Shown: positions 1 to 55,010 of the stretch, piece by piece
Layout of the letters: each line of letters starts with the position of its first letter
Numbering within the stretch: the stretch's first letter is position 1
DNA from: Paracoccaceae bacterium
GTDB taxonomy: Bacteria > Pseudomonadota > Alphaproteobacteria > Rhodobacterales > Rhodobacteraceae
Assembly: GCA_002709405.1 (NCBI GenBank)
Contig: PAQV01000029.1
Span: forward strand, 1 to 55,010
DNA length: 55,010 nt
Direction: 5' to 3'
Translations under genes and position numbers: made by a program
The notes under the pieces: generated by a model
What the model was told of the DNA's origin: nothing
Databases searched by the model: none
What the model saw: the letters and a program-made list of their open reading frames with translations, nothing else

Positions 1-326
1 CCCATCGAGGCCGCCTGCCCGATCACCAGGGTCGAACATTTCGGCCGGATGTACTGCATTGTGTCGTAAATCGACAGGCCGCTGGTCACCACGCCGCCGG
101 GGCTGTTGATGTAGATCGAGATCTCCTTCGACGGGTTTTCCGCTTCCAGGTGCAGCAGCTGGGCCACGATCAGGTGGCTCATGCCGTCGTGGATCGGGCC
201 GTTGATGAAGATGATCCGCTCCTTCAGCAGGCGCGAGAAGATGTCATAGGCCCGTTCGCCCCGGCTGGTCTGTTCGACGACCATCGGGACAAGGGTGTTC
301 ATGTAGGTATCAATGGGATCGCGCAT
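1..326 (-). CDS. clpP: ATP-dependent Clp protease proteolytic subunit ClpP (partial, 3' end outside window)
   Basis: N-terminal 108 residues of ClpP, the serine peptidase of the cytoplasmic ClpAP/ClpXP proteases. The protein opens with [19 protein letters not shown] and continues through [26 protein letters not shown] and IGQAASMG, which are hallmark ClpP stretches; the GQAASMG block carrying the nucleophilic serine lies right at the window edge. The catalytic His and Asp would be encoded outside the window. The ATG at 324-326 gives the usual alphaproteobacterial ClpP N-terminus. The gene is transcribed leftward, away from the ArsR gene, so 327-487 holds both promoters. Confidence 0.95.
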
Positions 327-428
327 GTCGGAAATGGCCTGCTTTGATTGTGGCGGGGGAAACCCGTTTGACTTCAGGGGATGTTAGTCACCGGTTCCGG
401 GGGCTTCAAGGGCCAGTTCGGCTTGAGG

Positions 429-457
429 TTGACTTTTTGTAAGCCTAAGCTTACCGT
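429..457 (+). promoter_or_regulatory. Sigma70-type promoter for the arsR-like gene
   Basis: TTGACT (429-434), a 17-base spacer and TACCGT (452-457) form a good housekeeping promoter about 30 bases upstream of the regulator's ATG at 488. The spacer and -10 hexamer are occupied by the palindromes at 439-471, the geometry expected of an autorepressed ArsR-family gene. This is read from sequence only; the transcription start is not mapped. Confidence 0.6.
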
Positions 458-471
458 AAGCCATGACTTAC
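439..471. promoter_or_regulatory. Tandem palindromic operators, probable autoregulatory sites
   Basis: Two inverted repeats lie one helical turn and a half apart: GTAAGC-CTAA-GCTTAC (439-454, perfect 6-base arms) and GTAAG-CCATGA-CTTAC (456-471, perfect 5-base arms). They share GTAAG/CTTAC half sites and overlap the -10 and start region of the promoter at 429-457. The regulator encoded at 488 is the obvious ligand; that assignment is inference. Confidence 0.6.
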
Positions 472-487
472 GCAAAACGCACACCCA

Positions 488-817
488 ATGGGTGACGTCA
501 GCAAGCCCGAGGCCATACTCGCCGCGCTGGCCGATCCGACCCGCCGCGCCATCGTGACGCGGCTGCGTCCCGGCGCCCTGTCGGTCGGCGCCCTGGCCGA
601 TGGCTTGCCCGTGTCCCGGCCGGCCGTGTCGCAACACCTGCGGGTGCTGTGCGATGCCGGGCTGCTGGACGTGCACAAATCCGGCACCCGCCGGCTTTAT
701 CAATTGTCGCCCGGCGGAGTGCAGGCGCTCAGGACCTATCTCGACGGTCTCTGGGACGATGCGCTGGCCGGGTTCCTCACCGCCGCGAAATCCTCCCCCT
801 CCGCGAAAGGAGACTGA
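488..817 (+). CDS. ArsR-family winged-helix transcriptional regulator
   Basis: A 109-residue protein with one winged HTH domain: ILAALADPTRRAIVTRLRPG (helices 1-2) then PVSRPAVSQHLRVLCDAGLLDVHKSGTRRLYQLSP (recognition helix and wing), typical of the ArsR/SmtB fold. The metal-binding CxC motif of classical ArsR is absent, so it probably belongs to the non-metal group that is coupled to SRPBCC/AHSA1 genes. Its stop is followed after three bases by the SRPBCC gene, making a two-gene operon. Tandem palindromes overlap its promoter, suggesting autoregulation. The inducer is unknown. Confidence 0.85.
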   Translation: MGDVSKPEAILAALADPTRRAIVTRLRPGALSVGALADGLPVSRPAVSQHLRVLCDAGLLDVHKSGTRRLYQLSPGGVQALRTYLDGLWDDALAGFLTAAKSSPSAKGD

Positions 818-820
818 CCC

Positions 821-1291
821 ATGCCCAAGGATATCACCCCGGTCGAAAAGACCCTTTTGGTGCCCTTGCACCCCGATGCCGCCTTTGACCTCTTTACCGC
901 GGGCATGGCCGCGTGGTGGCCGCTCGACAGCCATTCGATGACCGCCCAGACCGCCGGTGGCGCGGCTGAGGACGTGACCGTCGAACCCTTCGAGGGCGGC
1001 CGGATCTACGAAACCATGCCCAATGGCGCCACCTCCGACTGGGCCACGATCACCGACTGGACGCCCGGTGCCCGCCTGGCCTTCGACTGGTACGTCGGGC
1101 GCGATCCGTCGCAGGCCACCCAGGTGTCGGTCACCTTCCTGCCCGAGGGCAACGGCACCCGGGTCGAGCTTGTCCACGACGGGTTCGACCGCCTGCCCGA
1201 CGGCGCGCAGATGCGCGGCAATTACCACATGGGCTGGGACATGGTGCTGGGCGCCCGCTACGGCGGCGCGGCCCGGGCCCGCGCGGCCTGA
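821..1291 (+). CDS. SRPBCC / AHSA1-like domain protein
   Basis: A 156-residue protein resembling the SRPBCC fold (AHSA1 / polyketide cyclase-like): an N-terminal strand with VEKTLLVPLHPDAAFDLFT, a helix with a tryptophan-rich GMAAWWPLDSHS, then GGRIYETMPNGATSDWATITDWTPGARLAFDWYVG and a C-terminal helix HDGFDRLP...YHMGWDMVLG. These proteins bind small hydrophobic ligands in a deep cavity; no catalytic residue can be named. A ribosome-binding site (AAAGGAGA) precedes the ATG at 821, inside the 3' end of the ArsR gene. ArsR-AHSA1 pairs are common, with the regulator controlling its partner. The stop is one base from the convergent permease stop. Confidence 0.75.
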   Translation: MPKDITPVEKTLLVPLHPDAAFDLFTAGMAAWWPLDSHSMTAQTAGGAAEDVTVEPFEGGRIYETMPNGATSDWATITDWTPGARLAFDWYVGRDPSQATQVSVTFLPEGNGTRVELVHDGFDRLPDGAQMRGNYHMGWDMVLGARYGGAARARAA

Positions 1292-1292
1292 G

Positions 1293-2219
1293 CTAGCGGT
1301 CCTGCCGGATATACGCGCGCCCCAGGAACCCCGGCTCGGCCTGGCGGGCGCGTTTGGACAGGGCCATCAGCACCAGCACGCCGATCGTCAGCGCATAGGG
1401 CAGCATCGACAGCAGGTAGACGGGCACCTCGACGCCCATGGCCTGAAGCCGCGGGATCAACGCCTCGGCCCCGCCGAACAGCACCGCCCCGCCGATCGCC
1501 CGGATCGGAGACCATTGCGCAAAGACCACCAAAGCCAGCGCGATCCAGCCGCGTCCGGCCACCATGCCCTCGGTCCAGATGTTGGACCCGCCCACCGACA
1601 GGTACGCCCCGGCCAGCCCAATCAGCAGGCTACCCACGGCCACCGCCCCGAACTGGTAGAGCTGCACATCGACCCCGCTGGCATCCGCCGTGGCCGGGTC
1701 TTCTCCGACCGCGCGCAGGCGCAGCCCGGCCCGCGTGCGCATTAGCCACAGGGCCATGAGCCCGGCCAGGATCAGCGTCAGGTAGACCACCGCGTCCTGC
1801 TGAAACAGCATGCGCCCGACCACCGGCAGAGCGGCCCAATCCCCGCCCCAGGTCATGTTTTCCAGCCCCGGGAACGGCTTGTGCGACGCCCCGCGCCCCA
1901 GCGCGGCCGAGGCCCCCAGCGCTATCGCCGCCAGTGCCAGCCCGGCGGAAATTTGCGGCGCCCGGAAGACGATCACCGCGACCATGAAGGGCAGCGACAC
2001 GGCCAGACCGCCCAGGGCACCCGCCCCCATCGCCGCCCAGGGGCTCCAGCCCGCCAGCGACATCGCCGCGCCCACCATGGCGCCCAGGGCCATCACGCCC
2101 TCGACGCCCAGGTTCAGCACGCCCGCCCGTTCACACAAAAGCAACCCCAGCGCGGCCAGCAACAGGGGCGCCATGAAGCCCGGCATCGCCCCCAGCCACG
2201 CGGTCACGGCAATCGTCAT
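1293..2219 (-). CDS. ABC transporter permease (BMP/nucleoside type), second permease
   Basis: A 308-residue integral membrane protein of the BPD_transp_2 family, which includes RbsC-, BmpC- and NupQ-like permeases. About eight to ten hydrophobic segments are visible, for example GAMPGFMAPLLLAALGLLLC near the start and LSMLPYALTIGVLVLMALS near the end. The sequence ERAGVLNLGVEGVMALGAMVG (about residues 30-50) is characteristic of the YufQ/NupQ-type permease. It is the last gene of the operon and overlaps the upstream permease by four bases (ATGA), indicating translational coupling. Substrates of this transporter class are typically purine nucleosides or related compounds; the actual substrate here is not evident. 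Confidence 0.9.
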   Translation of the reverse strand: MTIAVTAWLGAMPGFMAPLLLAALGLLLCERAGVLNLGVEGVMALGAMVGAAMSLAGWSPWAAMGAGALGGLAVSLPFMVAVIVFRAPQISAGLALAAIALGASAALGRGASHKPFPGLENMTWGGDWAALPVVGRMLFQQDAVVYLTLILAGLMALWLMRTRAGLRLRAVGEDPATADASGVDVQLYQFGAVAVGSLLIGLAGAYLSVGGSNIWTEGMVAGRGWIALALVVFAQWSPIRAIGGAVLFGGAEALIPRLQAMGVEVPVYLLSMLPYALTIGVLVLMALSKRARQAEPGFLGRAYIRQDR

Positions 2220-3280
2220 GCCAGCCCCCGTCGCGCGAACCGCACCCGGTAGGTTGTCACGAAGGTCCCGGTCACAAGGGCCAGCAGGATGACGCCCTGG
2301 GCCACCAGCACGATGCCCTCGGACACCCCGTAGAATACCTTCAACGAGGCCCCGGCCACGTTCAGCCCGGCGATGAACACCGCCCAGACCGGGATCCAGG
2401 CCGGCGTGTTGCGCGCCAGCGCCGCGATGACGATGCCGTTGAACGTCATGTTCAGACCCACCGCCTGGGTCAGGCGGAACTCGGTCCCCGCCACGATCAC
2501 GCCCCCGGCCAGCCCCGCCATCGCCCCGCCGGCCAGCACCGACACCAACAGCACCCGCAATGCCGGAAAGCCAAGGGCCAGCGCGGCCCGCGGGTTGTCA
2601 CCCACGAAACGCGCGGCGAAGCCAAAGCGCGTGGCGCCCAGCGTCAGCGCGGCCACCGCCACGGCCACCAAGGCCAGCGCCACCCCCGCGTTCACGTCGC
2701 CCCAGCCGAACCGGGCCAGCCGTTCGGCATCGTCGAAGACCGGCGAGGTCGGGAAGTTGAAGGTCGGATCCCCGAACGCCCCGAACAGCAGATGCTGCAA
2801 CAGCAGGTAGGCGATGTTCGACATCAAGAGCGTCACGATCACCTCCGACACGCCCAGCCATGTCTTGAGCAACACCGACGGCAGGATCCACAAGGCTCCG
2901 CCCACCATCGCCGCCACCATCATCAGCGGCAGGCGCAGCGGCCCGCCGATATCATACAGCGCCACCGCCGTCGCACAGATCGCGCCCAGCCACAGCTGGC
3001 CCTCGATCCCGATGTTCCAGAACTTCAGGCGCAGGCAGAGGGCCGCGGCCAGGGCTCCGAACATCATCGGCGTCGCCATCGTCACCGTCCGCGCCAACCC
3101 GGCCGGCGACAGGAAGACCTGGACCACCAGTTCCTCGAACAGGGCCTTCGTCGGCACCCCCGCCGCCACCAGCACCGCAAGCGACAAGGCCACGCCCAAG
3201 GCCAAGGCACCGACAAAGCTCGCCGCGTTCAGCACCGGGCCCGCGCCGGACCGGCGCTCCAGGGTCACCGACTCAAGCAT
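2216..3280 (-). CDS. ABC transporter permease (BMP/nucleoside type), first permease
   Basis: A 354-residue BPD_transp_2 permease like YufP/NupP. It has a long N-terminal region, a first membrane span (VGALALGVALSLAVLVAAGV) and the family block LCLRLKFWNIGIEGQLWLGAI, corresponding to the NLG-EG motif of the partner permease. Further helices follow to the basic C-terminus TYRVRFARRGLA. The ATG at 3278-3280 lies inside the 3' end of the ATPase gene (8-base overlap), and the stop overlaps the next permease, so the transporter genes are tightly coupled. It would form the membrane heterodimer with the product of 1293-2219. Confidence 0.9.
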   Translation of the reverse strand: MLESVTLERRSGAGPVLNAASFVGALALGVALSLAVLVAAGVPTKALFEELVVQVFLSPAGLARTVTMATPMMFGALAAALCLRLKFWNIGIEGQLWLGAICATAVALYDIGGPLRLPLMMVAAMVGGALWILPSVLLKTWLGVSEVIVTLLMSNIAYLLLQHLLFGAFGDPTFNFPTSPVFDDAERLARFGWGDVNAGVALALVAVAVAALTLGATRFGFAARFVGDNPRAALALGFPALRVLLVSVLAGGAMAGLAGGVIVAGTEFRLTQAVGLNMTFNGIVIAALARNTPAWIPVWAVFIAGLNVAGASLKVFYGVSEGIVLVAQGVILLALVTGTFVTTYRVRFARRGLA

Positions 3281-4817
3281 GGCCCAGCATCAAGTCCCCG
3301 ATCTGCGCCCGGTCGGGTCGCCCGTCCGCCGTCGAAGCGATCCGCCCGCGGCTGATGACGGAAATGCGGTCCGACAGGGCCAGGATTTCTTCCAGGTCCT
3401 CCGAGATCAACAGAACCCCCGCGCCCCGCGACGCCGCCTCGATCAGGCGATCGTGCACATAGGCACAGGCGGCCACGTCCAGCCCGCGCGTCGGCGAATG
3501 CGCGATGATCAGCCGCGCGTCGCCGTCGATCTCGCGCGCCAGAATCACCTTTTGTGCATTGCCGCCCGACAACAGGCGCACCGGGCGGCGCGCGCCACCG
3601 GACGCCCCAGCAATGCCGAACGCCTCGATCAGGGATCCGGCATGGGCCCGGATCCGTCCGGGCCAGACAAGACCCCGGCCAAGAGCCCCCGTCCGAACCG
3701 CCGTCGCGGCCAGGTTGTCGGCCAGCGTCACGTTCGACGCCAGCGCATCGGCGCTGCGGTCCGCCGGGATATAGCGCATGCCCACCCCGCGCCGGGCCGC
3801 CACCGACGCCGCCTTCAGGTCATGGCCCTCCAGCACGACCCGGCCGTCCGCCAGCGGGCGCATCCCAAGAACAGCCTCGGCCAGCTCGCGTTGGCCGTTG
3901 CCGCCCACGCCGGCGAGCCCGTGAATCTCACCAGCGCGCACCGTCAGATTGGCCCCGGAGACGAAGGTAGCCCCGCCATCCATGACCGTTGCACCAGACA
4001 CACTCAGCAGATCGGCCCCCGACCGGGCGCCGGCCCTTTTTGTCACGGCCACATCCTGACCGCCGATCATCGCCGAGGACAGGTCATCCCGCGTGACGTC
4101 CTCGACCGCCCGGTTCGCCAGCACCATCCGCCCGCGCCGCAACACCGAAACCCGATCGCCGGCAGATATAACCTCGCGCAGTTTATGAGTGATGAAGATG
4201 ATCGCATGGCCCTGAGCCGCCAGATCGCGAACCAGGCTCAACAGGCCATCCGCTTCGGCATCGGTCAGGACGGCGGTGGGTTCGTCCAGGACCAGGATCC
4301 GCGCGCCCAGCAACAGGGTCTTCAGGATCTCGATCCGCTGCTGTTCGGCCACCGACAGCCGCGCCACGGGCACGTCCAGCGCCACGTCCAGACCGGACCG
4401 GATCACCAGTTCCGATATCTGCGCATCGACCGTCGCCCGGGGCGGCACCACCGGCAGGCCCGAGGCCGCAAGGTGCAGATTCTCGCGCCCCGTGAAGGGC
4501 TGCACCAGCTTGAAATGCTGGTGCACCATGCCGATCCCAAGGGCCACTGCCGCCGCCGGGCCGGACACCGAAACCGGCGCTCCGTCGATCTCGATCCGGC
4601 CCGCGTCGGCGGTATAGATCCCCGACAGGATGTTCATAAGCGTCGACTTGCCCGCGCCGTTCTCGCCCAGAAGGGCATGGACCTCTCCGGCCGCAAGATC
4701 GAAGTCGACCGCGTCCAACACCTTGTGATCGCTAAAGGATTTCGACGCCCCGCCGATCCGGAGCGCCAAGATCGGGCCGGCTTCGGCCCGCCCGACAGTT
4801 TTTACAGTATCTGTCAA
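3273..4817 (-). CDS. ABC transporter ATP-binding protein with two nucleotide-binding domains (BMP/nucleoside type)
   Basis: A 514-residue protein with two fused ABC ATPase domains, as in RbsA/NupO. Domain 1 has Walker A GENGAGKST (about residues 52-60), signature LSVAEQQRIEILK and Walker B ILVLDEPTAVLTDAE. Domain 2 has a degenerate Walker A-like GVGGNGQRELAEAVLG, signature LSGGNAQKVILAREI and a Walker B region in which the usual glutamate is replaced (LIIAHSPTRGLD), so the second site may be weakly catalytic, as is usual for this class. The start is TTG at 4815-4817, four bases after the binding-protein stop; no in-frame ATG fits and no strong ribosome-binding site is seen, so the exact start is uncertain. 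It drives import with the two permeases downstream. Confidence 0.9.
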   Translation of the reverse strand: MTDTVKTVGRAEAGPILALRIGGASKSFSDHKVLDAVDFDLAAGEVHALLGENGAGKSTLMNILSGIYTADAGRIEIDGAPVSVSGPAAAVALGIGMVHQHFKLVQPFTGRENLHLAASGLPVVPPRATVDAQISELVIRSGLDVALDVPVARLSVAEQQRIEILKTLLLGARILVLDEPTAVLTDAEADGLLSLVRDLAAQGHAIIFITHKLREVISAGDRVSVLRRGRMVLANRAVEDVTRDDLSSAMIGGQDVAVTKRAGARSGADLLSVSGATVMDGGATFVSGANLTVRAGEIHGLAGVGGNGQRELAEAVLGMRPLADGRVVLEGHDLKAASVAARRGVGMRYIPADRSADALASNVTLADNLAATAVRTGALGRGLVWPGRIRAHAGSLIEAFGIAGASGGARRPVRLLSGGNAQKVILAREIDGDARLIIAHSPTRGLDVAACAYVHDRLIEAASRGAGVLLISEDLEEILALSDRISVISRGRIASTADGRPDRAQIGDLMLGHA

Positions 4818-4821
4818 AACG

Positions 4822-5922
4822 TCAGTTCAGCGTGCCGGTCACGCCTTTGACGAGGAATTCCATCCCCCAAAGCCCGCCATCGTCCAGGACTTCTCCTTCG
4901 GGCACGACGACGGTTCCGTCCTGGGCCATGACCGGCCCGGCAAAGACCTCGAAGTCGCCGGCTTCGATGGCCGCGGCGGTGTCCGCGATCTGCGCGGCGA
5001 CATCCGCAGGCACGTCATCGGACAGCGGGGTCAGGCCCACGGTGCCGTCGGCCATGCCCGGGAACGCGCCCCATTCCGACGGCGCCCAGCTGCCGTCCTG
5101 GATCGCGGCCAGCGTCGGCAACAGGTACTTGTCCCAGTGGAACACGACCGAGGTCAGGTGGCCTTCGGGCGCGTGCTGCGACATGTCCAGCTGGAAGCCA
5201 ACCGACTTGGCCCCCGCCTTTTCGGCGGCGATGAAGGGCGCGGCCGAGGACAGGTTGTTGCCGATCACGTCGATCCCCTGGTCCAGCATGGCCTGCGCGA
5301 CCTCGCCTTCCTTGACCGGATCCCACCATGAATTGGTATAGACGACGGTTGTCTCGATCTCGGGATTGATCGCCTGGGCGCCCAGGGCAAAGGCGTTGAC
5401 ATCCCAGTTCACGACGCCCACCGGGAAGCCCGCGACGATCCCGATCTTGCCGCTGTCCGACGTCGCCGCTGCCGCCATTCCGGCCAGGTACCAGCCCTGG
5501 TAGGTGCGCGTGTAGAACCCTTCAAGGTTGGCGGCGTTGGTCGCGCCAGAGGCATTCACGAAGGCCACGTCGGGATGCAGTTGCGCGGCCTCCAGGATGC
5601 CCTCGGAATACCCATAGCCCGTCCCCACGATGACATTAAATCCACGCGAAACAAAGAGATCCACGGCGTTCTTCAAGGCCGTTGCCTCTTCGGGCACGCT
5701 TTCGACAACGGCGATGTCCAAGCCCAGCTCATCGGCCACCAGAAGGCGCGCGTCGTCGAGGGCTTCGTTCCAGCCGCCGTCCCGCGCGGTCGCGGCGTAG
5801 ATGAAGGCGACCTTCGGCTCACCGTCGATTTCAAAGGCCGATACCGGCAGAGCGCCGGTCAGGCCAACGGCGAAGCCCGCGGCCATCAGGGCGCGGCGGG
5901 TCGGTCCGAAAGAATGGGTCAT
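4822..5922 (-). CDS. BMP-family ABC transporter substrate-binding lipoprotein-like protein
   Basis: A 366-residue periplasmic binding protein of the BMP/PnrA (Med) family. The N-terminus MTHSFGPTRRALMAAGFAVG followed by LTGALPVSAFE is a signal peptide with a twin-arginine-like RRALMAA; no lipobox cysteine is seen. The mature part opens with PKVAFIYAATARDGGWNEAL, the family's first strand and substrate-contact region, and includes VIVGTGYGYSEGILEAA and GKIGIVAGFPVGVVNWDVNAF. I chose the ATG at 5922 because AGGAGA precedes it; an upstream in-frame start at 5961 would add 13 residues before the signal peptide. It sits between the oxygenase gene and the ATPase gene. BMP proteins usually bind nucleosides or purines. 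Confidence 0.9.
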   Translation of the reverse strand: MTHSFGPTRRALMAAGFAVGLTGALPVSAFEIDGEPKVAFIYAATARDGGWNEALDDARLLVADELGLDIAVVESVPEEATALKNAVDLFVSRGFNVIVGTGYGYSEGILEAAQLHPDVAFVNASGATNAANLEGFYTRTYQGWYLAGMAAAATSDSGKIGIVAGFPVGVVNWDVNAFALGAQAINPEIETTVVYTNSWWDPVKEGEVAQAMLDQGIDVIGNNLSSAAPFIAAEKAGAKSVGFQLDMSQHAPEGHLTSVVFHWDKYLLPTLAAIQDGSWAPSEWGAFPGMADGTVGLTPLSDDVPADVAAQIADTAAAIEAGDFEVFAGPVMAQDGTVVVPEGEVLDDGGLWGMEFLVKGVTGTLN

Positions 5923-5963
5923 GCGGGTGGTCTCCTGTTGGGTCGTCAAATGGCGTGCCACGG

Positions 5964-7007
5964 TTAGTCCGTCGCTTCGCCGATGCGGTGGGCATAGGTG
6001 GCGTCAAACCGGCTCCTGACATAGTCCCCACAGGTGATCGGCTTGTATTTCGCAGGGTTTTCAGGGCCTTGGCAGGTCGTCAGGACCTCTACCACTTCCT
6101 GACTGTTGACACCGAAGAAGAACGGGATCGAATAGCGCTCCTTGCCCGTCTGGTTGATCGCCCGGTGCACGGTCGACTGGAAGTAATCGTTGGTCCAGCG
6201 CGCCATCAGGTCGCCCACGTTGACGATGAACGCCCCCGGAATGGGCGGCGCCTGGATCCAGTCTCCGGCCGAGTTCAGCACCTGCAGCGCCGGCTTTTCA
6301 TCGGTGCACAGAATGGTGAAGCACTCGTAGTCGGAATGCGCCCCGATGCCGATCTGCTTCTCTCCCGATGCCGCATTCTGGTCGGGGTAATGCAGCACCC
6401 GCATGTGGGCCATCGGCTTGGTGATCTTGTCCAGGAAGAAGTCCTCGGGCAGCTCCAGCGCCAGGGCGAAGGCCCGGAATATCTTCTTGCCGACCTCTTG
6501 CGCCGCACCATGGTAGGTGGTCAGTGGCTCGCGGAAATTCTCCAACGAGGGCCACTGGTTAGGCGCATATCCGTAAACCCCGGCCTGAACGTCCGGATCA
6601 TCTTCGCCCAGGTCAAGAGCCAGGTCGAACCCCTCGTGCAGATCGCCATTGTTGTCGGGATCGGTGTTTTCCCCCAGCAAGGGCGTATAGCCCCGCATTG
6701 CATCCGATTTCTCAACCGAAATGGCCTGTTTTTCGTCCATCGGCAGATCGAAGAACCGGTGCGCCGCGTCGAAGGTCGCCTCGATCACGGCCGGGTCCAT
6801 GCCGTGGCCCTTGGCATAGAAGAACCCGACCTCGGTGCAGGCCTTGCGCACGGCATCGCCCACCTTGGCCCGCTCGGCCGGGTCCGCGCTGTCCATCGGG
6901 GCAAAGTCGATCACCGGGATCTCTTCGAATGGCGGCACCTTCGCCTCGGTCCCCGAAGAAAAGAAAGCCCGCGGGCCGTTGCCCGTCTGAATCGTCGTCA
7001 CGGTCAT
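5964..7007 (-). CDS. Isopenicillin N synthase-like 2-oxoglutarate/Fe(II) dioxygenase (operon leader)
   Basis: A 347-residue non-haem iron oxygenase. The N-terminal DIOX_N block IPVIDFAPMDSADPAERAKV...TEVGFFYAKGHGM is followed by the catalytic core with iron ligands H and D in GAHSDYECFTIL, the distal His in VHRAINQTGKERYSIPFFF and the RxS motif that binds 2-oxoglutarate. The start at 7007 gives MTVTTIQTGNGPRAFF and has a G-rich upstream stretch; an in-frame start 57 bases upstream is less likely. It is the first gene of the operon with the BMP transporter, 41 bases before the binding-protein ATG, suggesting it oxidises the imported substrate or a derivative. Its substrate cannot be read from sequence. 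Confidence 0.85.
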   Translation of the reverse strand: MTVTTIQTGNGPRAFFSSGTEAKVPPFEEIPVIDFAPMDSADPAERAKVGDAVRKACTEVGFFYAKGHGMDPAVIEATFDAAHRFFDLPMDEKQAISVEKSDAMRGYTPLLGENTDPDNNGDLHEGFDLALDLGEDDPDVQAGVYGYAPNQWPSLENFREPLTTYHGAAQEVGKKIFRAFALALELPEDFFLDKITKPMAHMRVLHYPDQNAASGEKQIGIGAHSDYECFTILCTDEKPALQVLNSAGDWIQAPPIPGAFIVNVGDLMARWTNDYFQSTVHRAINQTGKERYSIPFFFGVNSQEVVEVLTTCQGPENPAKYKPITCGDYVRSRFDATYAHRIGEATD

Positions 7008-7232
7008 CCCGCACCCCCGTCTGGTCACGCCGGGACCATCCGGCCCGCCCGCAGTCCAAGTCAATCAATGCGGGTGGCCGGCCCGACGGAAGGCCCGCGC
7101 AATCGCCCCCTAATGCGGCGAAGCGCCCACAAAACAGGCAAGCTCAACACCCGCCAGCCCACCGGCGTCAGGTTCCCCGTGCCCGCACCCCCGCTGCGCG
7201 CAAGGATCCGGTCACCAAAGCAGAGGTGAGAC

Positions 7233-8159
7233 ATGACCGACACCGACATCCCCATTCTCGACTGGCGTCGCTTTGCCAGCGGCCAGGATATCAAGGGGTT
7301 CGTGCAGGACCTGGGCCGCGCCTGCCGGGACACCGGGTTCTTTCTGCTGACCGGCCACGGGGTGGCCGACACCCTGATCGGCGACGTCTTTCACCAATCG
7401 GAAACCTTCTTTGCCCAGCCGATGGCGGACAAGGCCCCGCTGGACATCCGCCAATCGCCGCACAATCGCGGCTGGGCCGCCATGGGATCCGAGGCTCTTG
7501 ACGAAAACAGCGGCCAGATGGACCGGAAAGAGGCCTTCAACGTCGGGCTCGACCTGCCCGCCGACGACCCCCGCGTGCTGGCGGCAGAGCCCTTCCGCGG
7601 CGTCAATGTCTGGCCCGACCAGCCCGGGTTCCGCGACACCATGCTGGCCTATTACGACGCGGTCCTGGCGCTTGGCACCGCCCTGCACGCGGCGTTCGAG
7701 TCGGACCTGGACATCGAACCGGGCTTTTTCGCCCCGCATTTCTCGGCCCCCATGGCCACGCTTCGGGTGCTGTCCTATCCCGCCTCGACCGAAGGCATCG
7801 GGGCGGGCGCGCATACGGATTATGGCTCGATCACGCTGCTGATGTGCGACGGCGTGCCCGGCTTGCAGGTCAAACCGCGCGGCAAGGACTGGACAGATGT
7901 GCCCCATGTGCCCGGCGCCTTCGTGGTCAATATCGGCGATTGCCTGGCCCGCTGGTCGAACGACATCTATGTCTCGACTCCCCACCGGGTACTGCCGCCA
8001 CCCCGGCCGCGCCGGTCGATCGCCTTTTTCCTCGACCCCAATCCCGACAGCGTGATCGCCGCGCTGCCCGGCACGGGGGCCCCGAAATACCCCGCGATTA
8101 CCGGCGCCGATTACCTCAGGTCCCGGCTCGACGCGACCTATTCGCCGCTGCCGGCCTGA
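7233..8159 (+). CDS. Isopenicillin N synthase-like 2-oxoglutarate/Fe(II) dioxygenase (divergent paralogue)
   Basis: A 308-residue oxygenase of the same family as the gene at 5964-7007 but clearly divergent. It has the N-terminal IPILDWRRFASGQDIKGFVQ...TGFFLLTGHGV block, iron ligands in GAHTDYGSITLLMCDGVPGLQV, the distal His in STPHRVLPPPRPRRSIAFFLDP and the RxS pair. The ATG at 7233 follows AGAGGTGAGAC. It diverges from the transporter operon across a 225-base region without any repeat or operator I can recognise. It ends inside the convergent znuA gene: the two coding ends overlap by 22 bases. Two oxygenases flanking one importer suggest two oxidation steps on one compound, which is inference. 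Confidence 0.85.
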   Translation: MTDTDIPILDWRRFASGQDIKGFVQDLGRACRDTGFFLLTGHGVADTLIGDVFHQSETFFAQPMADKAPLDIRQSPHNRGWAAMGSEALDENSGQMDRKEAFNVGLDLPADDPRVLAAEPFRGVNVWPDQPGFRDTMLAYYDAVLALGTALHAAFESDLDIEPGFFAPHFSAPMATLRVLSYPASTEGIGAGAHTDYGSITLLMCDGVPGLQVKPRGKDWTDVPHVPGAFVVNIGDCLARWSNDIYVSTPHRVLPPPRPRRSIAFFLDPNPDSVIAALPGTGAPKYPAITGADYLRSRLDATYSPLPA

Positions 8160-9085
8160 GACACCCCCATCGAGATACAATCTGTCACCGCTCCTGACAT
8201 CTGCATCAACAACGCCTCGTAAAGATCTGATCCAACTGTAAGATTTGCGCCCATAGGGTCCAGGGTCGCGACCGGCAGCCCGGCCTCCTGGGTGACGGCC
8301 TCCAGCAGGCCCGCGTTGAACTGGGGCTCGGCGAAGGCACAGACAACCGCGCCGTCCCGGGCCGCGTCGCGCAGGGCGGACAGCCGGGCCGGGCCGGGGT
8401 CACTTCCATCCGAAGGCGTGATCGCCCCCACCATCGACAGGCCGAAACGCGCCTCAAAATACTGGAAGGCGTCGTGGAAGGCGATCAGCCCGGAATGGCG
8501 GGCGGGCTCCAACTGGTCGTCCATCCGGGCGGTCATCACGGACAGCCTGGCGACCGCACGCACGGCATTGTCCCGGTACGCGGCCGCATGCTCGGGATCG
8601 AGCTCTGCCAGCGTCTCGGCCAGGGCCGTCAGCCACATCACCGCATTGACCGGATCCAGCCAGGCATGGGGGTCGATGCCGTCATGGGAATGGTCGTGCC
8701 CGGCGTGCGCGTCCTCGACATGGCCCGAAAGCCCCATGTCACCGAACAACGCCGCGTCGCGCGCCGGGTAAAGCTGGGTGCCCGGCACGCGCAACAGCGC
8801 CAGGGTCCGCTCTGCGGTTGCGTCCAGGGCGCGGCCCAGCCCGGGCGACAGTTCCGGCCCGACCCAGACCACCAGGTCGGCCCGCGTCAGGGCCCGAGCC
8901 TGCGATGGCTTCAGCGCCAGATCATGGGCCGAGGCGTTGGCGGGGATCAGAAGCTCGGGCTCGGTCACGCCCTCGGTGACCATCGCCACCAGGGAATGAA
9001 CCGGGGCGATATCGGCCACGATCCGGGGCGGGTCGGCCGCAAGGGGGCCGGCAACGCAGAGTAACAGCGCGAGGATCCGCTGCAT
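8138..9085 (-). CDS. znuA: Zinc ABC transporter substrate-binding protein ZnuA
   Basis: A 315-residue cluster A-I binding protein for Zn(II). The signal peptide MQRILALLLCVAGPLAADPP is followed by the mature strand RIVADIAPVHSLVAMV, the His ligand region SAHDLALKPSQARAL, a metal-rich loop EDAHAGHDHSHDGIDPHAWLDP (about residues 127-148) and IAFHDAFQYFEARFG. The His/Asp loop is typical of ZnuA and is thought to capture Zn. I prefer the ATG at 9085 because GGAGAA lies seven bases upstream, inside the longer alternative that starts at 9097. It is divergent from zur-znuCB and candidate Zur sites lie between them. The coding end overlaps the oxygenase gene by 22 bases. Confidence 0.95.
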   Translation of the reverse strand: MQRILALLLCVAGPLAADPPRIVADIAPVHSLVAMVTEGVTEPELLIPANASAHDLALKPSQARALTRADLVVWVGPELSPGLGRALDATAERTLALLRVPGTQLYPARDAALFGDMGLSGHVEDAHAGHDHSHDGIDPHAWLDPVNAVMWLTALAETLAELDPEHAAAYRDNAVRAVARLSVMTARMDDQLEPARHSGLIAFHDAFQYFEARFGLSMVGAITPSDGSDPGPARLSALRDAARDGAVVCAFAEPQFNAGLLEAVTQEAGLPVATLDPMGANLTVGSDLYEALLMQMSGAVTDCISMGVSQAGSGE

Positions 9086-9100
9086 GGACTTCTCCATCTA

Positions 9101-9151
9101 GTGATAATATAACAGGTGGTGTCCTGCCTAGAGAGTCCGTTATAACATATC
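9101..9151. promoter_or_regulatory. Candidate Zur operators between znuA and zur
   Basis: Two AT-rich motifs stand out in an otherwise GC-rich sequence: GTGATAATATAACAG (9101-9115), an imperfect palindrome TGATA-ATA-TAACA, and GTTATAACATATC (9139-9151), with a perfect GTTATAAC core. Both resemble the TATAACA-containing Zur boxes described in alphaproteobacteria. Placed between the divergent znuA and zur genes, they would let Zur repress both sides when zinc is plentiful. Assignment is by motif and context. Confidence 0.6.
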
Positions 9152-9175
9152 AATCCCGGATGACGAGCCCAGCCC

Positions 9176-9646
9176 ATGTCCACGATCGGTTTCCATAGCC
9201 ACAACCACGACCAGTGCATTGCCGACACGCTGTCCACGGCAGATGCGCATTGCGCCGAGGAGGGCCTGCAATTCACGCCCGTCCGCCGGCGGGTGCTGGA
9301 AATCCTGCTGGCCGAACACAAGGCCATGGGCGCCTATGACATCCTGCCGACGCTGGCCGACGAGGGGCTGGGATCGCAGCCGCCGGTGGTCTACCGGGCG
9401 TTGGATTTCCTGGTCAAGAACGGGCTGGCCCACCGGATCGAGCTGCTGAACGCCTATATCGCCTGCGCCCACCTGGGCCGGGCCCACCGGCCGGCCTTCC
9501 TGATCTGCCGCGAATGCAAGCTGGTGGCCGAGGCGGATGCCGAATTGGCCCGGGGCCGGCTGGGAGAGGCCGCGCGCGAGGCCGGGTTCACCATCGAACG
9601 CATGGTGGTCGAGCTCGAAGGGCTTTGCCCGGCCTGCGCCGCATGA
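9176..9646 (+). CDS. zur: Fur-family zinc uptake regulator Zur
   Basis: A 156-residue Fur-fold repressor. The N-terminus has a short His-rich stretch (FHSHNHDQC), then the winged helix GLQFTPVRRRVLEILLAEHKAMGAYDILPTL and PPVVYRALDFLVKNGLAHRIEL with the family signature YRALDFL. The dimerisation domain carries two CxxC pairs (CRECK and CPAC near the C-terminus) for structural Zn. The stop overlaps the znuC start (ATGA), so zur-znuC-znuB is one transcript, and znuA is divergent; this context selects Zur rather than Fur. Candidate binding sites lie at 9101-9151. Confidence 0.92.
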   Translation: MSTIGFHSHNHDQCIADTLSTADAHCAEEGLQFTPVRRRVLEILLAEHKAMGAYDILPTLADEGLGSQPPVVYRALDFLVKNGLAHRIELLNAYIACAHLGRAHRPAFLICRECKLVAEADAELARGRLGEAAREAGFTIERMVVELEGLCPACAA

Positions 9647-10422
9647 CCCAGCTGATCGAGGCGCGCGACCTGGCCCTGTCGCTGGACGGGCGCGAAGTGC
9701 TGCGCGATGTCAGCCTGTCGATCCAGCCCGGTGAGATCGTGACCATCGTCGGGCCCAACGGCTCGGGCAAGTCGTCGCTGCTGCGCGCCCTGATCGGGGC
9801 GATCCGGCCGTCCCGCGGGACGCTCACGCGCAAACCGGGGCTCAAGATCGGCTACGTGCCGCAGAAGCTGGCCATCGACCCGACCCTGCCGATCACCGTC
9901 GAACGCTTCCTGTCCCTGCCCCGCCCGGTGCCCCGCGAGGTCGCACGCGCGGCCCTTGACCGGGCCGGGGCCGAGGGCCTGGCCGGCCGCCAGATGACAC
10001 GCCTGTCCGGCGGCCAGTTCCAGCGCGTGCTGCTGGCCCGGGCCCTGCTGGTGGATCCCGACATCCTGATGCTGGACGAGGCGACCCAGGGGCTCGACCA
10101 GCCCGGAGCCGCCGCCTTCTACCGCCGGATCGAGGACATCCGCCGCACCATGGGCTGCGCCATCGTCATGGTCAGCCACGATCTGCACGTGGTCATGGCG
10201 GCCTCGGACCGGGTCTTGTGCGTGAACGGCCATATCTGCTGTGAAGGCGCCCCGGAACTGGTCGCCTCGCGCCCGGAATACCAGGCCCTCTTCGGGACCG
10301 GCACCCAAGGCGCACTGGCGCTCTACCGCCACGAACATTCGCACAGCCATGACCATAGCCATGATCACGGCCACGATCACGCACACGCCTCCCAAGACGA
10401 CCAGACCGGACCCCGCCCCTGA
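9643..10422 (+). CDS. znuC: Zinc ABC transporter ATP-binding protein ZnuC with histidine-rich tail
   Basis: A 259-residue ATPase that energises Zn(II) import. Walker A GPNGSGKSS (about residues 36-44), Q-loop GYVPQKL, signature RLSGGQFQRVLLARAL, Walker B DILMLDEATQGLDQPG and the switch His in VMVSHDLHVVMAASD are all present. The start ATG at 9643 overlaps the zur stop by four bases; longer upstream frames would run through zur. The last 30 residues carry alternating His-Ser/Asp residues (starting YRHEHSHSHDHSHD) with about ten histidines, an extra cytoplasmic metal-binding tail. The stop overlaps the znuB ATG by one base. Confidence 0.95.
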   Translation: MTQLIEARDLALSLDGREVLRDVSLSIQPGEIVTIVGPNGSGKSSLLRALIGAIRPSRGTLTRKPGLKIGYVPQKLAIDPTLPITVERFLSLPRPVPREVARAALDRAGAEGLAGRQMTRLSGGQFQRVLLARALLVDPDILMLDEATQGLDQPGAAAFYRRIEDIRRTMGCAIVMVSHDLHVVMAASDRVLCVNGHICCEGAPELVASRPEYQALFGTGTQGALALYRHEHSHSHDHSHDHGHDHAHASQDDQTGPRP

Positions 10423-11222
10423 TGCTCGATGATTTCCTGGTCCGCGCGGCCCTGGCCGGCCTGGGCGTCGCCCTGGCCTCTGCCCCCCTTGGCGTCTTCG
10501 TCGTCTGGCGGCGCATGTCCTATTTCGGCGAGGCCACCGCCCATGCCGCCGTACTGGGCGTGGCCCTGGCCCTCGGGTTCTCGCTGCCCATGATGCCCGC
10601 CATCCTGGTCACCGCCCTCGTCATGGCCCGCACCGTGTCGGCCCTGTCCGGGCGCGGCCACGCCATGGACACCCTGCTGGGCGTCGCCGCCCATACCGCC
10701 CTGGCCGCCGGGCTCGTCGCCGTCGCCCTGCTGCCCGAGGTGCGCCTGGACCCCATGGGCTATCTCTTCGGAGACATCCTGGCCGTCACCCGCACCGACC
10801 TCGCCACCATCTGGGCCGGAGCCGCCCTTGTCCTGGCCCTCGTCTGCTGGCGCTGGCAGGCCCTGCTGACCGCCACGCTCAGCCCCGACCTGGCCTATGC
10901 CTCGGGGCTGGATCCAAGGCGCGAGGACCTGGTCCTGACCCTGGCCCTGGCCGTCGTGGTGGCCGTTGCCATCAAGGTCGTCGGCGTGCTGCTGATCGGG
11001 GCCATGCTGGTGATCCCGGCCGCCGCCGCCCGGCCCCTGGTGCGCACGCCCGAGGCCATGGCCATCGGCGCGGGCCTCGTGGGCGCGCTTGCCGCCATCG
11101 GCGGGCTGGGCGGAGCCTTCGTCCTGGATACGCCTGCCGGGCCGACCATCGTCTGCACCTCTGCCGTGATCTTTGCCCTGACCCTGGCGCTCGGCCAGGT
11201 GCTGTCTCGCCGGCCGGACTGA
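10422..11222 (+). CDS. znuB: Zinc ABC transporter permease ZnuB
   Basis: A 266-residue ABC-3 family membrane permease. It begins MLDDFLVRAALAGLGVALAS and includes the conserved segment VWRRMSYFGEATAHAAVLGVALA, in which SYFG-A-AHA is the ABC-3 signature next to the first helices. About eight hydrophobic spans follow, ending with VIFALTLALGQVLSRR. The ATG overlaps the znuC stop by one base. It pairs with ZnuC and receives Zn(II) from periplasmic ZnuA. Confidence 0.95.
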   Translation: MLDDFLVRAALAGLGVALASAPLGVFVVWRRMSYFGEATAHAAVLGVALALGFSLPMMPAILVTALVMARTVSALSGRGHAMDTLLGVAAHTALAAGLVAVALLPEVRLDPMGYLFGDILAVTRTDLATIWAGAALVLALVCWRWQALLTATLSPDLAYASGLDPRREDLVLTLALAVVVAVAIKVVGVLLIGAMLVIPAAAARPLVRTPEAMAIGAGLVGALAAIGGLGGAFVLDTPAGPTIVCTSAVIFALTLALGQVLSRRPD

Positions 11223-11230
11223 ACCGCGAA

Positions 11231-11722
11231 CTAAACGGGCGGCCAGCCCCAGCGGTTCTGACCCTTCTCGCCCGGACGGGTCAGCCACCAGATCACCAGC
11301 AACGGCGAAATCGCCAGCACAAACAGCGCCACAAGGGCCACCAAGGCCCCCAGCGCCCCCAACGTCTCGCCCAGGGCGCCCATCGCCGCCCCCGGATCGC
11401 TCGGCACGACCCCGGCCAGGAACCCGAAGAACGAGGTCGTCCCCACCATCACGATCAGCGGATAGAGCACGAACAGCCCCGACCGCCCGGTGTCATGCAT
11501 CCGCCGCCAGCCCGCGGCAAACAGCGGAACCCCGGCCGCCAGGGTGAACAAAGACGCCACCGGCGTCCGCCCGAACCCGAACAGCGCCTCGTCGATGCGC
11601 CCGGCCAAGACCGACCCCAGCACGTAAAACAGCGCGAAATACCAGAACTCGGGACGGCTCGACCGCCCCGAGAACGTCAGGCCGCGCCGATAGCCCAGCC
11701 GGATCGCCTGGCCGAAGTCCAC
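11231..11722 (-). CDS. DUF805 family membrane protein
   Basis: A 163-residue membrane protein of the DUF805 family: VDFGQAIRLGYRRGLTFSGRSSRPEFWYFALFY is the family's characteristic N-terminus (RSSRPEFW), followed by three or four hydrophobic spans and AAGWRRMHDTGRSGLFVLYPLI, which contains the conserved RR-HD-GRS motif. The C-terminus WLTRPGEKGQNRWG is also typical (G--G-NR-G). The start must be GTG at 11720-11722, six bases after the upstream gene's stop; a longer frame would run through that gene. Function of the family is unknown. It probably shares a transcript with the BKACE gene, with no evident functional link. Confidence 0.85.
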   Translation of the reverse strand: MDFGQAIRLGYRRGLTFSGRSSRPEFWYFALFYVLGSVLAGRIDEALFGFGRTPVASLFTLAAGVPLFAAGWRRMHDTGRSGLFVLYPLIVMVGTTSFFGFLAGVVPSDPGAAMGALGETLGALGALVALVALFVLAISPLLVIWWLTRPGEKGQNRWGWPPV

Positions 11723-11727
11723 GGGCC

Positions 11728-12564
11728 TCAGGCCGCCATCGGGCGCAGGCCCAGGATCTCGCGCGCCTGGGCGGGGGTGGCCACCGGCCGGCCATGCTGG
11801 CTGGCGATCTCTGCCACCCGGCTGACCAGGGCCGCGTTCGACGGCGCCAGCGTGTCGCGGTCCAGCCGGACGTTGTCTTCCAGGCCCGTGCGCGCATGGC
11901 CCCCAGCGGCAATCGCCCATTCGTTCAGGACCAGCTGCTTGGCCCCGATCCCCGCCGCACACCAGGGCGCGCCGGGCAGCAGGCGCTCGACCGTGGCCAC
12001 GTAATAATCGAAGACGTCCTTGTCGGCGGGCATCGCGTTCTTCACGCCCATGACGAACTGGATGTAGGGCGTGTCCTTGATGCGCCCCTCCTTGTGCATC
12101 TGCGCGGCCATCAGGATGTGGCTCAGGTCAAAGGCCTCGATCTCGGGCTTGATGTCGTAGCGGATCATCTCTTCGGACAGCCAGTCCACCAGCTGGGGGC
12201 TGTTTTCATAAACCCGCGTGGGGAAGTTGACCGACCCAACCGACAGCGAGGCCATGTCCGGCGCCAGAGGCAACATGCCCCCCCGCTCCTTGCCCGCGCC
12301 CGACCGGCCGCCGGTCGAGAACTGCACGATCATGCCCGGGCAATGCGTTTCCAGACCCTCCTTCAGACGGGCGAACTTGTCGGGGTCGGACGAGGGCGTC
12401 TGGTCGTCGTTGCGCACATGGGCATGGCAGATCGTCGCCCCGGCCTCGAAGGCCTCTTGCGTGCTTTCCACCTGCTCGCTGACCGTGATCGGCACGGCGG
12501 GGTTGTTTTCCTTGGTCGGCAGCGACCCGGTGATGGCGACGCAGATGATGCAGGGCTTGGACAT
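11728..12564 (-). CDS. BKACE-family beta-keto acid cleavage enzyme (DUF849)
   Basis: A 278-residue TIM-barrel protein of the 3-keto-5-aminohexanoate cleavage enzyme (Kce/BKACE) family. These Zn enzymes condense a beta-keto acid with acetyl-CoA to give acetoacetate and a CoA thioester. Visible motifs are IICVAITGSLPTKENNPAVP at the start, GATICHAHVRND with the metal-binding HxH, IVQFSTGGRSGAGKERGG, and GGHARTGLEDNVRLD near the C-terminus, which carries the conserved Glu. GGAGAA precedes the ATG at 12564. A divergent SDR at 12749 could make or use a related beta-keto acid. The exact substrate is not predictable from these motifs alone. Confidence 0.9.
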   Translation of the reverse strand: MSKPCIICVAITGSLPTKENNPAVPITVSEQVESTQEAFEAGATICHAHVRNDDQTPSSDPDKFARLKEGLETHCPGMIVQFSTGGRSGAGKERGGMLPLAPDMASLSVGSVNFPTRVYENSPQLVDWLSEEMIRYDIKPEIEAFDLSHILMAAQMHKEGRIKDTPYIQFVMGVKNAMPADKDVFDYYVATVERLLPGAPWCAAGIGAKQLVLNEWAIAAGGHARTGLEDNVRLDRDTLAPSNAALVSRVAEIASQHGRPVATPAQAREILGLRPMAA

Positions 12565-12748
12565 GGCGACTTCTCCTTTTCGGGTTCTTCATGCCGCGAC
12601 GGACCCCGCCCGCGCAACCGCTTAGTGACCTCGGGTTACGCGCGCCAGCTCAGCCTGATGACGCCCGGTCACGTGCGCCAGAGCACCGGTTTCCCCCATG
12701 CGCCCCGCGCCCTAGGATGCGCGCATCTGCGAACGACAAGGACATGCC

Positions 12749-13528
12749 ATGACCAGCACACCCTCGGGGCTCGACGGCCAGACGATCATCATCACCGGCG
12801 CCAGCCGGGGCATCGGCGAGGCCACCGCCCGCCATTTCGCCGAAAACGGCGCCCACGTGGTCCTGGCCGCCCGGTCGGGGGCTGCCATCGACACCATCGC
12901 CGCCGAGATCCGCGCCACCGGCGGCCAGGCCAGCGCCCTGCCCTGCGATGTCGCCGATGCTGGGGCCGTTCAGGGGCTGGTCGATCATGCCCTGGCCGAA
13001 ACCGGCCGGCTCGACGGGCTGATCAACAATGCCGCCGTCATCGACCCGATCGGACGCCTGGCCGACACCGACCCCACCGCCTGGAGCACCGCCGTCGATA
13101 TCAACGTCAAGGGCGTCTACTATGGGCTGCACGCAGCGATCCCGGCCATGCTTGCAGGCCAGGGCGGCACGATCATCAACATCTCCTCGGGCGCCGCGAC
13201 CGGCAACCTCGAAGGCTGGACCGCCTATTGCGCGACCAAGGCCGCGGTTCTGTCCCTGACCCGGGGCGCCCACCTGGAATACGGCGACGAGGGCATCCGC
13301 GTGATGGGCCTGTCCCCGGGCACGGTCGCCACCCAGATGCAACGCGAGATCAAGGCCTCGGGCCTGAACCCCGTCAGCCAGCTGGACTGGGACACGCACA
13401 TCCCCCCCGAATGGGTGGCCCAGGGTCTCGCCTTCCTGTTCACCCCCGGCGGAGACGCCTGGCTGGGCACCGATTTCTCCCTGAAAACACCCGAAGGCCG
13501 CGCGGCCGCCGGTCTGCCCCCACTCTGA
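12749..13528 (+). CDS. SDR-family NAD(P)-dependent oxidoreductase
   Basis: A 259-residue classical short-chain dehydrogenase. The Rossmann motif TGASRGIGE (about residues 15-23), the NNAAV structural motif, ISSG before the catalytic serine region, and the active-site YCATK (Y-x3-K) are all present, followed by LSPGTVATQM. Residues HVVLAARSG after the second strand (Arg at the cofactor-discriminating site) favour NADP(H). A ribosome-binding site AAGGACA precedes the ATG at 12749. It is divergent from the BKACE gene across 184 bases; a 3-hydroxy acid dehydrogenase role feeding BKACE is a reasonable inference, not demonstrated. Confidence 0.85.
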   Translation: MTSTPSGLDGQTIIITGASRGIGEATARHFAENGAHVVLAARSGAAIDTIAAEIRATGGQASALPCDVADAGAVQGLVDHALAETGRLDGLINNAAVIDPIGRLADTDPTAWSTAVDINVKGVYYGLHAAIPAMLAGQGGTIINISSGAATGNLEGWTAYCATKAAVLSLTRGAHLEYGDEGIRVMGLSPGTVATQMQREIKASGLNPVSQLDWDTHIPPEWVAQGLAFLFTPGGDAWLGTDFSLKTPEGRAAAGLPPL

Positions 13529-13552
13529 ACGCCCACCCGGCCTGATCCGTCG

Positions 13553-13715
13553 GGCCGGGGTATTTGGAAAGAAAAAGAAGCAGCAGGTCGGTCTTGCGGG
13601 CCCGAACTCCGGTCAGATGGCAATAGTCCGGCGGAAAGCTGGCACCCAGGACGCAGGCGACCCGCGGCCAGGCGCGCCAGGCTGCTGCTTCTTTCTCTTG
13701 AAAAATACCCCGGCC
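13553..13715. repeat. Dispersed palindromic repeat, copy 1 (long-loop inverted repeat)
   Basis: Two 34-base arms, 13553-13586 and 13682-13715, are inverted copies matching at 30 of 34 positions, beginning GGCCGGGGTATTT and containing AAAGAAGCAGCAG. They enclose 95 bases with no gene. The same core, GGGTATTTGGAAAGA followed by AAAGAAGC, recurs at 18325-18382. The element sits between the convergent SDR and FIST genes and occupies much of the 301-base gene-free stretch 13529-13829; the rest of that stretch shows nothing recognisable. It may act as a bidirectional terminator or be a REP-like element. Confidence 0.75.
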
Positions 13716-13829
13716 GTCGCTCTCCATCCGCGCCACGCCGCATAGAGGTTGCTTGGTTATCAAAAGGTAAATCTGCGCCTGCAAGCCCTTGAAATCATTC
13801 GATCCGCCTTTTGTCCCACGCGTGGGACA

Positions 13830-15002
13830 TCATGGCTCGGCTGCCGGCACGGGACCGGGTGGGTAGATCGCCACGCCGGTCATCGTATGGTTGACGTGCA
13901 ACCCGTCGATCTGTTCGCCGTAACTGGAAAAGCCCACCACACGGAAATCACCCAGGATTTCGGACACCTTGCCGGTCAGCTGGTGATCCTCGGCCTCGAT
14001 CCGGCGCAGGATGCAATCGAAGGCGAGGATCGCGTCGGGGCGAACCGGACCGGTCAGGTGGGCCAGGTTGTCCCGCAGATGATCGGCGATGTCCGTGGGC
14101 TCTCCAAGCGACAGGACCAGCCCTTCATCGATGGCCGAGCCCATCGACAGCGAGCTGCCGTTCACCCTTTCCTGAATGCCCCGCACGTAGTGCTTGTCTC
14201 CGAACCGGACGACCAGGGGGTGGGCGGCGAAGGTCGACAGGCTCACGTCCTGCGGATCGAGCCCCAGCAGGCGGGCGTATTCATCGATCGCGGGGGCTGC
14301 GTTGATTTCGTGAACGATCCGCTTGGCCGGCTCGGCCCGGGTCACCACCAGGCGCCGTTCGGTCGGCGAGAAATGATCCAGCGAAAACACCCGCACCGGA
14401 CAGGCCGAACGCAACAGGGCCACCACGGCCCCCCCGGTCGACACTCGTCCCTGGTGGGCGATATGGGTCGTCCGGAAGGCCCGGCCATCTCCGGCAGACC
14501 CCCCGAAGAACGGCATGCCCGCCAGGCCCGGCGCCAACTGGCGCAGCAAGGCCTCTTCGCCCATCGAGGCCCCGTCGATCAGAGCATAGGCGAATTCCGA
14601 CAGCCAGTGCTGATGGTCGGCCGCCAGCGCGTTTCGCTTGGCCACGATGTCGTTGATCAGGGCCTGGGTGTCGATGTTGCCAAGATCCGCGACCTCGACG
14701 AATTCCACCGCGAAATACTCTGCCGGGAAGCCCACGGCGACCGTTGCGCCTTCGCGATATCCTTTCGGAGTGATCTCTCCGGCCGTGGTGCAGGCCGAGA
14801 GCGGCGCATCGCAAACGGCCGTTGCCGCGGCGATCAGATCGTCGAATTCGGGGCCGGGCGAGGAAAACAGCAGAACGTGGGCAAAGGGCCCCTTGCCCAG
14901 GGCCGCGATCAGGGGGCCGGCGGCATTTGCCCCGGTTTCGTCCAACGCGGCGGTCCGCACGATACGTGACGAGCCGCGGACAAGATCACACTCCTCCACC
15001 AT
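13830..15002 (-). CDS. FIST-domain sensory protein, NosP-like
   Basis: A 390-residue protein with FIST_N (about residues 30-220) and FIST_C (about 230-370) domains. Matching stretches are LLFSSPGPEFDDLIAAA, SACTTAGEITPKGY, LAGMPFFGGSAGDG and GGAVVALL in the N-domain, and VVGFSSYGEQIDGLHVNHTM near the end, where the SYGE-I--LH-N-T pattern is typical of FIST_C. FIST proteins bind small ligands; the best studied, NosP of Pseudomonas, binds heme and nitric oxide and inhibits its partner hybrid kinase NahK. Here the gene follows pqqE by 40 bases and a NahK-like kinase lies just upstream of pqqA, so a NosP-type role is inferred. No strong ribosome-binding site precedes the ATG at 15002. Confidence 0.8.
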   Translation of the reverse strand: MVEECDLVRGSSRIVRTAALDETGANAAGPLIAALGKGPFAHVLLFSSPGPEFDDLIAAATAVCDAPLSACTTAGEITPKGYREGATVAVGFPAEYFAVEFVEVADLGNIDTQALINDIVAKRNALAADHQHWLSEFAYALIDGASMGEEALLRQLAPGLAGMPFFGGSAGDGRAFRTTHIAHQGRVSTGGAVVALLRSACPVRVFSLDHFSPTERRLVVTRAEPAKRIVHEINAAPAIDEYARLLGLDPQDVSLSTFAAHPLVVRFGDKHYVRGIQERVNGSSLSMGSAIDEGLVLSLGEPTDIADHLRDNLAHLTGPVRPDAILAFDCILRRIEAEDHQLTGKVSEILGDFRVVGFSSYGEQIDGLHVNHTMTGVAIYPPGPVPAAEP

Positions 15003-15042
15003 GCGGGCAACACTGGACTTTTTTCCGCCGAGGTCAAGGTGC

Positions 15043-16143
15043 TCAGAGCCTGCGATAGATGAACTCCGGTTGAGGCCCGTCCACCACGTCGATGTCCAGG
15101 GCCGCGTCGACCAGGGCCCGGTGGGGCGATTTCCGGCAGACCGGGTCGGTTGCGGCGGGATCTCCGGCGATGGCCATGGCCTGGCAGCGGCAGCCGCCGA
15201 AATCGATATCCCGCCGGTCGCAGGTCTTGCACAGGTCCGGCATCCAGTCGGTGCCCCGGAACGCGTTGAAGGCCGGGCTGTCGTACCAGATGTCGCGCAG
15301 GCTGGCCTCGGCGATGGTTTGGAAGGTCAGGCTGGGGATGGTCTCTGCCGCGTGACAGGGCAGCACCTTGCCGTCGGGCGCGATGTTGAGCCCCGTCGAC
15401 CCCCAACCGCCGCCCATGCAGGCCTTGGGGTAATCGGCATAGTAATCGGGCGGCACGAAGTCGATGGCCAGCCGCCCTTTCAACGCCTTGCGCGCCTCTG
15501 CCACGATCCGCTTGGCCTCATTCACCTGGTCGCGCGAGGGCTGCAACATGGCCCGGTTCTTCAGGGCCCAGCCCTGGAACTGGACGCAGGCGATCTCGAT
15601 CCGCCGGGCGCCCAGGCGCAGGGCCATGTCCAGGGTGGCCGGCAGGTCATCAAGGTTGTGCCGGTGCATCACCGCGTTCAGCGTCAGCGGAAAGCCCATC
15701 TGCCCGATCAGCTCGGCCACATGCATCTTGCGGTCAAACCCGCCGTCGTAGCCCCCGATCCGGTCGGCAACCGCCGCGGTTATGCCCTGCAAGGACAGCT
15801 GGATATGGTCGACGAAAGGCTCCAGCGCCTGCAGGCGCTTTTCCGTCAGCCCGATGCCCGAGGTGATCAGGTTGACATAAAGCCCCGCCTCGCGCGCGCC
15901 CCGGGCCAGGTCGACGATGTCGCGGCGCGACACCGGTTCGCCACCCGACAGGTGGATCTGCAGCACGCCCATCTCGGCCGCCTCGCGGAAGGCCCGCAGC
16001 CAGGTATCGGTGTCGAGCTCGGCGCCCTTCTGCGTCATCTCCAGCGGGTTCGAACAATAGGGACAGGCCAGCGGACAGCGGTGGGTCAGCTCGGCCAGCA
16101 TCGCGATGGGCGGCTGGATCAGGGTGTGGGAGGTGTCAGGCAT
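15043..16143 (-). CDS. pqqE: PQQ biosynthesis radical SAM protein PqqE
   Basis: A 366-residue radical SAM enzyme that forms the Glu-Tyr carbon-carbon crosslink in PqqA. The CxxxCxxC cluster-binding motif is in HRCPLACPYCSNP (Cys 23, 27, 30), followed by QIHLSGGEPVSRRDI (GGEP motif). The SPASM-type C-terminal cysteines are present: KACMGGGWGSTGLNI, VLPCHAAE, CKTCDRRDIDFGGCRCQA and PVCRKSP. The ATG at 16143 overlaps the 3' end of pqqD by eight bases; a TTG two codons upstream is a less likely start. Last gene of pqqABCDE; the FIST gene follows after 40 bases. Confidence 0.97.
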   Translation of the reverse strand: MPDTSHTLIQPPIAMLAELTHRCPLACPYCSNPLEMTQKGAELDTDTWLRAFREAAEMGVLQIHLSGGEPVSRRDIVDLARGAREAGLYVNLITSGIGLTEKRLQALEPFVDHIQLSLQGITAAVADRIGGYDGGFDRKMHVAELIGQMGFPLTLNAVMHRHNLDDLPATLDMALRLGARRIEIACVQFQGWALKNRAMLQPSRDQVNEAKRIVAEARKALKGRLAIDFVPPDYYADYPKACMGGGWGSTGLNIAPDGKVLPCHAAETIPSLTFQTIAEASLRDIWYDSPAFNAFRGTDWMPDLCKTCDRRDIDFGGCRCQAMAIAGDPAATDPVCRKSPHRALVDAALDIDVVDGPQPEFIYRRL

Positions 16144-16408
16144 AGGCAATCAGCATCTGGTCGGCGAGACCATCCAGAAAGGCCACGACGTCCGGTTCGA
16201 TGACGTCGCGCGGGGCGTTGTATGCCGCAGAGAGATGGCCGGCGATGTCGCCAAGGCTGCGCGTGCCATCGACTGCGGCCAGGATGGCCACCGCCGTGTC
16301 ATCCAGCATCAAGGCCCGTTCGGGCCCCAGCAGCACCTCGCGGCCGCGCACGGCATCGTGGTGCCGACGCACGCCGCGCGGGATCACGGGGATCCGGTCG
16401 GTGGTCAC
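16136..16408 (-). CDS. pqqD: PQQ biosynthesis peptide chaperone PqqD
   Basis: A 90-residue RiPP precursor-recognition protein (PqqD fold) that binds PqqA and delivers it to PqqE. It begins VTTDRIPVIPRGVRRHHDAV, includes REVLLGPERALMLDDTAVAIL (strand and helix typical of PqqD, with the L-P-R---L-D--A--IL pattern) and ends FLDGLADQMLIAYA. The start is GTG at 16406-16408, overlapping the pqqC stop by four bases (GTGA); the open frame runs further upstream through pqqC but has no support as coding. It overlaps pqqE by eight bases. PqqD is separate here, not fused to PqqC or PqqE. Confidence 0.93.
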   Translation of the reverse strand: MTTDRIPVIPRGVRRHHDAVRGREVLLGPERALMLDDTAVAILAAVDGTRSLGDIAGHLSAAYNAPRDVIEPDVVAFLDGLADQMLIAYA

Positions 16409-17145
16409 AACAGCCCCTCGTGCGGCAGCCAGCCACCGGGCGGGATGCGGCCCGGCTCGACGTAGCCGGACCAAAGCGCATCCAGCTGCGCCCACAGCAC
16501 ATCCGTCTTGAAGGTCAGGGCCTCGGCCGCCATGTCCTGCTTTTCGGCCGTGTCGGCATGGTCGATGACCCATTGCAGGCCGAAAGCCACGTCCTTGGGC
16601 GCTTCGGTCAGGCGGTGCTGGAAATAGGCGATCGTGTCGGGATTGGCGAAATCGTAATGTTCCAGCAGCCCGGCGATACGCTGTTCATGGATCTTCGGCG
16701 CAAACAATTCCGTCAGCGAAGACGCCACCGCCTGCAACAGCGGCATGTCCCGCACGTAGCGCACGTAGGCATCCACGGCGAACCTGGTCGCCGGCATGAT
16801 CCCCCGTTCAGAGGCCACGTAGTCCGGGTCCAGCCCCACGCCCTCGGCCAGCTTCAGCCAGCGCTCGATCCCGCCCATGCGCCCCTCGGCCCCGTCGTGA
16901 TCCTCGATCCGGGATCGCCAGGCCCGGCGCAGCTTGTGGTCCGTCACCCGGCTCATGAAGGCCGCGTCCTTCATCGGGATGCGGCTCTGGTAATAGTAAC
17001 GGTTGATCACCCAGGCCCGGACCTGGTCCATCGAGCACTGGCCCGAATGCAGCTTGTGGTGGAACGGATGCTTGTCGTGGTAGCGCTCGGCACCGATCTG
17101 GCGCAGGCGGGCCTCGAACGCGGCGCTGTCGGGGATGTCCTTCAT
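16405..17145 (-). CDS. pqqC: Pyrroloquinoline-quinone synthase PqqC
   Basis: A 246-residue cofactorless oxidase of the heme-oxygenase-like fold that carries out the final ring closure and eight-electron oxidation giving PQQ. Recognisable segments are YHDKHPFHHKLHSGQ, VRAWVINRYYYQSRIPMKDAAF, AWRSRIEDHDG and SSLTELFAPKIHEQRI, all conserved in PqqC. The ATG at 17143-17145 overlaps the pqqB stop (ATGA); the longer frame to 17283 would run through pqqB. The length matches the family (about 250 residues). Confidence 0.97.
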   Translation of the reverse strand: MKDIPDSAAFEARLRQIGAERYHDKHPFHHKLHSGQCSMDQVRAWVINRYYYQSRIPMKDAAFMSRVTDHKLRRAWRSRIEDHDGAEGRMGGIERWLKLAEGVGLDPDYVASERGIMPATRFAVDAYVRYVRDMPLLQAVASSLTELFAPKIHEQRIAGLLEHYDFANPDTIAYFQHRLTEAPKDVAFGLQWVIDHADTAEKQDMAAEALTFKTDVLWAQLDALWSGYVEPGRIPPGGWLPHEGLL

Positions 17146-18041
17146 AGCGTGAACCTCATGCCATCCTGAGCGACCGTCCAGCCGGCCGCCTGGGCCTCGG
17201 CCCGTTCGGGGCCGTCCGGCTGCAGGATCGGGTTGGTGTTGTTGATGTGGATAAAGACCTTGCGGGCCTGCAGGCCCGTCCACCGCGCGATGCTGCCCTG
17301 GGGCCCGGCCATCGACACATGCCCCATGCGGGCACCGGTCTTCTGCCCCGTACCGGTGCGGGCCATCTCGTCGTTTTCCCAGACGGTGCCGTCGAAGAGC
17401 AGCATGTCGGCATCATCGAGGCGGGTGATCAGCCAGTCGGGCACGTCGGCACAGCCGGGAATGTAATACAGTACCTGTCCGCCGCCGGAAATCCGCAGGC
17501 CGATGGTCTGCTCTCCCATGGCCTTCAGCGCCTCGCTGTCGGAGGCAATGCCCTCGGCCTCCAGGAACAACGGGATCTTGCCCGGCACCGCAAAAGGCAG
17601 GATCGTCAGCCCCGCGGCATCGAACGGTTGGTCAAGCCTGATGGCGTCCAGGGACACCAGGCTTCGGTCAAGCACACCAAAGACGGAATCCCGCTCCAGG
17701 ATGCCGGCAGTCTCGGCCGTTGCGACAACGCGAAAGGACGTCTTTTCCCGAAGGGTCAGAAGGCCGGCGATATGGTCGATATCACCGTTGGTCAGCACAA
17801 CCGTGTCGATGGGTGTGCCACGAAGCGATCGGGGATGGAAATCCGGTTGGCGGGCGAGCTGTTCGCGGATGTCGGGCGATGCGTTCAGGACGACCCATGC
17901 GGTGCCATCCAAAGAAACACCCACCGACGACTGGGTCATCGGTGGGATCTTGCCAGTCCGTGCGTCCGAACAATTGGGACATCCGCAATTCCACTGCGGC
18001 AATCCCCCGCCTGCCCCGGCACCAAGTACCGTGACATGCAT
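17142..18041 (-). CDS. pqqB: PQQ biosynthesis protein PqqB
   Basis: A 299-residue metallo-beta-lactamase-fold protein implicated in hydroxylating the PqqA-derived tyrosine. It opens MHVTVLGAGAGGGLPQWNCGCPNC, the typical PqqB N-terminus with the CxC-xxC Zn site. The usual hydrolase HxHxDH motif is replaced by LTNGDIDHIAGLLTLRE, as in all PqqB. C-terminal HINNTNPILQPDGPERAEAQAAG is also diagnostic. It starts nine bases after the pqqA stop and overlaps pqqC by four. Confidence 0.97.
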   Translation of the reverse strand: MHVTVLGAGAGGGLPQWNCGCPNCSDARTGKIPPMTQSSVGVSLDGTAWVVLNASPDIREQLARQPDFHPRSLRGTPIDTVVLTNGDIDHIAGLLTLREKTSFRVVATAETAGILERDSVFGVLDRSLVSLDAIRLDQPFDAAGLTILPFAVPGKIPLFLEAEGIASDSEALKAMGEQTIGLRISGGGQVLYYIPGCADVPDWLITRLDDADMLLFDGTVWENDEMARTGTGQKTGARMGHVSMAGPQGSIARWTGLQARKVFIHINNTNPILQPDGPERAEAQAAGWTVAQDGMRFTL

Positions 18042-18049
18042 CGTTCAGA

Positions 18050-18145
18050 TCAGAACAGGTCGTGGTCCTCGTCTTCCGACGGGCCGTACATGTTGATTTC
18101 CATTCCGCAGGCGATCGAGGTCGCGTTGGGCTTGGTCCATGCCAT
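18050..18145 (-). CDS. pqqA: PQQ precursor peptide PqqA (31 residues)
   Basis: A 31-residue ribosomal precursor whose Glu and Tyr side chains are crosslinked to build PQQ. It begins MAWTKPNATSIACGMEINMY; Glu16 and Tyr20 form the obligatory E-x3-Y core (EINMY), and the tail is acidic (SEDEDHD). The N-terminal MxWxKP and CGMEI are strongly conserved in PqqA. A strong ribosome-binding site (GAGGAGGA) lies eight bases upstream of the ATG. It heads pqqABCDE, with a 9-base gap to pqqB, and is easily missed by gene callers because of its size. Confidence 0.96.
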   Translation of the reverse strand: MAWTKPNATSIACGMEINMYGPSEDEDHDLF

Positions 18146-18324
18146 GGTTCTATCCTCCTCAGGAACGTTGGCTTCATGAATGCGCTGATGCGCTACACGT
18201 GGAGATTAGGCCAGAGAAGGCGCGCCGTCATGTGCCGTGCTCGCGGTTCTCAGAAGTTGAGAATTCCCTATGAGGACCCAAGACCTTGGTCCCAGACGGC
18301 AGTTAGGAAGGTCAGCATCCGCCG

Positions 18325-18382
18325 GGGTATTTGGAAAGAGAAAGAAGCCGCAACTTCTGCTTCTTTCTCTTCCCAAATACCC
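18325..18382. repeat. Dispersed palindromic repeat, copy 2 (compact hairpin)
   Basis: Arms GGGTATTTGGAAAGAGAAAG..., 18325-18348, and its inverted copy, 18359-18382, pair at 23 of 24 positions around a 10-base loop, making a very stable hairpin. The core is shared with both arms of the element at 13553-13715. It lies between the end of the hybrid kinase gene and the start of pqqA (both minus strand), so it may terminate the kinase transcript. The remainder of 18146-18416 shows no other feature. Confidence 0.8.
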
Positions 18383-18416
18383 AAATCCCGCCAGTGGGTT
18401 AGGCGCTGACGTTAGG

Positions 18417-20642
18417 TCAACCCGCCTCCCTCAGACGCTTGGCGGCGCTGACCTCGTTGAGAAAATCCAGCAGCTTCGTGCGGTCGATTGGCTTGTTGAG
18501 AATTTCCAGCCCGTTGTCCGTGCAATAGCGGTGCAGGTTGCGCGAGCGGTCAGCTGTCACGATTCGGCAGGCGCAGGGGCCGTGGTTGCGCGCGATGCGG
18601 TGGTAGACGTCCAATCCCGTGGGGCCCTCGCCCAGGTGGTAGTCGAGCAAGAGCGCATCGGGCTGGATGCCGGCCTCGTTCATCAGGTTGATGGCATCCT
18701 CGGCGGATTCCGCCGGCACGACCAGCCCACCCCAGCCCTCGATGTGCATCGACAGGGCCCGGCGCAGCTGGCGGTCGTTTTCCACCAGCAGGACGATGAC
18801 CCCCTCGCAATTCGGCTCGGCCAGTTCGGGGGTTTCGGCGATCAGGTTGCGCTCGGCGTTCCAGTAGGCATCCAGGATCGGCACGGAAAATGAAAAGCAG
18901 CTGCCGACCCCCGGCGCGGACCTCACGTTCAGCGGGTGGTCGAGCGAGGCGCAGGCCCGGTCCACGATGGCCAGGCCAAGACCCAGCCCCTGCGCCGGGC
19001 CGGACCCGGGGTCGAGCTTGCGGAATTCCTCGAATATGACGCGCTTTTCGTCCTCGGTCATGCCGCGGCCCGTGTCCCAGACCTCGATCCGGGCCGAGTT
19101 GCCGCGCCGGCGCACGCCGACGACAACGCGGCCGGCGTCGGTATAGCGGACCGCGTTGGAGATCAGGTTCTCCAGGATCCGCCGCAGGTAGCCCGGATCG
19201 CTTTCCACCAGCAGCGACGAGGGCACCACCGACAGACCCAGCCCCTTGGCCGCCGCCTGCGGCGCGAATTGATCGCGCAGGATGCCGAAGACGTTTTCCA
19301 GGGGGATCGGTCGCCGGTCCATGACCACCTTGTCGGCATCCAGCTTGGAGATATCCATCAGCGCTTCGATGATATGTTCCAGGTGCGCCAGCGAGGTTTC
19401 GGCCTTGCCGATGACCTTCAGGATGGTCTCGTCGTCGGAACTGTCGGCGATCGACGACATGAACAGCTTGGCCGAGCTGAGCGGCTGCATCAGGTCATGG
19501 CTGGCCGCGGCGACAAAGCGGGACTTGGAGGCGGTGGCCCGTTCGGCATCGCGCAGGGCTTCGCCCAGGGCGCGGGTGCGGTCCTCGACCCGGCGTTCCA
19601 GCTGTTCGTTCAGGTCGCGCAGCGCGTTGTTGGCCAGGCGCTCGGCGGTGACATCGGTAAAGCTCATCACCACACCCCAGGACGGGATGTAGCGGGCGAA
19701 GATCTTCAGGAAGGTATGGCCGCCCTGCTTGACCTCGAAGGCAATGGGGGCCTGGCGGTCGGCATTGCGCATCCATTGGCCCAGATCGAGCGCGCTGAAC
19801 CCGATGGGAAAGGTCATCGTCCGACCCAGGTGGTCGATCATCACCGAGGTCGACAGCCGCGTGCCGGACAATTGCGGTGGCAGGTGCAGCAGCTCGATCA
19901 GGCGGCGGTTCTGGCCGATGGCATCCCCGTCGTCGCCGAAGATGCAGACCCCCTGGTCGAGGTGATCCAGCGTGGCCTGCAGCAGCATCGCCTGCCGGTC
20001 CATCAGCGCGTCGCGTTCCTGCCGTTCGACCCGGATCAGGTCGGTCACGTCGGAATGCATGATGACCGTCCCGCCCGAGGCGGTGCGCTGCGACGAGGTC
20101 TGGAAATAGCGCTCGCCCATCAGGGTGACGTTGAAATTGGCCGCCTGGCTGTCGTGCAGGGCCAGCCGCCAGTTCATCCAGTCAGACGGCGACCGGCGGT
20201 GACCCAGATCGAGGAACTCGGACTTGCTGACCAGTTCAAGGTAGCGCCGGAAGGCCAGGCCCGGGCGAATATGCGGCACCACGTCCTTGAGGTTCGCGCT
20301 GAAGCGCGAATTGGCCAGGATCAGCCGGTCGTCGGGGCCGAAGAGCGCAAAGCCCTCGGAAATCGCCTCGATCGCCTCGGACAGGTGCGCCCGGGCGGTG
20401 CGGGCGGCCACGTTGGCCACGCCCAGCTGTTCCTTGCTGGCGCTCAGCTGGTCCAGGGTGCGTTCCAGCGCCCGGGTCTGCTGCAGCATCTGCGATTCGA
20501 GATAGGCTGCCCGTTCGAACTGGGCATAGGCCAGCTCGGACGGGGCACTTGCCTGTTCAACGCGCCGGATCAGGCTTTCCACGATGCGCGACAGCTTCTG
20601 GTTCTGCCGCTCGACCGTGTCCTTCGGGTCGACGAATTCCAT
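18417..20642 (-). CDS. PAS-domain hybrid sensor histidine kinase/response regulator, NahK/ErcS'-like
   Basis: A 741-residue soluble kinase. Order: N-terminal coiled coil (about 1-90), PAS domain with EGFALFGPDDRLILANSRF (about 95-205), a second PAS with QGVCIFGDDGDAIGQNRRL and a MSFTDVTAERLANNAL tail (about 225-335), coiled coil, HisKA with VAAASHDLMQPLSSAKLF (phospho-His 382), HATPase with NLISNAVRY, DTGRGM and GLGLGLAIV, and a receiver domain with DALLLDYHLG (Asp 667). No membrane segments are visible. SHDLMQPLSSA is typical of the Pseudomonas NahK/ErcS' group, which regulates PQQ-linked ethanol oxidation and is inhibited by NosP. The LuxR regulator is just upstream and pqqA downstream. GAGGAGG precedes the ATG at 20642 but is partly inside a hairpin. 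Confidence 0.88.
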   Translation of the reverse strand: MEFVDPKDTVERQNQKLSRIVESLIRRVEQASAPSELAYAQFERAAYLESQMLQQTRALERTLDQLSASKEQLGVANVAARTARAHLSEAIEAISEGFALFGPDDRLILANSRFSANLKDVVPHIRPGLAFRRYLELVSKSEFLDLGHRRSPSDWMNWRLALHDSQAANFNVTLMGERYFQTSSQRTASGGTVIMHSDVTDLIRVERQERDALMDRQAMLLQATLDHLDQGVCIFGDDGDAIGQNRRLIELLHLPPQLSGTRLSTSVMIDHLGRTMTFPIGFSALDLGQWMRNADRQAPIAFEVKQGGHTFLKIFARYIPSWGVVMSFTDVTAERLANNALRDLNEQLERRVEDRTRALGEALRDAERATASKSRFVAAASHDLMQPLSSAKLFMSSIADSSDDETILKVIGKAETSLAHLEHIIEALMDISKLDADKVVMDRRPIPLENVFGILRDQFAPQAAAKGLGLSVVPSSLLVESDPGYLRRILENLISNAVRYTDAGRVVVGVRRRGNSARIEVWDTGRGMTEDEKRVIFEEFRKLDPGSGPAQGLGLGLAIVDRACASLDHPLNVRSAPGVGSCFSFSVPILDAYWNAERNLIAETPELAEPNCEGVIVLLVENDRQLRRALSMHIEGWGGLVVPAESAEDAINLMNEAGIQPDALLLDYHLGEGPTGLDVYHRIARNHGPCACRIVTADRSRNLHRYCTDNGLEILNKPIDRTKLLDFLNEVSAAKRLREAG

Positions 20643-20649
20643 TTTTCCT

Positions 20650-20692
20650 CCTCGGGCGGGACCGGTCTTGTGCCGGTTCTCACCCCCCGAGG
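20650..20692 (-). promoter_or_regulatory. GC-rich hairpin covering the kinase ribosome-binding site
   Basis: Outer arms CCTCGGG (20650-20656) and CCCGAGG (20686-20692) and inner arms ACCGG (20661-20665) and CCGGT (20673-20677) form a nested stem in the 63 bases between the LuxR stop and the kinase ATG. In the minus-strand RNA, the 3' side of the stem overlaps the AGGAGG ribosome-binding site of the kinase. It could attenuate transcription after the regulator gene or limit kinase translation. Read directly as inverted repeats; the role is inferred. Confidence 0.5.
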
Positions 20693-20705
20693 GCTACAAT
20701 AGACT

Positions 20706-21374
20706 TTAGTCGCTCTCAGGCAAGACGTTGGAAAACTTGGCCTGTTGAGCGACCAGCACGGCCTGGGTACGGCTTTGCACGCCCAGCTTGCGCATGATCG
20801 CCGTGACATGGGCCTTGACCGTGGTTTCGGCGATCGACAGTTCGTAGGCGATCTGCTTGTTCAGCTTGCCCTCGCAGATCAGATCCAGGATGCAGGTCTG
20901 CTGGCGGGTCAGCGAGGCCAGCCGTTCCACCGTGTCCAGCTTGTCATCCATGTCGGGCGTTTCGACGTAGCCGGGGGGCTTGTAGATCTCGTTCGCGCCC
21001 ACCACCTGCAAGGCTTCCTTGAAGATCGCGCGCCGGCTGTGCTTGGGCACGAACCCCGAGGCCCCGGCATGCAACGCGGCCGAGATCATGGCGTTTTCGC
21101 ACATCGACGACACCACGATGATCGGGCTGGGATTGACCGCGGCCTTCAGCTTGACCAGCCCGTCCAGGCCACTGACATCGGGCAGGTTCAGGTCCAGGAC
21201 CACAAGCGAGGGCTTGGACCGGGACGAGATGGTTTCCATCGCCGCGGCGAGGCAATCGGCGGTGGCGATGTTCTGCAATGAAGAGACGGCGCGCAATGTC
21301 AGTTCCAGAGCATCGCAGAACAAGGGGTGGTCATCGATAATGAGCGCCCAATCCGACGGTTTCTCCTGGCTCAT
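20706..21374 (-). CDS. LuxR/NarL-family response regulator
   Basis: A 222-residue response regulator: receiver domain with WALIIDDHPLFCDALELTL (acidic pocket) and phospho-acceptor Asp 61 in LVVLDLNLPD, then a C-terminal LuxR-type HTH, LTRQQTCILDLICEGKLNKQIAYELSI...TTVKAHVTAIMRKLGV. I take the ATG at 21374 (MSQEKPSDWALI); GGAGGAA lies 13 bases upstream, rather far. An upstream frame to 21446 adds 24 residues without support. Placed directly before the hybrid kinase, it is its likely partner, comparable to the ErbR/AgmR-type regulators of PQQ-dependent alcohol oxidation. Targets plausibly include pqqA, by inference. Confidence 0.85.
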   Translation of the reverse strand: MSQEKPSDWALIIDDHPLFCDALELTLRAVSSLQNIATADCLAAAMETISSRSKPSLVVLDLNLPDVSGLDGLVKLKAAVNPSPIIVVSSMCENAMISAALHAGASGFVPKHSRRAIFKEALQVVGANEIYKPPGYVETPDMDDKLDTVERLASLTRQQTCILDLICEGKLNKQIAYELSIAETTVKAHVTAIMRKLGVQSRTQAVLVAQQAKFSNVLPESD

Positions 21375-21507
21375 GCCTGCACGGTGCCTTCCTCCCACGG
21401 CCAATACCGAAGCATAGCCATAGACCGAAACAGGATCCCTAGGCAAAAAGTCTTAATCGAAATCGTGAATGAAGGCTTGCGGTGGCGGCGAGATGCCCGC
21501 GACCTGG

Positions 21508-21648
21508 TCAGTCGTCGTCGTTGAGGATGCGCCAGGCGTCCCCGTCTGGGTCGTCGTACTGGTCCGAGCGGATGGTCCAGAGAAAGCCGGCCAGGGCCAG
21601 CCCGCCCAGGGCCAGCGACACGGGGATGAGGATGACAAGCACGTTCAT
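21508..21648 (-). CDS. ccoS: cbb3 oxidase maturation protein CcoS (46 residues)
   Basis: A 46-residue single-span membrane protein starting MNVLVILIPVSLALGGLALA, then GFLWTIRSDQYDD and an acidic tail ending in three Asp. This is the standard CcoS/FixS pattern (hydrophobic helix, FLW--R--QYDD). It is required for cofactor insertion into cbb3 oxidase. The ATG at 21646-21648 directly follows the ccoI stop with no gap. Last gene of ccoGHIS. Confidence 0.93.
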   Translation of the reverse strand: MNVLVILIPVSLALGGLALAGFLWTIRSDQYDDPDGDAWRILNDDD

Positions 21649-23778
21649 TCAGCGGACCCTCATGGCGTTCAAAATGACGGTGACAGAGCTTGCCGACATG
21701 GCCAGCGCGGCCCACAGCGGGGTGGCAAAGCCCAAGACGGCAAAGGGGATGGCGATGGCGTTGTAGCAGGCCGCCAGAGCGAAGTTCTCCAGGATGCGCT
21801 TGCGGGCGGCCCGGGCCGTGGCCACCGCATCGCCGATGCCTGCCAGGCGGCCGGTGACCAGCACGATGTCGGCGACGTTGCGGCTGGCCTCCAGCGCCGT
21901 GCCCGGCGCGATCGAGGCATGGGCGGCGGCCAGCGCGGCCGTGTCGTTCAACCCGTCTCCGACCATCAGCACCTTGTGGCCCTCGGCTTGCAGGGCGGCG
22001 ACATGGGCCTGCTTGTCCTCGGGTGTCATGCCGGCCAGCACCGTGTCGCAGCCCAGGGCAGAGCCGATGGCCGCGGCCTTGTCGGGGGTGTCCCCGGTCA
22101 GGATCTGCACGGGCAGGTCCAGCGCGGACAGGGTGGCCAGGGTGTCGGCGGCATCGTCCAGCAGGGTTTCCGAGGGCGTCAGGGGCCAGCTTTGATCCCC
22201 CACCCGAAAGACGGTGCCCGTACCTGTCCCCACAGCCCACGCGGCGCGGCCCAGGCGGATGTCATGGCCCTGCCAGGTCGCGCGCATGCCCTGGCCCGTA
22301 TCCTCGACGATGTCCTGCAGCCGGGCCGGAGCGATGTCCGACAGGTTGGCCGCAAGCCCGCGTGACAGGGGATGATCCGACGCCGCCGAAATCGCCCGCA
22401 GCACCGGCAGCAGGTCCCGGGGCAGATCCTTCGGCGGGGTCAGGCCCGAGCGGGTCAGGGTGCCGGTCTTGTCGAAGACGACCATGTCGACCCCGGCCAG
22501 CCGTTCCAGGGCAGTATCGGATTTCACCAGCAGCCCCTTGCGGAACAGCCGGCCCGTCGCCGCCGTGGCCACGGCAGGCACGGCCAGGCCAAGCGCGCAA
22601 GGACAGGTGATGATCAGCGTGGCGATGGCCACGTTCAGGGCAAAGCGGATGTCTCCGCTCAGCACCGCCCAGCCCGCGAAGGCCAGGAAGGACACCAGGT
22701 GCACCGCCGGCGCGTAGATGCGCGCGGCCCGGTCGGCCAGGCTGGTGTAGCGGGTGCGGGCGTTCTCGGCGACCTCTACCAGCCGGGTCATGCGGCGCAG
22801 GGTGGTGTCTTCGCCCACGGCCGTTGCAATGACCTCGATCGGGCCGGTCAGGGTGACCTCTCCGGCCGACAGGCGTGCGCCCTGCCCGCGCGGTACGGCC
22901 AGGCTTTCGCCGGTGATGGCCGAGCGGTCGATCTCGGCCCCGCTTGAGGCCAGTTCGGCATCCACCGGCAACCGCGCGCCTGCCGCCAGCCACAGCCGGT
23001 CGCCCACGGCAATGTCGCTGACCGGGCGGCTGACGTGGGCGTCGCCCTCGACGCGGATCACGCGCGAGGGTTCCAGCGCGGCCAGGTCGCGGGCGGCGGA
23101 CCGGGCCGCCCCGCGCATCCGCTGGTCCAGCACGCGGCCCGCCAGCAGGAAGAAGGTCAGCGACAGGGCCGCGTCGAAATAGGCATGGGCCCCGCCCTGG
23201 GTGACCTCGAACAGCGACATGCCGCAGGCCAGCAGGATCGCCAGCGAGATCGGCACGTCCATGTTCAACCGCCCGGCCCTCAGCGCGCCCCAGGCGTTGG
23301 AAAAGAACGGCTGGGCGGCGAACAGGGCGGCGGGAATGGCAATCGCCGCGCTGATCCAGTGGAACATGTCGCGGGTGGCGTCCGAGGCCCCGGACCAGAC
23401 GGCCACCGACAACAGCATCACGTTCATCATCGCGAAACCGGCCACGCCCAGGCGCACGATCAGCATGCGCGCACGGGCGTCGGGAACGGCCACGTCACGG
23501 GCCTCGTGGGCTTCGAAACCGGCGGCGGCCAGGGCCTCGATCCAGGGGGTCGGATCAGCCCCCGGTTCGGCCGTGATCGAGGCCCGTTTCAGCGTCAGGT
23601 TCACCCGGGCCCCGTCGATGCCCGGCTGGTCGGCCAGGACGCTTTCGACCGAGCGGATACAGCCTGCGCAATGGATCTGCGGCAGGACAAGATGGTGGGT
23701 CGGCTGGCCGGCGCCCTGCCCTGCCCGTTCGGCCGCCGGAACCGCCGCGACGCAGGCCGGACAGGCGGCCACGCTCAT
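21649..23778 (-). CDS. ccoI: Copper-transporting P1B-type ATPase CcoI/FixI
   Basis: A 709-residue heavy-metal P-type ATPase that supplies Cu for the CuB centre of cbb3 oxidase. It has a short Cys-rich start (MSVAACPACVAAVPAAE), an HMA domain with PQIHCAGCIRSVESVLAD, the transmembrane CPC motif in IITCPCALGLAVPAVATA, the phosphorylation site VFDKTGTLTRSG, and hinge VGDGLNDTAALAAAHASIA. The start ATG at 23778 overlaps the ccoH stop (ATGA); a longer frame to 23853 would overlap ccoH. The ACPAC N-terminus and position between ccoH and ccoS distinguish it from a general CopA. Confidence 0.95.
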   Translation of the reverse strand: MSVAACPACVAAVPAAERAGQGAGQPTHHLVLPQIHCAGCIRSVESVLADQPGIDGARVNLTLKRASITAEPGADPTPWIEALAAAGFEAHEARDVAVPDARARMLIVRLGVAGFAMMNVMLLSVAVWSGASDATRDMFHWISAAIAIPAALFAAQPFFSNAWGALRAGRLNMDVPISLAILLACGMSLFEVTQGGAHAYFDAALSLTFFLLAGRVLDQRMRGAARSAARDLAALEPSRVIRVEGDAHVSRPVSDIAVGDRLWLAAGARLPVDAELASSGAEIDRSAITGESLAVPRGQGARLSAGEVTLTGPIEVIATAVGEDTTLRRMTRLVEVAENARTRYTSLADRAARIYAPAVHLVSFLAFAGWAVLSGDIRFALNVAIATLIITCPCALGLAVPAVATAATGRLFRKGLLVKSDTALERLAGVDMVVFDKTGTLTRSGLTPPKDLPRDLLPVLRAISAASDHPLSRGLAANLSDIAPARLQDIVEDTGQGMRATWQGHDIRLGRAAWAVGTGTGTVFRVGDQSWPLTPSETLLDDAADTLATLSALDLPVQILTGDTPDKAAAIGSALGCDTVLAGMTPEDKQAHVAALQAEGHKVLMVGDGLNDTAALAAAHASIAPGTALEASRNVADIVLVTGRLAGIGDAVATARAARKRILENFALAACYNAIAIPFAVLGFATPLWAALAMSASSVTVILNAMRVR

Positions 23779-24233
23779 GGGCGGTGCTCCATCTCGAAGC
23801 GGCGGCGGAACATGGTGCCGTCCTCGGCCTGGGCTTCCAGCCGCAGGTCCCACTTGCCCCGATCCAGCCCCGGCACATGGGCGACATAGGCCGCGCCGTC
23901 CCAGGCAAAAACCGGCTCGCGGTCCTCGCTGGCCACGGTGGCCCGGCCCAGCACGGCCCGTGTGATCACCGGCTGCACCGGCCCGGCGTCGCTGTCGAAG
24001 CGCAGCACCAGGAAATCGCCGTCGAAATCCGAACTGACCTGCCAGCCCAGGGCTTCCTGCGCGGCGCGGTCGGCCTCGAAACTTTGGCTGGCCACGTAGG
24101 AGTTCTTGGTCTCCAGCCCCGGGAAGGTCTTCACCGCGTTGACCGCCAGCGCGATGTTCACCCCGATGATCACGGTGAAGGCCCCGCCGAAGATCATCGC
24201 CACGTGGCGGCCGGTAAGGGTAAAATCGCTCAT
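23775..24233 (-). CDS. ccoH: cbb3 oxidase assembly protein CcoH/FixH
   Basis: A 152-residue protein with one N-terminal membrane helix (GRHVAMIFGGAFTVIIGVNIALA), the signature NSYVASQSFEADRAAQEALGW and a periplasmic immunoglobulin-like domain ending RRRFEMEHRP. FixH proteins assist assembly of cbb3 oxidase together with CcoI. The ATG overlaps the ccoG stop and the stop overlaps the ccoI start, both by ATGA-type coupling. Confidence 0.93.
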   Translation of the reverse strand: MSDFTLTGRHVAMIFGGAFTVIIGVNIALAVNAVKTFPGLETKNSYVASQSFEADRAAQEALGWQVSSDFDGDFLVLRFDSDAGPVQPVITRAVLGRATVASEDREPVFAWDGAAYVAHVPGLDRGKWDLRLEAQAEDGTMFRRRFEMEHRP

Positions 24234-25657
24234 TCGTCTCCCCGTCCGTTGAAGATCGTGTCGTGGTGGACCCGCTCGCCCGAGGCCAGGTCCTCGATCC
24301 AGAAGCGGATGTCGGTGCGGTCGGCCTCCGACGGATCCGCGTTGCGCGGCGCGATCACGTAGACCCTCTGGGTCATGGTTTCGTTGGCCGGCACCATGAC
24401 ACTCTCATAAACCGTGCCCTCAAGCGAGACCCTGAGCGAGGGATCGCCCTCGACATGGATGCGGAAGGGCCGTTCGTCGCCGTTCTTGTTGCGCAGGCGC
24501 ATGTCATAGGAATTGCGGATCGAGCCGTCGGACATGGTGACATAGATCGGGTTGCGGATCGGCGTGACGTTGACGTCGATGTCCGAGCGCACGAAGAGCG
24601 CCCAGACCAGGCCCACGCCCACCAGCGACCACAGCGCCGTGTAGATGATGGTCCGGGTGCGGAAGATGTGCTGCCAGATCGGGCGGGGCTTTTCGCCGGC
24701 CTCTTCGCGGGGCTGGTCGGAGAGGGCGAGGTAATCGATCAACCCGCGCTCCTTGCCCACCTTGGCCATGATGTCGTCGCAGGCGTCGATGCAGAGGGCG
24801 CAGGTGATGCACTCCATCTGCTGGCCGTCGCGGATGTCGATGCCCATCGGGCAGACGTTGACGCAGGCCATGCAGTCGATGCAATCGCCCAGCTGTTCGG
24901 ACCCTTCGGCCTTGCGGTGCTTGCCGCGCGGCTCTCCGCGCCAGTCGCGGTAGGCCACGGTCAGCGTGTCGGGGTCCATCATCGCGGCCTGAACCCGCGG
25001 CCAGGGGCACATGTAGATGCAGACCTGTTCGCGCATGAAGCCGCCGAAGACGAAGGTGGTGAAGGTCAGGATCAGGATGGTCGAATAGGCCACGGGCGGC
25101 GCGCTGAAGGTCGCGAGCTGCCCGGCCAGTGTCGGCGCATCGGCAAAGTAGAAGACCCAGGCCCCGCCCGTTGCCAGGGCGATCAGGAACCAGACGGCGA
25201 ACTTGAAGATGCGCAGGCGGACCTTCTTGGCCGTCCAGCCGGATTTCCACAGGCGGACACGGGCATTGCGGTCACCCTCGATCCAGCGTTCGACCAGGAT
25301 GAACAGGTCCGTCCAGACGGTCTGCGGACAGGTATAGCCGCACCAGACCCGGCCCAAGGCCGAGGTGAACAGGAAGAGCCCAAGGCCCGCCATGATCAGC
25401 AGGCCGGCGACAAAGTAGAATTCGTGGGGCCAGATCTCGATCCAGAAGAAATAGAAACGGCGGCCGGCGAGGTCGATCAGCACCGCCTGGTCGGGCAGGT
25501 TCGGCCCGCGATCCCAGCGGATCCAGGGCGTCAGGTAATAGATGCCCAGGGTGATCGCCATGATCCACCATTTGAGGTTGCGGAAAGGGCCCGAGACGCG
25601 CCGGGGAAAGATCGGCTCGCGGGCGGCATAAAGGCTTTCGGGTTCACTGCTACTCAT
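24230..25657 (-). CDS. ccoG: cbb3 oxidase accessory polyferredoxin CcoG
   Basis: A 475-residue membrane protein with N-terminal YAAREPIFPRRVSGPFRNLKWW (the CcoG/RdxA signature), about five membrane helices, GRVWCGYTCPQTVWTDLF, and two ferredoxin-type clusters, CIDCMACVNVCPMG and CITCALCIDACDDI, then a periplasmic Ig-like C-terminal domain. It functions in Cu(II) reduction for cbb3 assembly. I chose the ATG at 25657 (MSSSEPES): the FNR box centred at 25724.5 predicts a transcript start near 25683, which would leave almost no leader for the alternative ATG at 25681. First gene of ccoGHIS. Confidence 0.95.
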   Translation of the reverse strand: MSSSEPESLYAAREPIFPRRVSGPFRNLKWWIMAITLGIYYLTPWIRWDRGPNLPDQAVLIDLAGRRFYFFWIEIWPHEFYFVAGLLIMAGLGLFLFTSALGRVWCGYTCPQTVWTDLFILVERWIEGDRNARVRLWKSGWTAKKVRLRIFKFAVWFLIALATGGAWVFYFADAPTLAGQLATFSAPPVAYSTILILTFTTFVFGGFMREQVCIYMCPWPRVQAAMMDPDTLTVAYRDWRGEPRGKHRKAEGSEQLGDCIDCMACVNVCPMGIDIRDGQQMECITCALCIDACDDIMAKVGKERGLIDYLALSDQPREEAGEKPRPIWQHIFRTRTIIYTALWSLVGVGLVWALFVRSDIDVNVTPIRNPIYVTMSDGSIRNSYDMRLRNKNGDERPFRIHVEGDPSLRVSLEGTVYESVMVPANETMTQRVYVIAPRNADPSEADRTDIRFWIEDLASGERVHHDTIFNGRGDE

Positions 25658-25717
25658 GGGACTGGTGGCCTTTTGGTTCATGCTGCCAGGAGTTATCGGG
25701 CACCGCTCATCCAGGCT

Positions 25718-25731
25718 TTGACATAGGTCAA
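25718..25731. promoter_or_regulatory. FNR/FnrL box upstream of ccoGHIS
   Basis: TTGACATAGGTCAA is a perfect TTGAC-N4-GTCAA palindrome. A class II FNR-activated promoter (box centred at -41.5) would start transcription near 25683, 26 bases before the chosen ccoG ATG. The presumed activator, FnrL, is encoded at 29811-30551. Confidence 0.88.
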
Positions 25732-25904
25732 TCCGAATATGTTCGAGCGGAGTCGGCACCTGTCATTCTATGCGACGGGGCCAATATCGGAAGGTGCTGC
25801 GACCATGTGACATGCGCCGGAGCGCGTCGGTCACGGTGCTGTGATCACAGGTCCATGATCGTCGGGCAAGCGATCCTGATGTGGGGCCTGACCGGGACAT
25901 GAAA

Positions 25905-25931
25905 CTGGCGCCAGAGGGACTCTGGCGCCAG
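25905..25931 (-). terminator. Strong hairpin after ccoP, probable terminator
   Basis: CTGGCGCCAGAG - GGA - CTCTGGCGCCAG is a perfect 12-base-pair stem with a 3-base loop, 49 bases past the ccoP stop. In the minus-strand RNA it is followed by TTTC, a weak U tract. It separates ccoNOQP from ccoGHIS. The rest of the 322-base stretch 25658-25979 holds the FNR box and no gene. Confidence 0.75.
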
Positions 25932-25979
25932 CAAGGGATGTGATCCGCGGCCCGGCGGGCCTGGCGATGGACAGGCAGG

Positions 25980-26861
25980 TTACTCTGCCGGAGCGTCCTC
26001 GCCCCCACCCAGGCCATGGACGTACAGCGCCACGGCCTTGATCTCGGCTTCGCTCAGGCGCGGGGCCCAGGGGGGCATCACGCCATAGCGCGAGTAGGTC
26101 ACGGTCTCGGTGATCGTTTCGCGGTCGCCGCCATACAGCCAGATCGCGTCGGTCAGGTTCGGCGCGCCCTGCTCGCGGTCGCCCGTGCCTGCGTCGCCGT
26201 GGCACGAGGCACAATTGTCGGCAAAGACCACCGCGCCCTCTTCGGCCATGGCCGCGTCATGCTCGGCCCCGGAAATGGCCAGCACATGTTCGACCACGCT
26301 GGCGATCTCTGCGTCCTCCAGCATGTCGCCAAAGACCGGCATCTCGGAATAGCGGGCGTCGAAATCGGCCTCGTTACGGATGCCGTGACGCACGGTGTAC
26401 TCGATCGCGGCCAGGTCCCCGCCCCACAGCCAGTCATCGTCCAGCAGGTTCGGGTAGCCCACGGCCCCGGCCGCACCGGCCCCGTGGCACTGCGAGCAAT
26501 TGGCCCGGAAGACCGCCGCACCGCCGGCCATGCCATAGTGGAAGGCCGCGCTGGAGGGATCGAGCGTGGTCAGATCGGCCGCGGCAAGCTCGGCGGCCAC
26601 CTCGGCGTTCTGGGCCTCGACCCGTTCGATTTCGGCCGCGACCTCGCCCCGTGTGGAATAGCCCAGCAGACCGCCCGTCGCCCGGTTGACCAGCGGCCAG
26701 GCCGGATAGGCGATGGTGTAGAGCAGCGCGTAGACGATGCAGGCGTAGAACAGCCACAGCCACCAGCGCGGCAACGGGTTGTTCAGTTCCTGGATGCCGT
26801 CCCATTCATGGCCGGTCGTGTCGACGCCCGTTGCCGGATCTTTTGTCACGTTGTCAGCCAT
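25980..26861 (-). CDS. ccoP: cbb3 cytochrome c oxidase subunit III CcoP
   Basis: A 293-residue membrane-anchored diheme cytochrome c. The N-terminus MADNVTKDP...[22 protein letters not shown] is the CcoP signature and the following helix anchors it. Two class I heme sites are visible, CSQCHGAG (about residue 130) and CASCHGDA (about residue 220), with axial Met candidates [11 protein letters not shown] and [11 protein letters not shown]. It passes electrons from soluble cytochrome c to CcoO. The ATG at 26861 overlaps the ccoQ stop by one base; a GTG one codon upstream is an alternative. Confidence 0.97.
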
Positions 26862-27085
26862 CACGCTGTCTCCGTTTTCTTGATGTCTGGCTGGATGCCG
26901 TGCGGGGCGGCACTGCTGCCACGGTGCCCCGGTTTGTCATCGCGCAGGACGATATTGGCGGTGTCGCGGTACTGCTTGGAGGCACCGGGCCGGAAGACCC
27001 AGACCACCACGCCGACGAAGAAAAGCGTCATCGCCAGCAGCATCCAGCTGTCCGCGAAGGCGCGGAAGGCGGAATAGGTGTCCAT
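26861..27085 (-). CDS. ccoQ: cbb3 cytochrome c oxidase subunit IV CcoQ
   Basis: A 74-residue single-helix protein, [20 protein letters not shown] followed by [14 protein letters not shown] and a polar tail. This matches the CcoQ/FixQ pattern (short N-terminus, one span, FRPG). It stabilises the oxidase. It lies between ccoO (11 bases upstream) and ccoP (one-base overlap). The polar tail is longer than in minimal CcoQ proteins. Confidence 0.92.
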
Positions 27086-27096
27086 CGTCGCCCCCC

Positions 27097-27864
27097 TTAC
27101 CGGCTTGCATCGGCGGTGAAGGTCGAGAAATCGACCATCGTGCCGAGCACCTGCAGATAGGCGATAAGCGCATCCATTTCCGTCACGCCCCGCTGGTCGT
27201 CGAAGTTCGATACCACCGCGCCCGGGTACCGTTCCAGCATTGCGTCGTAGTCGCTGTCCGGATCGGCCTGGGCCTGAAGGTCGGCCATGCCGTTTTCGAT
27301 CATCTCGTCGGTGTAGGGCACACCGACCATGCGATGCGTCGACATCAGGTCCTCGATATGGGCGTAGTCGAGGTTGGTGTGCAGAAGGAATTCATACTTC
27401 GGCATCACGCTTTCGGGCACCACGGACTGCGGGTCGACCAGGTGATCCACGTGCCAGGCGTCCGAGTACCGGCCGCCCACGCGGGCCAGGTCGGGCCCGG
27501 TCCGCTTGGACCCCCATTGGAACGGATGGTCGTACATCGACTCGGCCGCCAGCGAGTAATGCCCGTAGCGCTCGACCTCGTCGCGCATCGGCCGGATCAT
27601 CTGGCTATGGCAGACATAGCAGCCTTCGCGCACGTAGATGTCCCGCCCCTTCAGTTCCAGGGGCGAGTAAGGCCGCACCCCTTCCACTTCCTCGATCGTA
27701 TTCTCGAGCCAGAAGAGCGGCGCGATCTCGACGATGCCACCGACGGTGACGACGAGGAAGGAGAAGATGAACAGAAGCGTGGGGCTACGTTCAAGGATGG
27801 CGTGCTTGTTGAGGATGCCCTTCTTCGGGGCCTCGGTTGCTTGCGTGTTTTCGGTATCAGCCAT
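27097..27864 (-). CDS. ccoO: cbb3 cytochrome c oxidase subunit II CcoO
   Basis: A 255-residue membrane-anchored monoheme cytochrome c. It has [20 protein letters not shown] with the anchoring helix, [32 protein letters not shown] and heme site [23 protein letters not shown], all diagnostic of CcoO/FixO; the axial Met candidate is [11 protein letters not shown]. The ATG at 27864 follows GAGGACAAGAACA; a slightly longer start would overlap ccoN. Second gene of ccoNOQP. Confidence 0.97.
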
Positions 27865-27875
27865 TGTTCTTGTCC

Positions 27876-29477
<1,602 letters not shown>

Positions 29478-29563
29478 AGCTTTTCCCAATAGCTTGTGCG
29501 CACGGACGGCTTCCCGTGCACGAGTTCGCCACGCTGTCATGCAGCGTCCGGCCTCGACCCTCC

Positions 29564-29577
29564 TTGATTTACATCAA
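29564..29577. promoter_or_regulatory. FNR/FnrL box upstream of ccoNOQP
   Basis: TTGATTTACATCAA is a perfect TTGAT-N4-ATCAA palindrome centred at 29570.5. Class II activation would give a transcript start near 29529, a 52-base leader before ccoN. The rest of the 29478-29810 interval up to fnrL shows only a short GGCCG/CGGCC hairpin near 29783 and nothing else I recognise. Confidence 0.92.
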
Positions 29578-29810
29578 GTCGTTCCTATGCAGCCTATCAG
29601 CGTCGCCTCTGTCCGACACTTTTTTCGTTAACCAACCGCCGGCCCGCGCCAAGCGGTCGCAGGCAAACGGCGCCACGCGTCGCGGGCGCCGAAGACGGCA
29701 TCAATCGGTCAGGGAAAATTTCGGAGCAGGGGCCGGGATCGTGTCGCTAGCTGTGCGACGGCCCGCCCGACCGGGCGCGCCAGATGGCCGCAGCGGCCCC
29801 AGGGGTGATC

Positions 29811-30551
29811 TCAGAAGATCATGCCACCGTCGTCATCGTCTCCGGTTTCGGCCAGCAAAGCGCCAAAATCGGGAATGAGGATCGTCCGCTTGCCTTCCAG
29901 CTGGATGATCCCGTCCTTGCGCAGGCGGGTCAGCTGGCGGCTAACGGTTTCGATGGTCAGGCCCAGGTAATTGGCCATGGTCTCGCGCGTGATCGGCAGT
30001 TCGACCCGGCCCTTGTCGCCCAGCACCCCGCCATCGGGCCGGATCGAGCGTTTCACGATCAGGGCCAACAGGCTGGCGATCCGTTCCCGCGCGGTCTTAC
30101 GGCCCAAGAGCAGCATCCAGTCGCGCGCCGCGTCCAGTTCGTCCAGCGCCATCTCCAGCAGCCGCTCGCGGACATGGGGCATTTCGTCCAGCAGGTCCTC
30201 GAAGGGTTTGCGGTGGAAGCAGCAGACCGTCAGGTCGGTGACGGCCGTCACGTCGTATTGCGCCTCGGACCGGCCCGGGCGGCCAACGAAATCCGACGGC
30301 AGCAACAGGCCCACAAGCTGGGTGCGCCCGTCCTCGATCGAGCGGGTCAGCGTCGCCGTGCCGCTCACGATAGAGGCCACGGTCTCCAGCGGTTCGCCCC
30401 GGATCGCAATGATCTGGCCCGCGGAATAGGTCTTGTAGAACTTGATCCGGCTCAGCGCGTCCAGCTCGTCGGGTTCACAACGCGCGCAGACCGCGCGGTG
30501 CCGAATGGGACAATCCGAACAATCGTGAAGTACAGCAGAAGCCAGGGCCAT
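29811..30551 (-). CDS. fnrL: Crp/Fnr-family oxygen-responsive regulator FnrL
   Basis: A 246-residue FNR-type activator. The N-terminus MALASAVLHDCSDCPIRHRAVCARC supplies three or four cysteines for an oxygen-labile 4Fe-4S cluster (with Cys in VCCFHRK further on). A cyclic-nucleotide-like beta roll (SAGQIIAIRGEPLETVASIVSG) and dimer helix follow. The C-terminal HTH LTIETVSRQLTRLRKDGII has the E--SR residues that read TTGA half sites. It resembles Rhodobacter FnrL, and the ccoNOQP-fnrL-hemN arrangement is the same. An FNR box lies 18 bases upstream of its ATG, close enough to suggest autorepression. Confidence 0.95.
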   Translation of the reverse strand: MALASAVLHDCSDCPIRHRAVCARCEPDELDALSRIKFYKTYSAGQIIAIRGEPLETVASIVSGTATLTRSIEDGRTQLVGLLLPSDFVGRPGRSEAQYDVTAVTDLTVCCFHRKPFEDLLDEMPHVRERLLEMALDELDAARDWMLLLGRKTARERIASLLALIVKRSIRPDGGVLGDKGRVELPITRETMANYLGLTIETVSRQLTRLRKDGIIQLEGKRTILIPDFGALLAETGDDDDGGMIF

Positions 30552-30568
30552 GAAGCGATTTGTCCGGG

Positions 30569-30582
30569 TTGATCTGTATCAA
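30569..30582. promoter_or_regulatory. FNR/FnrL box between fnrL and hemN
   Basis: TTGATCTGTATCAA is a perfect FNR palindrome centred at 30575.5. It is 18 bases from the fnrL ATG (30551) and 34 bases from the hemN ATG (30617). Class II activation toward hemN would place the transcript start at about the hemN ATG itself. Toward fnrL the box overlaps the expected promoter, so repression is more likely there. Confidence 0.9.
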
Positions 30583-30616
30583 TGTGCCGTCACACCCCCG
30601 CAGTAAGGTCGTTGCC

Positions 30617-31963
30617 ATGACCGACCTTCATGCCCGCCTGCGCCGACACGGCCTATTTAACGCGAAAGTTCCGCGCTTTACAAGCTATCCCCCGGCCAAC
30701 CGTTTTTCCGAGGATGTCTCGGGCGACACGGTCGGAACATGGCTTTCGTCGGTGCCCTCGGGCGCCGATGTTTCTCTTTATGTGCATGTGCCCTTCTGCC
30801 GCAGGTTGTGCTGGTTCTGCGCCTGCCGGACTCAGGGCACCAAGACCGACGTGCCTCTGGGCCGCTATGTCGATGCGCTGAGAGAAGAAATTGACCTTGT
30901 CCGGGCGCAGCTGCCCAATGATCTGCGCGTGGCTCGCCTGCACCTGGGCGGCGGAACGCCCACCATCCTGCCCACCTGGCTGATGGAAGACCTGCTGGCC
31001 GCGCTGGACGAGGCCTTCGGGATCCGCGACTGCGACGAGTTCTCGGTGGAAATCGACCCGGTGGAAATCGACCGGCCGCGGCTGGAACAGCTTGCCGGGT
31101 ACGGGCTGAACCGGGCCAGCCTCGGCGTTCAGGATTTCGACCCCAAGGTGCAAGAGGCCATCGGCCGGATCCAAACCGTCGAGCAGACCCGCGACACCGT
31201 GAGCATGCTGCGGGACCTGGGCGTCGAGGCGCTGAACTTCGACCTGCTCTACGGCCTGCCCTTCCAGACCGCCGACAGCCTGTCGCGCACGCTGGACCAG
31301 GTGCAGGACATCGGCCCCGGCCGGCTGGCGCTTTACGGCTATGCCCATGTGCCCTGGATGTCGAAACGCCAGATGGTCATCCCCACCGACGCCCTGCCCG
31401 GGCCCGAGGATCGCTACGCGCTCTTTGAAATGGCCCGCAAGCGGCTTCTGGGCGACGGCTATGCCCAGATCGGCATCGACCATTTCGCCCGGCCCGGAGA
31501 CGGCCTGGCCCGCGCCCTGGTGGAACACCGCCTGGGCCGGAACTTCCAGGGCTATACCGACGACCAGGTGCCCTGGCTGATCGGCCTCGGTGCCTCGGCG
31601 ATCTCGCGCTATCCGCAGGGCTACGTGCAGAACCAGCCGGCCACGGCGCTCTACCAGATGGCCGTGGCCCAGGGCCGGTCGGCCGCCTACCGCGGCATTG
31701 CACTCACCGACACCGACCGCGCTCGCGCCCAGGCCATCGAACAGCTGATGTGTTACCACGCGGTGCGGCTCGACGACATCCGCGCGCCGGTTGCCGACCT
31801 GCCCGGCTGGCTTGGTGTGCTGGCGGACACCTACCCCGACGCCCTGCGCTTCGATGGCCAGATGCTGAGCATGGAACCCTGGGCCCGCCCCCTCGCCCGG
31901 ATCTTCGCCGCCCGCCTGGGCGAAACCCGCCCTGCCGAGCAGACCTTCAGCGCCGCCATCTGA
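30617..31963 (+). CDS. hemN: Oxygen-independent coproporphyrinogen III oxidase HemN
   Basis: A 448-residue radical SAM enzyme that decarboxylates coproporphyrinogen III to protoporphyrinogen IX without oxygen, feeding heme to the cytochromes encoded around it. Motifs: PRFTSYPPANRFSED, SLYVHVPFCRRLCWFCACRT (CxxxCxxC), LHLGGGTPTILP, and NRASLGVQDFDPKVQEAIGRIQ, all HemN-type rather than HemW. A C-terminal HemN domain follows (GLGASAISRYPQGYVQN). The ATG at 30617 follows AAGG; the open frame to 30560 runs into the FNR box. Known as hemZ or hemN in Rhodobacter next to fnrL. Confidence 0.95.
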   Translation: MTDLHARLRRHGLFNAKVPRFTSYPPANRFSEDVSGDTVGTWLSSVPSGADVSLYVHVPFCRRLCWFCACRTQGTKTDVPLGRYVDALREEIDLVRAQLPNDLRVARLHLGGGTPTILPTWLMEDLLAALDEAFGIRDCDEFSVEIDPVEIDRPRLEQLAGYGLNRASLGVQDFDPKVQEAIGRIQTVEQTRDTVSMLRDLGVEALNFDLLYGLPFQTADSLSRTLDQVQDIGPGRLALYGYAHVPWMSKRQMVIPTDALPGPEDRYALFEMARKRLLGDGYAQIGIDHFARPGDGLARALVEHRLGRNFQGYTDDQVPWLIGLGASAISRYPQGYVQNQPATALYQMAVAQGRSAAYRGIALTDTDRARAQAIEQLMCYHAVRLDDIRAPVADLPGWLGVLADTYPDALRFDGQMLSMEPWARPLARIFAARLGETRPAEQTFSAAI

Positions 31964-32005
31964 ACTGGCCGGAATACAATGCGGTGCCGGCCGGATCACG
32001 CGGCC

Positions 32006-32024
32006 GCGCCGCTTCCGGCGGCGC
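32006..32024 (+). terminator. Possible terminator hairpin after hemN
   Basis: GCGCCGC - TTCCG - GCGGCGC is a perfect 7-base-pair stem, 43 bases past the hemN stop. It has no U tract, and a second small hairpin ends in CCTTTT near 32056. Either could terminate hemN. The interval 31964-32156 has no gene. Confidence 0.35.
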
Positions 32025-32156
32025 CAGACTGTCATCGCGCGCAAGCGCGGCCTTTTGGGAACCGCCCCCCGCCACACCTACCGCCCACATTCACCGGGGC
32101 GTGAACGCGACACCGGGTCACGGCGCAACGCCCGGCGGGGGCCGTACATAGCCCCC

Positions 32157-32408
32157 ATGAGCATTCTGACCCCGATCCCCCGCGACACCCCCTGGTATGC
32201 CCGCCTGTTCTTCGCCCTGCCCGTCCTGGGCTGGATGGCCCGAGACGTGGCCTTCGGCCACCCGGAAAACCTCTACTACGCCCTCATTGCCCTGGTTTCT
32301 GCCTGGATGATCGGCATCATGACCTTTGGCGTCATAGCTCTTTACCTGCCGATGGTCGTCCTCACCCCGGTCTGCCTGGCCATGCTGGTGTTCATTTCCC
32401 GCGGCTAG
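32157..32408 (+). CDS. Small conserved-looking membrane protein, unknown function
   Basis: An 83-residue protein starting MSILTPIPRDTPWYARLFFA and having about two to three hydrophobic segments (ALPVLGWMARDVAF, ALIALVSAWMIGIMTFGVIALYL, VVLTPVCLAMLVF) and a short basic C-terminus. I recognise no family. The ATG at 32157 is preferred over upstream frames because the hydrophobic region starts soon after it; no good ribosome-binding site is seen. It lies between hemN and the end of soxF, closed by a strong bidirectional hairpin, and may be cotranscribed with hemN. The membrane prediction is by eye. Confidence 0.6.
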   Translation: MSILTPIPRDTPWYARLFFALPVLGWMARDVAFGHPENLYYALIALVSAWMIGIMTFGVIALYLPMVVLTPVCLAMLVFISRG

Positions 32409-32441
32409 GCCGCCGCCCTGACACACCCTCCGACACGCATA

Positions 32442-32481
32442 ATGACGGGCGCCCCGGCCCCATCGCCGGCGCGCCCGTCAT
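32442..32481. terminator. Bidirectional terminator hairpin between the small membrane gene and soxF
   Basis: ATGACGGGCG (32442-32451) pairs perfectly with CGCCCGTCAT (32472-32481), with further CCGG/CCGG pairing inside the loop. It lies between convergent genes, 33 bases past the plus-strand stop and 27 past the soxF stop. U tracts are weak on both strands. Confidence 0.65.
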
Positions 32482-32508
32482 CCCCTTACCTGCCCGACAA
32501 TACCGCCT

Positions 32509-33762
32509 TTACCCGAACATGTCCGCGGTGATGCCCGCGTACCAGCCAAGGCTTTCCTCGTAGGTCGCCTTGCGCAGATCGGCATCCTCGCCCCTCTGGC
32601 TGATGAACCCGTCGACCTTGGAGATCTTTTCCTCTGTCGCCTCGTAGGTCGCGCCCACCTTCACCCCGTCGTCGCTGTCGATCAGCGACCAGCAGGTGTT
32701 CGAGAACCGGGCCGGGAACACCTTCGACCCGGTCAGAGCCCCCCGCACGGCCATCGCCGCAACCTTGGCCTGGCTGTTGGCCGAGAACCCCGACTTGGGC
32801 ATGTCCCCCTGGCTGGTGGCATCGCCCAGCACATGGATGTTGTCATCGGCCCGGGCCTGCATCGTCGCGGGCACGACGGGCGCCCAGTTGCCCTCGGACA
32901 CGCCGGCCAGATCGCAGATGCGCCCCGCCTTCATCGCCGGGATGACGTTGCAGACATCGACCTTTTCGACCTCGCCATCGATCACGACCTCCATGGCATC
33001 GGGCCGCACCTCGACCGACGCGCCACCGAAATCCGGGCCGATCCGCTCGATCATGCCGCCGTAATGGGCCTGCCATCCTTCCTCGAAGAGGGCCTGTTTC
33101 GAATACTTTTCCTTCGGATCCACGATCAGGATCTTGGCCGTCGGGTTCTCGGCCTTCAGCTTGTGCGCCACCATCGACACCCGTTCATAAGGTCCCGGCG
33201 GGCAACGATAGGGATTGGGCGGCGCGATCATCGCAAAGACGCCCCCCTGCGGCATGGCCTCGACCTGCGCCTTCAGCAACTCGGTCTGCGACCCGCCCTT
33301 GTAGGCATGCGGCATCGCGTTCTGAGCGGCAAGCGACCAGCCCGGCACCGATCCGTCGACAAAGTCGATGCCCGGCGACAGGATCAGCCGGTCATAGGGC
33401 ACCTGGCCGCCTCCGGCCAACGAGACGGTCTTCGCGTCCCGGTCGATACCGATCGCCCAGTCGTGGACCACGTTGACACCGTAGTCCGCCGCAAGGGTCC
33501 CGTAGGAATGCGCCAGCGAGGACAGCTCGCGGAAGCCGCCGATGTAGAGGTTGGAAAAGAAGCAGGTGTAATAGCTGCGCGAGGGCTCGATCAGGGTGAC
33601 GTCGATCGCCCCCTTGCTGTCCTTCGCGACATAGCGCGCGGCCGTGGCCCCCCCGGCCCCGCCGCCGATCACGACCACCCGGGGCGAGCCCTGCCCCATG
33701 ACCATGGGCGCGGCCAGGCTGGCCGCCGTCGCTCCCAGAAACGTCCGTCTGTGAAATGTCAT
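32509..33762 (-). CDS. soxF: Flavocytochrome c sulfide dehydrogenase flavoprotein SoxF
   Basis: A 417-residue periplasmic FAD protein of the FccB type that oxidises sulfide. A twin-arginine signal (FHRRTFLGATAASLAAP) is followed by the FAD motif RVVVIGGGAGGATAARYVAK. Cysteines expected in the family are visible: YYTCFFSNLYIGG (covalent FAD attachment in FccB), PYRCPPGPYERVSM and SNTCWSLIDSDD (redox disulfide pair). The ATG at 33762 follows GGGAGGAG; the frame extends 63 bases upstream without need. Last gene of the minus-strand sox array, paired with the cytochrome SoxE directly upstream. Confidence 0.93.
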   Translation of the reverse strand: MTFHRRTFLGATAASLAAPMVMGQGSPRVVVIGGGAGGATAARYVAKDSKGAIDVTLIEPSRSYYTCFFSNLYIGGFRELSSLAHSYGTLAADYGVNVVHDWAIGIDRDAKTVSLAGGGQVPYDRLILSPGIDFVDGSVPGWSLAAQNAMPHAYKGGSQTELLKAQVEAMPQGGVFAMIAPPNPYRCPPGPYERVSMVAHKLKAENPTAKILIVDPKEKYSKQALFEEGWQAHYGGMIERIGPDFGGASVEVRPDAMEVVIDGEVEKVDVCNVIPAMKAGRICDLAGVSEGNWAPVVPATMQARADDNIHVLGDATSQGDMPKSGFSANSQAKVAAMAVRGALTGSKVFPARFSNTCWSLIDSDDGVKVGATYEATEEKISKVDGFISQRGEDADLRKATYEESLGWYAGITADMFG

Positions 33763-33834
33763 TGATGCACTCCTCCCTGTGCGGTCTGTCTTGGTCTTCC
33801 CCTCTGTGCGTCTCTTGCCGGTCAATACGACCTG

Positions 33835-34560
33835 TTACTCAAGCCCTCCGAAATAGGCCGCCAGGGCGGCAATCTCCTCGTCCGACAACCGGCCGGCCAT
33901 CATCTGCATCACCGGATGGGGCCTGACCTTCTGTTTATAGGCGTGCATGGCAACGACGAAATCCTCGTCGGGCCAGCCGGTGATGGCCGGGATGCCCGCA
34001 TCGCTGCCGTCCCCCTGATGGCAGGTCTGGCACTCGCTTCCCAGGTACTCACCGTAGTCCGGATCCCCCACCAGGGCGAGGATTTCCGGCGGCAGATCGA
34101 CCTCGGCCGGACGCGCCGTGGGCTGCGCCTCGGGGATATTGGCCGGGTCGTCGGAGAAAAGCCGCAGGTAGGCCAGGACGTCGTCGCGGTCCTGCTTGTC
34201 CTTGAGCCCGCGGAAATTCATCCGCGTCCCCGACACAAGCGCCTTGGGGTTTTCAAGGTAAGCATCCAGGCGCACGAGGTCCCAGATCAGCCCGTCACTG
34301 CCCGCCCGCGCCAGGCTCTTGGAATACACGTAGGTGTCGACCGAGGCGGCCTTGCGGCCGAATATCCCGTTCAGCTGAGGCCCGACCCGGTTTGTCGCAT
34401 CGGCGCCCACCTGGTGACACGGGGCGCAGGCGCGAAAGACGTCCCGGCCCCGGTCAGCATCCCCGATCTCGTTGGCCGCCAGCTTGCCGCCGGCCAGAAG
34501 GGCGCTTGCCAGGATACCGACAGCCAGACCGGCCAGCCCCGATATCCCCCCCGACATCAT
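33835..34560 (-). CDS. soxE: Diheme c-type cytochrome SoxE
   Basis: A 241-residue periplasmic cytochrome, partner of SoxF. After an N-terminal hydrophobic export segment (GLAGLAVGILASALLAGGKLA), a class I domain carries CAPCHQVG (about residue 46) with VGPQLNGIFGR and GTRMNFRGLK (axial Met). A second, smaller domain carries CQTCHQGDGSD (about residue 177) and HPVMQMMAGRLSDEEIAALAAYF. The N-terminal domain closely resembles the C-terminal domain of SoxD encoded next door. Start codons ATG at 34560 and 34557 are equally possible; it begins four bases after the soxD stop. Confidence 0.9.
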   Translation of the reverse strand: MMSGGISGLAGLAVGILASALLAGGKLAANEIGDADRGRDVFRACAPCHQVGADATNRVGPQLNGIFGRKAASVDTYVYSKSLARAGSDGLIWDLVRLDAYLENPKALVSGTRMNFRGLKDKQDRDDVLAYLRLFSDDPANIPEAQPTARPAEVDLPPEILALVGDPDYGEYLGSECQTCHQGDGSDAGIPAITGWPDEDFVVAMHAYKQKVRPHPVMQMMAGRLSDEEIAALAAYFGGLE

Positions 34561-34564
34561 CAAG

Positions 34565-35827
34565 TCAGTCGCCCGGGAAGGACTGCAGATAGGCGACGAT
34601 GGCCGCCAGGTCCTTGTCCTTCTTCAGCCCGGCAAAGGACATCTTGGTGCCCTTCATGTAGTCGCGCGGCTTGGCCAGGAAGGCCGACAGCTCCTCGGGC
34701 GTCCAGACCAGGCCGGCCGCCCCGGCCTCTTGCAGAGGGCTCGAGTAGGAAAAGCCCTCGACCGAGCCGGCGGGACGCCCGATGACGCCGTTCAACTGCG
34801 GACCGGTCTTGTTGGTGGCCCCGTCGCCGACCTGGTGGCAGGCCTTGCACTTCTTGAACACCCGTTCGCCTGCGGCGATCAGTTCGGGATCCGCAGCGGC
34901 GGTTTCCGTTTCGGGTTCGGTGACAGTGGCGGCCGCGGTCGTTTCTGTGGTTTCGGCCGGAGCGGGGTCCGCGACCTCGGCCGCAGCCATTGTCACATCT
35001 TCGGCCGGAGCGGCGGATTCAGCGCCTTCCTCTTCGGGGGTCACGTCCAGCACACGGGCCCGCATGGTGATTTCGACACTGTCCTTGCAGGCCTCCATGC
35101 AGGGGTCCGCCTCCCAGAAATGCGCCTCGGAGGTTTCGCGGTCGTCGATGAAAAAGCCCGCGGCATTGGGCATTTCGACATCCAGGAAGTTTTCGTCCGA
35201 CAGCACGAAATCGTCTTCGACCAGGTAGTTGGAATACAGGATGTAGGCGACAATGGCGTAGACATCATCGGTCTCCAGCGACTGGGCATGTCCGAACGGC
35301 ATCGACCGGTGGACGTAATCCCAGACCGTCGACAGGTACGGCCAGTACGAGCCCACCGTCTTGACCGGGTCCTTGTCGGCCAGCGTGTCGTCTCCGCCCG
35401 CCAGTTTCGGCCAGTTGTCGACCCCTTCGGCGAATTCGCCGTGACAGACCGCGCAGTTTTCCGAAAAGAGCATCTCGCCGGTTTCCACGTCGCCCGAGCC
35501 GACCGGCAGACCGGTGCCATCGGGGCTGACGTCCAGATCCCAGGCGGCGAGTTCATCCGCCGTGGCGGCCCGGCCCAGCCCGAAGGAGCCCCCGTCGGGG
35601 GCCGAGGTCGGAGACTTGGCCGCATCCTGCCCGGTGGCCAGCACGACCGGATCCGCCGTGCCTTCCGTGGGTGCGGGGGCCGCCATGGCCTGCTGTTCCT
35701 GCCGTTCTTGTGCGGTGGGGCCAAGGGGTTCGGGCGCGTTCAGGTGATAGGCCGACAGCCATGCGCCACCCAGGACAACGGCGGTGCCCCCCAGCGCGGG
35801 GCCTAGGATTTCAAGAAACTTCGACAT
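34565..35827 (-). CDS. soxD: Diheme cytochrome subunit SoxD of sulfane dehydrogenase SoxCD
   Basis: A 420-residue cytochrome that takes electrons from SoxC during six-electron oxidation of SoxY-bound sulfane sulfur. It has an N-terminal hydrophobic helix (ALGGTAVVLGGAWLSAYHL), a low-complexity spacer, a first heme domain with CAVCHGEFAEG (about residue 130), a Pro/Ala/Glu/Thr-rich linker (about 260-315) and a C-terminal class I domain with CKACHQVG and GTKMSFAGLK. The low-complexity linker makes it somewhat longer than the roughly 380 to 400 residues usual for SoxD. GAGGCGGAAA precedes the ATG at 35827, and the start overlaps the soxC end by 17 bases. Confidence 0.94.
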   Translation of the reverse strand: MSKFLEILGPALGGTAVVLGGAWLSAYHLNAPEPLGPTAQERQEQQAMAAPAPTEGTADPVVLATGQDAAKSPTSAPDGGSFGLGRAATADELAAWDLDVSPDGTGLPVGSGDVETGEMLFSENCAVCHGEFAEGVDNWPKLAGGDDTLADKDPVKTVGSYWPYLSTVWDYVHRSMPFGHAQSLETDDVYAIVAYILYSNYLVEDDFVLSDENFLDVEMPNAAGFFIDDRETSEAHFWEADPCMEACKDSVEITMRARVLDVTPEEEGAESAAPAEDVTMAAAEVADPAPAETTETTAAATVTEPETETAAADPELIAAGERVFKKCKACHQVGDGATNKTGPQLNGVIGRPAGSVEGFSYSSPLQEAGAAGLVWTPEELSAFLAKPRDYMKGTKMSFAGLKKDKDLAAIVAYLQSFPGD

Positions 35828-37076
35828 TTTCCGCCTCGCCGGTCGGCCGCACCCACCAGGTCTGGATGCAGTTGTTGTGGTAGATCGAATTCTCGCCGCG
35901 CACGTCGCGCAATTGGGCTTTGGTCGGTTGCACGTAGCCGGTGTCGTCCATCGCCCGCGCCTGCAACAGCATGTCTTCTCCGTCCCAGTCGGTATCCAGG
36001 TAGAACCGGGTCAGGGCCTTGTTTTCGCCCGGCTTTGCCAGGCGCGCGGTTTCCCAGGTCTTGCCCCCGTCCTTGGACACGTCGACACGGGTGATCGCCC
36101 CGCGCCCGGACCAGGCCAGGCCTGTGATCACAAGAGGCCCCGGCCCATGGGTGATCGGCGCTTGCGGGCTGGGCGATGTGATCACGGATTTCGCATCCAT
36201 CACCCAGGTCCACTTGCGCGAGCTTCCGTCGGCCATCGTGTCGGTGTACTTCGAGGTCTCTTCGCGGCTTTCCACGGGCCCGTTCAGGACCTCGATCCGG
36301 CGCACCCACTTGACCCACATGTTGCCTTCCCAGCCCGGCACGACCAGGCGCACCGGATAGCCGTGTTCCTTGCGCAGCGCCTCGCCATTGGCCTTGAAGG
36401 CCACCAGCACGTCATCCAGGGCCTTGTCCATCGGGATCGACCGGCCGTTCGACGAAGCGTCCGCGCCCTCGACAAAGATCCACGTGGCCGAGGTGTCGTA
36501 GCCCGCCTCGTTCAACAGGGTGCGCAGGGGCACGCCGGTGTATTCCATGTTGTGGATCATGCCATGGGTGAACTGGGCCCCGTTCAGCTGAGCGCCCGCC
36601 CATTCCATGCCCGTGTTCGCCGCGCATTCCAGGAAATAGGTGTGGTTTTCGCGCGGGAAGCGTTCCAGGTCGGCATAGGTAAAGACCAAAGGCTTGTCGA
36701 CCAACCCGTTGATCATCAAGCGGTAATCGGACTTCGACAGCTCGATCGCCCCTGAATGGTGACGTTCGAACGCGCAGCCCTGGGGGGTGATGGTGCCATC
36801 CAGCGCATGGATCGGCGTGAAGTTGATTGAACTGATCGTGTCGGCCGTCAGCCATTCGACATTGCGCCGCACGACGTCGTCCTCGAACCGGATCGGCAGG
36901 CCGTAGGGCGTGGCATCGACGCCGTCCCCGAAGCCTTGCGCCCAGTCCTGGACTTGCGTGATCAGCGGGTCGCCCTCGGCCTGGGCGGTGCCGGCAAGGG
37001 CGAGCCCGGTGCCGGTGGCCGCGGCCCCGCGCAGGAAGGCGCGGCGCGAGGGTTTCGGGAAGGGTATGTCAGACAT
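35811..37076 (-). CDS. soxC: Molybdenum-cofactor sulfane dehydrogenase subunit SoxC
   Basis: A 421-residue sulfite-oxidase-family molybdoprotein. The Tat signal KPSRRAFLRGAAATGTGLAL is clear. The Mo-coordinating cysteine is Cys 151 in TYFLECAANTGMEWAGAQL; YPVRLVVPGWEGNMWVKWV and WSGRGAITRVDVSKDGGKTWE (Mo-co dimerisation domain) follow. With SoxD it oxidises cysteine-S-sulfide on SoxYZ, allowing complete thiosulfate oxidation to sulfate; presence of soxCD argues against sulfur-globule formation. AAGGAGA precedes the ATG at 37076; a longer frame to 37112 would run into soxB. Confidence 0.96.
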   Translation of the reverse strand: MSDIPFPKPSRRAFLRGAAATGTGLALAGTAQAEGDPLITQVQDWAQGFGDGVDATPYGLPIRFEDDVVRRNVEWLTADTISSINFTPIHALDGTITPQGCAFERHHSGAIELSKSDYRLMINGLVDKPLVFTYADLERFPRENHTYFLECAANTGMEWAGAQLNGAQFTHGMIHNMEYTGVPLRTLLNEAGYDTSATWIFVEGADASSNGRSIPMDKALDDVLVAFKANGEALRKEHGYPVRLVVPGWEGNMWVKWVRRIEVLNGPVESREETSKYTDTMADGSSRKWTWVMDAKSVITSPSPQAPITHGPGPLVITGLAWSGRGAITRVDVSKDGGKTWETARLAKPGENKALTRFYLDTDWDGEDMLLQARAMDDTGYVQPTKAQLRDVRGENSIYHNNCIQTWWVRPTGEAENVEVS

Positions 37077-37108
37077 CTCGGTCTCCTTCGCTGGCGTCTG
37101 GTCCGGGG

Positions 37109-38803
37109 TCACGTGCCGGTCACGGTGACGCTGTCGTTGGGCTGCAACTGGACGGTACCCAGTTCGCGGATATGGGTTTCGACCACGTCCCAGATCGGCG
37201 GGCCTTCGGTGCCCTCGTTGACCGAGGCCCAGCCGGCGATCGTGTAGGTCTTTGACGCGTCGATCTTTTCGCCGGTTTTCAGCAGGGTCATGTCGGTGAT
37301 GCGCTCGCCCTGCGGCCGGGTCACGTCGATCCGGTAGCCCATGCCCCCGACCCGCACCATGTCGCCGCCCTGCTGGTAATAGGGATCGGGGTTGAACAGG
37401 TTGTCGGCCACGTCCTCCAGCACCACGTGCAGCATCTCGCCGGTCATTTCCGAGCGGTAGGCATTGGGGTAGGACATGGCCGTGGCGTTGAAGATGTCCT
37501 CGCGCCGGATGTCCGCGCCCGGTACCAGGGTCGGCCCCCAGCGGAACCCCGGAGACAGGGCAATGTCGGCCTCGCGCTGTTTCAGCAGCGCATCGCAGAT
37601 CAGGTCATCCCAGGTCCCGTTGAAATTGCCCCGCCGATACAAAAGGCTGTCGGTCTGGCCGATGACCTCGGCCATGTCGGCCTCAAAGGGCGCGCGTTCG
37701 GCGTCGATCAGGGCGGCCATGTCGGGATCGGGTGTGATCACATCGGAAAAGATCGGGATCAGCTTGTGCTTGATCCCCTTCATCTCGCCATCGCGCACAT
37801 CCAGGTCGATCCGGCTGATGAACTTGCCGTGGGACCCGGTGGCGATCAGGTGGGTCTTGTTGACCAGCAGCGGTTCGGGCAGCGCGTCGTGGGTGTGACC
37901 GGTGAGGATGACGTTGATCCCGTCGACATTGGCGGCCAGCTTGCGGTCCACGTCGAACCCGTTGTGAGACAGCAGGACGACGCAGTCTGCCCCGGCATCG
38001 CGGACCTCGGCCACCACCTCGGCCATGCGGTCCTGGCGGACGCCGAAGGACAGGCCGGGGAACATCCAGCCCGGGTTGGCGATGGGCATGTAGGGGAAGG
38101 CCTGGCCGATGACGGCCACCTGCACGCCCCCCCGTTCGAACATCTTGTAGGGCTCGTAGGCCGGTTCATCCCATTCATTGTCGAAGATGTTGGCGCCCAG
38201 GAAGGGGAAATTGAGTTCGTTCTCGACGATCTCGGTCACCCGGTCGATGCCCAGGGTGAATTCCCAATGGGCCGTCATCGCATCGACGCCCAGGGCGTTC
38301 ATGACGTTGACCATGTCCTGGCCATGGGTCTTGAGCGCCGAGTAGGACCCCTGCCAGGTGTCGCCGCCATCCAGCACCAGGGCGTCGGGCCGGTCGGCCT
38401 TGATCGCCTTGACCACGGTGGCCACGCGGTCCATGCCGCCCATCTTGCCGTAGGCATTGGCCAGGGCCACGAAATCCGGGTAGGTCAGGGCATATTGCGC
38501 GGGCGAGCCGGGCTCGATCCCGTAAAGCTTCAGGAAATCCTTGCCCGTCACATGGGGCGGCTGGCCGCTGGCCGCGCCGACGCCGATGTTGATCTCTGGC
38601 TCGCGGAACCAGATCGGTTTCAACTGGGCGTGCACGTCGGTGATATGCACCAGAGAGACATTCCCGAAGGTGTCGAAGCCCAGCAGATCGTCCTGCGTCA
38701 ATGCCTGTTGCGCGGCGAGCCTTGACCACTGGCCCAGGCCTCCGGCCCCCCAGATCGCCGAGGCTGCCATGGCCGCCTGCAGGAAATCACGACGTGAGAT
38801 CAT
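37109..38803 (-). CDS. soxB: Thiosulfohydrolase SoxB
   Basis: A 564-residue dimanganese metallophosphatase-fold enzyme that releases sulfate from SoxY-cysteine-S-thiosulfonate. A Tat-like signal ISRRDFLQAAMAASA opens the protein. Metal-binding motifs are visible: SLVHITDVHAQLKP, LVLDGGDTWQGS, LLSHNGFDVD and LTGHTHDALPEP; a 5'-nucleotidase-like C-terminal domain follows. I prefer the ATG at 38803 (MISRRDFLQ), behind GGGGG, to the one at 38827. A terminator-like hairpin and an ATTC-N8-GAAT palindrome lie directly upstream, so soxB may start its own transcript. Confidence 0.96.
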   Translation of the reverse strand: MISRRDFLQAAMAASAIWGAGGLGQWSRLAAQQALTQDDLLGFDTFGNVSLVHITDVHAQLKPIWFREPEINIGVGAASGQPPHVTGKDFLKLYGIEPGSPAQYALTYPDFVALANAYGKMGGMDRVATVVKAIKADRPDALVLDGGDTWQGSYSALKTHGQDMVNVMNALGVDAMTAHWEFTLGIDRVTEIVENELNFPFLGANIFDNEWDEPAYEPYKMFERGGVQVAVIGQAFPYMPIANPGWMFPGLSFGVRQDRMAEVVAEVRDAGADCVVLLSHNGFDVDRKLAANVDGINVILTGHTHDALPEPLLVNKTHLIATGSHGKFISRIDLDVRDGEMKGIKHKLIPIFSDVITPDPDMAALIDAERAPFEADMAEVIGQTDSLLYRRGNFNGTWDDLICDALLKQREADIALSPGFRWGPTLVPGADIRREDIFNATAMSYPNAYRSEMTGEMLHVVLEDVADNLFNPDPYYQQGGDMVRVGGMGYRIDVTRPQGERITDMTLLKTGEKIDASKTYTIAGWASVNEGTEGPPIWDVVETHIRELGTVQLQPNDSVTVTGT

Positions 38804-38821
38804 GTCGACCCCCAAGTGCTG

Positions 38822-38845
38822 ACCCATTCAAATTCATGAATGGGT
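38822..38845. promoter_or_regulatory. ATTC-N8-GAAT palindrome before soxB, candidate SoxR site
   Basis: ACCCATTCA - AATTCA - TGAATGGGT has perfect 9-base arms and contains ATTC-N8-GAAT, the same core and spacing as the site upstream of soxX (41174-41189). It lies 19 bases before the soxB ATG and right after the terminator hairpin of soxA. It could be an operator or an mRNA hairpin. Confidence 0.55.
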
Positions 38846-38853
38846 TGAGAAAG

Positions 38854-38887
38854 AAAAAGCCCGCGCCAGGACAGACCTTGCGCGGGC
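38854..38887 (-). terminator. Rho-independent terminator after soxA, inside the sox operon
   Basis: In the minus-strand RNA, GCCCGCGC (from 38887 leftward to 38880) pairs with GCGCGGGC (38866-38859); AGG/CCT pairs extend the stem past one mismatch, and the stem is followed immediately by TTTTTCTTT. It starts seven bases past the soxA stop and precedes soxB, a good intrinsic terminator or attenuator. Confidence 0.8.
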
Positions 38888-38893
38888 GATGGA

Positions 38894-39739
38894 TCAGTTG
38901 CGGACCGAGGGGCCTTCGACCGACAGGCCGTTGCCGCGGCTGGCGACATAAAGCTCAAGCGCCACGAATTCGGGCGAGCCGGGGCTGTAGGTTTCCGCGC
39001 GGGTGTCGCGGATGCAGCCCTTGAAGCGCGAGTGCACGGCGTTCAGCTTGGCGTTCTTCAGCCGGTAGGTTGGGAAGCCGTTGATCTGGCCCTGGCTGAG
39101 GTGGTCGGCCCGGATCATCATGTCGTAATTGTCTTCGTGACAATTGGCGCAGGACAATTCCAGCTGGCCGGTGCGGGTGTAGTAAAGCTCTTTGCCCTGC
39201 AGCCAGGTGTCGTGTTCGGGGCCCTCGAAGGACACGTTGACCGGCATGCCGCGCGACACCGAGGAAATCAGGGCCGTCATGTTGACCATGTTGCCGCTGG
39301 TATAGCCCCAGGGCTCGGCCCCCATGCGTTCGGTCCGGCAGCCGTTGATGGCCATTTCCATCGTCCAGACTTCGCCCGCGTTGGCGTTCCACTTCGGATA
39401 GACCGCGCGCGCGCCCACCAGCCCCTCGGCATCGTCGCCGTGGCAGGACTGACAGGATTTGCCGGCGGACCCTTCGACGGTGTTGTAGGCGTCCAGGGCC
39501 TGGTCGACGAAGATCATGCCCGGGTTGTCGAAATCGTCCATCTGCAGGGCCATCGTTTCCGGCGAGCGGAACGCCCAGCCCGAGTAGATCTCGGACAGGT
39601 TCTCGGCATGGGCCGGAGCCTCTGCCACGGTGGTGATGTCGATGTCGTCGTTGATGACGAGCTTGCTTTCCGTGTCCTGAGCATGGACGGCAGAGGCCAG
39701 GCAGGCCAGGCCGAAAGCCAGGGATGAAGCGCGTTTCAT
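38894..39739 (-). CDS. soxA: L-cysteine S-thiosulfotransferase diheme subunit SoxA
   Basis: A 281-residue periplasmic cytochrome that with SoxX conjugates thiosulfate to SoxY. A signal peptide (MKRASSLAFGLACLASAVHA) is followed by two heme sites, CQSCHGDD (about residue 95) and CANCHEDN (about residue 196). The active-site cysteine that carries a persulfide heme ligand is in RFKGCIRDTRAETYSPGSPE, a SoxA signature. The length fits the diheme SoxA type. It follows soxZ by 72 bases and is itself followed by a terminator. Confidence 0.96.
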   Translation of the reverse strand: MKRASSLAFGLACLASAVHAQDTESKLVINDDIDITTVAEAPAHAENLSEIYSGWAFRSPETMALQMDDFDNPGMIFVDQALDAYNTVEGSAGKSCQSCHGDDAEGLVGARAVYPKWNANAGEVWTMEMAINGCRTERMGAEPWGYTSGNMVNMTALISSVSRGMPVNVSFEGPEHDTWLQGKELYYTRTGQLELSCANCHEDNYDMMIRADHLSQGQINGFPTYRLKNAKLNAVHSRFKGCIRDTRAETYSPGSPEFVALELYVASRGNGLSVEGPSVRN

Positions 39740-39811
39740 GTGGTTGTCCTCCCTTTGCGGGGGCGGGCCGCGCTCCTCCTGCGGCCCTGCCCTGGCGTGC
39801 CGGTCCCGGCC

Positions 39812-40141
39812 TCAGCCGATGGCGATGGCCTTGGTCTCGGTGTAGACATCGCCGTCGTCGTCGTACCAGGTGAAGGTGAATTCACCGGCCTCGGGGACCT
39901 GGCTGTCGAACTCGAAATACGGGTTCGTGGAAATCGCCGGTTCCAGCGTCACGTCGATCACGTTCTGGCCGTTGAAGTCGACGGTGAAGCGGTTGATGAT
40001 CGAACGCGGAATGACGTTGCCGTCGTCGTCCTTGCGCTGACCGGATTCCATCTTGTGGCTGATCAGCGTCTTGATCGTGATGACGTCACCGGCCGATGCG
40101 GACTTCGGGACTTTCACGCGGGGTTTAACACCAGATGCCAT
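39812..40141 (-). CDS. soxZ: Sulfur-carrier complex subunit SoxZ
   Basis: A 109-residue Ig-fold protein that forms the SoxYZ carrier complex. Typical segments are KPRVKVPKSASAGDVITIKT, ISHKMESGQRKDDDGNVIPR and NRFTVDFNGQNVIDV, ending FTWYDDDGDVYTETKAIAIG. There is no signal peptide, as usual, because SoxZ is exported with Tat-dependent SoxY. It lies 18 bases after soxY. Confidence 0.96.
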   Translation of the reverse strand: MASGVKPRVKVPKSASAGDVITIKTLISHKMESGQRKDDDGNVIPRSIINRFTVDFNGQNVIDVTLEPAISTNPYFEFDSQVPEAGEFTFTWYDDDGDVYTETKAIAIG

Positions 40142-40159
40142 TGTCTGATCTCCTGTCCT

Positions 40160-40576
40160 TTAGCCGCCGCAGCCGCCGATGGTGACCTTGACGGTCGCAG
40201 ATGTCTGGACGACCGATCCGTCACCCATCTTGGCCAGGGCGATGACGTCCTGGGTGCCGGCCAGGCGGATCCGGGTCGAGGCCGATTGCGATCCGGCCAG
40301 CGGGCCGAACTTGAAGGTGCAGACGGCCGGGGTCGGATTGCCCATGGCCAGGACCATGATGGCCGTGGCCCCGGGTGCATCGACGGAAATCGGCACGGTG
40401 TTGCCGTTCTCGGCGATTTCGGGCGCGGTCAGGTCGATGCCGCCCTCGCCGATGTCGGCCCCGCCGGCGAAATCGGCGATCAGGTCCTCGGCCGTGGCGC
40501 GCGCTTTCAGGGGCAGCGTTGCCAGGAAACCGGCGGCGGCCCCCATCAGCAGCGTCTGGCGTCGTGTCAGTTGCAT
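40160..40576 (-). CDS. soxY: Sulfur-carrier protein SoxY
   Basis: A 138-residue protein with Tat signal TRRQTLLMGAAAGFLA and the C-terminal swinging arm VKVTIGGCGG, whose cysteine (three residues from the end) covalently carries all sulfur intermediates. It is the central substrate carrier of the Sox cycle, partnered by SoxZ downstream and served by SoxAX, SoxB and SoxCD in turn. The ATG at 40576 follows GGAGGACAC. Confidence 0.97.
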   Translation of the reverse strand: MQLTRRQTLLMGAAAGFLATLPLKARATAEDLIADFAGGADIGEGGIDLTAPEIAENGNTVPISVDAPGATAIMVLAMGNPTPAVCTFKFGPLAGSQSASTRIRLAGTQDVIALAKMGDGSVVQTSATVKVTIGGCGG

Positions 40577-40630
40577 GTAACGTGTCCTCCTCGTGGCGCC
40601 CCGATCCTCGGCGGGGCGCTGGGGTTCTGC

Positions 40631-41107
40631 TTACTCGTCCCTCAGGGTCATCAGGAAGGACACAACGTCCTCGATTTCCTGAGCGCTGAGCAGTGGCGTG
40701 ATGGCGTCGGGGTCGATGGCCTTGCCGGTATAGGCATCGCCGGGCCGCACGAAGCCGGAGATCTTGTAGAATGACGGCATCATGCTTTCGGGAAACATGA
40801 CCTTGGCATCGGCCACGATGCCCCGCAGGTCCGCTTCGGTCCAGCGGTCGGCCGCCCCGTCCAGCATCGGTCCGATGCCGCCGTGAAAGGGCAGTTCGGC
40901 CAGGGCCGTCACCTCGTGGCAGGCAATGCAATTGCCCGCCCCCTTGTTCATGAGCACCTGCCCGTTTGCCGGATCTCCCGGCGTGCCAGAGAGCGACGCG
41001 GCGATGGCGCCGTCCTCGAACGTGACATCCGTCGGGTACTTGGTCTGGGCCGAAGCCACGGTGGCGGTGAACGCCAGCGCGACGGCCGTGATTGTCGAAA
41101 GTCGCAT
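40631..41107 (-). CDS. soxX: L-cysteine S-thiosulfotransferase monoheme subunit SoxX
   Basis: A 158-residue periplasmic class I cytochrome: signal peptide MRLSTITAVALAFTATVASA, heme site GNCIACHEVTALAELPFHGGIGP, and axial-Met segment MFPESMMPSFYKISGFVRP, characteristic of SoxX. It pairs with SoxA to link thiosulfate to SoxY. The ATG at 41107 follows AGGGAGGAACC; an upstream frame to 41173 lacks support. It is the first gene of soxXYZA; a SoxR-like palindrome and a possible promoter (TTGCAA, 18 bases, TACGGT) lie upstream. Confidence 0.95.
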   Translation of the reverse strand: MRLSTITAVALAFTATVASAQTKYPTDVTFEDGAIAASLSGTPGDPANGQVLMNKGAGNCIACHEVTALAELPFHGGIGPMLDGAADRWTEADLRGIVADAKVMFPESMMPSFYKISGFVRPGDAYTGKAIDPDAITPLLSAQEIEDVVSFLMTLRDE

Positions 41108-41173
41108 GGTTCCTCCCTCTCGACCTTCCCTGTGTATACCGTAGTCCGCCGCACGCGCTGATTGCAACAACAA

Positions 41174-41189
41174 ATTCGCATTAGTGAAT
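41174..41189. promoter_or_regulatory. Candidate SoxR operator upstream of soxX
   Basis: ATTCGCATTAGTGAAT (extended AATTC-N8-GAATT at 41173-41190) lies in the soxW-soxX intergenic region, 67 bases before the soxX ATG and just upstream of a possible -35 element (TTGCAA) on the minus strand. In Pseudaminobacter, the ArsR-family SoxR is known to bind the soxW-soxX and soxS-soxV intergenic regions; the same placement here supports the assignment. Confidence 0.6.
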
Positions 41190-41233
41190 TAATAAGACAT
41201 TCGCGCTATTGATGCGTCCGTTTCGGGCGGCGC

Positions 41234-41797
41234 TTACTGGTTGTCGGAGTGTTCGGCGAACTTGCGGGCGTGGTACTTCTGGAAGGGCTCGTCGCTGTCA
41301 TAGCCCTTCTCCAGCACCCAGGTCAGCATGTTCTGCGTGGTCCAGCGCCCGAAGGCCCCGGGGATGGTGGCCACCGCAAGATCATTGCCCGGCACCGGTC
41401 CAGCCTCTTCGGGGAAGAACATCAGGGTCGGCGTGAACAGCAGCCCCCACTTGCGGACAAGGTCCTTTTCCGACAAGACCTCGCCGTCGAAATCCACCAC
41501 CTCGGTGTCGCCGAACATGTTGATCTGGACCACGAAGAAGTCGTCGGTCAGCAGGGCGTCGATCTCGGGGATCGGGTAGATCTCTTCGTGCATCTTGGTG
41601 CAGTAGATGCAGCCGCGCTGCTCGACGATGACCAGCAGGCGCTTGCCCTCGGCCGTGGCCTCGGCCAGGTCCTCGGGCAGGTCCTTGAACGTGTCGCGCA
41701 TCCAATGCGCCTTGTGCAGGCCGTCGTCGCCCAGCTCGGCCGCCCAGACGGGGACGGCAAGCAAAAGGGCCAGGGCCAGGCTGAACAGTCGTGTCAT
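41234..41797 (-). CDS. soxW: Periplasmic thioredoxin-like protein SoxW
   Basis: A 187-residue thioredoxin-fold protein with signal peptide MTRLFSLALALLLAVPVWA and redox site VEQRGCIYCTKMHEEIYP (CxxC). FGDTEVVDFDGE and FTPTLMFFPEE (cis-Pro region) complete the fold. SoxW receives electrons through the membrane protein SoxV and probably keeps Sox-pathway thiols reduced. CGGGAGGTTTACA precedes the ATG at 41797; the open frame continues upstream through soxV but is not coding. It begins 41 bases after the soxV stop. Confidence 0.93.
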   Translation of the reverse strand: MTRLFSLALALLLAVPVWAAELGDDGLHKAHWMRDTFKDLPEDLAEATAEGKRLLVIVEQRGCIYCTKMHEEIYPIPEIDALLTDDFFVVQINMFGDTEVVDFDGEVLSEKDLVRKWGLLFTPTLMFFPEEAGPVPGNDLAVATIPGAFGRWTTQNMLTWVLEKGYDSDEPFQKYHARKFAEHSDNQ

Positions 41798-41838
41798 TGT
41801 AAACCTCCCGGAAATCATATGGTCGGACAGTCGGACGC

Positions 41839-42582
41839 TCATCCGATCTGGGGCCAGAACAGCACCAGCCAGTTGGCGATGTAATTGACGGTATTGGTCG
41901 CGATCAGCAGGCCGAAGATCACCAGCAGCGCGCCCATGGCCTTTTCGATCCGGGGCAAATGCCGGCGAAAGCCCTTCATCCAGCGCATGAACGGGCCGAT
42001 GAAGACAGCCGCCAGGACAAAGGGCAAGGTCATGCCCAGGCCGTAGACGAAGAGCAGCGATACCCCGCGCGACAGGCCTCCGCCTTGCGCGGCATCCATC
42101 GTGGCGGTCATCAGGATGGCGGCCAGCACCGGGCCCACGCAGGGTGTCCAGCCAAAGGCGAAGGCCAGGCCGATGACATAGGCCCCAAGCAGCGACATGT
42201 TCGAAGTGTCCCCGGCCTCGGCCCGGAACTGGCGATAGAGAAACCCGATGCGGATGACGCCCAGGAAATGCAGGCCCATCGCGATGATCAGCCCGGCCGC
42301 CACCCAGCGCAGGATGTCGTAATACTGGGCAATGACCTGTCCAAAGGCCGAGGCCCCTGCCCCGAGCCCCATGAAGATCGTGATCACGCCCGCCGAAAAG
42401 CAGATCGCCGACAGAACGGCGCGGCGGCGCACGGCCGGAGAGATCTCGGCCGTGTCCGAGATCTGGTTCATGCCCACGCCGGCCATGTAGCTGAGGTAGA
42501 ACGGCACGATCGGCAGGATGCAGGGTGACAGGAAAGACAGAAGGCCGGCCAGCAAGGCGCCGGCAAAAGACACGTCGAGCAT
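41839..42582 (-). CDS. soxV: CcdA/DsbD-like thiol electron transporter SoxV
   Basis: A 247-residue membrane protein with six or so helices that carries thiol electrons from cytoplasmic thioredoxin to periplasmic SoxW. Key motifs are AGLLSFLSPCILPIVPFYLSYMAG (first redox Cys with SPC-LP-VP) and AFAFGWTPCVGPVLAAILM (second Cys with GWTPC-GP), the CcdA pair. AGGGGAGG precedes the ATG at 42582. It is divergent from soxS across 46 bases containing a candidate SoxR site. Confidence 0.95.
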   Translation of the reverse strand: MLDVSFAGALLAGLLSFLSPCILPIVPFYLSYMAGVGMNQISDTAEISPAVRRRAVLSAICFSAGVITIFMGLGAGASAFGQVIAQYYDILRWVAAGLIIAMGLHFLGVIRIGFLYRQFRAEAGDTSNMSLLGAYVIGLAFAFGWTPCVGPVLAAILMTATMDAAQGGGLSRGVSLLFVYGLGMTLPFVLAAVFIGPFMRWMKGFRRHLPRIEKAMGALLVIFGLLIATNTVNYIANWLVLFWPQIG

Positions 42583-42604
42583 CGTCCTCCCCTTGATGCT
42601 TAAA

Positions 42605-42624
42605 CATATTCATATTAGATTATG
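42605..42624. promoter_or_regulatory. Candidate SoxR operator between soxV and soxS
   Basis: CATATTCATATTAGATTATG is an imperfect palindrome (14 of 20 symmetric positions) in the 46-base divergent region between soxV and soxS. Its AT content contrasts with the surrounding sequence. SoxR binds the equivalent soxS-soxV region in Pseudaminobacter. It starts 23 bases from the soxV ATG and ends four bases before the soxS ATG. Confidence 0.6.
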
Positions 42625-42628
42625 GGAT

Positions 42629-43003
42629 ATGACGACGTCAATTCCCGTCCTGATGTTATCGGGCTTTCTGTGGGCTCTGCCGACGCTGCTGCCAGCGGCC
42701 GACCTGGTCATGGTCGAAGAGCCGGGCTGCCCGTGGTGCGCCCGGTGGACGGCCGAGATCGGCCCAATCTATCCCAAGACGGCCGAGGGCCGGGCCGTGC
42801 CTCTGGTGCGGATGGACATATCCGAGCCGGCGCTGGACGGGTTTGCCCTGGCCCGCCGGGTCAATTTCACCCCGACCTTCCTGCTGGTCGACGACGGGCG
42901 CGAAATCGACCGGATCGAGGGCTATCCCGGAGAGGAACTTTTCTGGTGGCGCCTGTCGGCGATACTGAACACGCACGGATTTCTGGAGGAGGACGACCCG
43001 TGA
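42629..43003 (+). CDS. soxS: Thioredoxin-like periplasmic protein SoxS
   Basis: A 124-residue thioredoxin-fold protein with an N-terminal export segment (SIPVLMLSGFLWALPTLLPA) and redox site MVEEPGCPWCARWTAEIGP (CxxC). RRVNFTPTFLLVDDGREIDRIEGYPGEELFWW carries the cis-Pro loop. SoxS reactivates the SoxYZ carrier by reducing its swinging-arm cysteine in Paracoccus. There is no clear ribosome-binding site before the ATG at 42629. Its stop overlaps the GTG start of the next gene by four bases. Confidence 0.88.
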   Translation: MTTSIPVLMLSGFLWALPTLLPAADLVMVEEPGCPWCARWTAEIGPIYPKTAEGRAVPLVRMDISEPALDGFALARRVNFTPTFLLVDDGREIDRIEGYPGEELFWWRLSAILNTHGFLEEDDP

Positions 43004-43503
43004 AAAAGACCTATGTGAGTGCCGCGCTTGCGGCCCTGCTGTTGGCGTCGCCCGGCCTGGCCGAGGATGACGACGCCTTCGTGACCTTCAAGGTGATGAA
43101 GCCCGAGATCGCCCAGCAGATGGCCGAGGCGGCCATGATCCACTGCCGAGAGGCCGGCTACCAGGTCGGCGTGACCGTGGTGGACCGATTCGGCATCCCC
43201 CAGGTCTTCCTGCGCGACCGCTATGCGGGCGTTCACGTCTACGAAACATCTCGCCGGAAGGCCTGGACCGCGGTCAGCTTCCGCACCGGAACAAGTGACC
43301 TCGATTTGGCCACGCAGCCGGGAAATTCATCTTTTGGCATACGTCACCTGTCCGAGGCGCTTCCCTTGGGCGGGGGGCTTGTCATAGACGGGGGTGGCTC
43401 CATGGTGGGGGGCATCGGCGTGTCCGGTGCTCCGGGTCCGGACCTGGACGACGAATGCGCCCAGGCCGGGATCGACGCCGTGGAGGACCAGATCGCCTTT
43501 TGA
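43000..43503 (+). CDS. GlcG/HbpS-family heme-binding protein inserted between soxS and soxR
   Basis: A 167-residue periplasmic protein. After a signal peptide (VKKTYVSAALAALLLASPGL then AEDDD) comes one GlcG/HbpS (DUF336) domain: MAEAAMIHCREAGYQVGVTVVDRFGIPQVFLRDRYAGVHVYETSRRKAWTAV is the recognisable family pattern (A--A-G--V-V-VVD--G-----RDR-A-----E-S-RKA-TA), then PLGGGLVIDGGGSMVGGIGVSGAPGPDLDDECAQAGIDAV. HbpS-like proteins bind heme or serve as redox sensors; GlcG's role is unknown. The GTG start at 43000 overlaps the soxS stop and has GGAGGAGGACG upstream. It ends 19 bases before soxR, so it belongs to a soxS-x-soxR operon. Confidence 0.82.
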   Translation: MKKTYVSAALAALLLASPGLAEDDDAFVTFKVMKPEIAQQMAEAAMIHCREAGYQVGVTVVDRFGIPQVFLRDRYAGVHVYETSRRKAWTAVSFRTGTSDLDLATQPGNSSFGIRHLSEALPLGGGLVIDGGGSMVGGIGVSGAPGPDLDDECAQAGIDAVEDQIAF

Positions 43504-43522
43504 AGGTACAGGACGAAAGACT

Positions 43523-43879
43523 ATGGGACTGCCGGTTTTCACCGATGATATCTCGGACGAGGACATGGATCGGATGATCTCCAGCGCGAAGGACGCGTCG
43601 GAGGTTCTCAAGGCCATCAGCCATGAAAGCCGCCTGTTGATCCTGTGCCACCTGGTGTCGGGTGAAAAGTCGGTGACAGAGCTGGAAACGCTGTTGTCCG
43701 CGCGCCAGGCGGCGGTGTCGCAACAGCTGTCGCGACTGCGCCTTGAAGGGCTGGTCACGCCCCGGCGCGAGGGCAAGGCGATCTACTACAGCTTGACCGA
43801 TGACCGGCCCAAACAAATACTCGAAGTCGTCTACGCCCTGTTTTGCGGGCCGGACGCCCGGAGTGGCATGACCTCCTGA
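43523..43879 (+). CDS. soxR: ArsR-family sulfur-oxidation regulator SoxR
   Basis: A 118-residue winged-helix repressor: VLKAISHESRLLILCHLVSGEKSVTELETLL, then recognition helix SARQAAVSQQLSRLRLEGLVTPRREGKAIYYSL. The two cysteines in LILCHLVSG and VYALFCGPD match the persulfide-sensing pair known from BigR/YgaV/SqrR-type ArsR repressors. It is thus expected to derepress sox genes when thiosulfate or sulfane sulfur is present. Candidate operators are at 42605-42624, 41174-41189 and 38822-38845. The ATG at 43523 is preferred over longer frames that run into the upstream gene. Confidence 0.93.
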   Translation: MGLPVFTDDISDEDMDRMISSAKDASEVLKAISHESRLLILCHLVSGEKSVTELETLLSARQAAVSQQLSRLRLEGLVTPRREGKAIYYSLTDDRPKQILEVVYALFCGPDARSGMTS

Positions 43880-43912
43880 CCAAGGTGGCCCCGCTCCGGA
43901 CAGGAGGAGGGG

Positions 43913-44971
43913 ATGATGGAACTTGCGCTGAGCGATGCGCATCTGGCCGCGCTCGTTGGCGGCCTTGGAGGGATCGTGCTTGGTCTGGCCGCGCGGCTGG
44001 GCCGGTTCTGCACCCTGGGCGCGATCGAGGATTACCTTTACGGCAACAGCGACCTGCGGCTGCGCATGTGGGGCGTGGCCATTGGCGTGGCGATGCTGAC
44101 CAGTTTCGGGGCCGGGTCCCTGGGCCTGGCCGACCTGACCGGTGCGGCCTACCTGGCCCCTGGCTGGAACCCGGCGGGCCATGTGCTGGGCGGGCTGATG
44201 TTCGGCATCGGCATGGCGCTTGCGGGCAATTGCGGCTTTGGCGCGCTGGCCCGCCTGGGCGGGGGCGACCTGAGATCCTTTGTCATCGTCCTGGTGATGG
44301 GCATTTCGGCCTATGTCTTCATGTCCGGCCCGCTGTCGGGCCTGCGGGTCTGGCTGTTTCCGCCCGACCTGCTGCGAACCGACGGACCGTCCGGGCTGGC
44401 CCATATGCTGGGCACTCTAGCGGGCACCGGCCCCACCCTGCCCGGCCTTCTGGCCGGCGCCGCAATCCTTGGTTTCAGCTGCCGGTCCCGGGACTTCCTG
44501 GCCGACCGCAAGTTGGTGGCCTGGGGCGCGGCGGTCGGGCTGGCCATCGCCTTTGCCTGGGTGGGCAGCAGCTGGCTGGCCCACCGCAGTTTCGATGCCG
44601 TGGCCGTGCAGGGCTATACCTTCGCCGCCCCGCTGGGGGACAGCATCCTCTTTGCCATGACCTCGTCCGGCATGCCCATCACCTTTGCCGTGGGCTCTGT
44701 TGCAGGCGTCTGGACGGGGGCCTTCCTGGGCTCGCTCGGCCAGGGCCTGTTCCGCTGGGAGGCCTGCGAGGACCCGCGCGAGCTGCGCCGCCAGATCTTC
44801 GGAGCCATCCTGATGGGCGGCGGCGCGGTCCTGTCGGTGGGCTGCACCGTGGGACAGGGCCTGTCGGCGATTTCCATCCTGTCCTTCGGGGCACCCCTGA
44901 CGCTTGCGGGCATCTTCGCCGGCGTCGTCCTGGGCCTGCGCGGGCTGATCACCGGGTTCAACGCCACCTAG
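43913..44971 (+). CDS. soxT: YeeE/YedE-family transporter, SoxT/TsuA-like
   Basis: A 352-residue integral membrane protein with about nine to ten helices. Conserved cysteine sites of the YeeE/YedE family are visible: ARLGRFCTLGAIEDYLYG, ALAGNCGFGALARLGGGDLR, LGFSCRSRDF and VLSVGCTVGQGLSAIS. In TsuA such cysteines pass thiosulfate through the membrane. Placed 33 bases after soxR, it corresponds to SoxT of other sox clusters and probably imports thiosulfate or a sulfur signal for SoxR. GGAGGGG precedes tandem ATG codons at 43913 and 43916. Confidence 0.88.
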   Translation: MMELALSDAHLAALVGGLGGIVLGLAARLGRFCTLGAIEDYLYGNSDLRLRMWGVAIGVAMLTSFGAGSLGLADLTGAAYLAPGWNPAGHVLGGLMFGIGMALAGNCGFGALARLGGGDLRSFVIVLVMGISAYVFMSGPLSGLRVWLFPPDLLRTDGPSGLAHMLGTLAGTGPTLPGLLAGAAILGFSCRSRDFLADRKLVAWGAAVGLAIAFAWVGSSWLAHRSFDAVAVQGYTFAAPLGDSILFAMTSSGMPITFAVGSVAGVWTGAFLGSLGQGLFRWEACEDPRELRRQIFGAILMGGGAVLSVGCTVGQGLSAISILSFGAPLTLAGIFAGVVLGLRGLITGFNAT

Positions 44972-45060
44972 CCCCCGCCCCTTAGGCCGCCAGGACATGA
45001 CCGGTTCGGCATGTTCCCACCCGGTTTTCCGATTTGTGCCGCATGGGCCCGCGCGCTAAG

Positions 45061-45072
45061 CCTTGGCCAAGG
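45061..45072. promoter_or_regulatory. Perfect 12-base palindrome upstream of the aldolase gene
   Basis: CCTTGGCCAAGG is fully self-complementary and ends 20 bases before the dgoA-like ATG. It may be an operator or coincidence; no cognate regulator can be assigned. Confidence 0.25.
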
Positions 45073-45092
45073 ACGGCAAACGGGGGGACCAC

Positions 45093-45695
45093 ATGCGCAA
45101 TATCGTCGCCATTCTGAGGGGCGTGCGCCCGGACGAGGTGCTGGACATCGCCGGGGCGCTGATCGCGGCCGGCATCACCAAGATCGAAGTGCCCCTGAAT
45201 TCGCCTGGTCCCATGATCTCGATTGCCAGCCTGGTCGAGCACTACGGGCAAGAGGCCCTGATCGGGGCGGGCACCGTGCTGAGCACCGATGACGTGGCCG
45301 CCGTGCGCGAGGCGGGCGGGCGGCTGGTGGTGTCTCCGGATTGCGATCCGCAGGTCATTGCGGCGACCAAGGCTGCCGGAATGCTGTCATATCCCGGCGT
45401 GATGACGCCCACCGAATGCTTTGCCGCCCTGCGCGCCGGGGCCGACGGGCTGAAGATCTTTCCAGGCTCGCTGATCGGCCCGGCCGGGTTGAAGGCGATC
45501 CGGGCGGTGTTGCCGCCCGACACCGAAGTGCTTGCCGTGGGCGGTGCCGGAGCCGCCAACCTGGCCGAGTGGGCGGCGGCCGGGGCCAGCGGCTTTGGCA
45601 TCGGCAGCGCGCTTTATGCGCCCGGCGACACGGCCCCGACCGTGGCCACCCGGGCGGCCGAACTGGTGCAGCGCTACGATGAGGCCATGTCATGA
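45093..45695 (+). CDS. dgoA: 2-dehydro-3-deoxy-6-phosphogalactonate (KDPGal) aldolase
   Basis: A 200-residue class I aldolase of the KDPG/KDPGal family: MRNIVAILRGVRPDEVLDIA (with the catalytic-base Glu nearby in KIEVPLNSP), GAGTVLSTDDV, LVVSPDCDPQV, and the Schiff-base lysine in GADGLKIFPGSLIGPAGLKAI. NSP after the second strand and SP-CD-- favour DgoA over KDPG-specific Eda. It cleaves the phosphorylated keto-deoxy sugar acid into pyruvate and glyceraldehyde-3-phosphate in De Ley-Doudoroff galactose catabolism. The ATG at 45093 follows GGGGGGACC. It overlaps the SMP-30 gene by four bases. Confidence 0.88.
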   Translation: MRNIVAILRGVRPDEVLDIAGALIAAGITKIEVPLNSPGPMISIASLVEHYGQEALIGAGTVLSTDDVAAVREAGGRLVVSPDCDPQVIAATKAAGMLSYPGVMTPTECFAALRAGADGLKIFPGSLIGPAGLKAIRAVLPPDTEVLAVGGAGAANLAEWAAAGASGFGIGSALYAPGDTAPTVATRAAELVQRYDEAMS

Positions 45696-46567
45696 CCACC
45701 GCCCCGCAAGCCGCCCCGCAAACCGCCGTGCCCTGCGATCCCCGCATTTGCGAGCTGGGCGAAGGCCCGTTCTGGCATCCGCTGCGCGGCCAGGTCTTCT
45801 GGTTCGACATCATCGGCCAGGTGCTGCACACGATCGAAGACGGAACCCCGCGCCAATGGGCCATGGGCGAATGCACCTCGGCCGCCGGCTGGCTGGACCG
45901 CGACACGCTGATGATCGCCTCGGAAACCGGGCTCTACCGCTTCGACCTGCGGACCGGGGCCCGCGACCTGATCCAGCCGCTGGAGGCCGACACCCCGGTC
46001 ACCCGCTCGAACGACGGGAGAACCGATCCTCACGGCGGCTTCTGGATCGGCACCATGGGCAAGGCGGCCGAGCCCGAGGCCGGGGCGATCTATCGCTATT
46101 ACAAGGGCGCTTTACACAAGCTGCACGACCGCATCACCATTCCCAATTCCATCTGCTTTTCGCCGGACGGGCAGCTGGCCTACTGGACCGATACCCCAAG
46201 CCAGGTGATCCGCGTCCAGTCGCTCGACCCCGAGGGCTGGCCCACCGGCGCGCCCCGGGTCTTTGTCGATCTGCGCCCCGAGGGGCTGTACCCGGACGGA
46301 TCGGTCACCGATGCCCAAGGCGGGCTGTGGAATGCCCAGTGGGGCGCAGGCCGCGTTGCCCGCTATCACCCGGATGGGCGCTTTGACCGGGCGGTCCTCG
46401 TTGGCGGGCGCCATGCGTCCTGCCCGCTCTTTGGTGGCCCCGGGCTGGACCGGCTCTACGTGACCACCGCGCGCGAAGGCATCACGGACCCCGATGATCT
46501 GCAGGGCCGTCTGTACCAGGCCGATCCGGCGGCTGTCGGCCACCCTGACCCGCAACTGCGCCTCTGA
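45692..46567 (+). CDS. SMP-30/gluconolactonase-family sugar lactonase
   Basis: A 291-residue six-bladed beta-propeller lactonase. Metal ligands are visible in CELGEGPFWHPLRGQVFWFD (Glu), SNDGRTDPHGGFWIGTMG (Asn and substrate Arg), and DGSVTDAQGGLWNAQWGAGR (Asp). NSICFSPDGQLAYWTDT is a family repeat segment. The likely role is hydrolysis of a sugar-1,4-lactone such as galactono- or arabinonolactone, consistent with translational coupling (ATGA) to the KDPGal aldolase. The sugar dehydrogenase and dehydratase of the pathway are not in the window. Confidence 0.9.
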   Translation: MTTAPQAAPQTAVPCDPRICELGEGPFWHPLRGQVFWFDIIGQVLHTIEDGTPRQWAMGECTSAAGWLDRDTLMIASETGLYRFDLRTGARDLIQPLEADTPVTRSNDGRTDPHGGFWIGTMGKAAEPEAGAIYRYYKGALHKLHDRITIPNSICFSPDGQLAYWTDTPSQVIRVQSLDPEGWPTGAPRVFVDLRPEGLYPDGSVTDAQGGLWNAQWGAGRVARYHPDGRFDRAVLVGGRHASCPLFGGPGLDRLYVTTAREGITDPDDLQGRLYQADPAAVGHPDPQLRL

Positions 46568-46581
46568 GCACAACATTAACC

Positions 46582-46598
46582 AAACCAACGGTTTTTTT
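46582..46598 (+). terminator. Weak intrinsic terminator after the lactonase gene
   Basis: AAACC - AAC - GGTTT forms a 5-base-pair stem, and with the rest of the run gives seven consecutive T residues, 14 bases past the stop. The stem is short, so efficiency is uncertain. Confidence 0.45.
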
Positions 46599-46673
46599 CC
46601 GCCGGCGCTTGCCGCTTGACACAATTTTCTTCATGACACGGCACCTGTTGGGCCTGTAGCCTAGGTTGCAAAA

Positions 46674-46697
46674 CGGACGGAGTCACTCGACCGTCCG
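46674..46697. promoter_or_regulatory. Inverted repeat upstream of the IclR-family gene
   Basis: CGGACGG (46674-46680) and CCGTCCG (46691-46697) are perfect 7-base inverted arms with a 10-base spacer, ending 18 bases before the IclR ATG. It is a candidate autoregulatory operator, or a leader hairpin. Confidence 0.5.
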
Positions 46698-46715
46698 CTG
46701 TACGAGGCATAATTC

Positions 46716-47540
46716 ATGAGAAAACGTAAGCTTGCGACCGGGGTCGCGGCCAATGCGGAGGACGTCGTACAGGACCGTCAGTTCGTGACGGCTCTGGACC
46801 GGGGGCTGGATGTGCTCAGGGCGTTCCGGCCCGACGACCTGGCCGGGCTGAGCAATCGGGAATTGTCGGAACGCACCGGCATGCCGAATTCCACCCTGTC
46901 GCGCCTGACCTATACATTGCTGCAATCGGGATACCTGATCTACGACCGGGCCACAGGCCGCTACCGGATGGGCGTCCCGGTGCTCAGCTTGGGCTATGCC
47001 TGCCTGAGCGGTCAGCCCCTGCGCGCGGCGGCCCAGGGGTACATGCAACAGCTGGCCGATGCCTGCGGCGAAGGCGTGCAGGTCGCCCTGGGCGGTCGCA
47101 TCGATCACACCATGATCTACCTGGCCTCGGCCCGGTCGCGCAGCGTGATTTCACTGCAGCTGGACGTGGGGTCGCGGATCTCGCTGGCCCGCTCGGCCAT
47201 GGGCCGGGCCTATATCGCCGGCAGCCCGGTCGAGGAACGGCAGTCCATCCTCGCGGACATCCACGCGCATTTCCCCGAGGACGAGGCCGCGCGCCGCGCA
47301 GAGGCCATCCGCCGTTCTATCGAGGACGTCGGGGCACAGGGTTATTGCACCAGCTTCGGGGAATGGATGCCCGGTGTGAATGCGATTGCCGTGCCCTTCC
47401 GCTCGGCCCGGGCGGCTACGCCGGCCCTGGCCTTTGCCCTTGGCGGGCCGGCCACCCATGTCTCGCCCGAGCACCTGGTCGAGCAATGCGCCCCCCGCCT
47501 GCTGGATCTGCTGGACACCCTGAGCCAGTGTTCGCTGTAA
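46716..47540 (+). CDS. IclR-family transcriptional regulator
   Basis: A 274-residue regulator: N-terminal winged HTH FVTALDRGLDVLRAFRPDD...LSNRELSERTGMPNSTLSRLTYTLLQSGYLIYDRATGRYRMG, then the IclR effector domain with RSVISLQLDVGSRISLARSAMGRAYIAG and QGYCTSFGEWMPGVNAIAVPFRS. Effectors of the family are often aromatic or small organic acids. It stands alone between the sugar-acid operon and the quinone oxidoreductase gene, all plus strand. A perfect 7-base inverted repeat precedes it. Its targets may be the flanking genes or the hydantoinase operon; none is proven. Confidence 0.9.
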   Translation: MRKRKLATGVAANAEDVVQDRQFVTALDRGLDVLRAFRPDDLAGLSNRELSERTGMPNSTLSRLTYTLLQSGYLIYDRATGRYRMGVPVLSLGYACLSGQPLRAAAQGYMQQLADACGEGVQVALGGRIDHTMIYLASARSRSVISLQLDVGSRISLARSAMGRAYIAGSPVEERQSILADIHAHFPEDEAARRAEAIRRSIEDVGAQGYCTSFGEWMPGVNAIAVPFRSARAATPALAFALGGPATHVSPEHLVEQCAPRLLDLLDTLSQCSL

Positions 47541-47755
47541 CGCCCGGCCTGTCTGTCCTGGCCGCGCGCGAGGGTGGTCCGACTGGCAGGCAGTTCGACG
47601 GGGCCGGCGCCCCCGAAACAGGCAGTCTCCCCGGATCCGGGCGTTTGATCGCCTGCTGACCTGTCCCCTGCTGACCCGCCCGGGTAGCGTGGCGTGTCTT
47701 CTGCCCGACGAGGCCGCAGTGGACCGCAAGACAAGGACAGACAGGAGAATACCGG

Positions 47756-48739
47756 ATGAAAGCGGTTGTGTTTCTAGAACCCGACGGCACGCCCGACTCG
47801 TTGATCATCGATGACCGGCCGGAGCCCGTCCCCGGGCCAGGGGAAGTGACCATCGAGGTCGCCTTCGCCGGGCTCAACTTCGCCGACCTGATGATGCGCA
47901 CCGGTGTCTATCCGCACCCACGGGGCTATCCGCTGGTTCCGGGCATCGAGGCCTCGGGCGTGGTCCGGGCCATAGGTCCGGGCGTCACGCGGGTTGCCCC
48001 GGGCGACCGCGTGGCCACCTTCGTCGAAGAGGCCGGGGCCTTCGCCGAGATCTGCAAGGTGCCCGAAGCCTGGCTGATGCCCCTGCCCGGGGACCTGTCG
48101 CTGGAGGTTGGCGCGGCCTATCCGATCCAGGCTGTCACCGCGTGGAACCTGCTGCACGGCGTGGCCAATACCCAACCGGGCGAGACGATCCTGATCCACG
48201 CGATCGGCGGTGGTGTCGGGCTGTATCTGACCCAACTGGCCAAGATGGCCGGTTGCACGGTCATCGGGACCGTGGGCACGGCGGGCAAGGAACAGCGGGC
48301 GCTGGACTATGGCGCGGACGTGGTTGTGAACCGCGCGGACCGGGACTTTGTCGAGGTGGCGCTGGAGATGACGGGGGGCCGAGGGGTCGACAAGGTGGTC
48401 GACAGCACCGGGGCCTCGATTCTGGACCGCAGTTTCGACGCGATCCGGCCGCTGGGCCACGTGATCAGCTATGGCGAGGCCGAGGGCAAGCCGTGGGACA
48501 ACCTGTGGGAACGCCTGGTGCGCAAGTCGCTGACCTTCACGCGGATGCACCTGGGGCATCTTGATCACGGCACCGAAGACTGGGCCCGCGGCGTGGACGC
48601 GGTGGTCAGCGGCATTCGGTCGGGCCAGATCAAAGTGCCGATCGAAGGCATTTTCCCGATGGAAGAGATCGGCGCGATGTTCGACGCCCTCGCCTCTCGC
48701 CAGACCGCCGGAAAGTTGCTGCTGAAAGTGTCCGGTTGA
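47756..48739 (+). CDS. Zinc-independent NADPH:quinone oxidoreductase-like protein (MDR superfamily)
   Basis: A 327-residue medium-chain dehydrogenase/reductase of the quinone reductase group. The N-terminal catalytic domain has GEVTIEVAFAGLNFADLMMRTGVYP and PLVPGIEASGVVRAIGPGV; the nucleotide-binding domain has ETILIHAIGGGVGLYLTQLAKMAGCTVIGTVGTAGK. The catalytic-Zn ligands of alcohol dehydrogenases are absent, typical of QOR. GVDKVVDSTG and GKLLLKV at the C-terminus also fit. AGGAGAA precedes the ATG at 47756. The 215 bases upstream (47541-47755) hold nothing I recognise. The substrate could be a quinone or an enone; QorA is the nearest description. Confidence 0.85.
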   Translation: MKAVVFLEPDGTPDSLIIDDRPEPVPGPGEVTIEVAFAGLNFADLMMRTGVYPHPRGYPLVPGIEASGVVRAIGPGVTRVAPGDRVATFVEEAGAFAEICKVPEAWLMPLPGDLSLEVGAAYPIQAVTAWNLLHGVANTQPGETILIHAIGGGVGLYLTQLAKMAGCTVIGTVGTAGKEQRALDYGADVVVNRADRDFVEVALEMTGGRGVDKVVDSTGASILDRSFDAIRPLGHVISYGEAEGKPWDNLWERLVRKSLTFTRMHLGHLDHGTEDWARGVDAVVSGIRSGQIKVPIEGIFPMEEIGAMFDALASRQTAGKLLLKVSG

Positions 48740-48745
48740 CGGGGC

Positions 48746-48845
48746 GATTTTCTGAGCCTCAGAAAATCTGACCCCCGACCGTTATGGCCCGGCGAAGATC
48801 CATGTCCTCCGCCGGGCCGGTGCCATTTTCTGCGAAGCAGAAAAT
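48746..48845. terminator. Cluster of three hairpins between convergent genes
   Basis: Three perfect inverted repeats fill 100 bases: GATTTTCTGA-GCC-TCAGAAAATC (48746-48768), GGCCCGGC...GCCGGGCC (48786-48818, 17-base loop) and ATTTTCTGC-GAA-GCAGAAAAT (48825-48845, reaching the hyuB stop). The first and third share ATTTTCTG/CAGAAAAT arms. They probably give bidirectional termination for the oxidoreductase (plus) and hydantoinase (minus) genes, although none has a separate U tract. Confidence 0.65.
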
Positions 48846-50611
48846 CAGCCAGCCCCACGCGAGGCGCGTTCGCCCTGGGTGGCCGCCAAATCGACCGCAT
48901 CGCCAGCGATGATCACACCGTAATCCGCCTTTGCCGTCGCCACGCTCAGAAGTTCGTCCCGCACATCGTCCAGAACGGCTTCCGGATCGCGCTTGAAGGG
49001 ATCACCGTAGCCACCGCCGCAGGGCCCCTGGGCCACCAGCGAGTCTCCCGCGCGGACCTTCATGTATGGCAGCTTGGACGGCAGCGCCGCATCCTCGCCA
49101 TCGGCCGGGTCGAGCGTCAGAACCGCAACGTCCCCGTCGTCTCCGCCGTCGAAGCCCCAGGGTTTGAATCGGTGCCCCTCGCCTTCGATCGAGATCCCCG
49201 CGTCCTCGAGGAACCGGAACACCCGGGTCGCACCCAGCCCGCCCCGGTTCTCGCCCGCCGCCATGCGGTCCTCGCGCAGTTCATAGGCCTCGATCCGCAC
49301 GGGGATGTGGCTCTCGATGTCCTCGATCGGGTTGTTGCGCGTGTTGGCATAAAGCGTGTCGACCGCATCCATCCCGTCCTTGTCGTGCCGGCCGCCGTAG
49401 GCGCCTTCCATGATCTCCATGTGCACCCAGTGCTGGCCCTCTTTCATTCCGGAAATCGCCACGACCCGCAGGTTGCCGATGCCCGCGCTAACCTTTTCTG
49501 GCACGACCTCGGCCAGCGCCCGCATGACCGTGTCGGCCAGCTGGTTGCCCGGGCAGAACCGGGCGATGACCGGCGCCGGGAAGGTCGGGTTGCACAGGGT
49601 GCCCGGGGGCGCCACGATCTCGATCGGCCGGGTCAGACCCGCATTCTGGGGGATCTCGCCGTAGACGTCGCTGTCCAACAGGATCGACCGGATCGTCAGC
49701 CAGACCGCGCAATCCACGGTCCCCACCAGGGGCATGTTAATCGGCTTGTCATCGACCTGCGGCGCGGTACCGGTCATGTCGACGATCATCCTGTCTCCGC
49801 GCACCTTGACCGTGGCCACGATGGGCAGCTCGCGCTTGGACGGGTCGGGATGATCCAGGTACCCATCGATCTGGGTGCGGGCCGTGTAATCGCCGTCGGG
49901 CAGATCAGAGATCGCCTGGCGCATCAGCCGTTCGGAATAGTCCATCAGGTCCTCGAAGGCCGCGACGACGGTGTCGTGGCCATAGCCCTCGACCAGGGCC
50001 AGGAAGCGCGCGGCACCGATCCGGCCGGCCTCGATCTGGGCTTCCATGTCGCCCACGACCATGTCGGCCGCCCGGATGTTGCCCCGCAGGATGTGCCAGA
50101 CCGCATCGACCCGCTTGCCCTCGTCAAAGACCTTGATGGCCTTGAACTGCAGACCCTCGGCATAGGTGTCGACCGCATCGACGATGCCGCAGGACCCGGG
50201 CGTCAGAGCGCCAATGTCCAGATGGTGCGCCGTGGTGGCCGACCAGCCGATCAGCGTGCCGTCATGAAAGACCGGGATGCAGAAGGCCACGTCCGGCCCG
50301 TGGGACGCCCCGCCGTAGGGGTCGTTGTGCATGATCACGTCGCCTTCGCGGATCTCGTCTCCACGTTCGGCCATGACCTTGAGGATGTTCGAGATGTAGC
50401 CCGGGATCGGCCCCGATTGCAGGGGCGTGGACATCTTGCATTCGCACATCTGCCGGCCCTCGGCATCGGTGAGGGCCGCGCCGAAATCCTCTGATTCACG
50501 GATGATCGAGGAATAGGACATGCGCATCAGCTTGTGGCCCATCTCGACGGCGATATTTTCCAGCGCGCCCTGGATAACGGCGGCCGTGACAGGATCGACG
50601 GATTTTGTCAT
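48845..50611 (-). CDS. hyuB: Hydantoinase B/oxoprolinase-family protein
   Basis: A 588-residue protein of the HyuB family, the partner subunit of ATP-dependent N-methylhydantoinase, oxoprolinase or acetone/acetophenone carboxylase-type enzymes. Family motifs: DPVTAAVIQGALENIAVEMGHKLMRMSYSSIIRESEDFGAALTDAEGRQ at the start, VIMHNDPYGGASHGPDVAF, and C-terminal AGGENRGGLGATRVFRFLED-type sequence followed by GPCGGGYGDPFKRDPEAVLDDV. The start overlaps the hyuA stop by four bases. The substrate (a cyclic amide such as 5-oxoproline or a hydantoin) cannot be fixed by eye. Confidence 0.9.
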   Translation of the reverse strand: MTKSVDPVTAAVIQGALENIAVEMGHKLMRMSYSSIIRESEDFGAALTDAEGRQMCECKMSTPLQSGPIPGYISNILKVMAERGDEIREGDVIMHNDPYGGASHGPDVAFCIPVFHDGTLIGWSATTAHHLDIGALTPGSCGIVDAVDTYAEGLQFKAIKVFDEGKRVDAVWHILRGNIRAADMVVGDMEAQIEAGRIGAARFLALVEGYGHDTVVAAFEDLMDYSERLMRQAISDLPDGDYTARTQIDGYLDHPDPSKRELPIVATVKVRGDRMIVDMTGTAPQVDDKPINMPLVGTVDCAVWLTIRSILLDSDVYGEIPQNAGLTRPIEIVAPPGTLCNPTFPAPVIARFCPGNQLADTVMRALAEVVPEKVSAGIGNLRVVAISGMKEGQHWVHMEIMEGAYGGRHDKDGMDAVDTLYANTRNNPIEDIESHIPVRIEAYELREDRMAAGENRGGLGATRVFRFLEDAGISIEGEGHRFKPWGFDGGDDGDVAVLTLDPADGEDAALPSKLPYMKVRAGDSLVAQGPCGGGYGDPFKRDPEAVLDDVRDELLSVATAKADYGVIIAGDAVDLAATQGERASRGAG

Positions 50612-52698
50612 TCTGTTACTCCCGAGATATCTTGCAGCGTTATCGATACGCTACCCGAGGGATGAATTTCGGCCACCGCATTCGGCGGGACAACGGTGGT
50701 GCTGTCGGTCTGCAGCAGGATGGCCGGCCCGCTGAAGGGCGTGGCCACCGGCAGGTCGACCCGGCGGTAGACCGGCGTGTCGAAGGTTTGCAGGCCTTCG
50801 GACGTGCGGAAGATCGAGGGCTTGGTGCGCACCAGCGCGGCCTCCAGCGACCCACCCTCGGGCGCGGACAAGCTTTCCAGCTTCGGCAACGAGGCCGTGC
50901 CGACCAGGCGAATGTTGACCAGCTCGATCGGGCTGTCGGTAAAGGCATGACCATATTCGCGGGCATGGGCTGCGTGGAAATCCTCCCACAGCTGGGCCAG
51001 CATCGCGTCGGTCACCGGGCCGTCGGCGATCGGCACGCGCAGCTCGTAGCCCTGGCCGACATAGCGCAGATCCCCCAGCCGCTGGTAGCCACGGCTGTCG
51101 GCGGGCACGTCGTCGGCATCGAACCGGGCGGTCAGATCCTCGGCCATGGCATCCAGGTCCCGGCCCAGCCGGTCCAGATCCATGCCGGTCGACACCTGGA
51201 ACTGGGTGCGGATGGCATCGTATTTCAGATCGGTCGTCAGAAGCCCCATGGCCGAGGTGATGCCCGGATAGGGCGGCACCAGGATCTCGGGGATGGACAG
51301 CATGCGCGCGACCTCGGCCCCGGACAGGGGCCCGGCCCCGCCCATGGCCACCAGCGCGAACCCCCGCGGGTCGATCCCCTTCTGGATGGTGCGCGAGCGG
51401 ATGGCATTGGCCATGTTGGCGTTGACGATGGTCAGGATGCCCTCGGCCGCCTCGTGCAGCGACATGCCGACGGTTTCGGCAAAGGCGGCCACGGCCTGTT
51501 CCGCGGCAGCCGGGTCGAGCTTCATCGCCCCGCCCAGGAAGTCTTCGGGGTCCAGCCGGCCCAGCACCAGGTTGGCGTCGGTCACCGTGGGCAGCGTGCC
51601 GCCCCGGCCATAGGCCGCGGGGCCCGGCACGGCGCCGGCCGATTGCGGCCCGACGCGGAAGGCCCCGCCCCGGTCCACGTGGGCAATGGATCCGCCGCCC
51701 GCCCCGATGGTGTGGATGTCCAGCATTGGCTGCAGCAGCGGGAAGCCAGCGATCTGGGTCGAGCGGGCATCGGCCTCTGCGCATTGGCCGTCGACAACGA
51801 TCCCGATGTCGGCCGAGGTGCCGCCGATATCGAAGGTGATCAGCCGGTCACGCCCGCATTGCGCGCCGATCCAGCCGCCGCCCAGCACACCGGCCGCCAG
51901 GCCGGACAGCAGCGTCAGGGCGGGCTTTTCCGACACCATGGCCGGGGTCGACGCCCCGCCGTTCGAGGCCATGATCCGCAGCTCGCCCTTCACGCCCAGC
52001 GTGGTCAGCGCGTCGCCCAGATCGGCGATGTACTTTTTGACCTTCGGGCCGACAAAGGCGGCCAGGGCCGCTGTGGTGAAGCGTTCGAATTCGCGGAACT
52101 GGGGCGACACCAGGGCAGAGGTGGTCACGAAGGCTTCGGGCATGACCTCTTCCACGATCTCCTTGGCGCGCAGCTCGTGGGCCGGGTTGAGATAGGAGAA
52201 CAGGAAACAGATCGCCACCGATTCAACGCCTTGCGCTTTCAGCTCTTCGGCGGCCTGGCGCACGCCGGCCTCGTCCAGCGGTTCCAGCTCTTGCCCGCTG
52301 GGGGGCACCAGGCGGCCGCCCACCGTCTTGCGGTAGCGGCGTTTCACCAGGGGGCGCGCCTGCCAAGGAATGTCCTGCTGGATGGAATAATGCTGGGGCC
52401 GCTGGTGGCGGCCGATATGGATGATGTCCCGGAAACCGTCGTTGGTGATCATGCCCGCAACCGCTCCCTTGCCTTCCAGGGCGGCGTTGGTCGCGGTGGT
52501 GGTGCCGTGGAAGACATGCGCGATGTCGCCCGGGGCCACCCCGTTCTGCTCGCAGATCTCCTTCACCCCCTGCATGACCCCGCGCGAGGGGTCATCGGGC
52601 GTGGTCGACACCTTGTGGATGGCCACGTCACCGGTTTCGAGGTTGCAATAGACGAGGTCGGTGAATGTGCCGCCCACGTCGACGCCAATGGTCTTCAT
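50608..52698 (-). CDS. hyuA: Hydantoinase A/oxoprolinase-family protein
   Basis: A 696-residue ATP-binding subunit of the hydantoinase/oxoprolinase family. The N-terminus MKTIGVDVGGTFTDLVYCNL is the actin-like phosphate-binding motif, followed by VFHGTTTATNAALEGKGAVAGMITN. ITFDIGGTSADIGIVVDG is the second nucleotide motif and GAGGGSIAHVDRGGAFRVGPQSAGAVPGPAAYGRGG is the family hallmark. The ATG at 52698 follows AAGGGA; the open frame to 52770 is longer but starts over the palindrome at 52738. It forms an operon with hyuB, which overlaps it by four bases. Confidence 0.92.
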   Translation of the reverse strand: MKTIGVDVGGTFTDLVYCNLETGDVAIHKVSTTPDDPSRGVMQGVKEICEQNGVAPGDIAHVFHGTTTATNAALEGKGAVAGMITNDGFRDIIHIGRHQRPQHYSIQQDIPWQARPLVKRRYRKTVGGRLVPPSGQELEPLDEAGVRQAAEELKAQGVESVAICFLFSYLNPAHELRAKEIVEEVMPEAFVTTSALVSPQFREFERFTTAALAAFVGPKVKKYIADLGDALTTLGVKGELRIMASNGGASTPAMVSEKPALTLLSGLAAGVLGGGWIGAQCGRDRLITFDIGGTSADIGIVVDGQCAEADARSTQIAGFPLLQPMLDIHTIGAGGGSIAHVDRGGAFRVGPQSAGAVPGPAAYGRGGTLPTVTDANLVLGRLDPEDFLGGAMKLDPAAAEQAVAAFAETVGMSLHEAAEGILTIVNANMANAIRSRTIQKGIDPRGFALVAMGGAGPLSGAEVARMLSIPEILVPPYPGITSAMGLLTTDLKYDAIRTQFQVSTGMDLDRLGRDLDAMAEDLTARFDADDVPADSRGYQRLGDLRYVGQGYELRVPIADGPVTDAMLAQLWEDFHAAHAREYGHAFTDSPIELVNIRLVGTASLPKLESLSAPEGGSLEAALVRTKPSIFRTSEGLQTFDTPVYRRVDLPVATPFSGPAILLQTDSTTVVPPNAVAEIHPSGSVSITLQDISGVTE

Positions 52699-52737
52699 GA
52701 AACTCGTGTCCCTTATGTCACGCGGGGACGCTTTCAG

Positions 52738-52749
52738 ATTGTCGACAAT
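52738..52749. promoter_or_regulatory. GntR-type palindrome upstream of the hydantoinase operon
   Basis: ATTGTCGACAAT is a perfect 12-base palindrome with the GT-N-AC spacing (TTGTCGACAA) typical of FadR/FCD GntR operators. It lies 39 bases upstream of the hyuA ATG. No GntR gene is in the window. The rest of the 412-base gene-free stretch 52699-53110 is less GC-rich near 52970-53030 and must contain the promoter of the ABC operon, but no other site is clear. Confidence 0.5.
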
Positions 52750-53110
52750 ATAGCCATGATCATCTACCAACTGTGCCGCACAGGGCGCGAACCGGACCGC
52801 CAGGCGCCCAGAATGCGGGCAACTTGCTTACACCAAGGGCAGCCCTGCCGCAAAAGGCCGCTGTTGCCGTGCCCGAAGTCTGGCGATTCTGATCCATTCC
52901 CGCCCGGCAACTGCTCACGCCCCGACCACCCTGGACCAGACTAGCGCAGACATGCCCAAAAAACAGAAGGCGTGATCATCTTTGTCTATTTGGCGGGCAT
53001 TTTTACTGGTAAGTCAAAAACGAACAGGTGAAATCTTGGACTGGGGCTGCGCCGTCCACAAGATCCGGGCGATCGCGCCTCACGCGAAGAAAACCAAATG
53101 GGGATGATAC

Positions 53111-54094
53111 GTGCGCAATCCGCTCGACCTTGAACTGGTGTCGGTAACCAAACGCTATGGAGACGTGGTGGCCGTCGATGCCGTGTCGCATCTGTTCCAC
53201 CAGGGCACCTATGCCTGCCTGCTGGGCCCGTCGGGCTGCGGCAAGTCGTCGACCCTGCGGATGATCGCCGGCCACGAAAGCGTCAGCGACGGGGCCATTG
53301 TGTTGAACGGCAAGGATATTGCCCACCTGCCGCCCGCCAAGCGCGGCACCGCGATGATGTTCCAAAGCTATGCCCTGTTCCCGCACATGACGGTGCTGGA
53401 CAACGTGGCCTTCAGCCTGAAGATGAAACATGTGGACAAGGCCGAGCGCCACGCCAAAGCCCACAAGATGCTGGAGCTGGTCAGCCTGGATGCCCTGGCC
53501 GACCGCCTGCCCGCCCAATTGTCGGGCGGCCAGCAGCAGCGCGCCGCCCTCGCCCGCGCCCTGATCACCGATCCGCAGGTGCTGTTGCTGGACGAACCCC
53601 TGTCCGCGCTCGACCCGTTCCTGCGCATCCGCATGCGCAGCGAGCTGAAGAAGCTGCAGCGCGAACTGGGCATCACCTTCATCCACGTGACCCATGGCCA
53701 GGACGAAGCCCTGGCGCTGGCCGATGAAGTCGTGGTCATGAACAACGCGGTCATCGAACAGGCCGGCCCCGCGCGCGAGGTGTTCAACGCGCCCACCACC
53801 GAATTCGTCGCCAAGTTCCTGGGCGGGCACAACGTGATCGCCCTGGACGGCAAATCCTACGCGATCCGCTCGGACCGGGTGCGCCAGGTGGCCGCCGATG
53901 CCGTGGGCATCGACACCAATGTCGTGGCCGTCGAATTCCTGGGCACCCATGTCGCGGTATCGTTGGCCACGCCGGACGACGCGTCGATCACCGCCATGGT
54001 CCCGGAAGAGACCTTCTATGCAGCGCCGCTTGAACCCGGCGGGGCGTTCCGAGCCGGCTGGTCAGCCGGTGATCTGCATCCGCTGTCGGCCTGA
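53111..54094 (+). CDS. ABC transporter ATP-binding protein, PotA-like
   Basis: A 327-residue ATPase of the spermidine/putrescine (PotA) group. Walker A GPSGCGKSS (about residues 39-47), Q-loop MMFQSYALFPHMTVLDNVAF, signature QLSGGQQQRAALARAL, Walker B VLLLDEPLSALDPFLR and switch His in FIHVTHGQDEALALADE are complete, with a C-terminal TOBE-type domain from about residue 235. Start is GTG at 53111, preceded by GGGGA; no in-frame ATG fits better. The binding-protein gene follows after 46 bases. Permease genes are presumably beyond the window. Confidence 0.92.
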   Translation: MRNPLDLELVSVTKRYGDVVAVDAVSHLFHQGTYACLLGPSGCGKSSTLRMIAGHESVSDGAIVLNGKDIAHLPPAKRGTAMMFQSYALFPHMTVLDNVAFSLKMKHVDKAERHAKAHKMLELVSLDALADRLPAQLSGGQQQRAALARALITDPQVLLLDEPLSALDPFLRIRMRSELKKLQRELGITFIHVTHGQDEALALADEVVVMNNAVIEQAGPAREVFNAPTTEFVAKFLGGHNVIALDGKSYAIRSDRVRQVAADAVGIDTNVVAVEFLGTHVAVSLATPDDASITAMVPEETFYAAPLEPGGAFRAGWSAGDLHPLSA

Positions 54095-54140
54095 ACGCCT
54101 TACGTCCGTCAGCCACAAAATCCCAACAGAGGAGTTCATC

Positions 54141-55010
54141 ATGTCTGTAACCACCAAGAAGGCGGGCCTTAGCCGCCGTTCGGTCCTGAAAGGCGCCGCG
54201 GCCACCGCGACCGCCGTTGGCGCATCGACCCTGGGCGCGCCGATGATCTGGGCCCAGAACATCAAGGACATCACCCTGCGCCAGTCCGGCACCGGCGTGT
54301 CGGCCTTCAACGAGATCGCCCAGAAGGTGAAGGAAGACCTTGGCTTCTCGCTGGAAATGACCGCCCTGGATTCGGACGCCGTTGCTCAGCGCGTGGCCAC
54401 CCAGCCCGGTTCGTTCGACATCGCCGACATCGAATACTGGATGTGCAAGAAGGTCTGGCCCGTCGGCAACCTGCAGGCCATGGACGTCAGCAAGATCGCC
54501 AATTACGACAAGATCGTCGGCATCTTCAAGGACGGCAAGCTGACCCCGGAATCGACCATCGCCCAGGGCACCGCGCCCCACACCGTGGGCTTTGTCGAGG
54601 CCGTCGACGGCAAGGAATTCGCGTCCGAACAAACCGGCTTCATGACGCTGATCCCGACCATCTACAACGCCGACACGCTGGGCATCCGCCCCGACCTGAT
54701 CGGCCGCCCGATCAGCAACTGGTCGGAACTGCTGAACCCCGAATTCGCCGGCAAGGCCTCGATCCTCGACATCTCGTCGATCGGCATCATGGACATGGCC
54801 ATGGTCTGTGAATCGATGGGCGAGATCAGCTATGGCGACAAGGGCAACATGACCCGCGACGAGATCGACCAGACCATCGCGATCTTCACCGAAGCCAAGA
54901 AGAACGGCCAGTTCCGCGCCTTCTGGAAGACCTTCGACGAAAGCGTCAACCTGATGGCCTCGGGCGAGGTCGTGATCCAGTCGATGTGGTCGCCGGCGAT
55001 CACCGCGGTC
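54141..55010 (+). CDS. PotD-like extracellular solute-binding protein (partial, continues past window)
   Basis: The first 290 residues of a periplasmic binding protein of the spermidine/putrescine (SBP_bac type 8) group. It starts MSVTTKKAGLSRRSVLKGAA with a Tat signal (SRRSVLKG) ending near GAPMIWAQ, then NIKDITLRQSGTGVSAFNEIAQKV. Segments such as SFDIADIEYWMCKKVW, TLIPTIYNADTLGIRPDLIG, ISNWSELLNPEFAGKASILD and SGEVVIQSMWSPAI are typical of this class. GAGGAG precedes the ATG at 54141. No stop is reached by 55010. With the PotA-like ATPase it should form an importer for a polyamine or similar organic cation; proximity to the hydantoinase operon could point to a nitrogenous substrate. Confidence 0.88.
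   Translation, partial: MSVTTKKAGLSRRSVLKGAAATATAVGASTLGAPMIWAQNIKDITLRQSGTGVSAFNEIAQKVKEDLGFSLEMTALDSDAVAQRVATQPGSFDIADIEYWMCKKVWPVGNLQAMDVSKIANYDKIVGIFKDGKLTPESTIAQGTAPHTVGFVEAVDGKEFASEQTGFMTLIPTIYNADTLGIRPDLIGRPISNWSELLNPEFAGKASILDISSIGIMDMAMVCESMGEISYGDKGNMTRDEIDQTIAIFTEAKKNGQFRAFWKTFDESVNLMASGEVVIQSMWSPAITAV

Follow-up and report, generated by a model that had tools for sequence, protein, structure and literature searches.

A response regulator, a hybrid kinase and a FIST gene around pqqABCDE in a Paracoccaceae genus: a probable rearrangement of an alphaproteobacterial trio

FlhRS of Paracoccus denitrificans and AfdRS/RfdRS of Rhodobacter sphaeroides govern methanol and formaldehyde oxidation genes, and a third open reading frame (orf2, afdT or rfdT) lies between the response regulator (RR) and kinase genes, according to the passages of two articles used here (PMC4776306, PMC8879981). 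In the cited part of one, a review, formaldehyde sensing by AfdRS/RfdRS is called unknown, as the proteins seem to lack conserved cysteines, and adhI expression with formaldehyde is described as unaltered in an rfdT mutant (PMC4776306). Pseudomonas aeruginosa NosP-NahK (PA1975-PA1976) and P. putida PP_2663-PedS1 likewise combine a FIST protein with a PAS hybrid kinase, in or near an ethanol/PQQ cluster, as stated in the excerpt consulted (PMC12997753). The P. aeruginosa regulator ErdR is needed for full levels of pqqA, exaA and exaB, the transcripts of which were reduced in an erdR mutant in the cited section (PMC8546858); the locus described here shares this theme of an RR and pqqA.

In this study, a 55,010-nucleotide stretch of contig PAQV01000029.1 from a Paracoccaceae bacterium (assembly GCA_002709405.1), hereafter the window, was analysed. 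On its minus strand, the genes of an RR, a hybrid kinase (HK), pqqABCDE and a FIST protein follow one another and are intact, thereby confirming the order and strand given in a first-pass annotation. The RR (20706..21374, 222 aa) is of the LuxR/NarL type and ErdR/FlhR-like, with the Pfam domains Response_reg and GerE. The HK (18417..20642, 741 aa) is a NahK/ErcS/FlhS-like PAS-PAS hybrid histidine kinase with a C-terminal receiver; its Pfam domains, namely, PAS_7 (two stretches), HisKA, HATPase_c and Response_reg, follow the PAS-HisKA-HATPase-REC order of NahK/ErcS kinases. All five Pqq proteins exceeded their NCBIfam equivalog cut-offs: pqqA (18050..18145, 31 aa; TIGR02107, 26.2 bits, cut-off 20), pqqB (17142..18041; TIGR02108, 372.6, cut-off 245), pqqC (16405..17145; TIGR02111, 383.1, cut-off 240), pqqD (16136..16408; TIGR03859, 69.7, cut-off 46) and pqqE (15043..16143; TIGR02109, 528.1, cut-off 381.35). 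The GfdT/NosP-like FIST gene (13830..15002, 390 aa; Pfam FIST 135 bits, FIST_C 71.4 bits) lies 40 bp downstream of pqqE. HK and pqqA are 271 bp apart. This gap holds a palindrome and a long hairpin, which suggests that RR-HK is transcribed separately from pqqABCDE-FIST. A cbb3 oxidase/FnrL cluster adjoins the locus.

The RR-HK-pqqABCDE-FIST order was kept in 3/3 genomes of the genus that were compared, and the locus proteins of the two other genomes were 82-93% identical. The arrangement is thus not confined to one strain, and an origin of the order by chance was rejected. In other genera, the FIST gene stood between RR and HK in all 23 pqq-linked trios in which the three members were seen, and a recount gave the RR-FIST-HK order in 76/80 named loci. 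A paralogous, contiguous trio on another contig of the same genome (C85) has this order too. In this respect the paralogue and most relatives resemble FlhRS/AfdRS, with a FIST gene as the middle gene, whereas the FIST gene of the window is placed behind pqqE. Gene order and the GfdT label of one FIST protein suggest that orf2, afdT and rfdT encode FIST proteins, and gene order together with the review text suggests kinship of the window module with FlhR, FlhS and AfdT.

Phylogenetic trees were built without L012, L013, L018 and L026 and without fragments under 300, 500 and 200 aa. The HK tree placed the genus beside locus L048 with support of 95/90 (92/59 in the RR tree). Because L048, the closest kin by the HK tree, reads PedH-type dehydrogenase-RR-FIST-HK-pqqABCDE, the FIST gene was probably shifted in this genus from the RR/HK interval to behind pqqE. 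In the FIST phylogeny the window protein was not beside L048; the p-AU value was 0.055 for grouping with L048 alone and 0.256 for grouping with L048, L009 and L050 together. Since this pairing is missing, the window FIST could be an acquired copy instead of the moved one. Decay of FIST following the move was rejected, with only 3/60 conserved residues changed; the clade-conserved residues changed in the genus were 0/55 in the RR and 12/92 in the HK.

We consider it rather likely that a widespread alphaproteobacterial RR-FIST-HK trio of the FlhRS/AfdRS/PedS1-NahK kind was rearranged specifically in this genus to give the locus, and that the module controls PQQ synthesis and methanol oxidation. 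Such trios are in many cases linked with PQQ-dependent alcohol oxidation and, in a sister branch, with glutathione-dependent formaldehyde oxidation. In the proposed direction of control, FIST would bind a small molecule tied to alcohol or aldehyde oxidation and set the activity of the hybrid kinase, which would determine the phosphorylation of the LuxR-type RR; the RR would act upstream of pqqABCDE and within the cluster of XoxF, the lanthanide-type methanol dehydrogenase. With its gene probably now closing the pqq operon, FIST would be produced in step with the PQQ enzymes and feed back on the kinase; if it were inhibitory like NosP, this feedback would be negative. The moved gene would then be a natural rewiring, with a sensor subunit under a promoter that FIST probably controls. 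The lack of a pairing with L048 in the FIST tree, the weak M1 matches of the genus and the trios without tested metabolic genes (both given below) count against this explanation.

The candidate operator of pqqABCDE-FIST is a palindrome, TTCTCA-N5-TGAGAA (M2; 18247..18263, minus strand), present in the 3 genus genomes. With at most one mismatch, three M2 sites occurred in each genome, and all 9/9 fell at pqqA or the XoxF cluster; 1.35 sites are expected per 5.39 Mb. The XoxF of genome G120 had 6oc5 as its top PDB match (1120 bits). The XoxF cluster carries methanol-related cytochrome c and quinoprotein-associated genes, and in G120 also a glutathione-dependent formaldehyde dehydrogenase, all above cut-off. 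The palindrome common to pqqA and the XoxF cluster, which the RR would read, is cis evidence for the earlier proposal of module control over PQQ synthesis and quinoprotein dehydrogenases. Unlike in the ErdR system, the dehydrogenase here is XoxF on another contig, and the window RR scored 164 bits against the ErdR cut-off of 390. The M2 copy upstream of xoxF in G120 has 3 mismatches, and the xoxF start of the window's own genome is truncated by the contig end.

Beyond the genus, the search with at most one mismatch placed no M2 site at PQQ genes. The sole such site there was in one stretch, listed as both L038 and L055, 3.6 kb past pqqE, and M2 as a family-wide operator was rejected. Beside M2 lies an M1-like element, GAC-N4-GTC (18277..18291, minus strand), a weak form of the wider ATTGNACNWWGGTCGTA motif with 5.9 bits and p 0.098 against the wider weight matrix; matches across the genus were weak (5.6-8.6 bits, p 0.07-0.10). 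GAC-N4-GTC by itself is common, with 15 copies in the window and 18 expected. With the M1 matches of the genus so weak and M2 absent from PQQ genes elsewhere, M2 could be read by some other regulator. A separate, genus-specific PQQ/methanol regulator at M2, with RR-HK-FIST merely modulating or using the weaker M1-like element, would also suit an RR recognition region unchanged from that of M1-bearing kin (the helix-turn-helix region is identical to that of several pqq-linked relatives). We regard it as quite unlikely, given that GAC-N4-GTC flanks M2 at 9/9 sites, which suggests that the two form one composite operator.

Copies of M1 precede genes for dehydrogenases and RRs as well as pqqA. A weight matrix trained on 24 dehydrogenase promoters was applied to pqqA promoters, with clade labels assigned from the trees and the nearby trio. 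The mean score was 10.4 in the window's trio group (22 loci), compared with 1.7 in the sister group (7 loci; p 0.027) and 3.1 where no trio was nearby (15 loci; p 0.016). These values were obtained after dropping L040 and L077 (Sinorhizobium), top scorers through a site in intergenic DNA shared by pqqA and a dehydrogenase gene, and L021, with a divergent trio about 13 kb away; before dropping, the means were 11.8, 1.7 and 3.2 (p 0.017 and 0.007). This test is more independent than the counts of GGTCGTA, a motif for which a single promoter set served both discovery and counting. Motif counts excluded 11 overlapping loci; of the 56 upstream stretches with a recognised pqqA, 47 entered the counts.

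The module may instead control another process, such as biofilm formation, motility or c-di-GMP via a phosphorelay like NahK-HptB, with pqq proximity being an inherited neighbourhood. The receiver domain of the window kinase suits a relay, P. aeruginosa NahK is reported to phosphorylate HptB with the signal passing to RsmA (in the portion cited of PMC12997753), and in 60/80 named trio loci the tested quinoprotein, formaldehyde and aldehyde genes were absent from the examined stretch, leaving these trios near no tested PQQ/C1 gene. Linkage of pqq and the trio nevertheless recurs across many genera in varied orientations, M1 precedes the kinds of genes named above, and co-occurrence is strong: FIST was found in 75/86 genomes with pqqC and in 93/308 others (odds ratio 15.8, 394 genomes). 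We hold this alternative to be decidedly unlikely.

The first-pass annotation had also proposed a NO-to-PQQ circuit, in which FIST would be NosP, sensing NO through heme and holding the kinase down, so that nitric oxide tunes PQQ synthesis. Kinship with NosP, NahK and ErdR was borne out by similarity, but the names were rejected, all scores being below the NCBIfam cut-offs. The window FIST reached 334 bits (E 1.1e-99) against the NosP model NF041558 (cut-off 450), and the paralogue in its own genome and the L048 FIST reached 382-384; the HK reached 392.9 bits against NF041831 (NahK; cut-off 1500) and 343.7 against the C-terminal model NF041832 (near_NosP_CTERM; cut-off 400), and the RR 164.3 bits against NF041830 (ErdR; cut-off 390). 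The FIST N plus FIST C architecture of NosP is present, with both Pfam scores above cut-off; unlike nosP, the gene does not adjoin that of the partner kinase, as pqqABCDE lies between in 3/3 genus genomes. A role of nitric oxide would agree with the retention of most conserved Cys, His and Tyr residues able to bind heme, with the cbb3 oxidase/FnrL cluster next to the locus and with Burkholderia pseudomallei NosP, which controls its kinase NO-dependently in the text cited (PMC12570481). Residue 272, however, is Tyr in this genus and His in 98/102 relatives. Moreover, FIST occurred in 19/50 nirK genomes and 149/344 others (odds ratio 0.80, p 0.54; same 394 genomes, the search covering nirK out of nirK, nirS and nor), where nirK was counted above cut-off (204 genomes at E 0.001, mostly weak) and pqqC and FIST at E 0.001, and the window's own genome has no nirK above cut-off. 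Nitric oxide as the signal is thus unsupported, since scores fall below cut-off and FIST follows pqqC instead of nirK, and the circuit appears unlikely.

Metabolic neighbours, where found, were PedH-type alcohol dehydrogenase, gfa and other formaldehyde or aldehyde genes; one relative lies near the genes of glutathione-dependent formaldehyde dehydrogenase and fghA in S. meliloti, and another behind gfa in Mameliella alba. These surroundings point to an alcohol or formaldehyde signal over nitric oxide; no measured ligand for this clade was found in the literature searched. The FIST model (pLDDT 93.1) had as its best fold match the FIST domain of human FBXO22 (8s7e_B, E 2e-5, TM 0.46/0.52), followed by chorismatase chains (E 2e-4). 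FBXO22 differs in belonging to an E3 ligase and in its 11% identity and rmsd of 6.6. Its Cys326 forms a hemithioacetal with aldehydes, and E362, 36 residues on, is required, as described in the cited passages (PMC13316043, PMC11208438). By analogy, FIST may be the thiol-based aldehyde sensor of FlhRS/AfdRS/PedS1-kind systems, a tentative and rather doubtful reading in which C330, with E363, would reversibly bind formaldehyde or acetaldehyde and switch the kinase, and in which C71 would possibly join. The predicted equivalence of C330/E363 (33 residues apart) with Cys326/E362 derives from fold match and spacing, since PDB sequence searches with FIST gave chance-level matches alone and did not reach FBXO22. 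C71, C330, E363 and H369 are part of the conserved core of FIST. Every aligned FIST protein, distant ones included, carries C330 and E363, so these residues do not single out aldehyde; C71 was present in 102/102 trio-type proteins with a letter there and missing from those of Treponema, Pantoea and Sulfurovum. FIST as the only formaldehyde sensor of the RfdRS system is disfavoured by the rfdT mutant, which leaves adhI expression as it is.

The locus connects FIST, a sensory domain of which little is understood, with PQQ and with C1/alcohol metabolism in many Alphaproteobacteria. It provides a candidate operator and regulon for testing, thereby making two questions experimentally direct: what FIST senses, and how FlhRS/AfdRS detect formaldehyde. 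If the aldehyde-sensor reading is true, it would explain formaldehyde sensing by AfdRS/RfdRS, place the sensor of this genus under its own output promoter as built-in feedback on PQQ synthesis, and join bacterial C1 regulation to the FBXO22 chemistry used in targeted protein degradation.

A sigma-70 scan gave 0 hits. The hairpin between HK and pqqA (18325..18382, minus strand), which may act as a boundary, has a 24-bp stem and was not among the listed terminator-like (intrinsic terminator) structures. Positions 18310-18410 folded at -55 kcal/mol (z -7.7); such a hairpin was absent from G121, and a comparable one was present in G120.

In the window, the signalling and cofactor genes are all encoded on the minus strand: the LuxR-type response regulator at 21374-20706, the PAS hybrid kinase at 20642-18417, pqqA, B, C, D and E at 18145-15043, and the FIST gene at 15002-13830, starting 40 bp behind pqqE. 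Gene coordinates and a domain search bore out the layout and domain calls of the first-pass annotation, and PqqA-E scored above the NCBI equivalog cut-offs. The regulator-kinase pair and pqqABCDE-FIST likely form two transcription units, since the 271-bp gap between the kinase gene and pqqA contains a hairpin with a 24-bp stem (18325-18382) and candidate promoter elements. No T-run is listed for the hairpin, and it does not figure in the window's set of terminator-like sites. Of the other two genomes of the genus, G120 has it with a partly altered stem sequence and G121 lacks it; it may be an attenuator, a small mobile element or a terminator. NCBIfam models identified genes for a copper P-type ATPase, CcoG, CcoN (cbb3 oxidase) and FnrL at 21649-30578, upstream of the regulator and in the same orientation, and the region is likely under oxygen control. 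Further upstream (32509-44971) lies a putative sox-like sulfur-oxidation cluster, judged from the look of translated N-termini only.

FIST, the kinase and the regulator are related to NosP, NahK/ErcS and ErdR, respectively, and are termed "-like" because their scores fall under the curated cut-offs: 334 bits for FIST against the NosP model (cut-off 450), 393 bits for the kinase against the NahK model (cut-off 1500) and 344 against the C-terminal model (cut-off 400), and 164 bits for the regulator against the ErdR model (cut-off 390). Two comparison sets likewise stayed under these cut-offs: the paralogous set of the same genome, and FIST and the kinase from a closely related member of another genus. 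The NosP/NahK likeness proposed at first is retained as kinship and not as membership.

The order regulator-kinase-pqqABCDE-FIST was found in all three genomes of the genus (82-93% identity) and so is not restricted to one strain. Outside the genus, 28 other pqqC loci from a one-per-genus draw of 120 genomes were compared, together with 20 more stretches picked for proximity of FIST and pqqC, eight of them from the same genomes. FIST lay between regulator and kinase in 23/23 of the outside-genus genomes showing the three genes together, some of whose kinases run off the stretch end, and the window's order was absent from all 23. In a FIST-profile scan, among the matches listed, the kinase directly followed FIST in 80/80 named loci and the regulator directly preceded it in 76; the four exceptions were one locus that ends early (L088) and three without a regulator there (L120, L121, L142). 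L121 (CP059262.1), titled as an Exiguobacterium profundum MAG, carries a Rhodobacteraceae-type FIST-kinase pair, and the record name looks wrong.

A PedH-type dehydrogenase, regulator, FIST, kinase and pqqABCDE follow one another on one strand in three loci (L029, L048 and L049). The genus groups beside L048, a locus of another genus, in the kinase tree (support 95/90) and weakly in the regulator tree (92/59). The simplest history suggested by these comparisons is that, in the ancestor of the genus, FIST probably left the interval between regulator and kinase for its position after pqqE. The FIST tree gives no clear placement beside L048, and the genus may instead have acquired a FIST copy. 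The window's own genome holds a further trio in canonical order on contig C85 (L009:10236-14371; 57/46/48% identity to the window proteins); searches of the other two genomes of the genus turned up only the one FIST each. We consider it fairly probable overall that the locus is an alcohol/formaldehyde-type regulator-FIST-kinase module whose sensor gene moved into the PQQ operon, its likely target.

The associations of FIST were evaluated across 394 genomes of the family, whose relatedness makes the p values only a guide. FIST occurred in 75/86 genomes with pqqC vs 93/308 without (odds ratio 15.8, p 5e-22), and in 19/50 genomes with nirK above the cut-off vs 149/344 without (odds ratio 0.80, p 0.54); the expectation that NO is the signal thus found no counterpart in a FIST-nirK association. 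Of the first interpretation, an NO-sensing pair wrapped around pqqABCDE, the layout is confirmed and the reading partly supported.

Trees split the trios into two groups. In the window's group, a PedH-type quinoprotein ethanol dehydrogenase lay close before the regulator in 13 pqq-linked genomes (that of L048 matched PDB 6zcv best, 841 bits), and in the sister group gfa preceded the regulator in 6/8 pqq-linked genomes. Among named records, a PQQ dehydrogenase was near the trio in Paracoccus pantotrophus, Paracoccus sp. AK26 and Ruegeria; glutathione-dependent formaldehyde dehydrogenase and fghA lay 4-6 kb from the trio on pSymA of S. meliloti; gfa preceded the trio in Mameliella alba; and an aldehyde dehydrogenase and DUF779 adjoined FIST-kinase in Sphingobium. 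Among the matches listed, 20/80 named loci held a PedH-type dehydrogenase within the stretch and 60/80 held none of seven tested genes, which counts against a metabolic link; the C85 trio likewise had none of the seven nearby. One 20-kb stretch, L014 (G003:C1:234800-254799), combines regulator-FIST-kinase and pqqA-E with glutathione-dependent formaldehyde dehydrogenase, xoxF, an fghA match and, at the edge of the stretch, a gfa match; as a compact C1 locus it would serve well as an experimental model.

Two promoter motifs were detected. The wider one, M1, contains GGTCGTA (long form ATTGNACNWWGGTCGTA), present in 24/37 dehydrogenase promoters and 12/47 pqqA promoters against an expectation of 0.037 per 340 bases, the rate in all loci of the set. 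A matrix trained on 24 dehydrogenase promoters and scored on pqqA promoters gave means of 10.4 in the window's trio group (22 loci), 1.7 in the sister group (7) and 3.1 where no trio was seen nearby (15), with Mann-Whitney p values of 0.027 and 0.016 for the window's group against the other two; before three loci were dropped, the means were 11.8, 1.7 and 3.2. M1 also occurs upstream of the regulator in several loci, and the regulator's recognition region is the same as in several kin loci from the M1 set. These comparisons support M1 as a wider motif, and its use in the window's genus less so, because matches there are weak (5.6-8.6 bits, p 0.07-0.10).

The second motif, the palindrome M2 (TTCTCA-N5-TGAGAA), is a candidate operator at 18247-18263, upstream of pqqA, and is present in 3/3 genus genomes. 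With at most one mismatch, three sites occur in each (5.4, 6.8 and 6.2 Mb; 1.35 expected anywhere per 5.39 Mb under a Markov model), all nine at PQQ loci: at pqqA, in the interval separating xoxF from the methanol-related cytochrome c gene that follows it, and in the divergent promoter region before the xoxF cluster's PQQ-associated substrate-binding and beta-propeller genes. Three promoters, each in three related genomes, account for the nine, which are therefore not independent events, and with up to two mismatches the window's genome had 38 sites vs 38.2 expected. The M1-like element GAC-N4-GTC adjoins all nine and is by itself common (15 in the window vs 18 expected). A three-mismatch copy of M2 lies upstream of xoxF in G120, whose cluster dehydrogenase is XoxF (1120 bits against PDB 6oc5); in the window's genome, the one XoxF-type gene detected is truncated at a contig end (L010:15772, G000:C48), leaving its promoter unreadable there. 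M2 may be an addition of the genus, read by the same protein as M1 or by another.

By analogy with NosP, which controls autophosphorylation of its kinase (PMC12570481), control would pass from FIST to the kinase, from there to the LuxR-type regulator, and on to PQQ synthesis and the dehydrogenase cluster. With FIST expressed from the pqq promoter, such a circuit would be self-adjusting during production of the PQQ enzymes. Published work describes lower pqqA, exaA and exaB transcripts in a P. aeruginosa erdR mutant (PMC8546858), and FlhRS and AfdRS as governing methanol and formaldehyde genes; in both systems a third ORF separates the regulator gene from the kinase gene (PMC4776306, PMC8879981). 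We infer from gene order and the label GfdT on a FIST protein that this ORF is FIST; PP_2663 is a further pointer (PMC12997753). The xoxF cluster of the genus, which in G120 includes glutathione-dependent formaldehyde dehydrogenase, resembles one outlined for alphaproteobacterial methanol oxidation (PMC4543880). A literature search, with subscription papers mostly outside it, found nothing on this gene order, M1 or M2, or FIST in PQQ regulation of Rhodobacterales.

As to what FIST might sense, its predicted structure (pLDDT 93.1) had human FBXO22 (FIST domain; E 2e-5, TM 0.46/0.52) as its best match among solved structures, ahead of chorismatase and related folds; three chains in all reach E 0.001. 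Cys326 of FBXO22 is described as taking up aldehydes as a hemithioacetal, with E362 needed (PMC13316043, PMC11208438). The C330-E363 spacing of 33 in the window FIST resembles that of 36 between C326 and E362, a likeness by spacing and fold match. Of 104 aligned FIST sequences of the trio type, 102 have a residue at these positions, and all 102 keep C71 and C330. By alignment, the C330/E363 pair is a family trait, because it extends to the FISTs of Treponema, Pantoea and Sulfurovum, in which C71 is not conserved. According to a review of these systems, AfdRS and RfdRS seem to be without conserved cysteines, their mode of sensing is called unknown, and adhI expression with formaldehyde was unchanged in an rfdT mutant (PMC4776306), which argues against FIST as the sole sensor in that system. 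The FIST of Pantoea lies at the start of a chemoreceptor (L166:2857-4830) and that of Sulfurovum at the start of a larger protein (L169:1141-3135).
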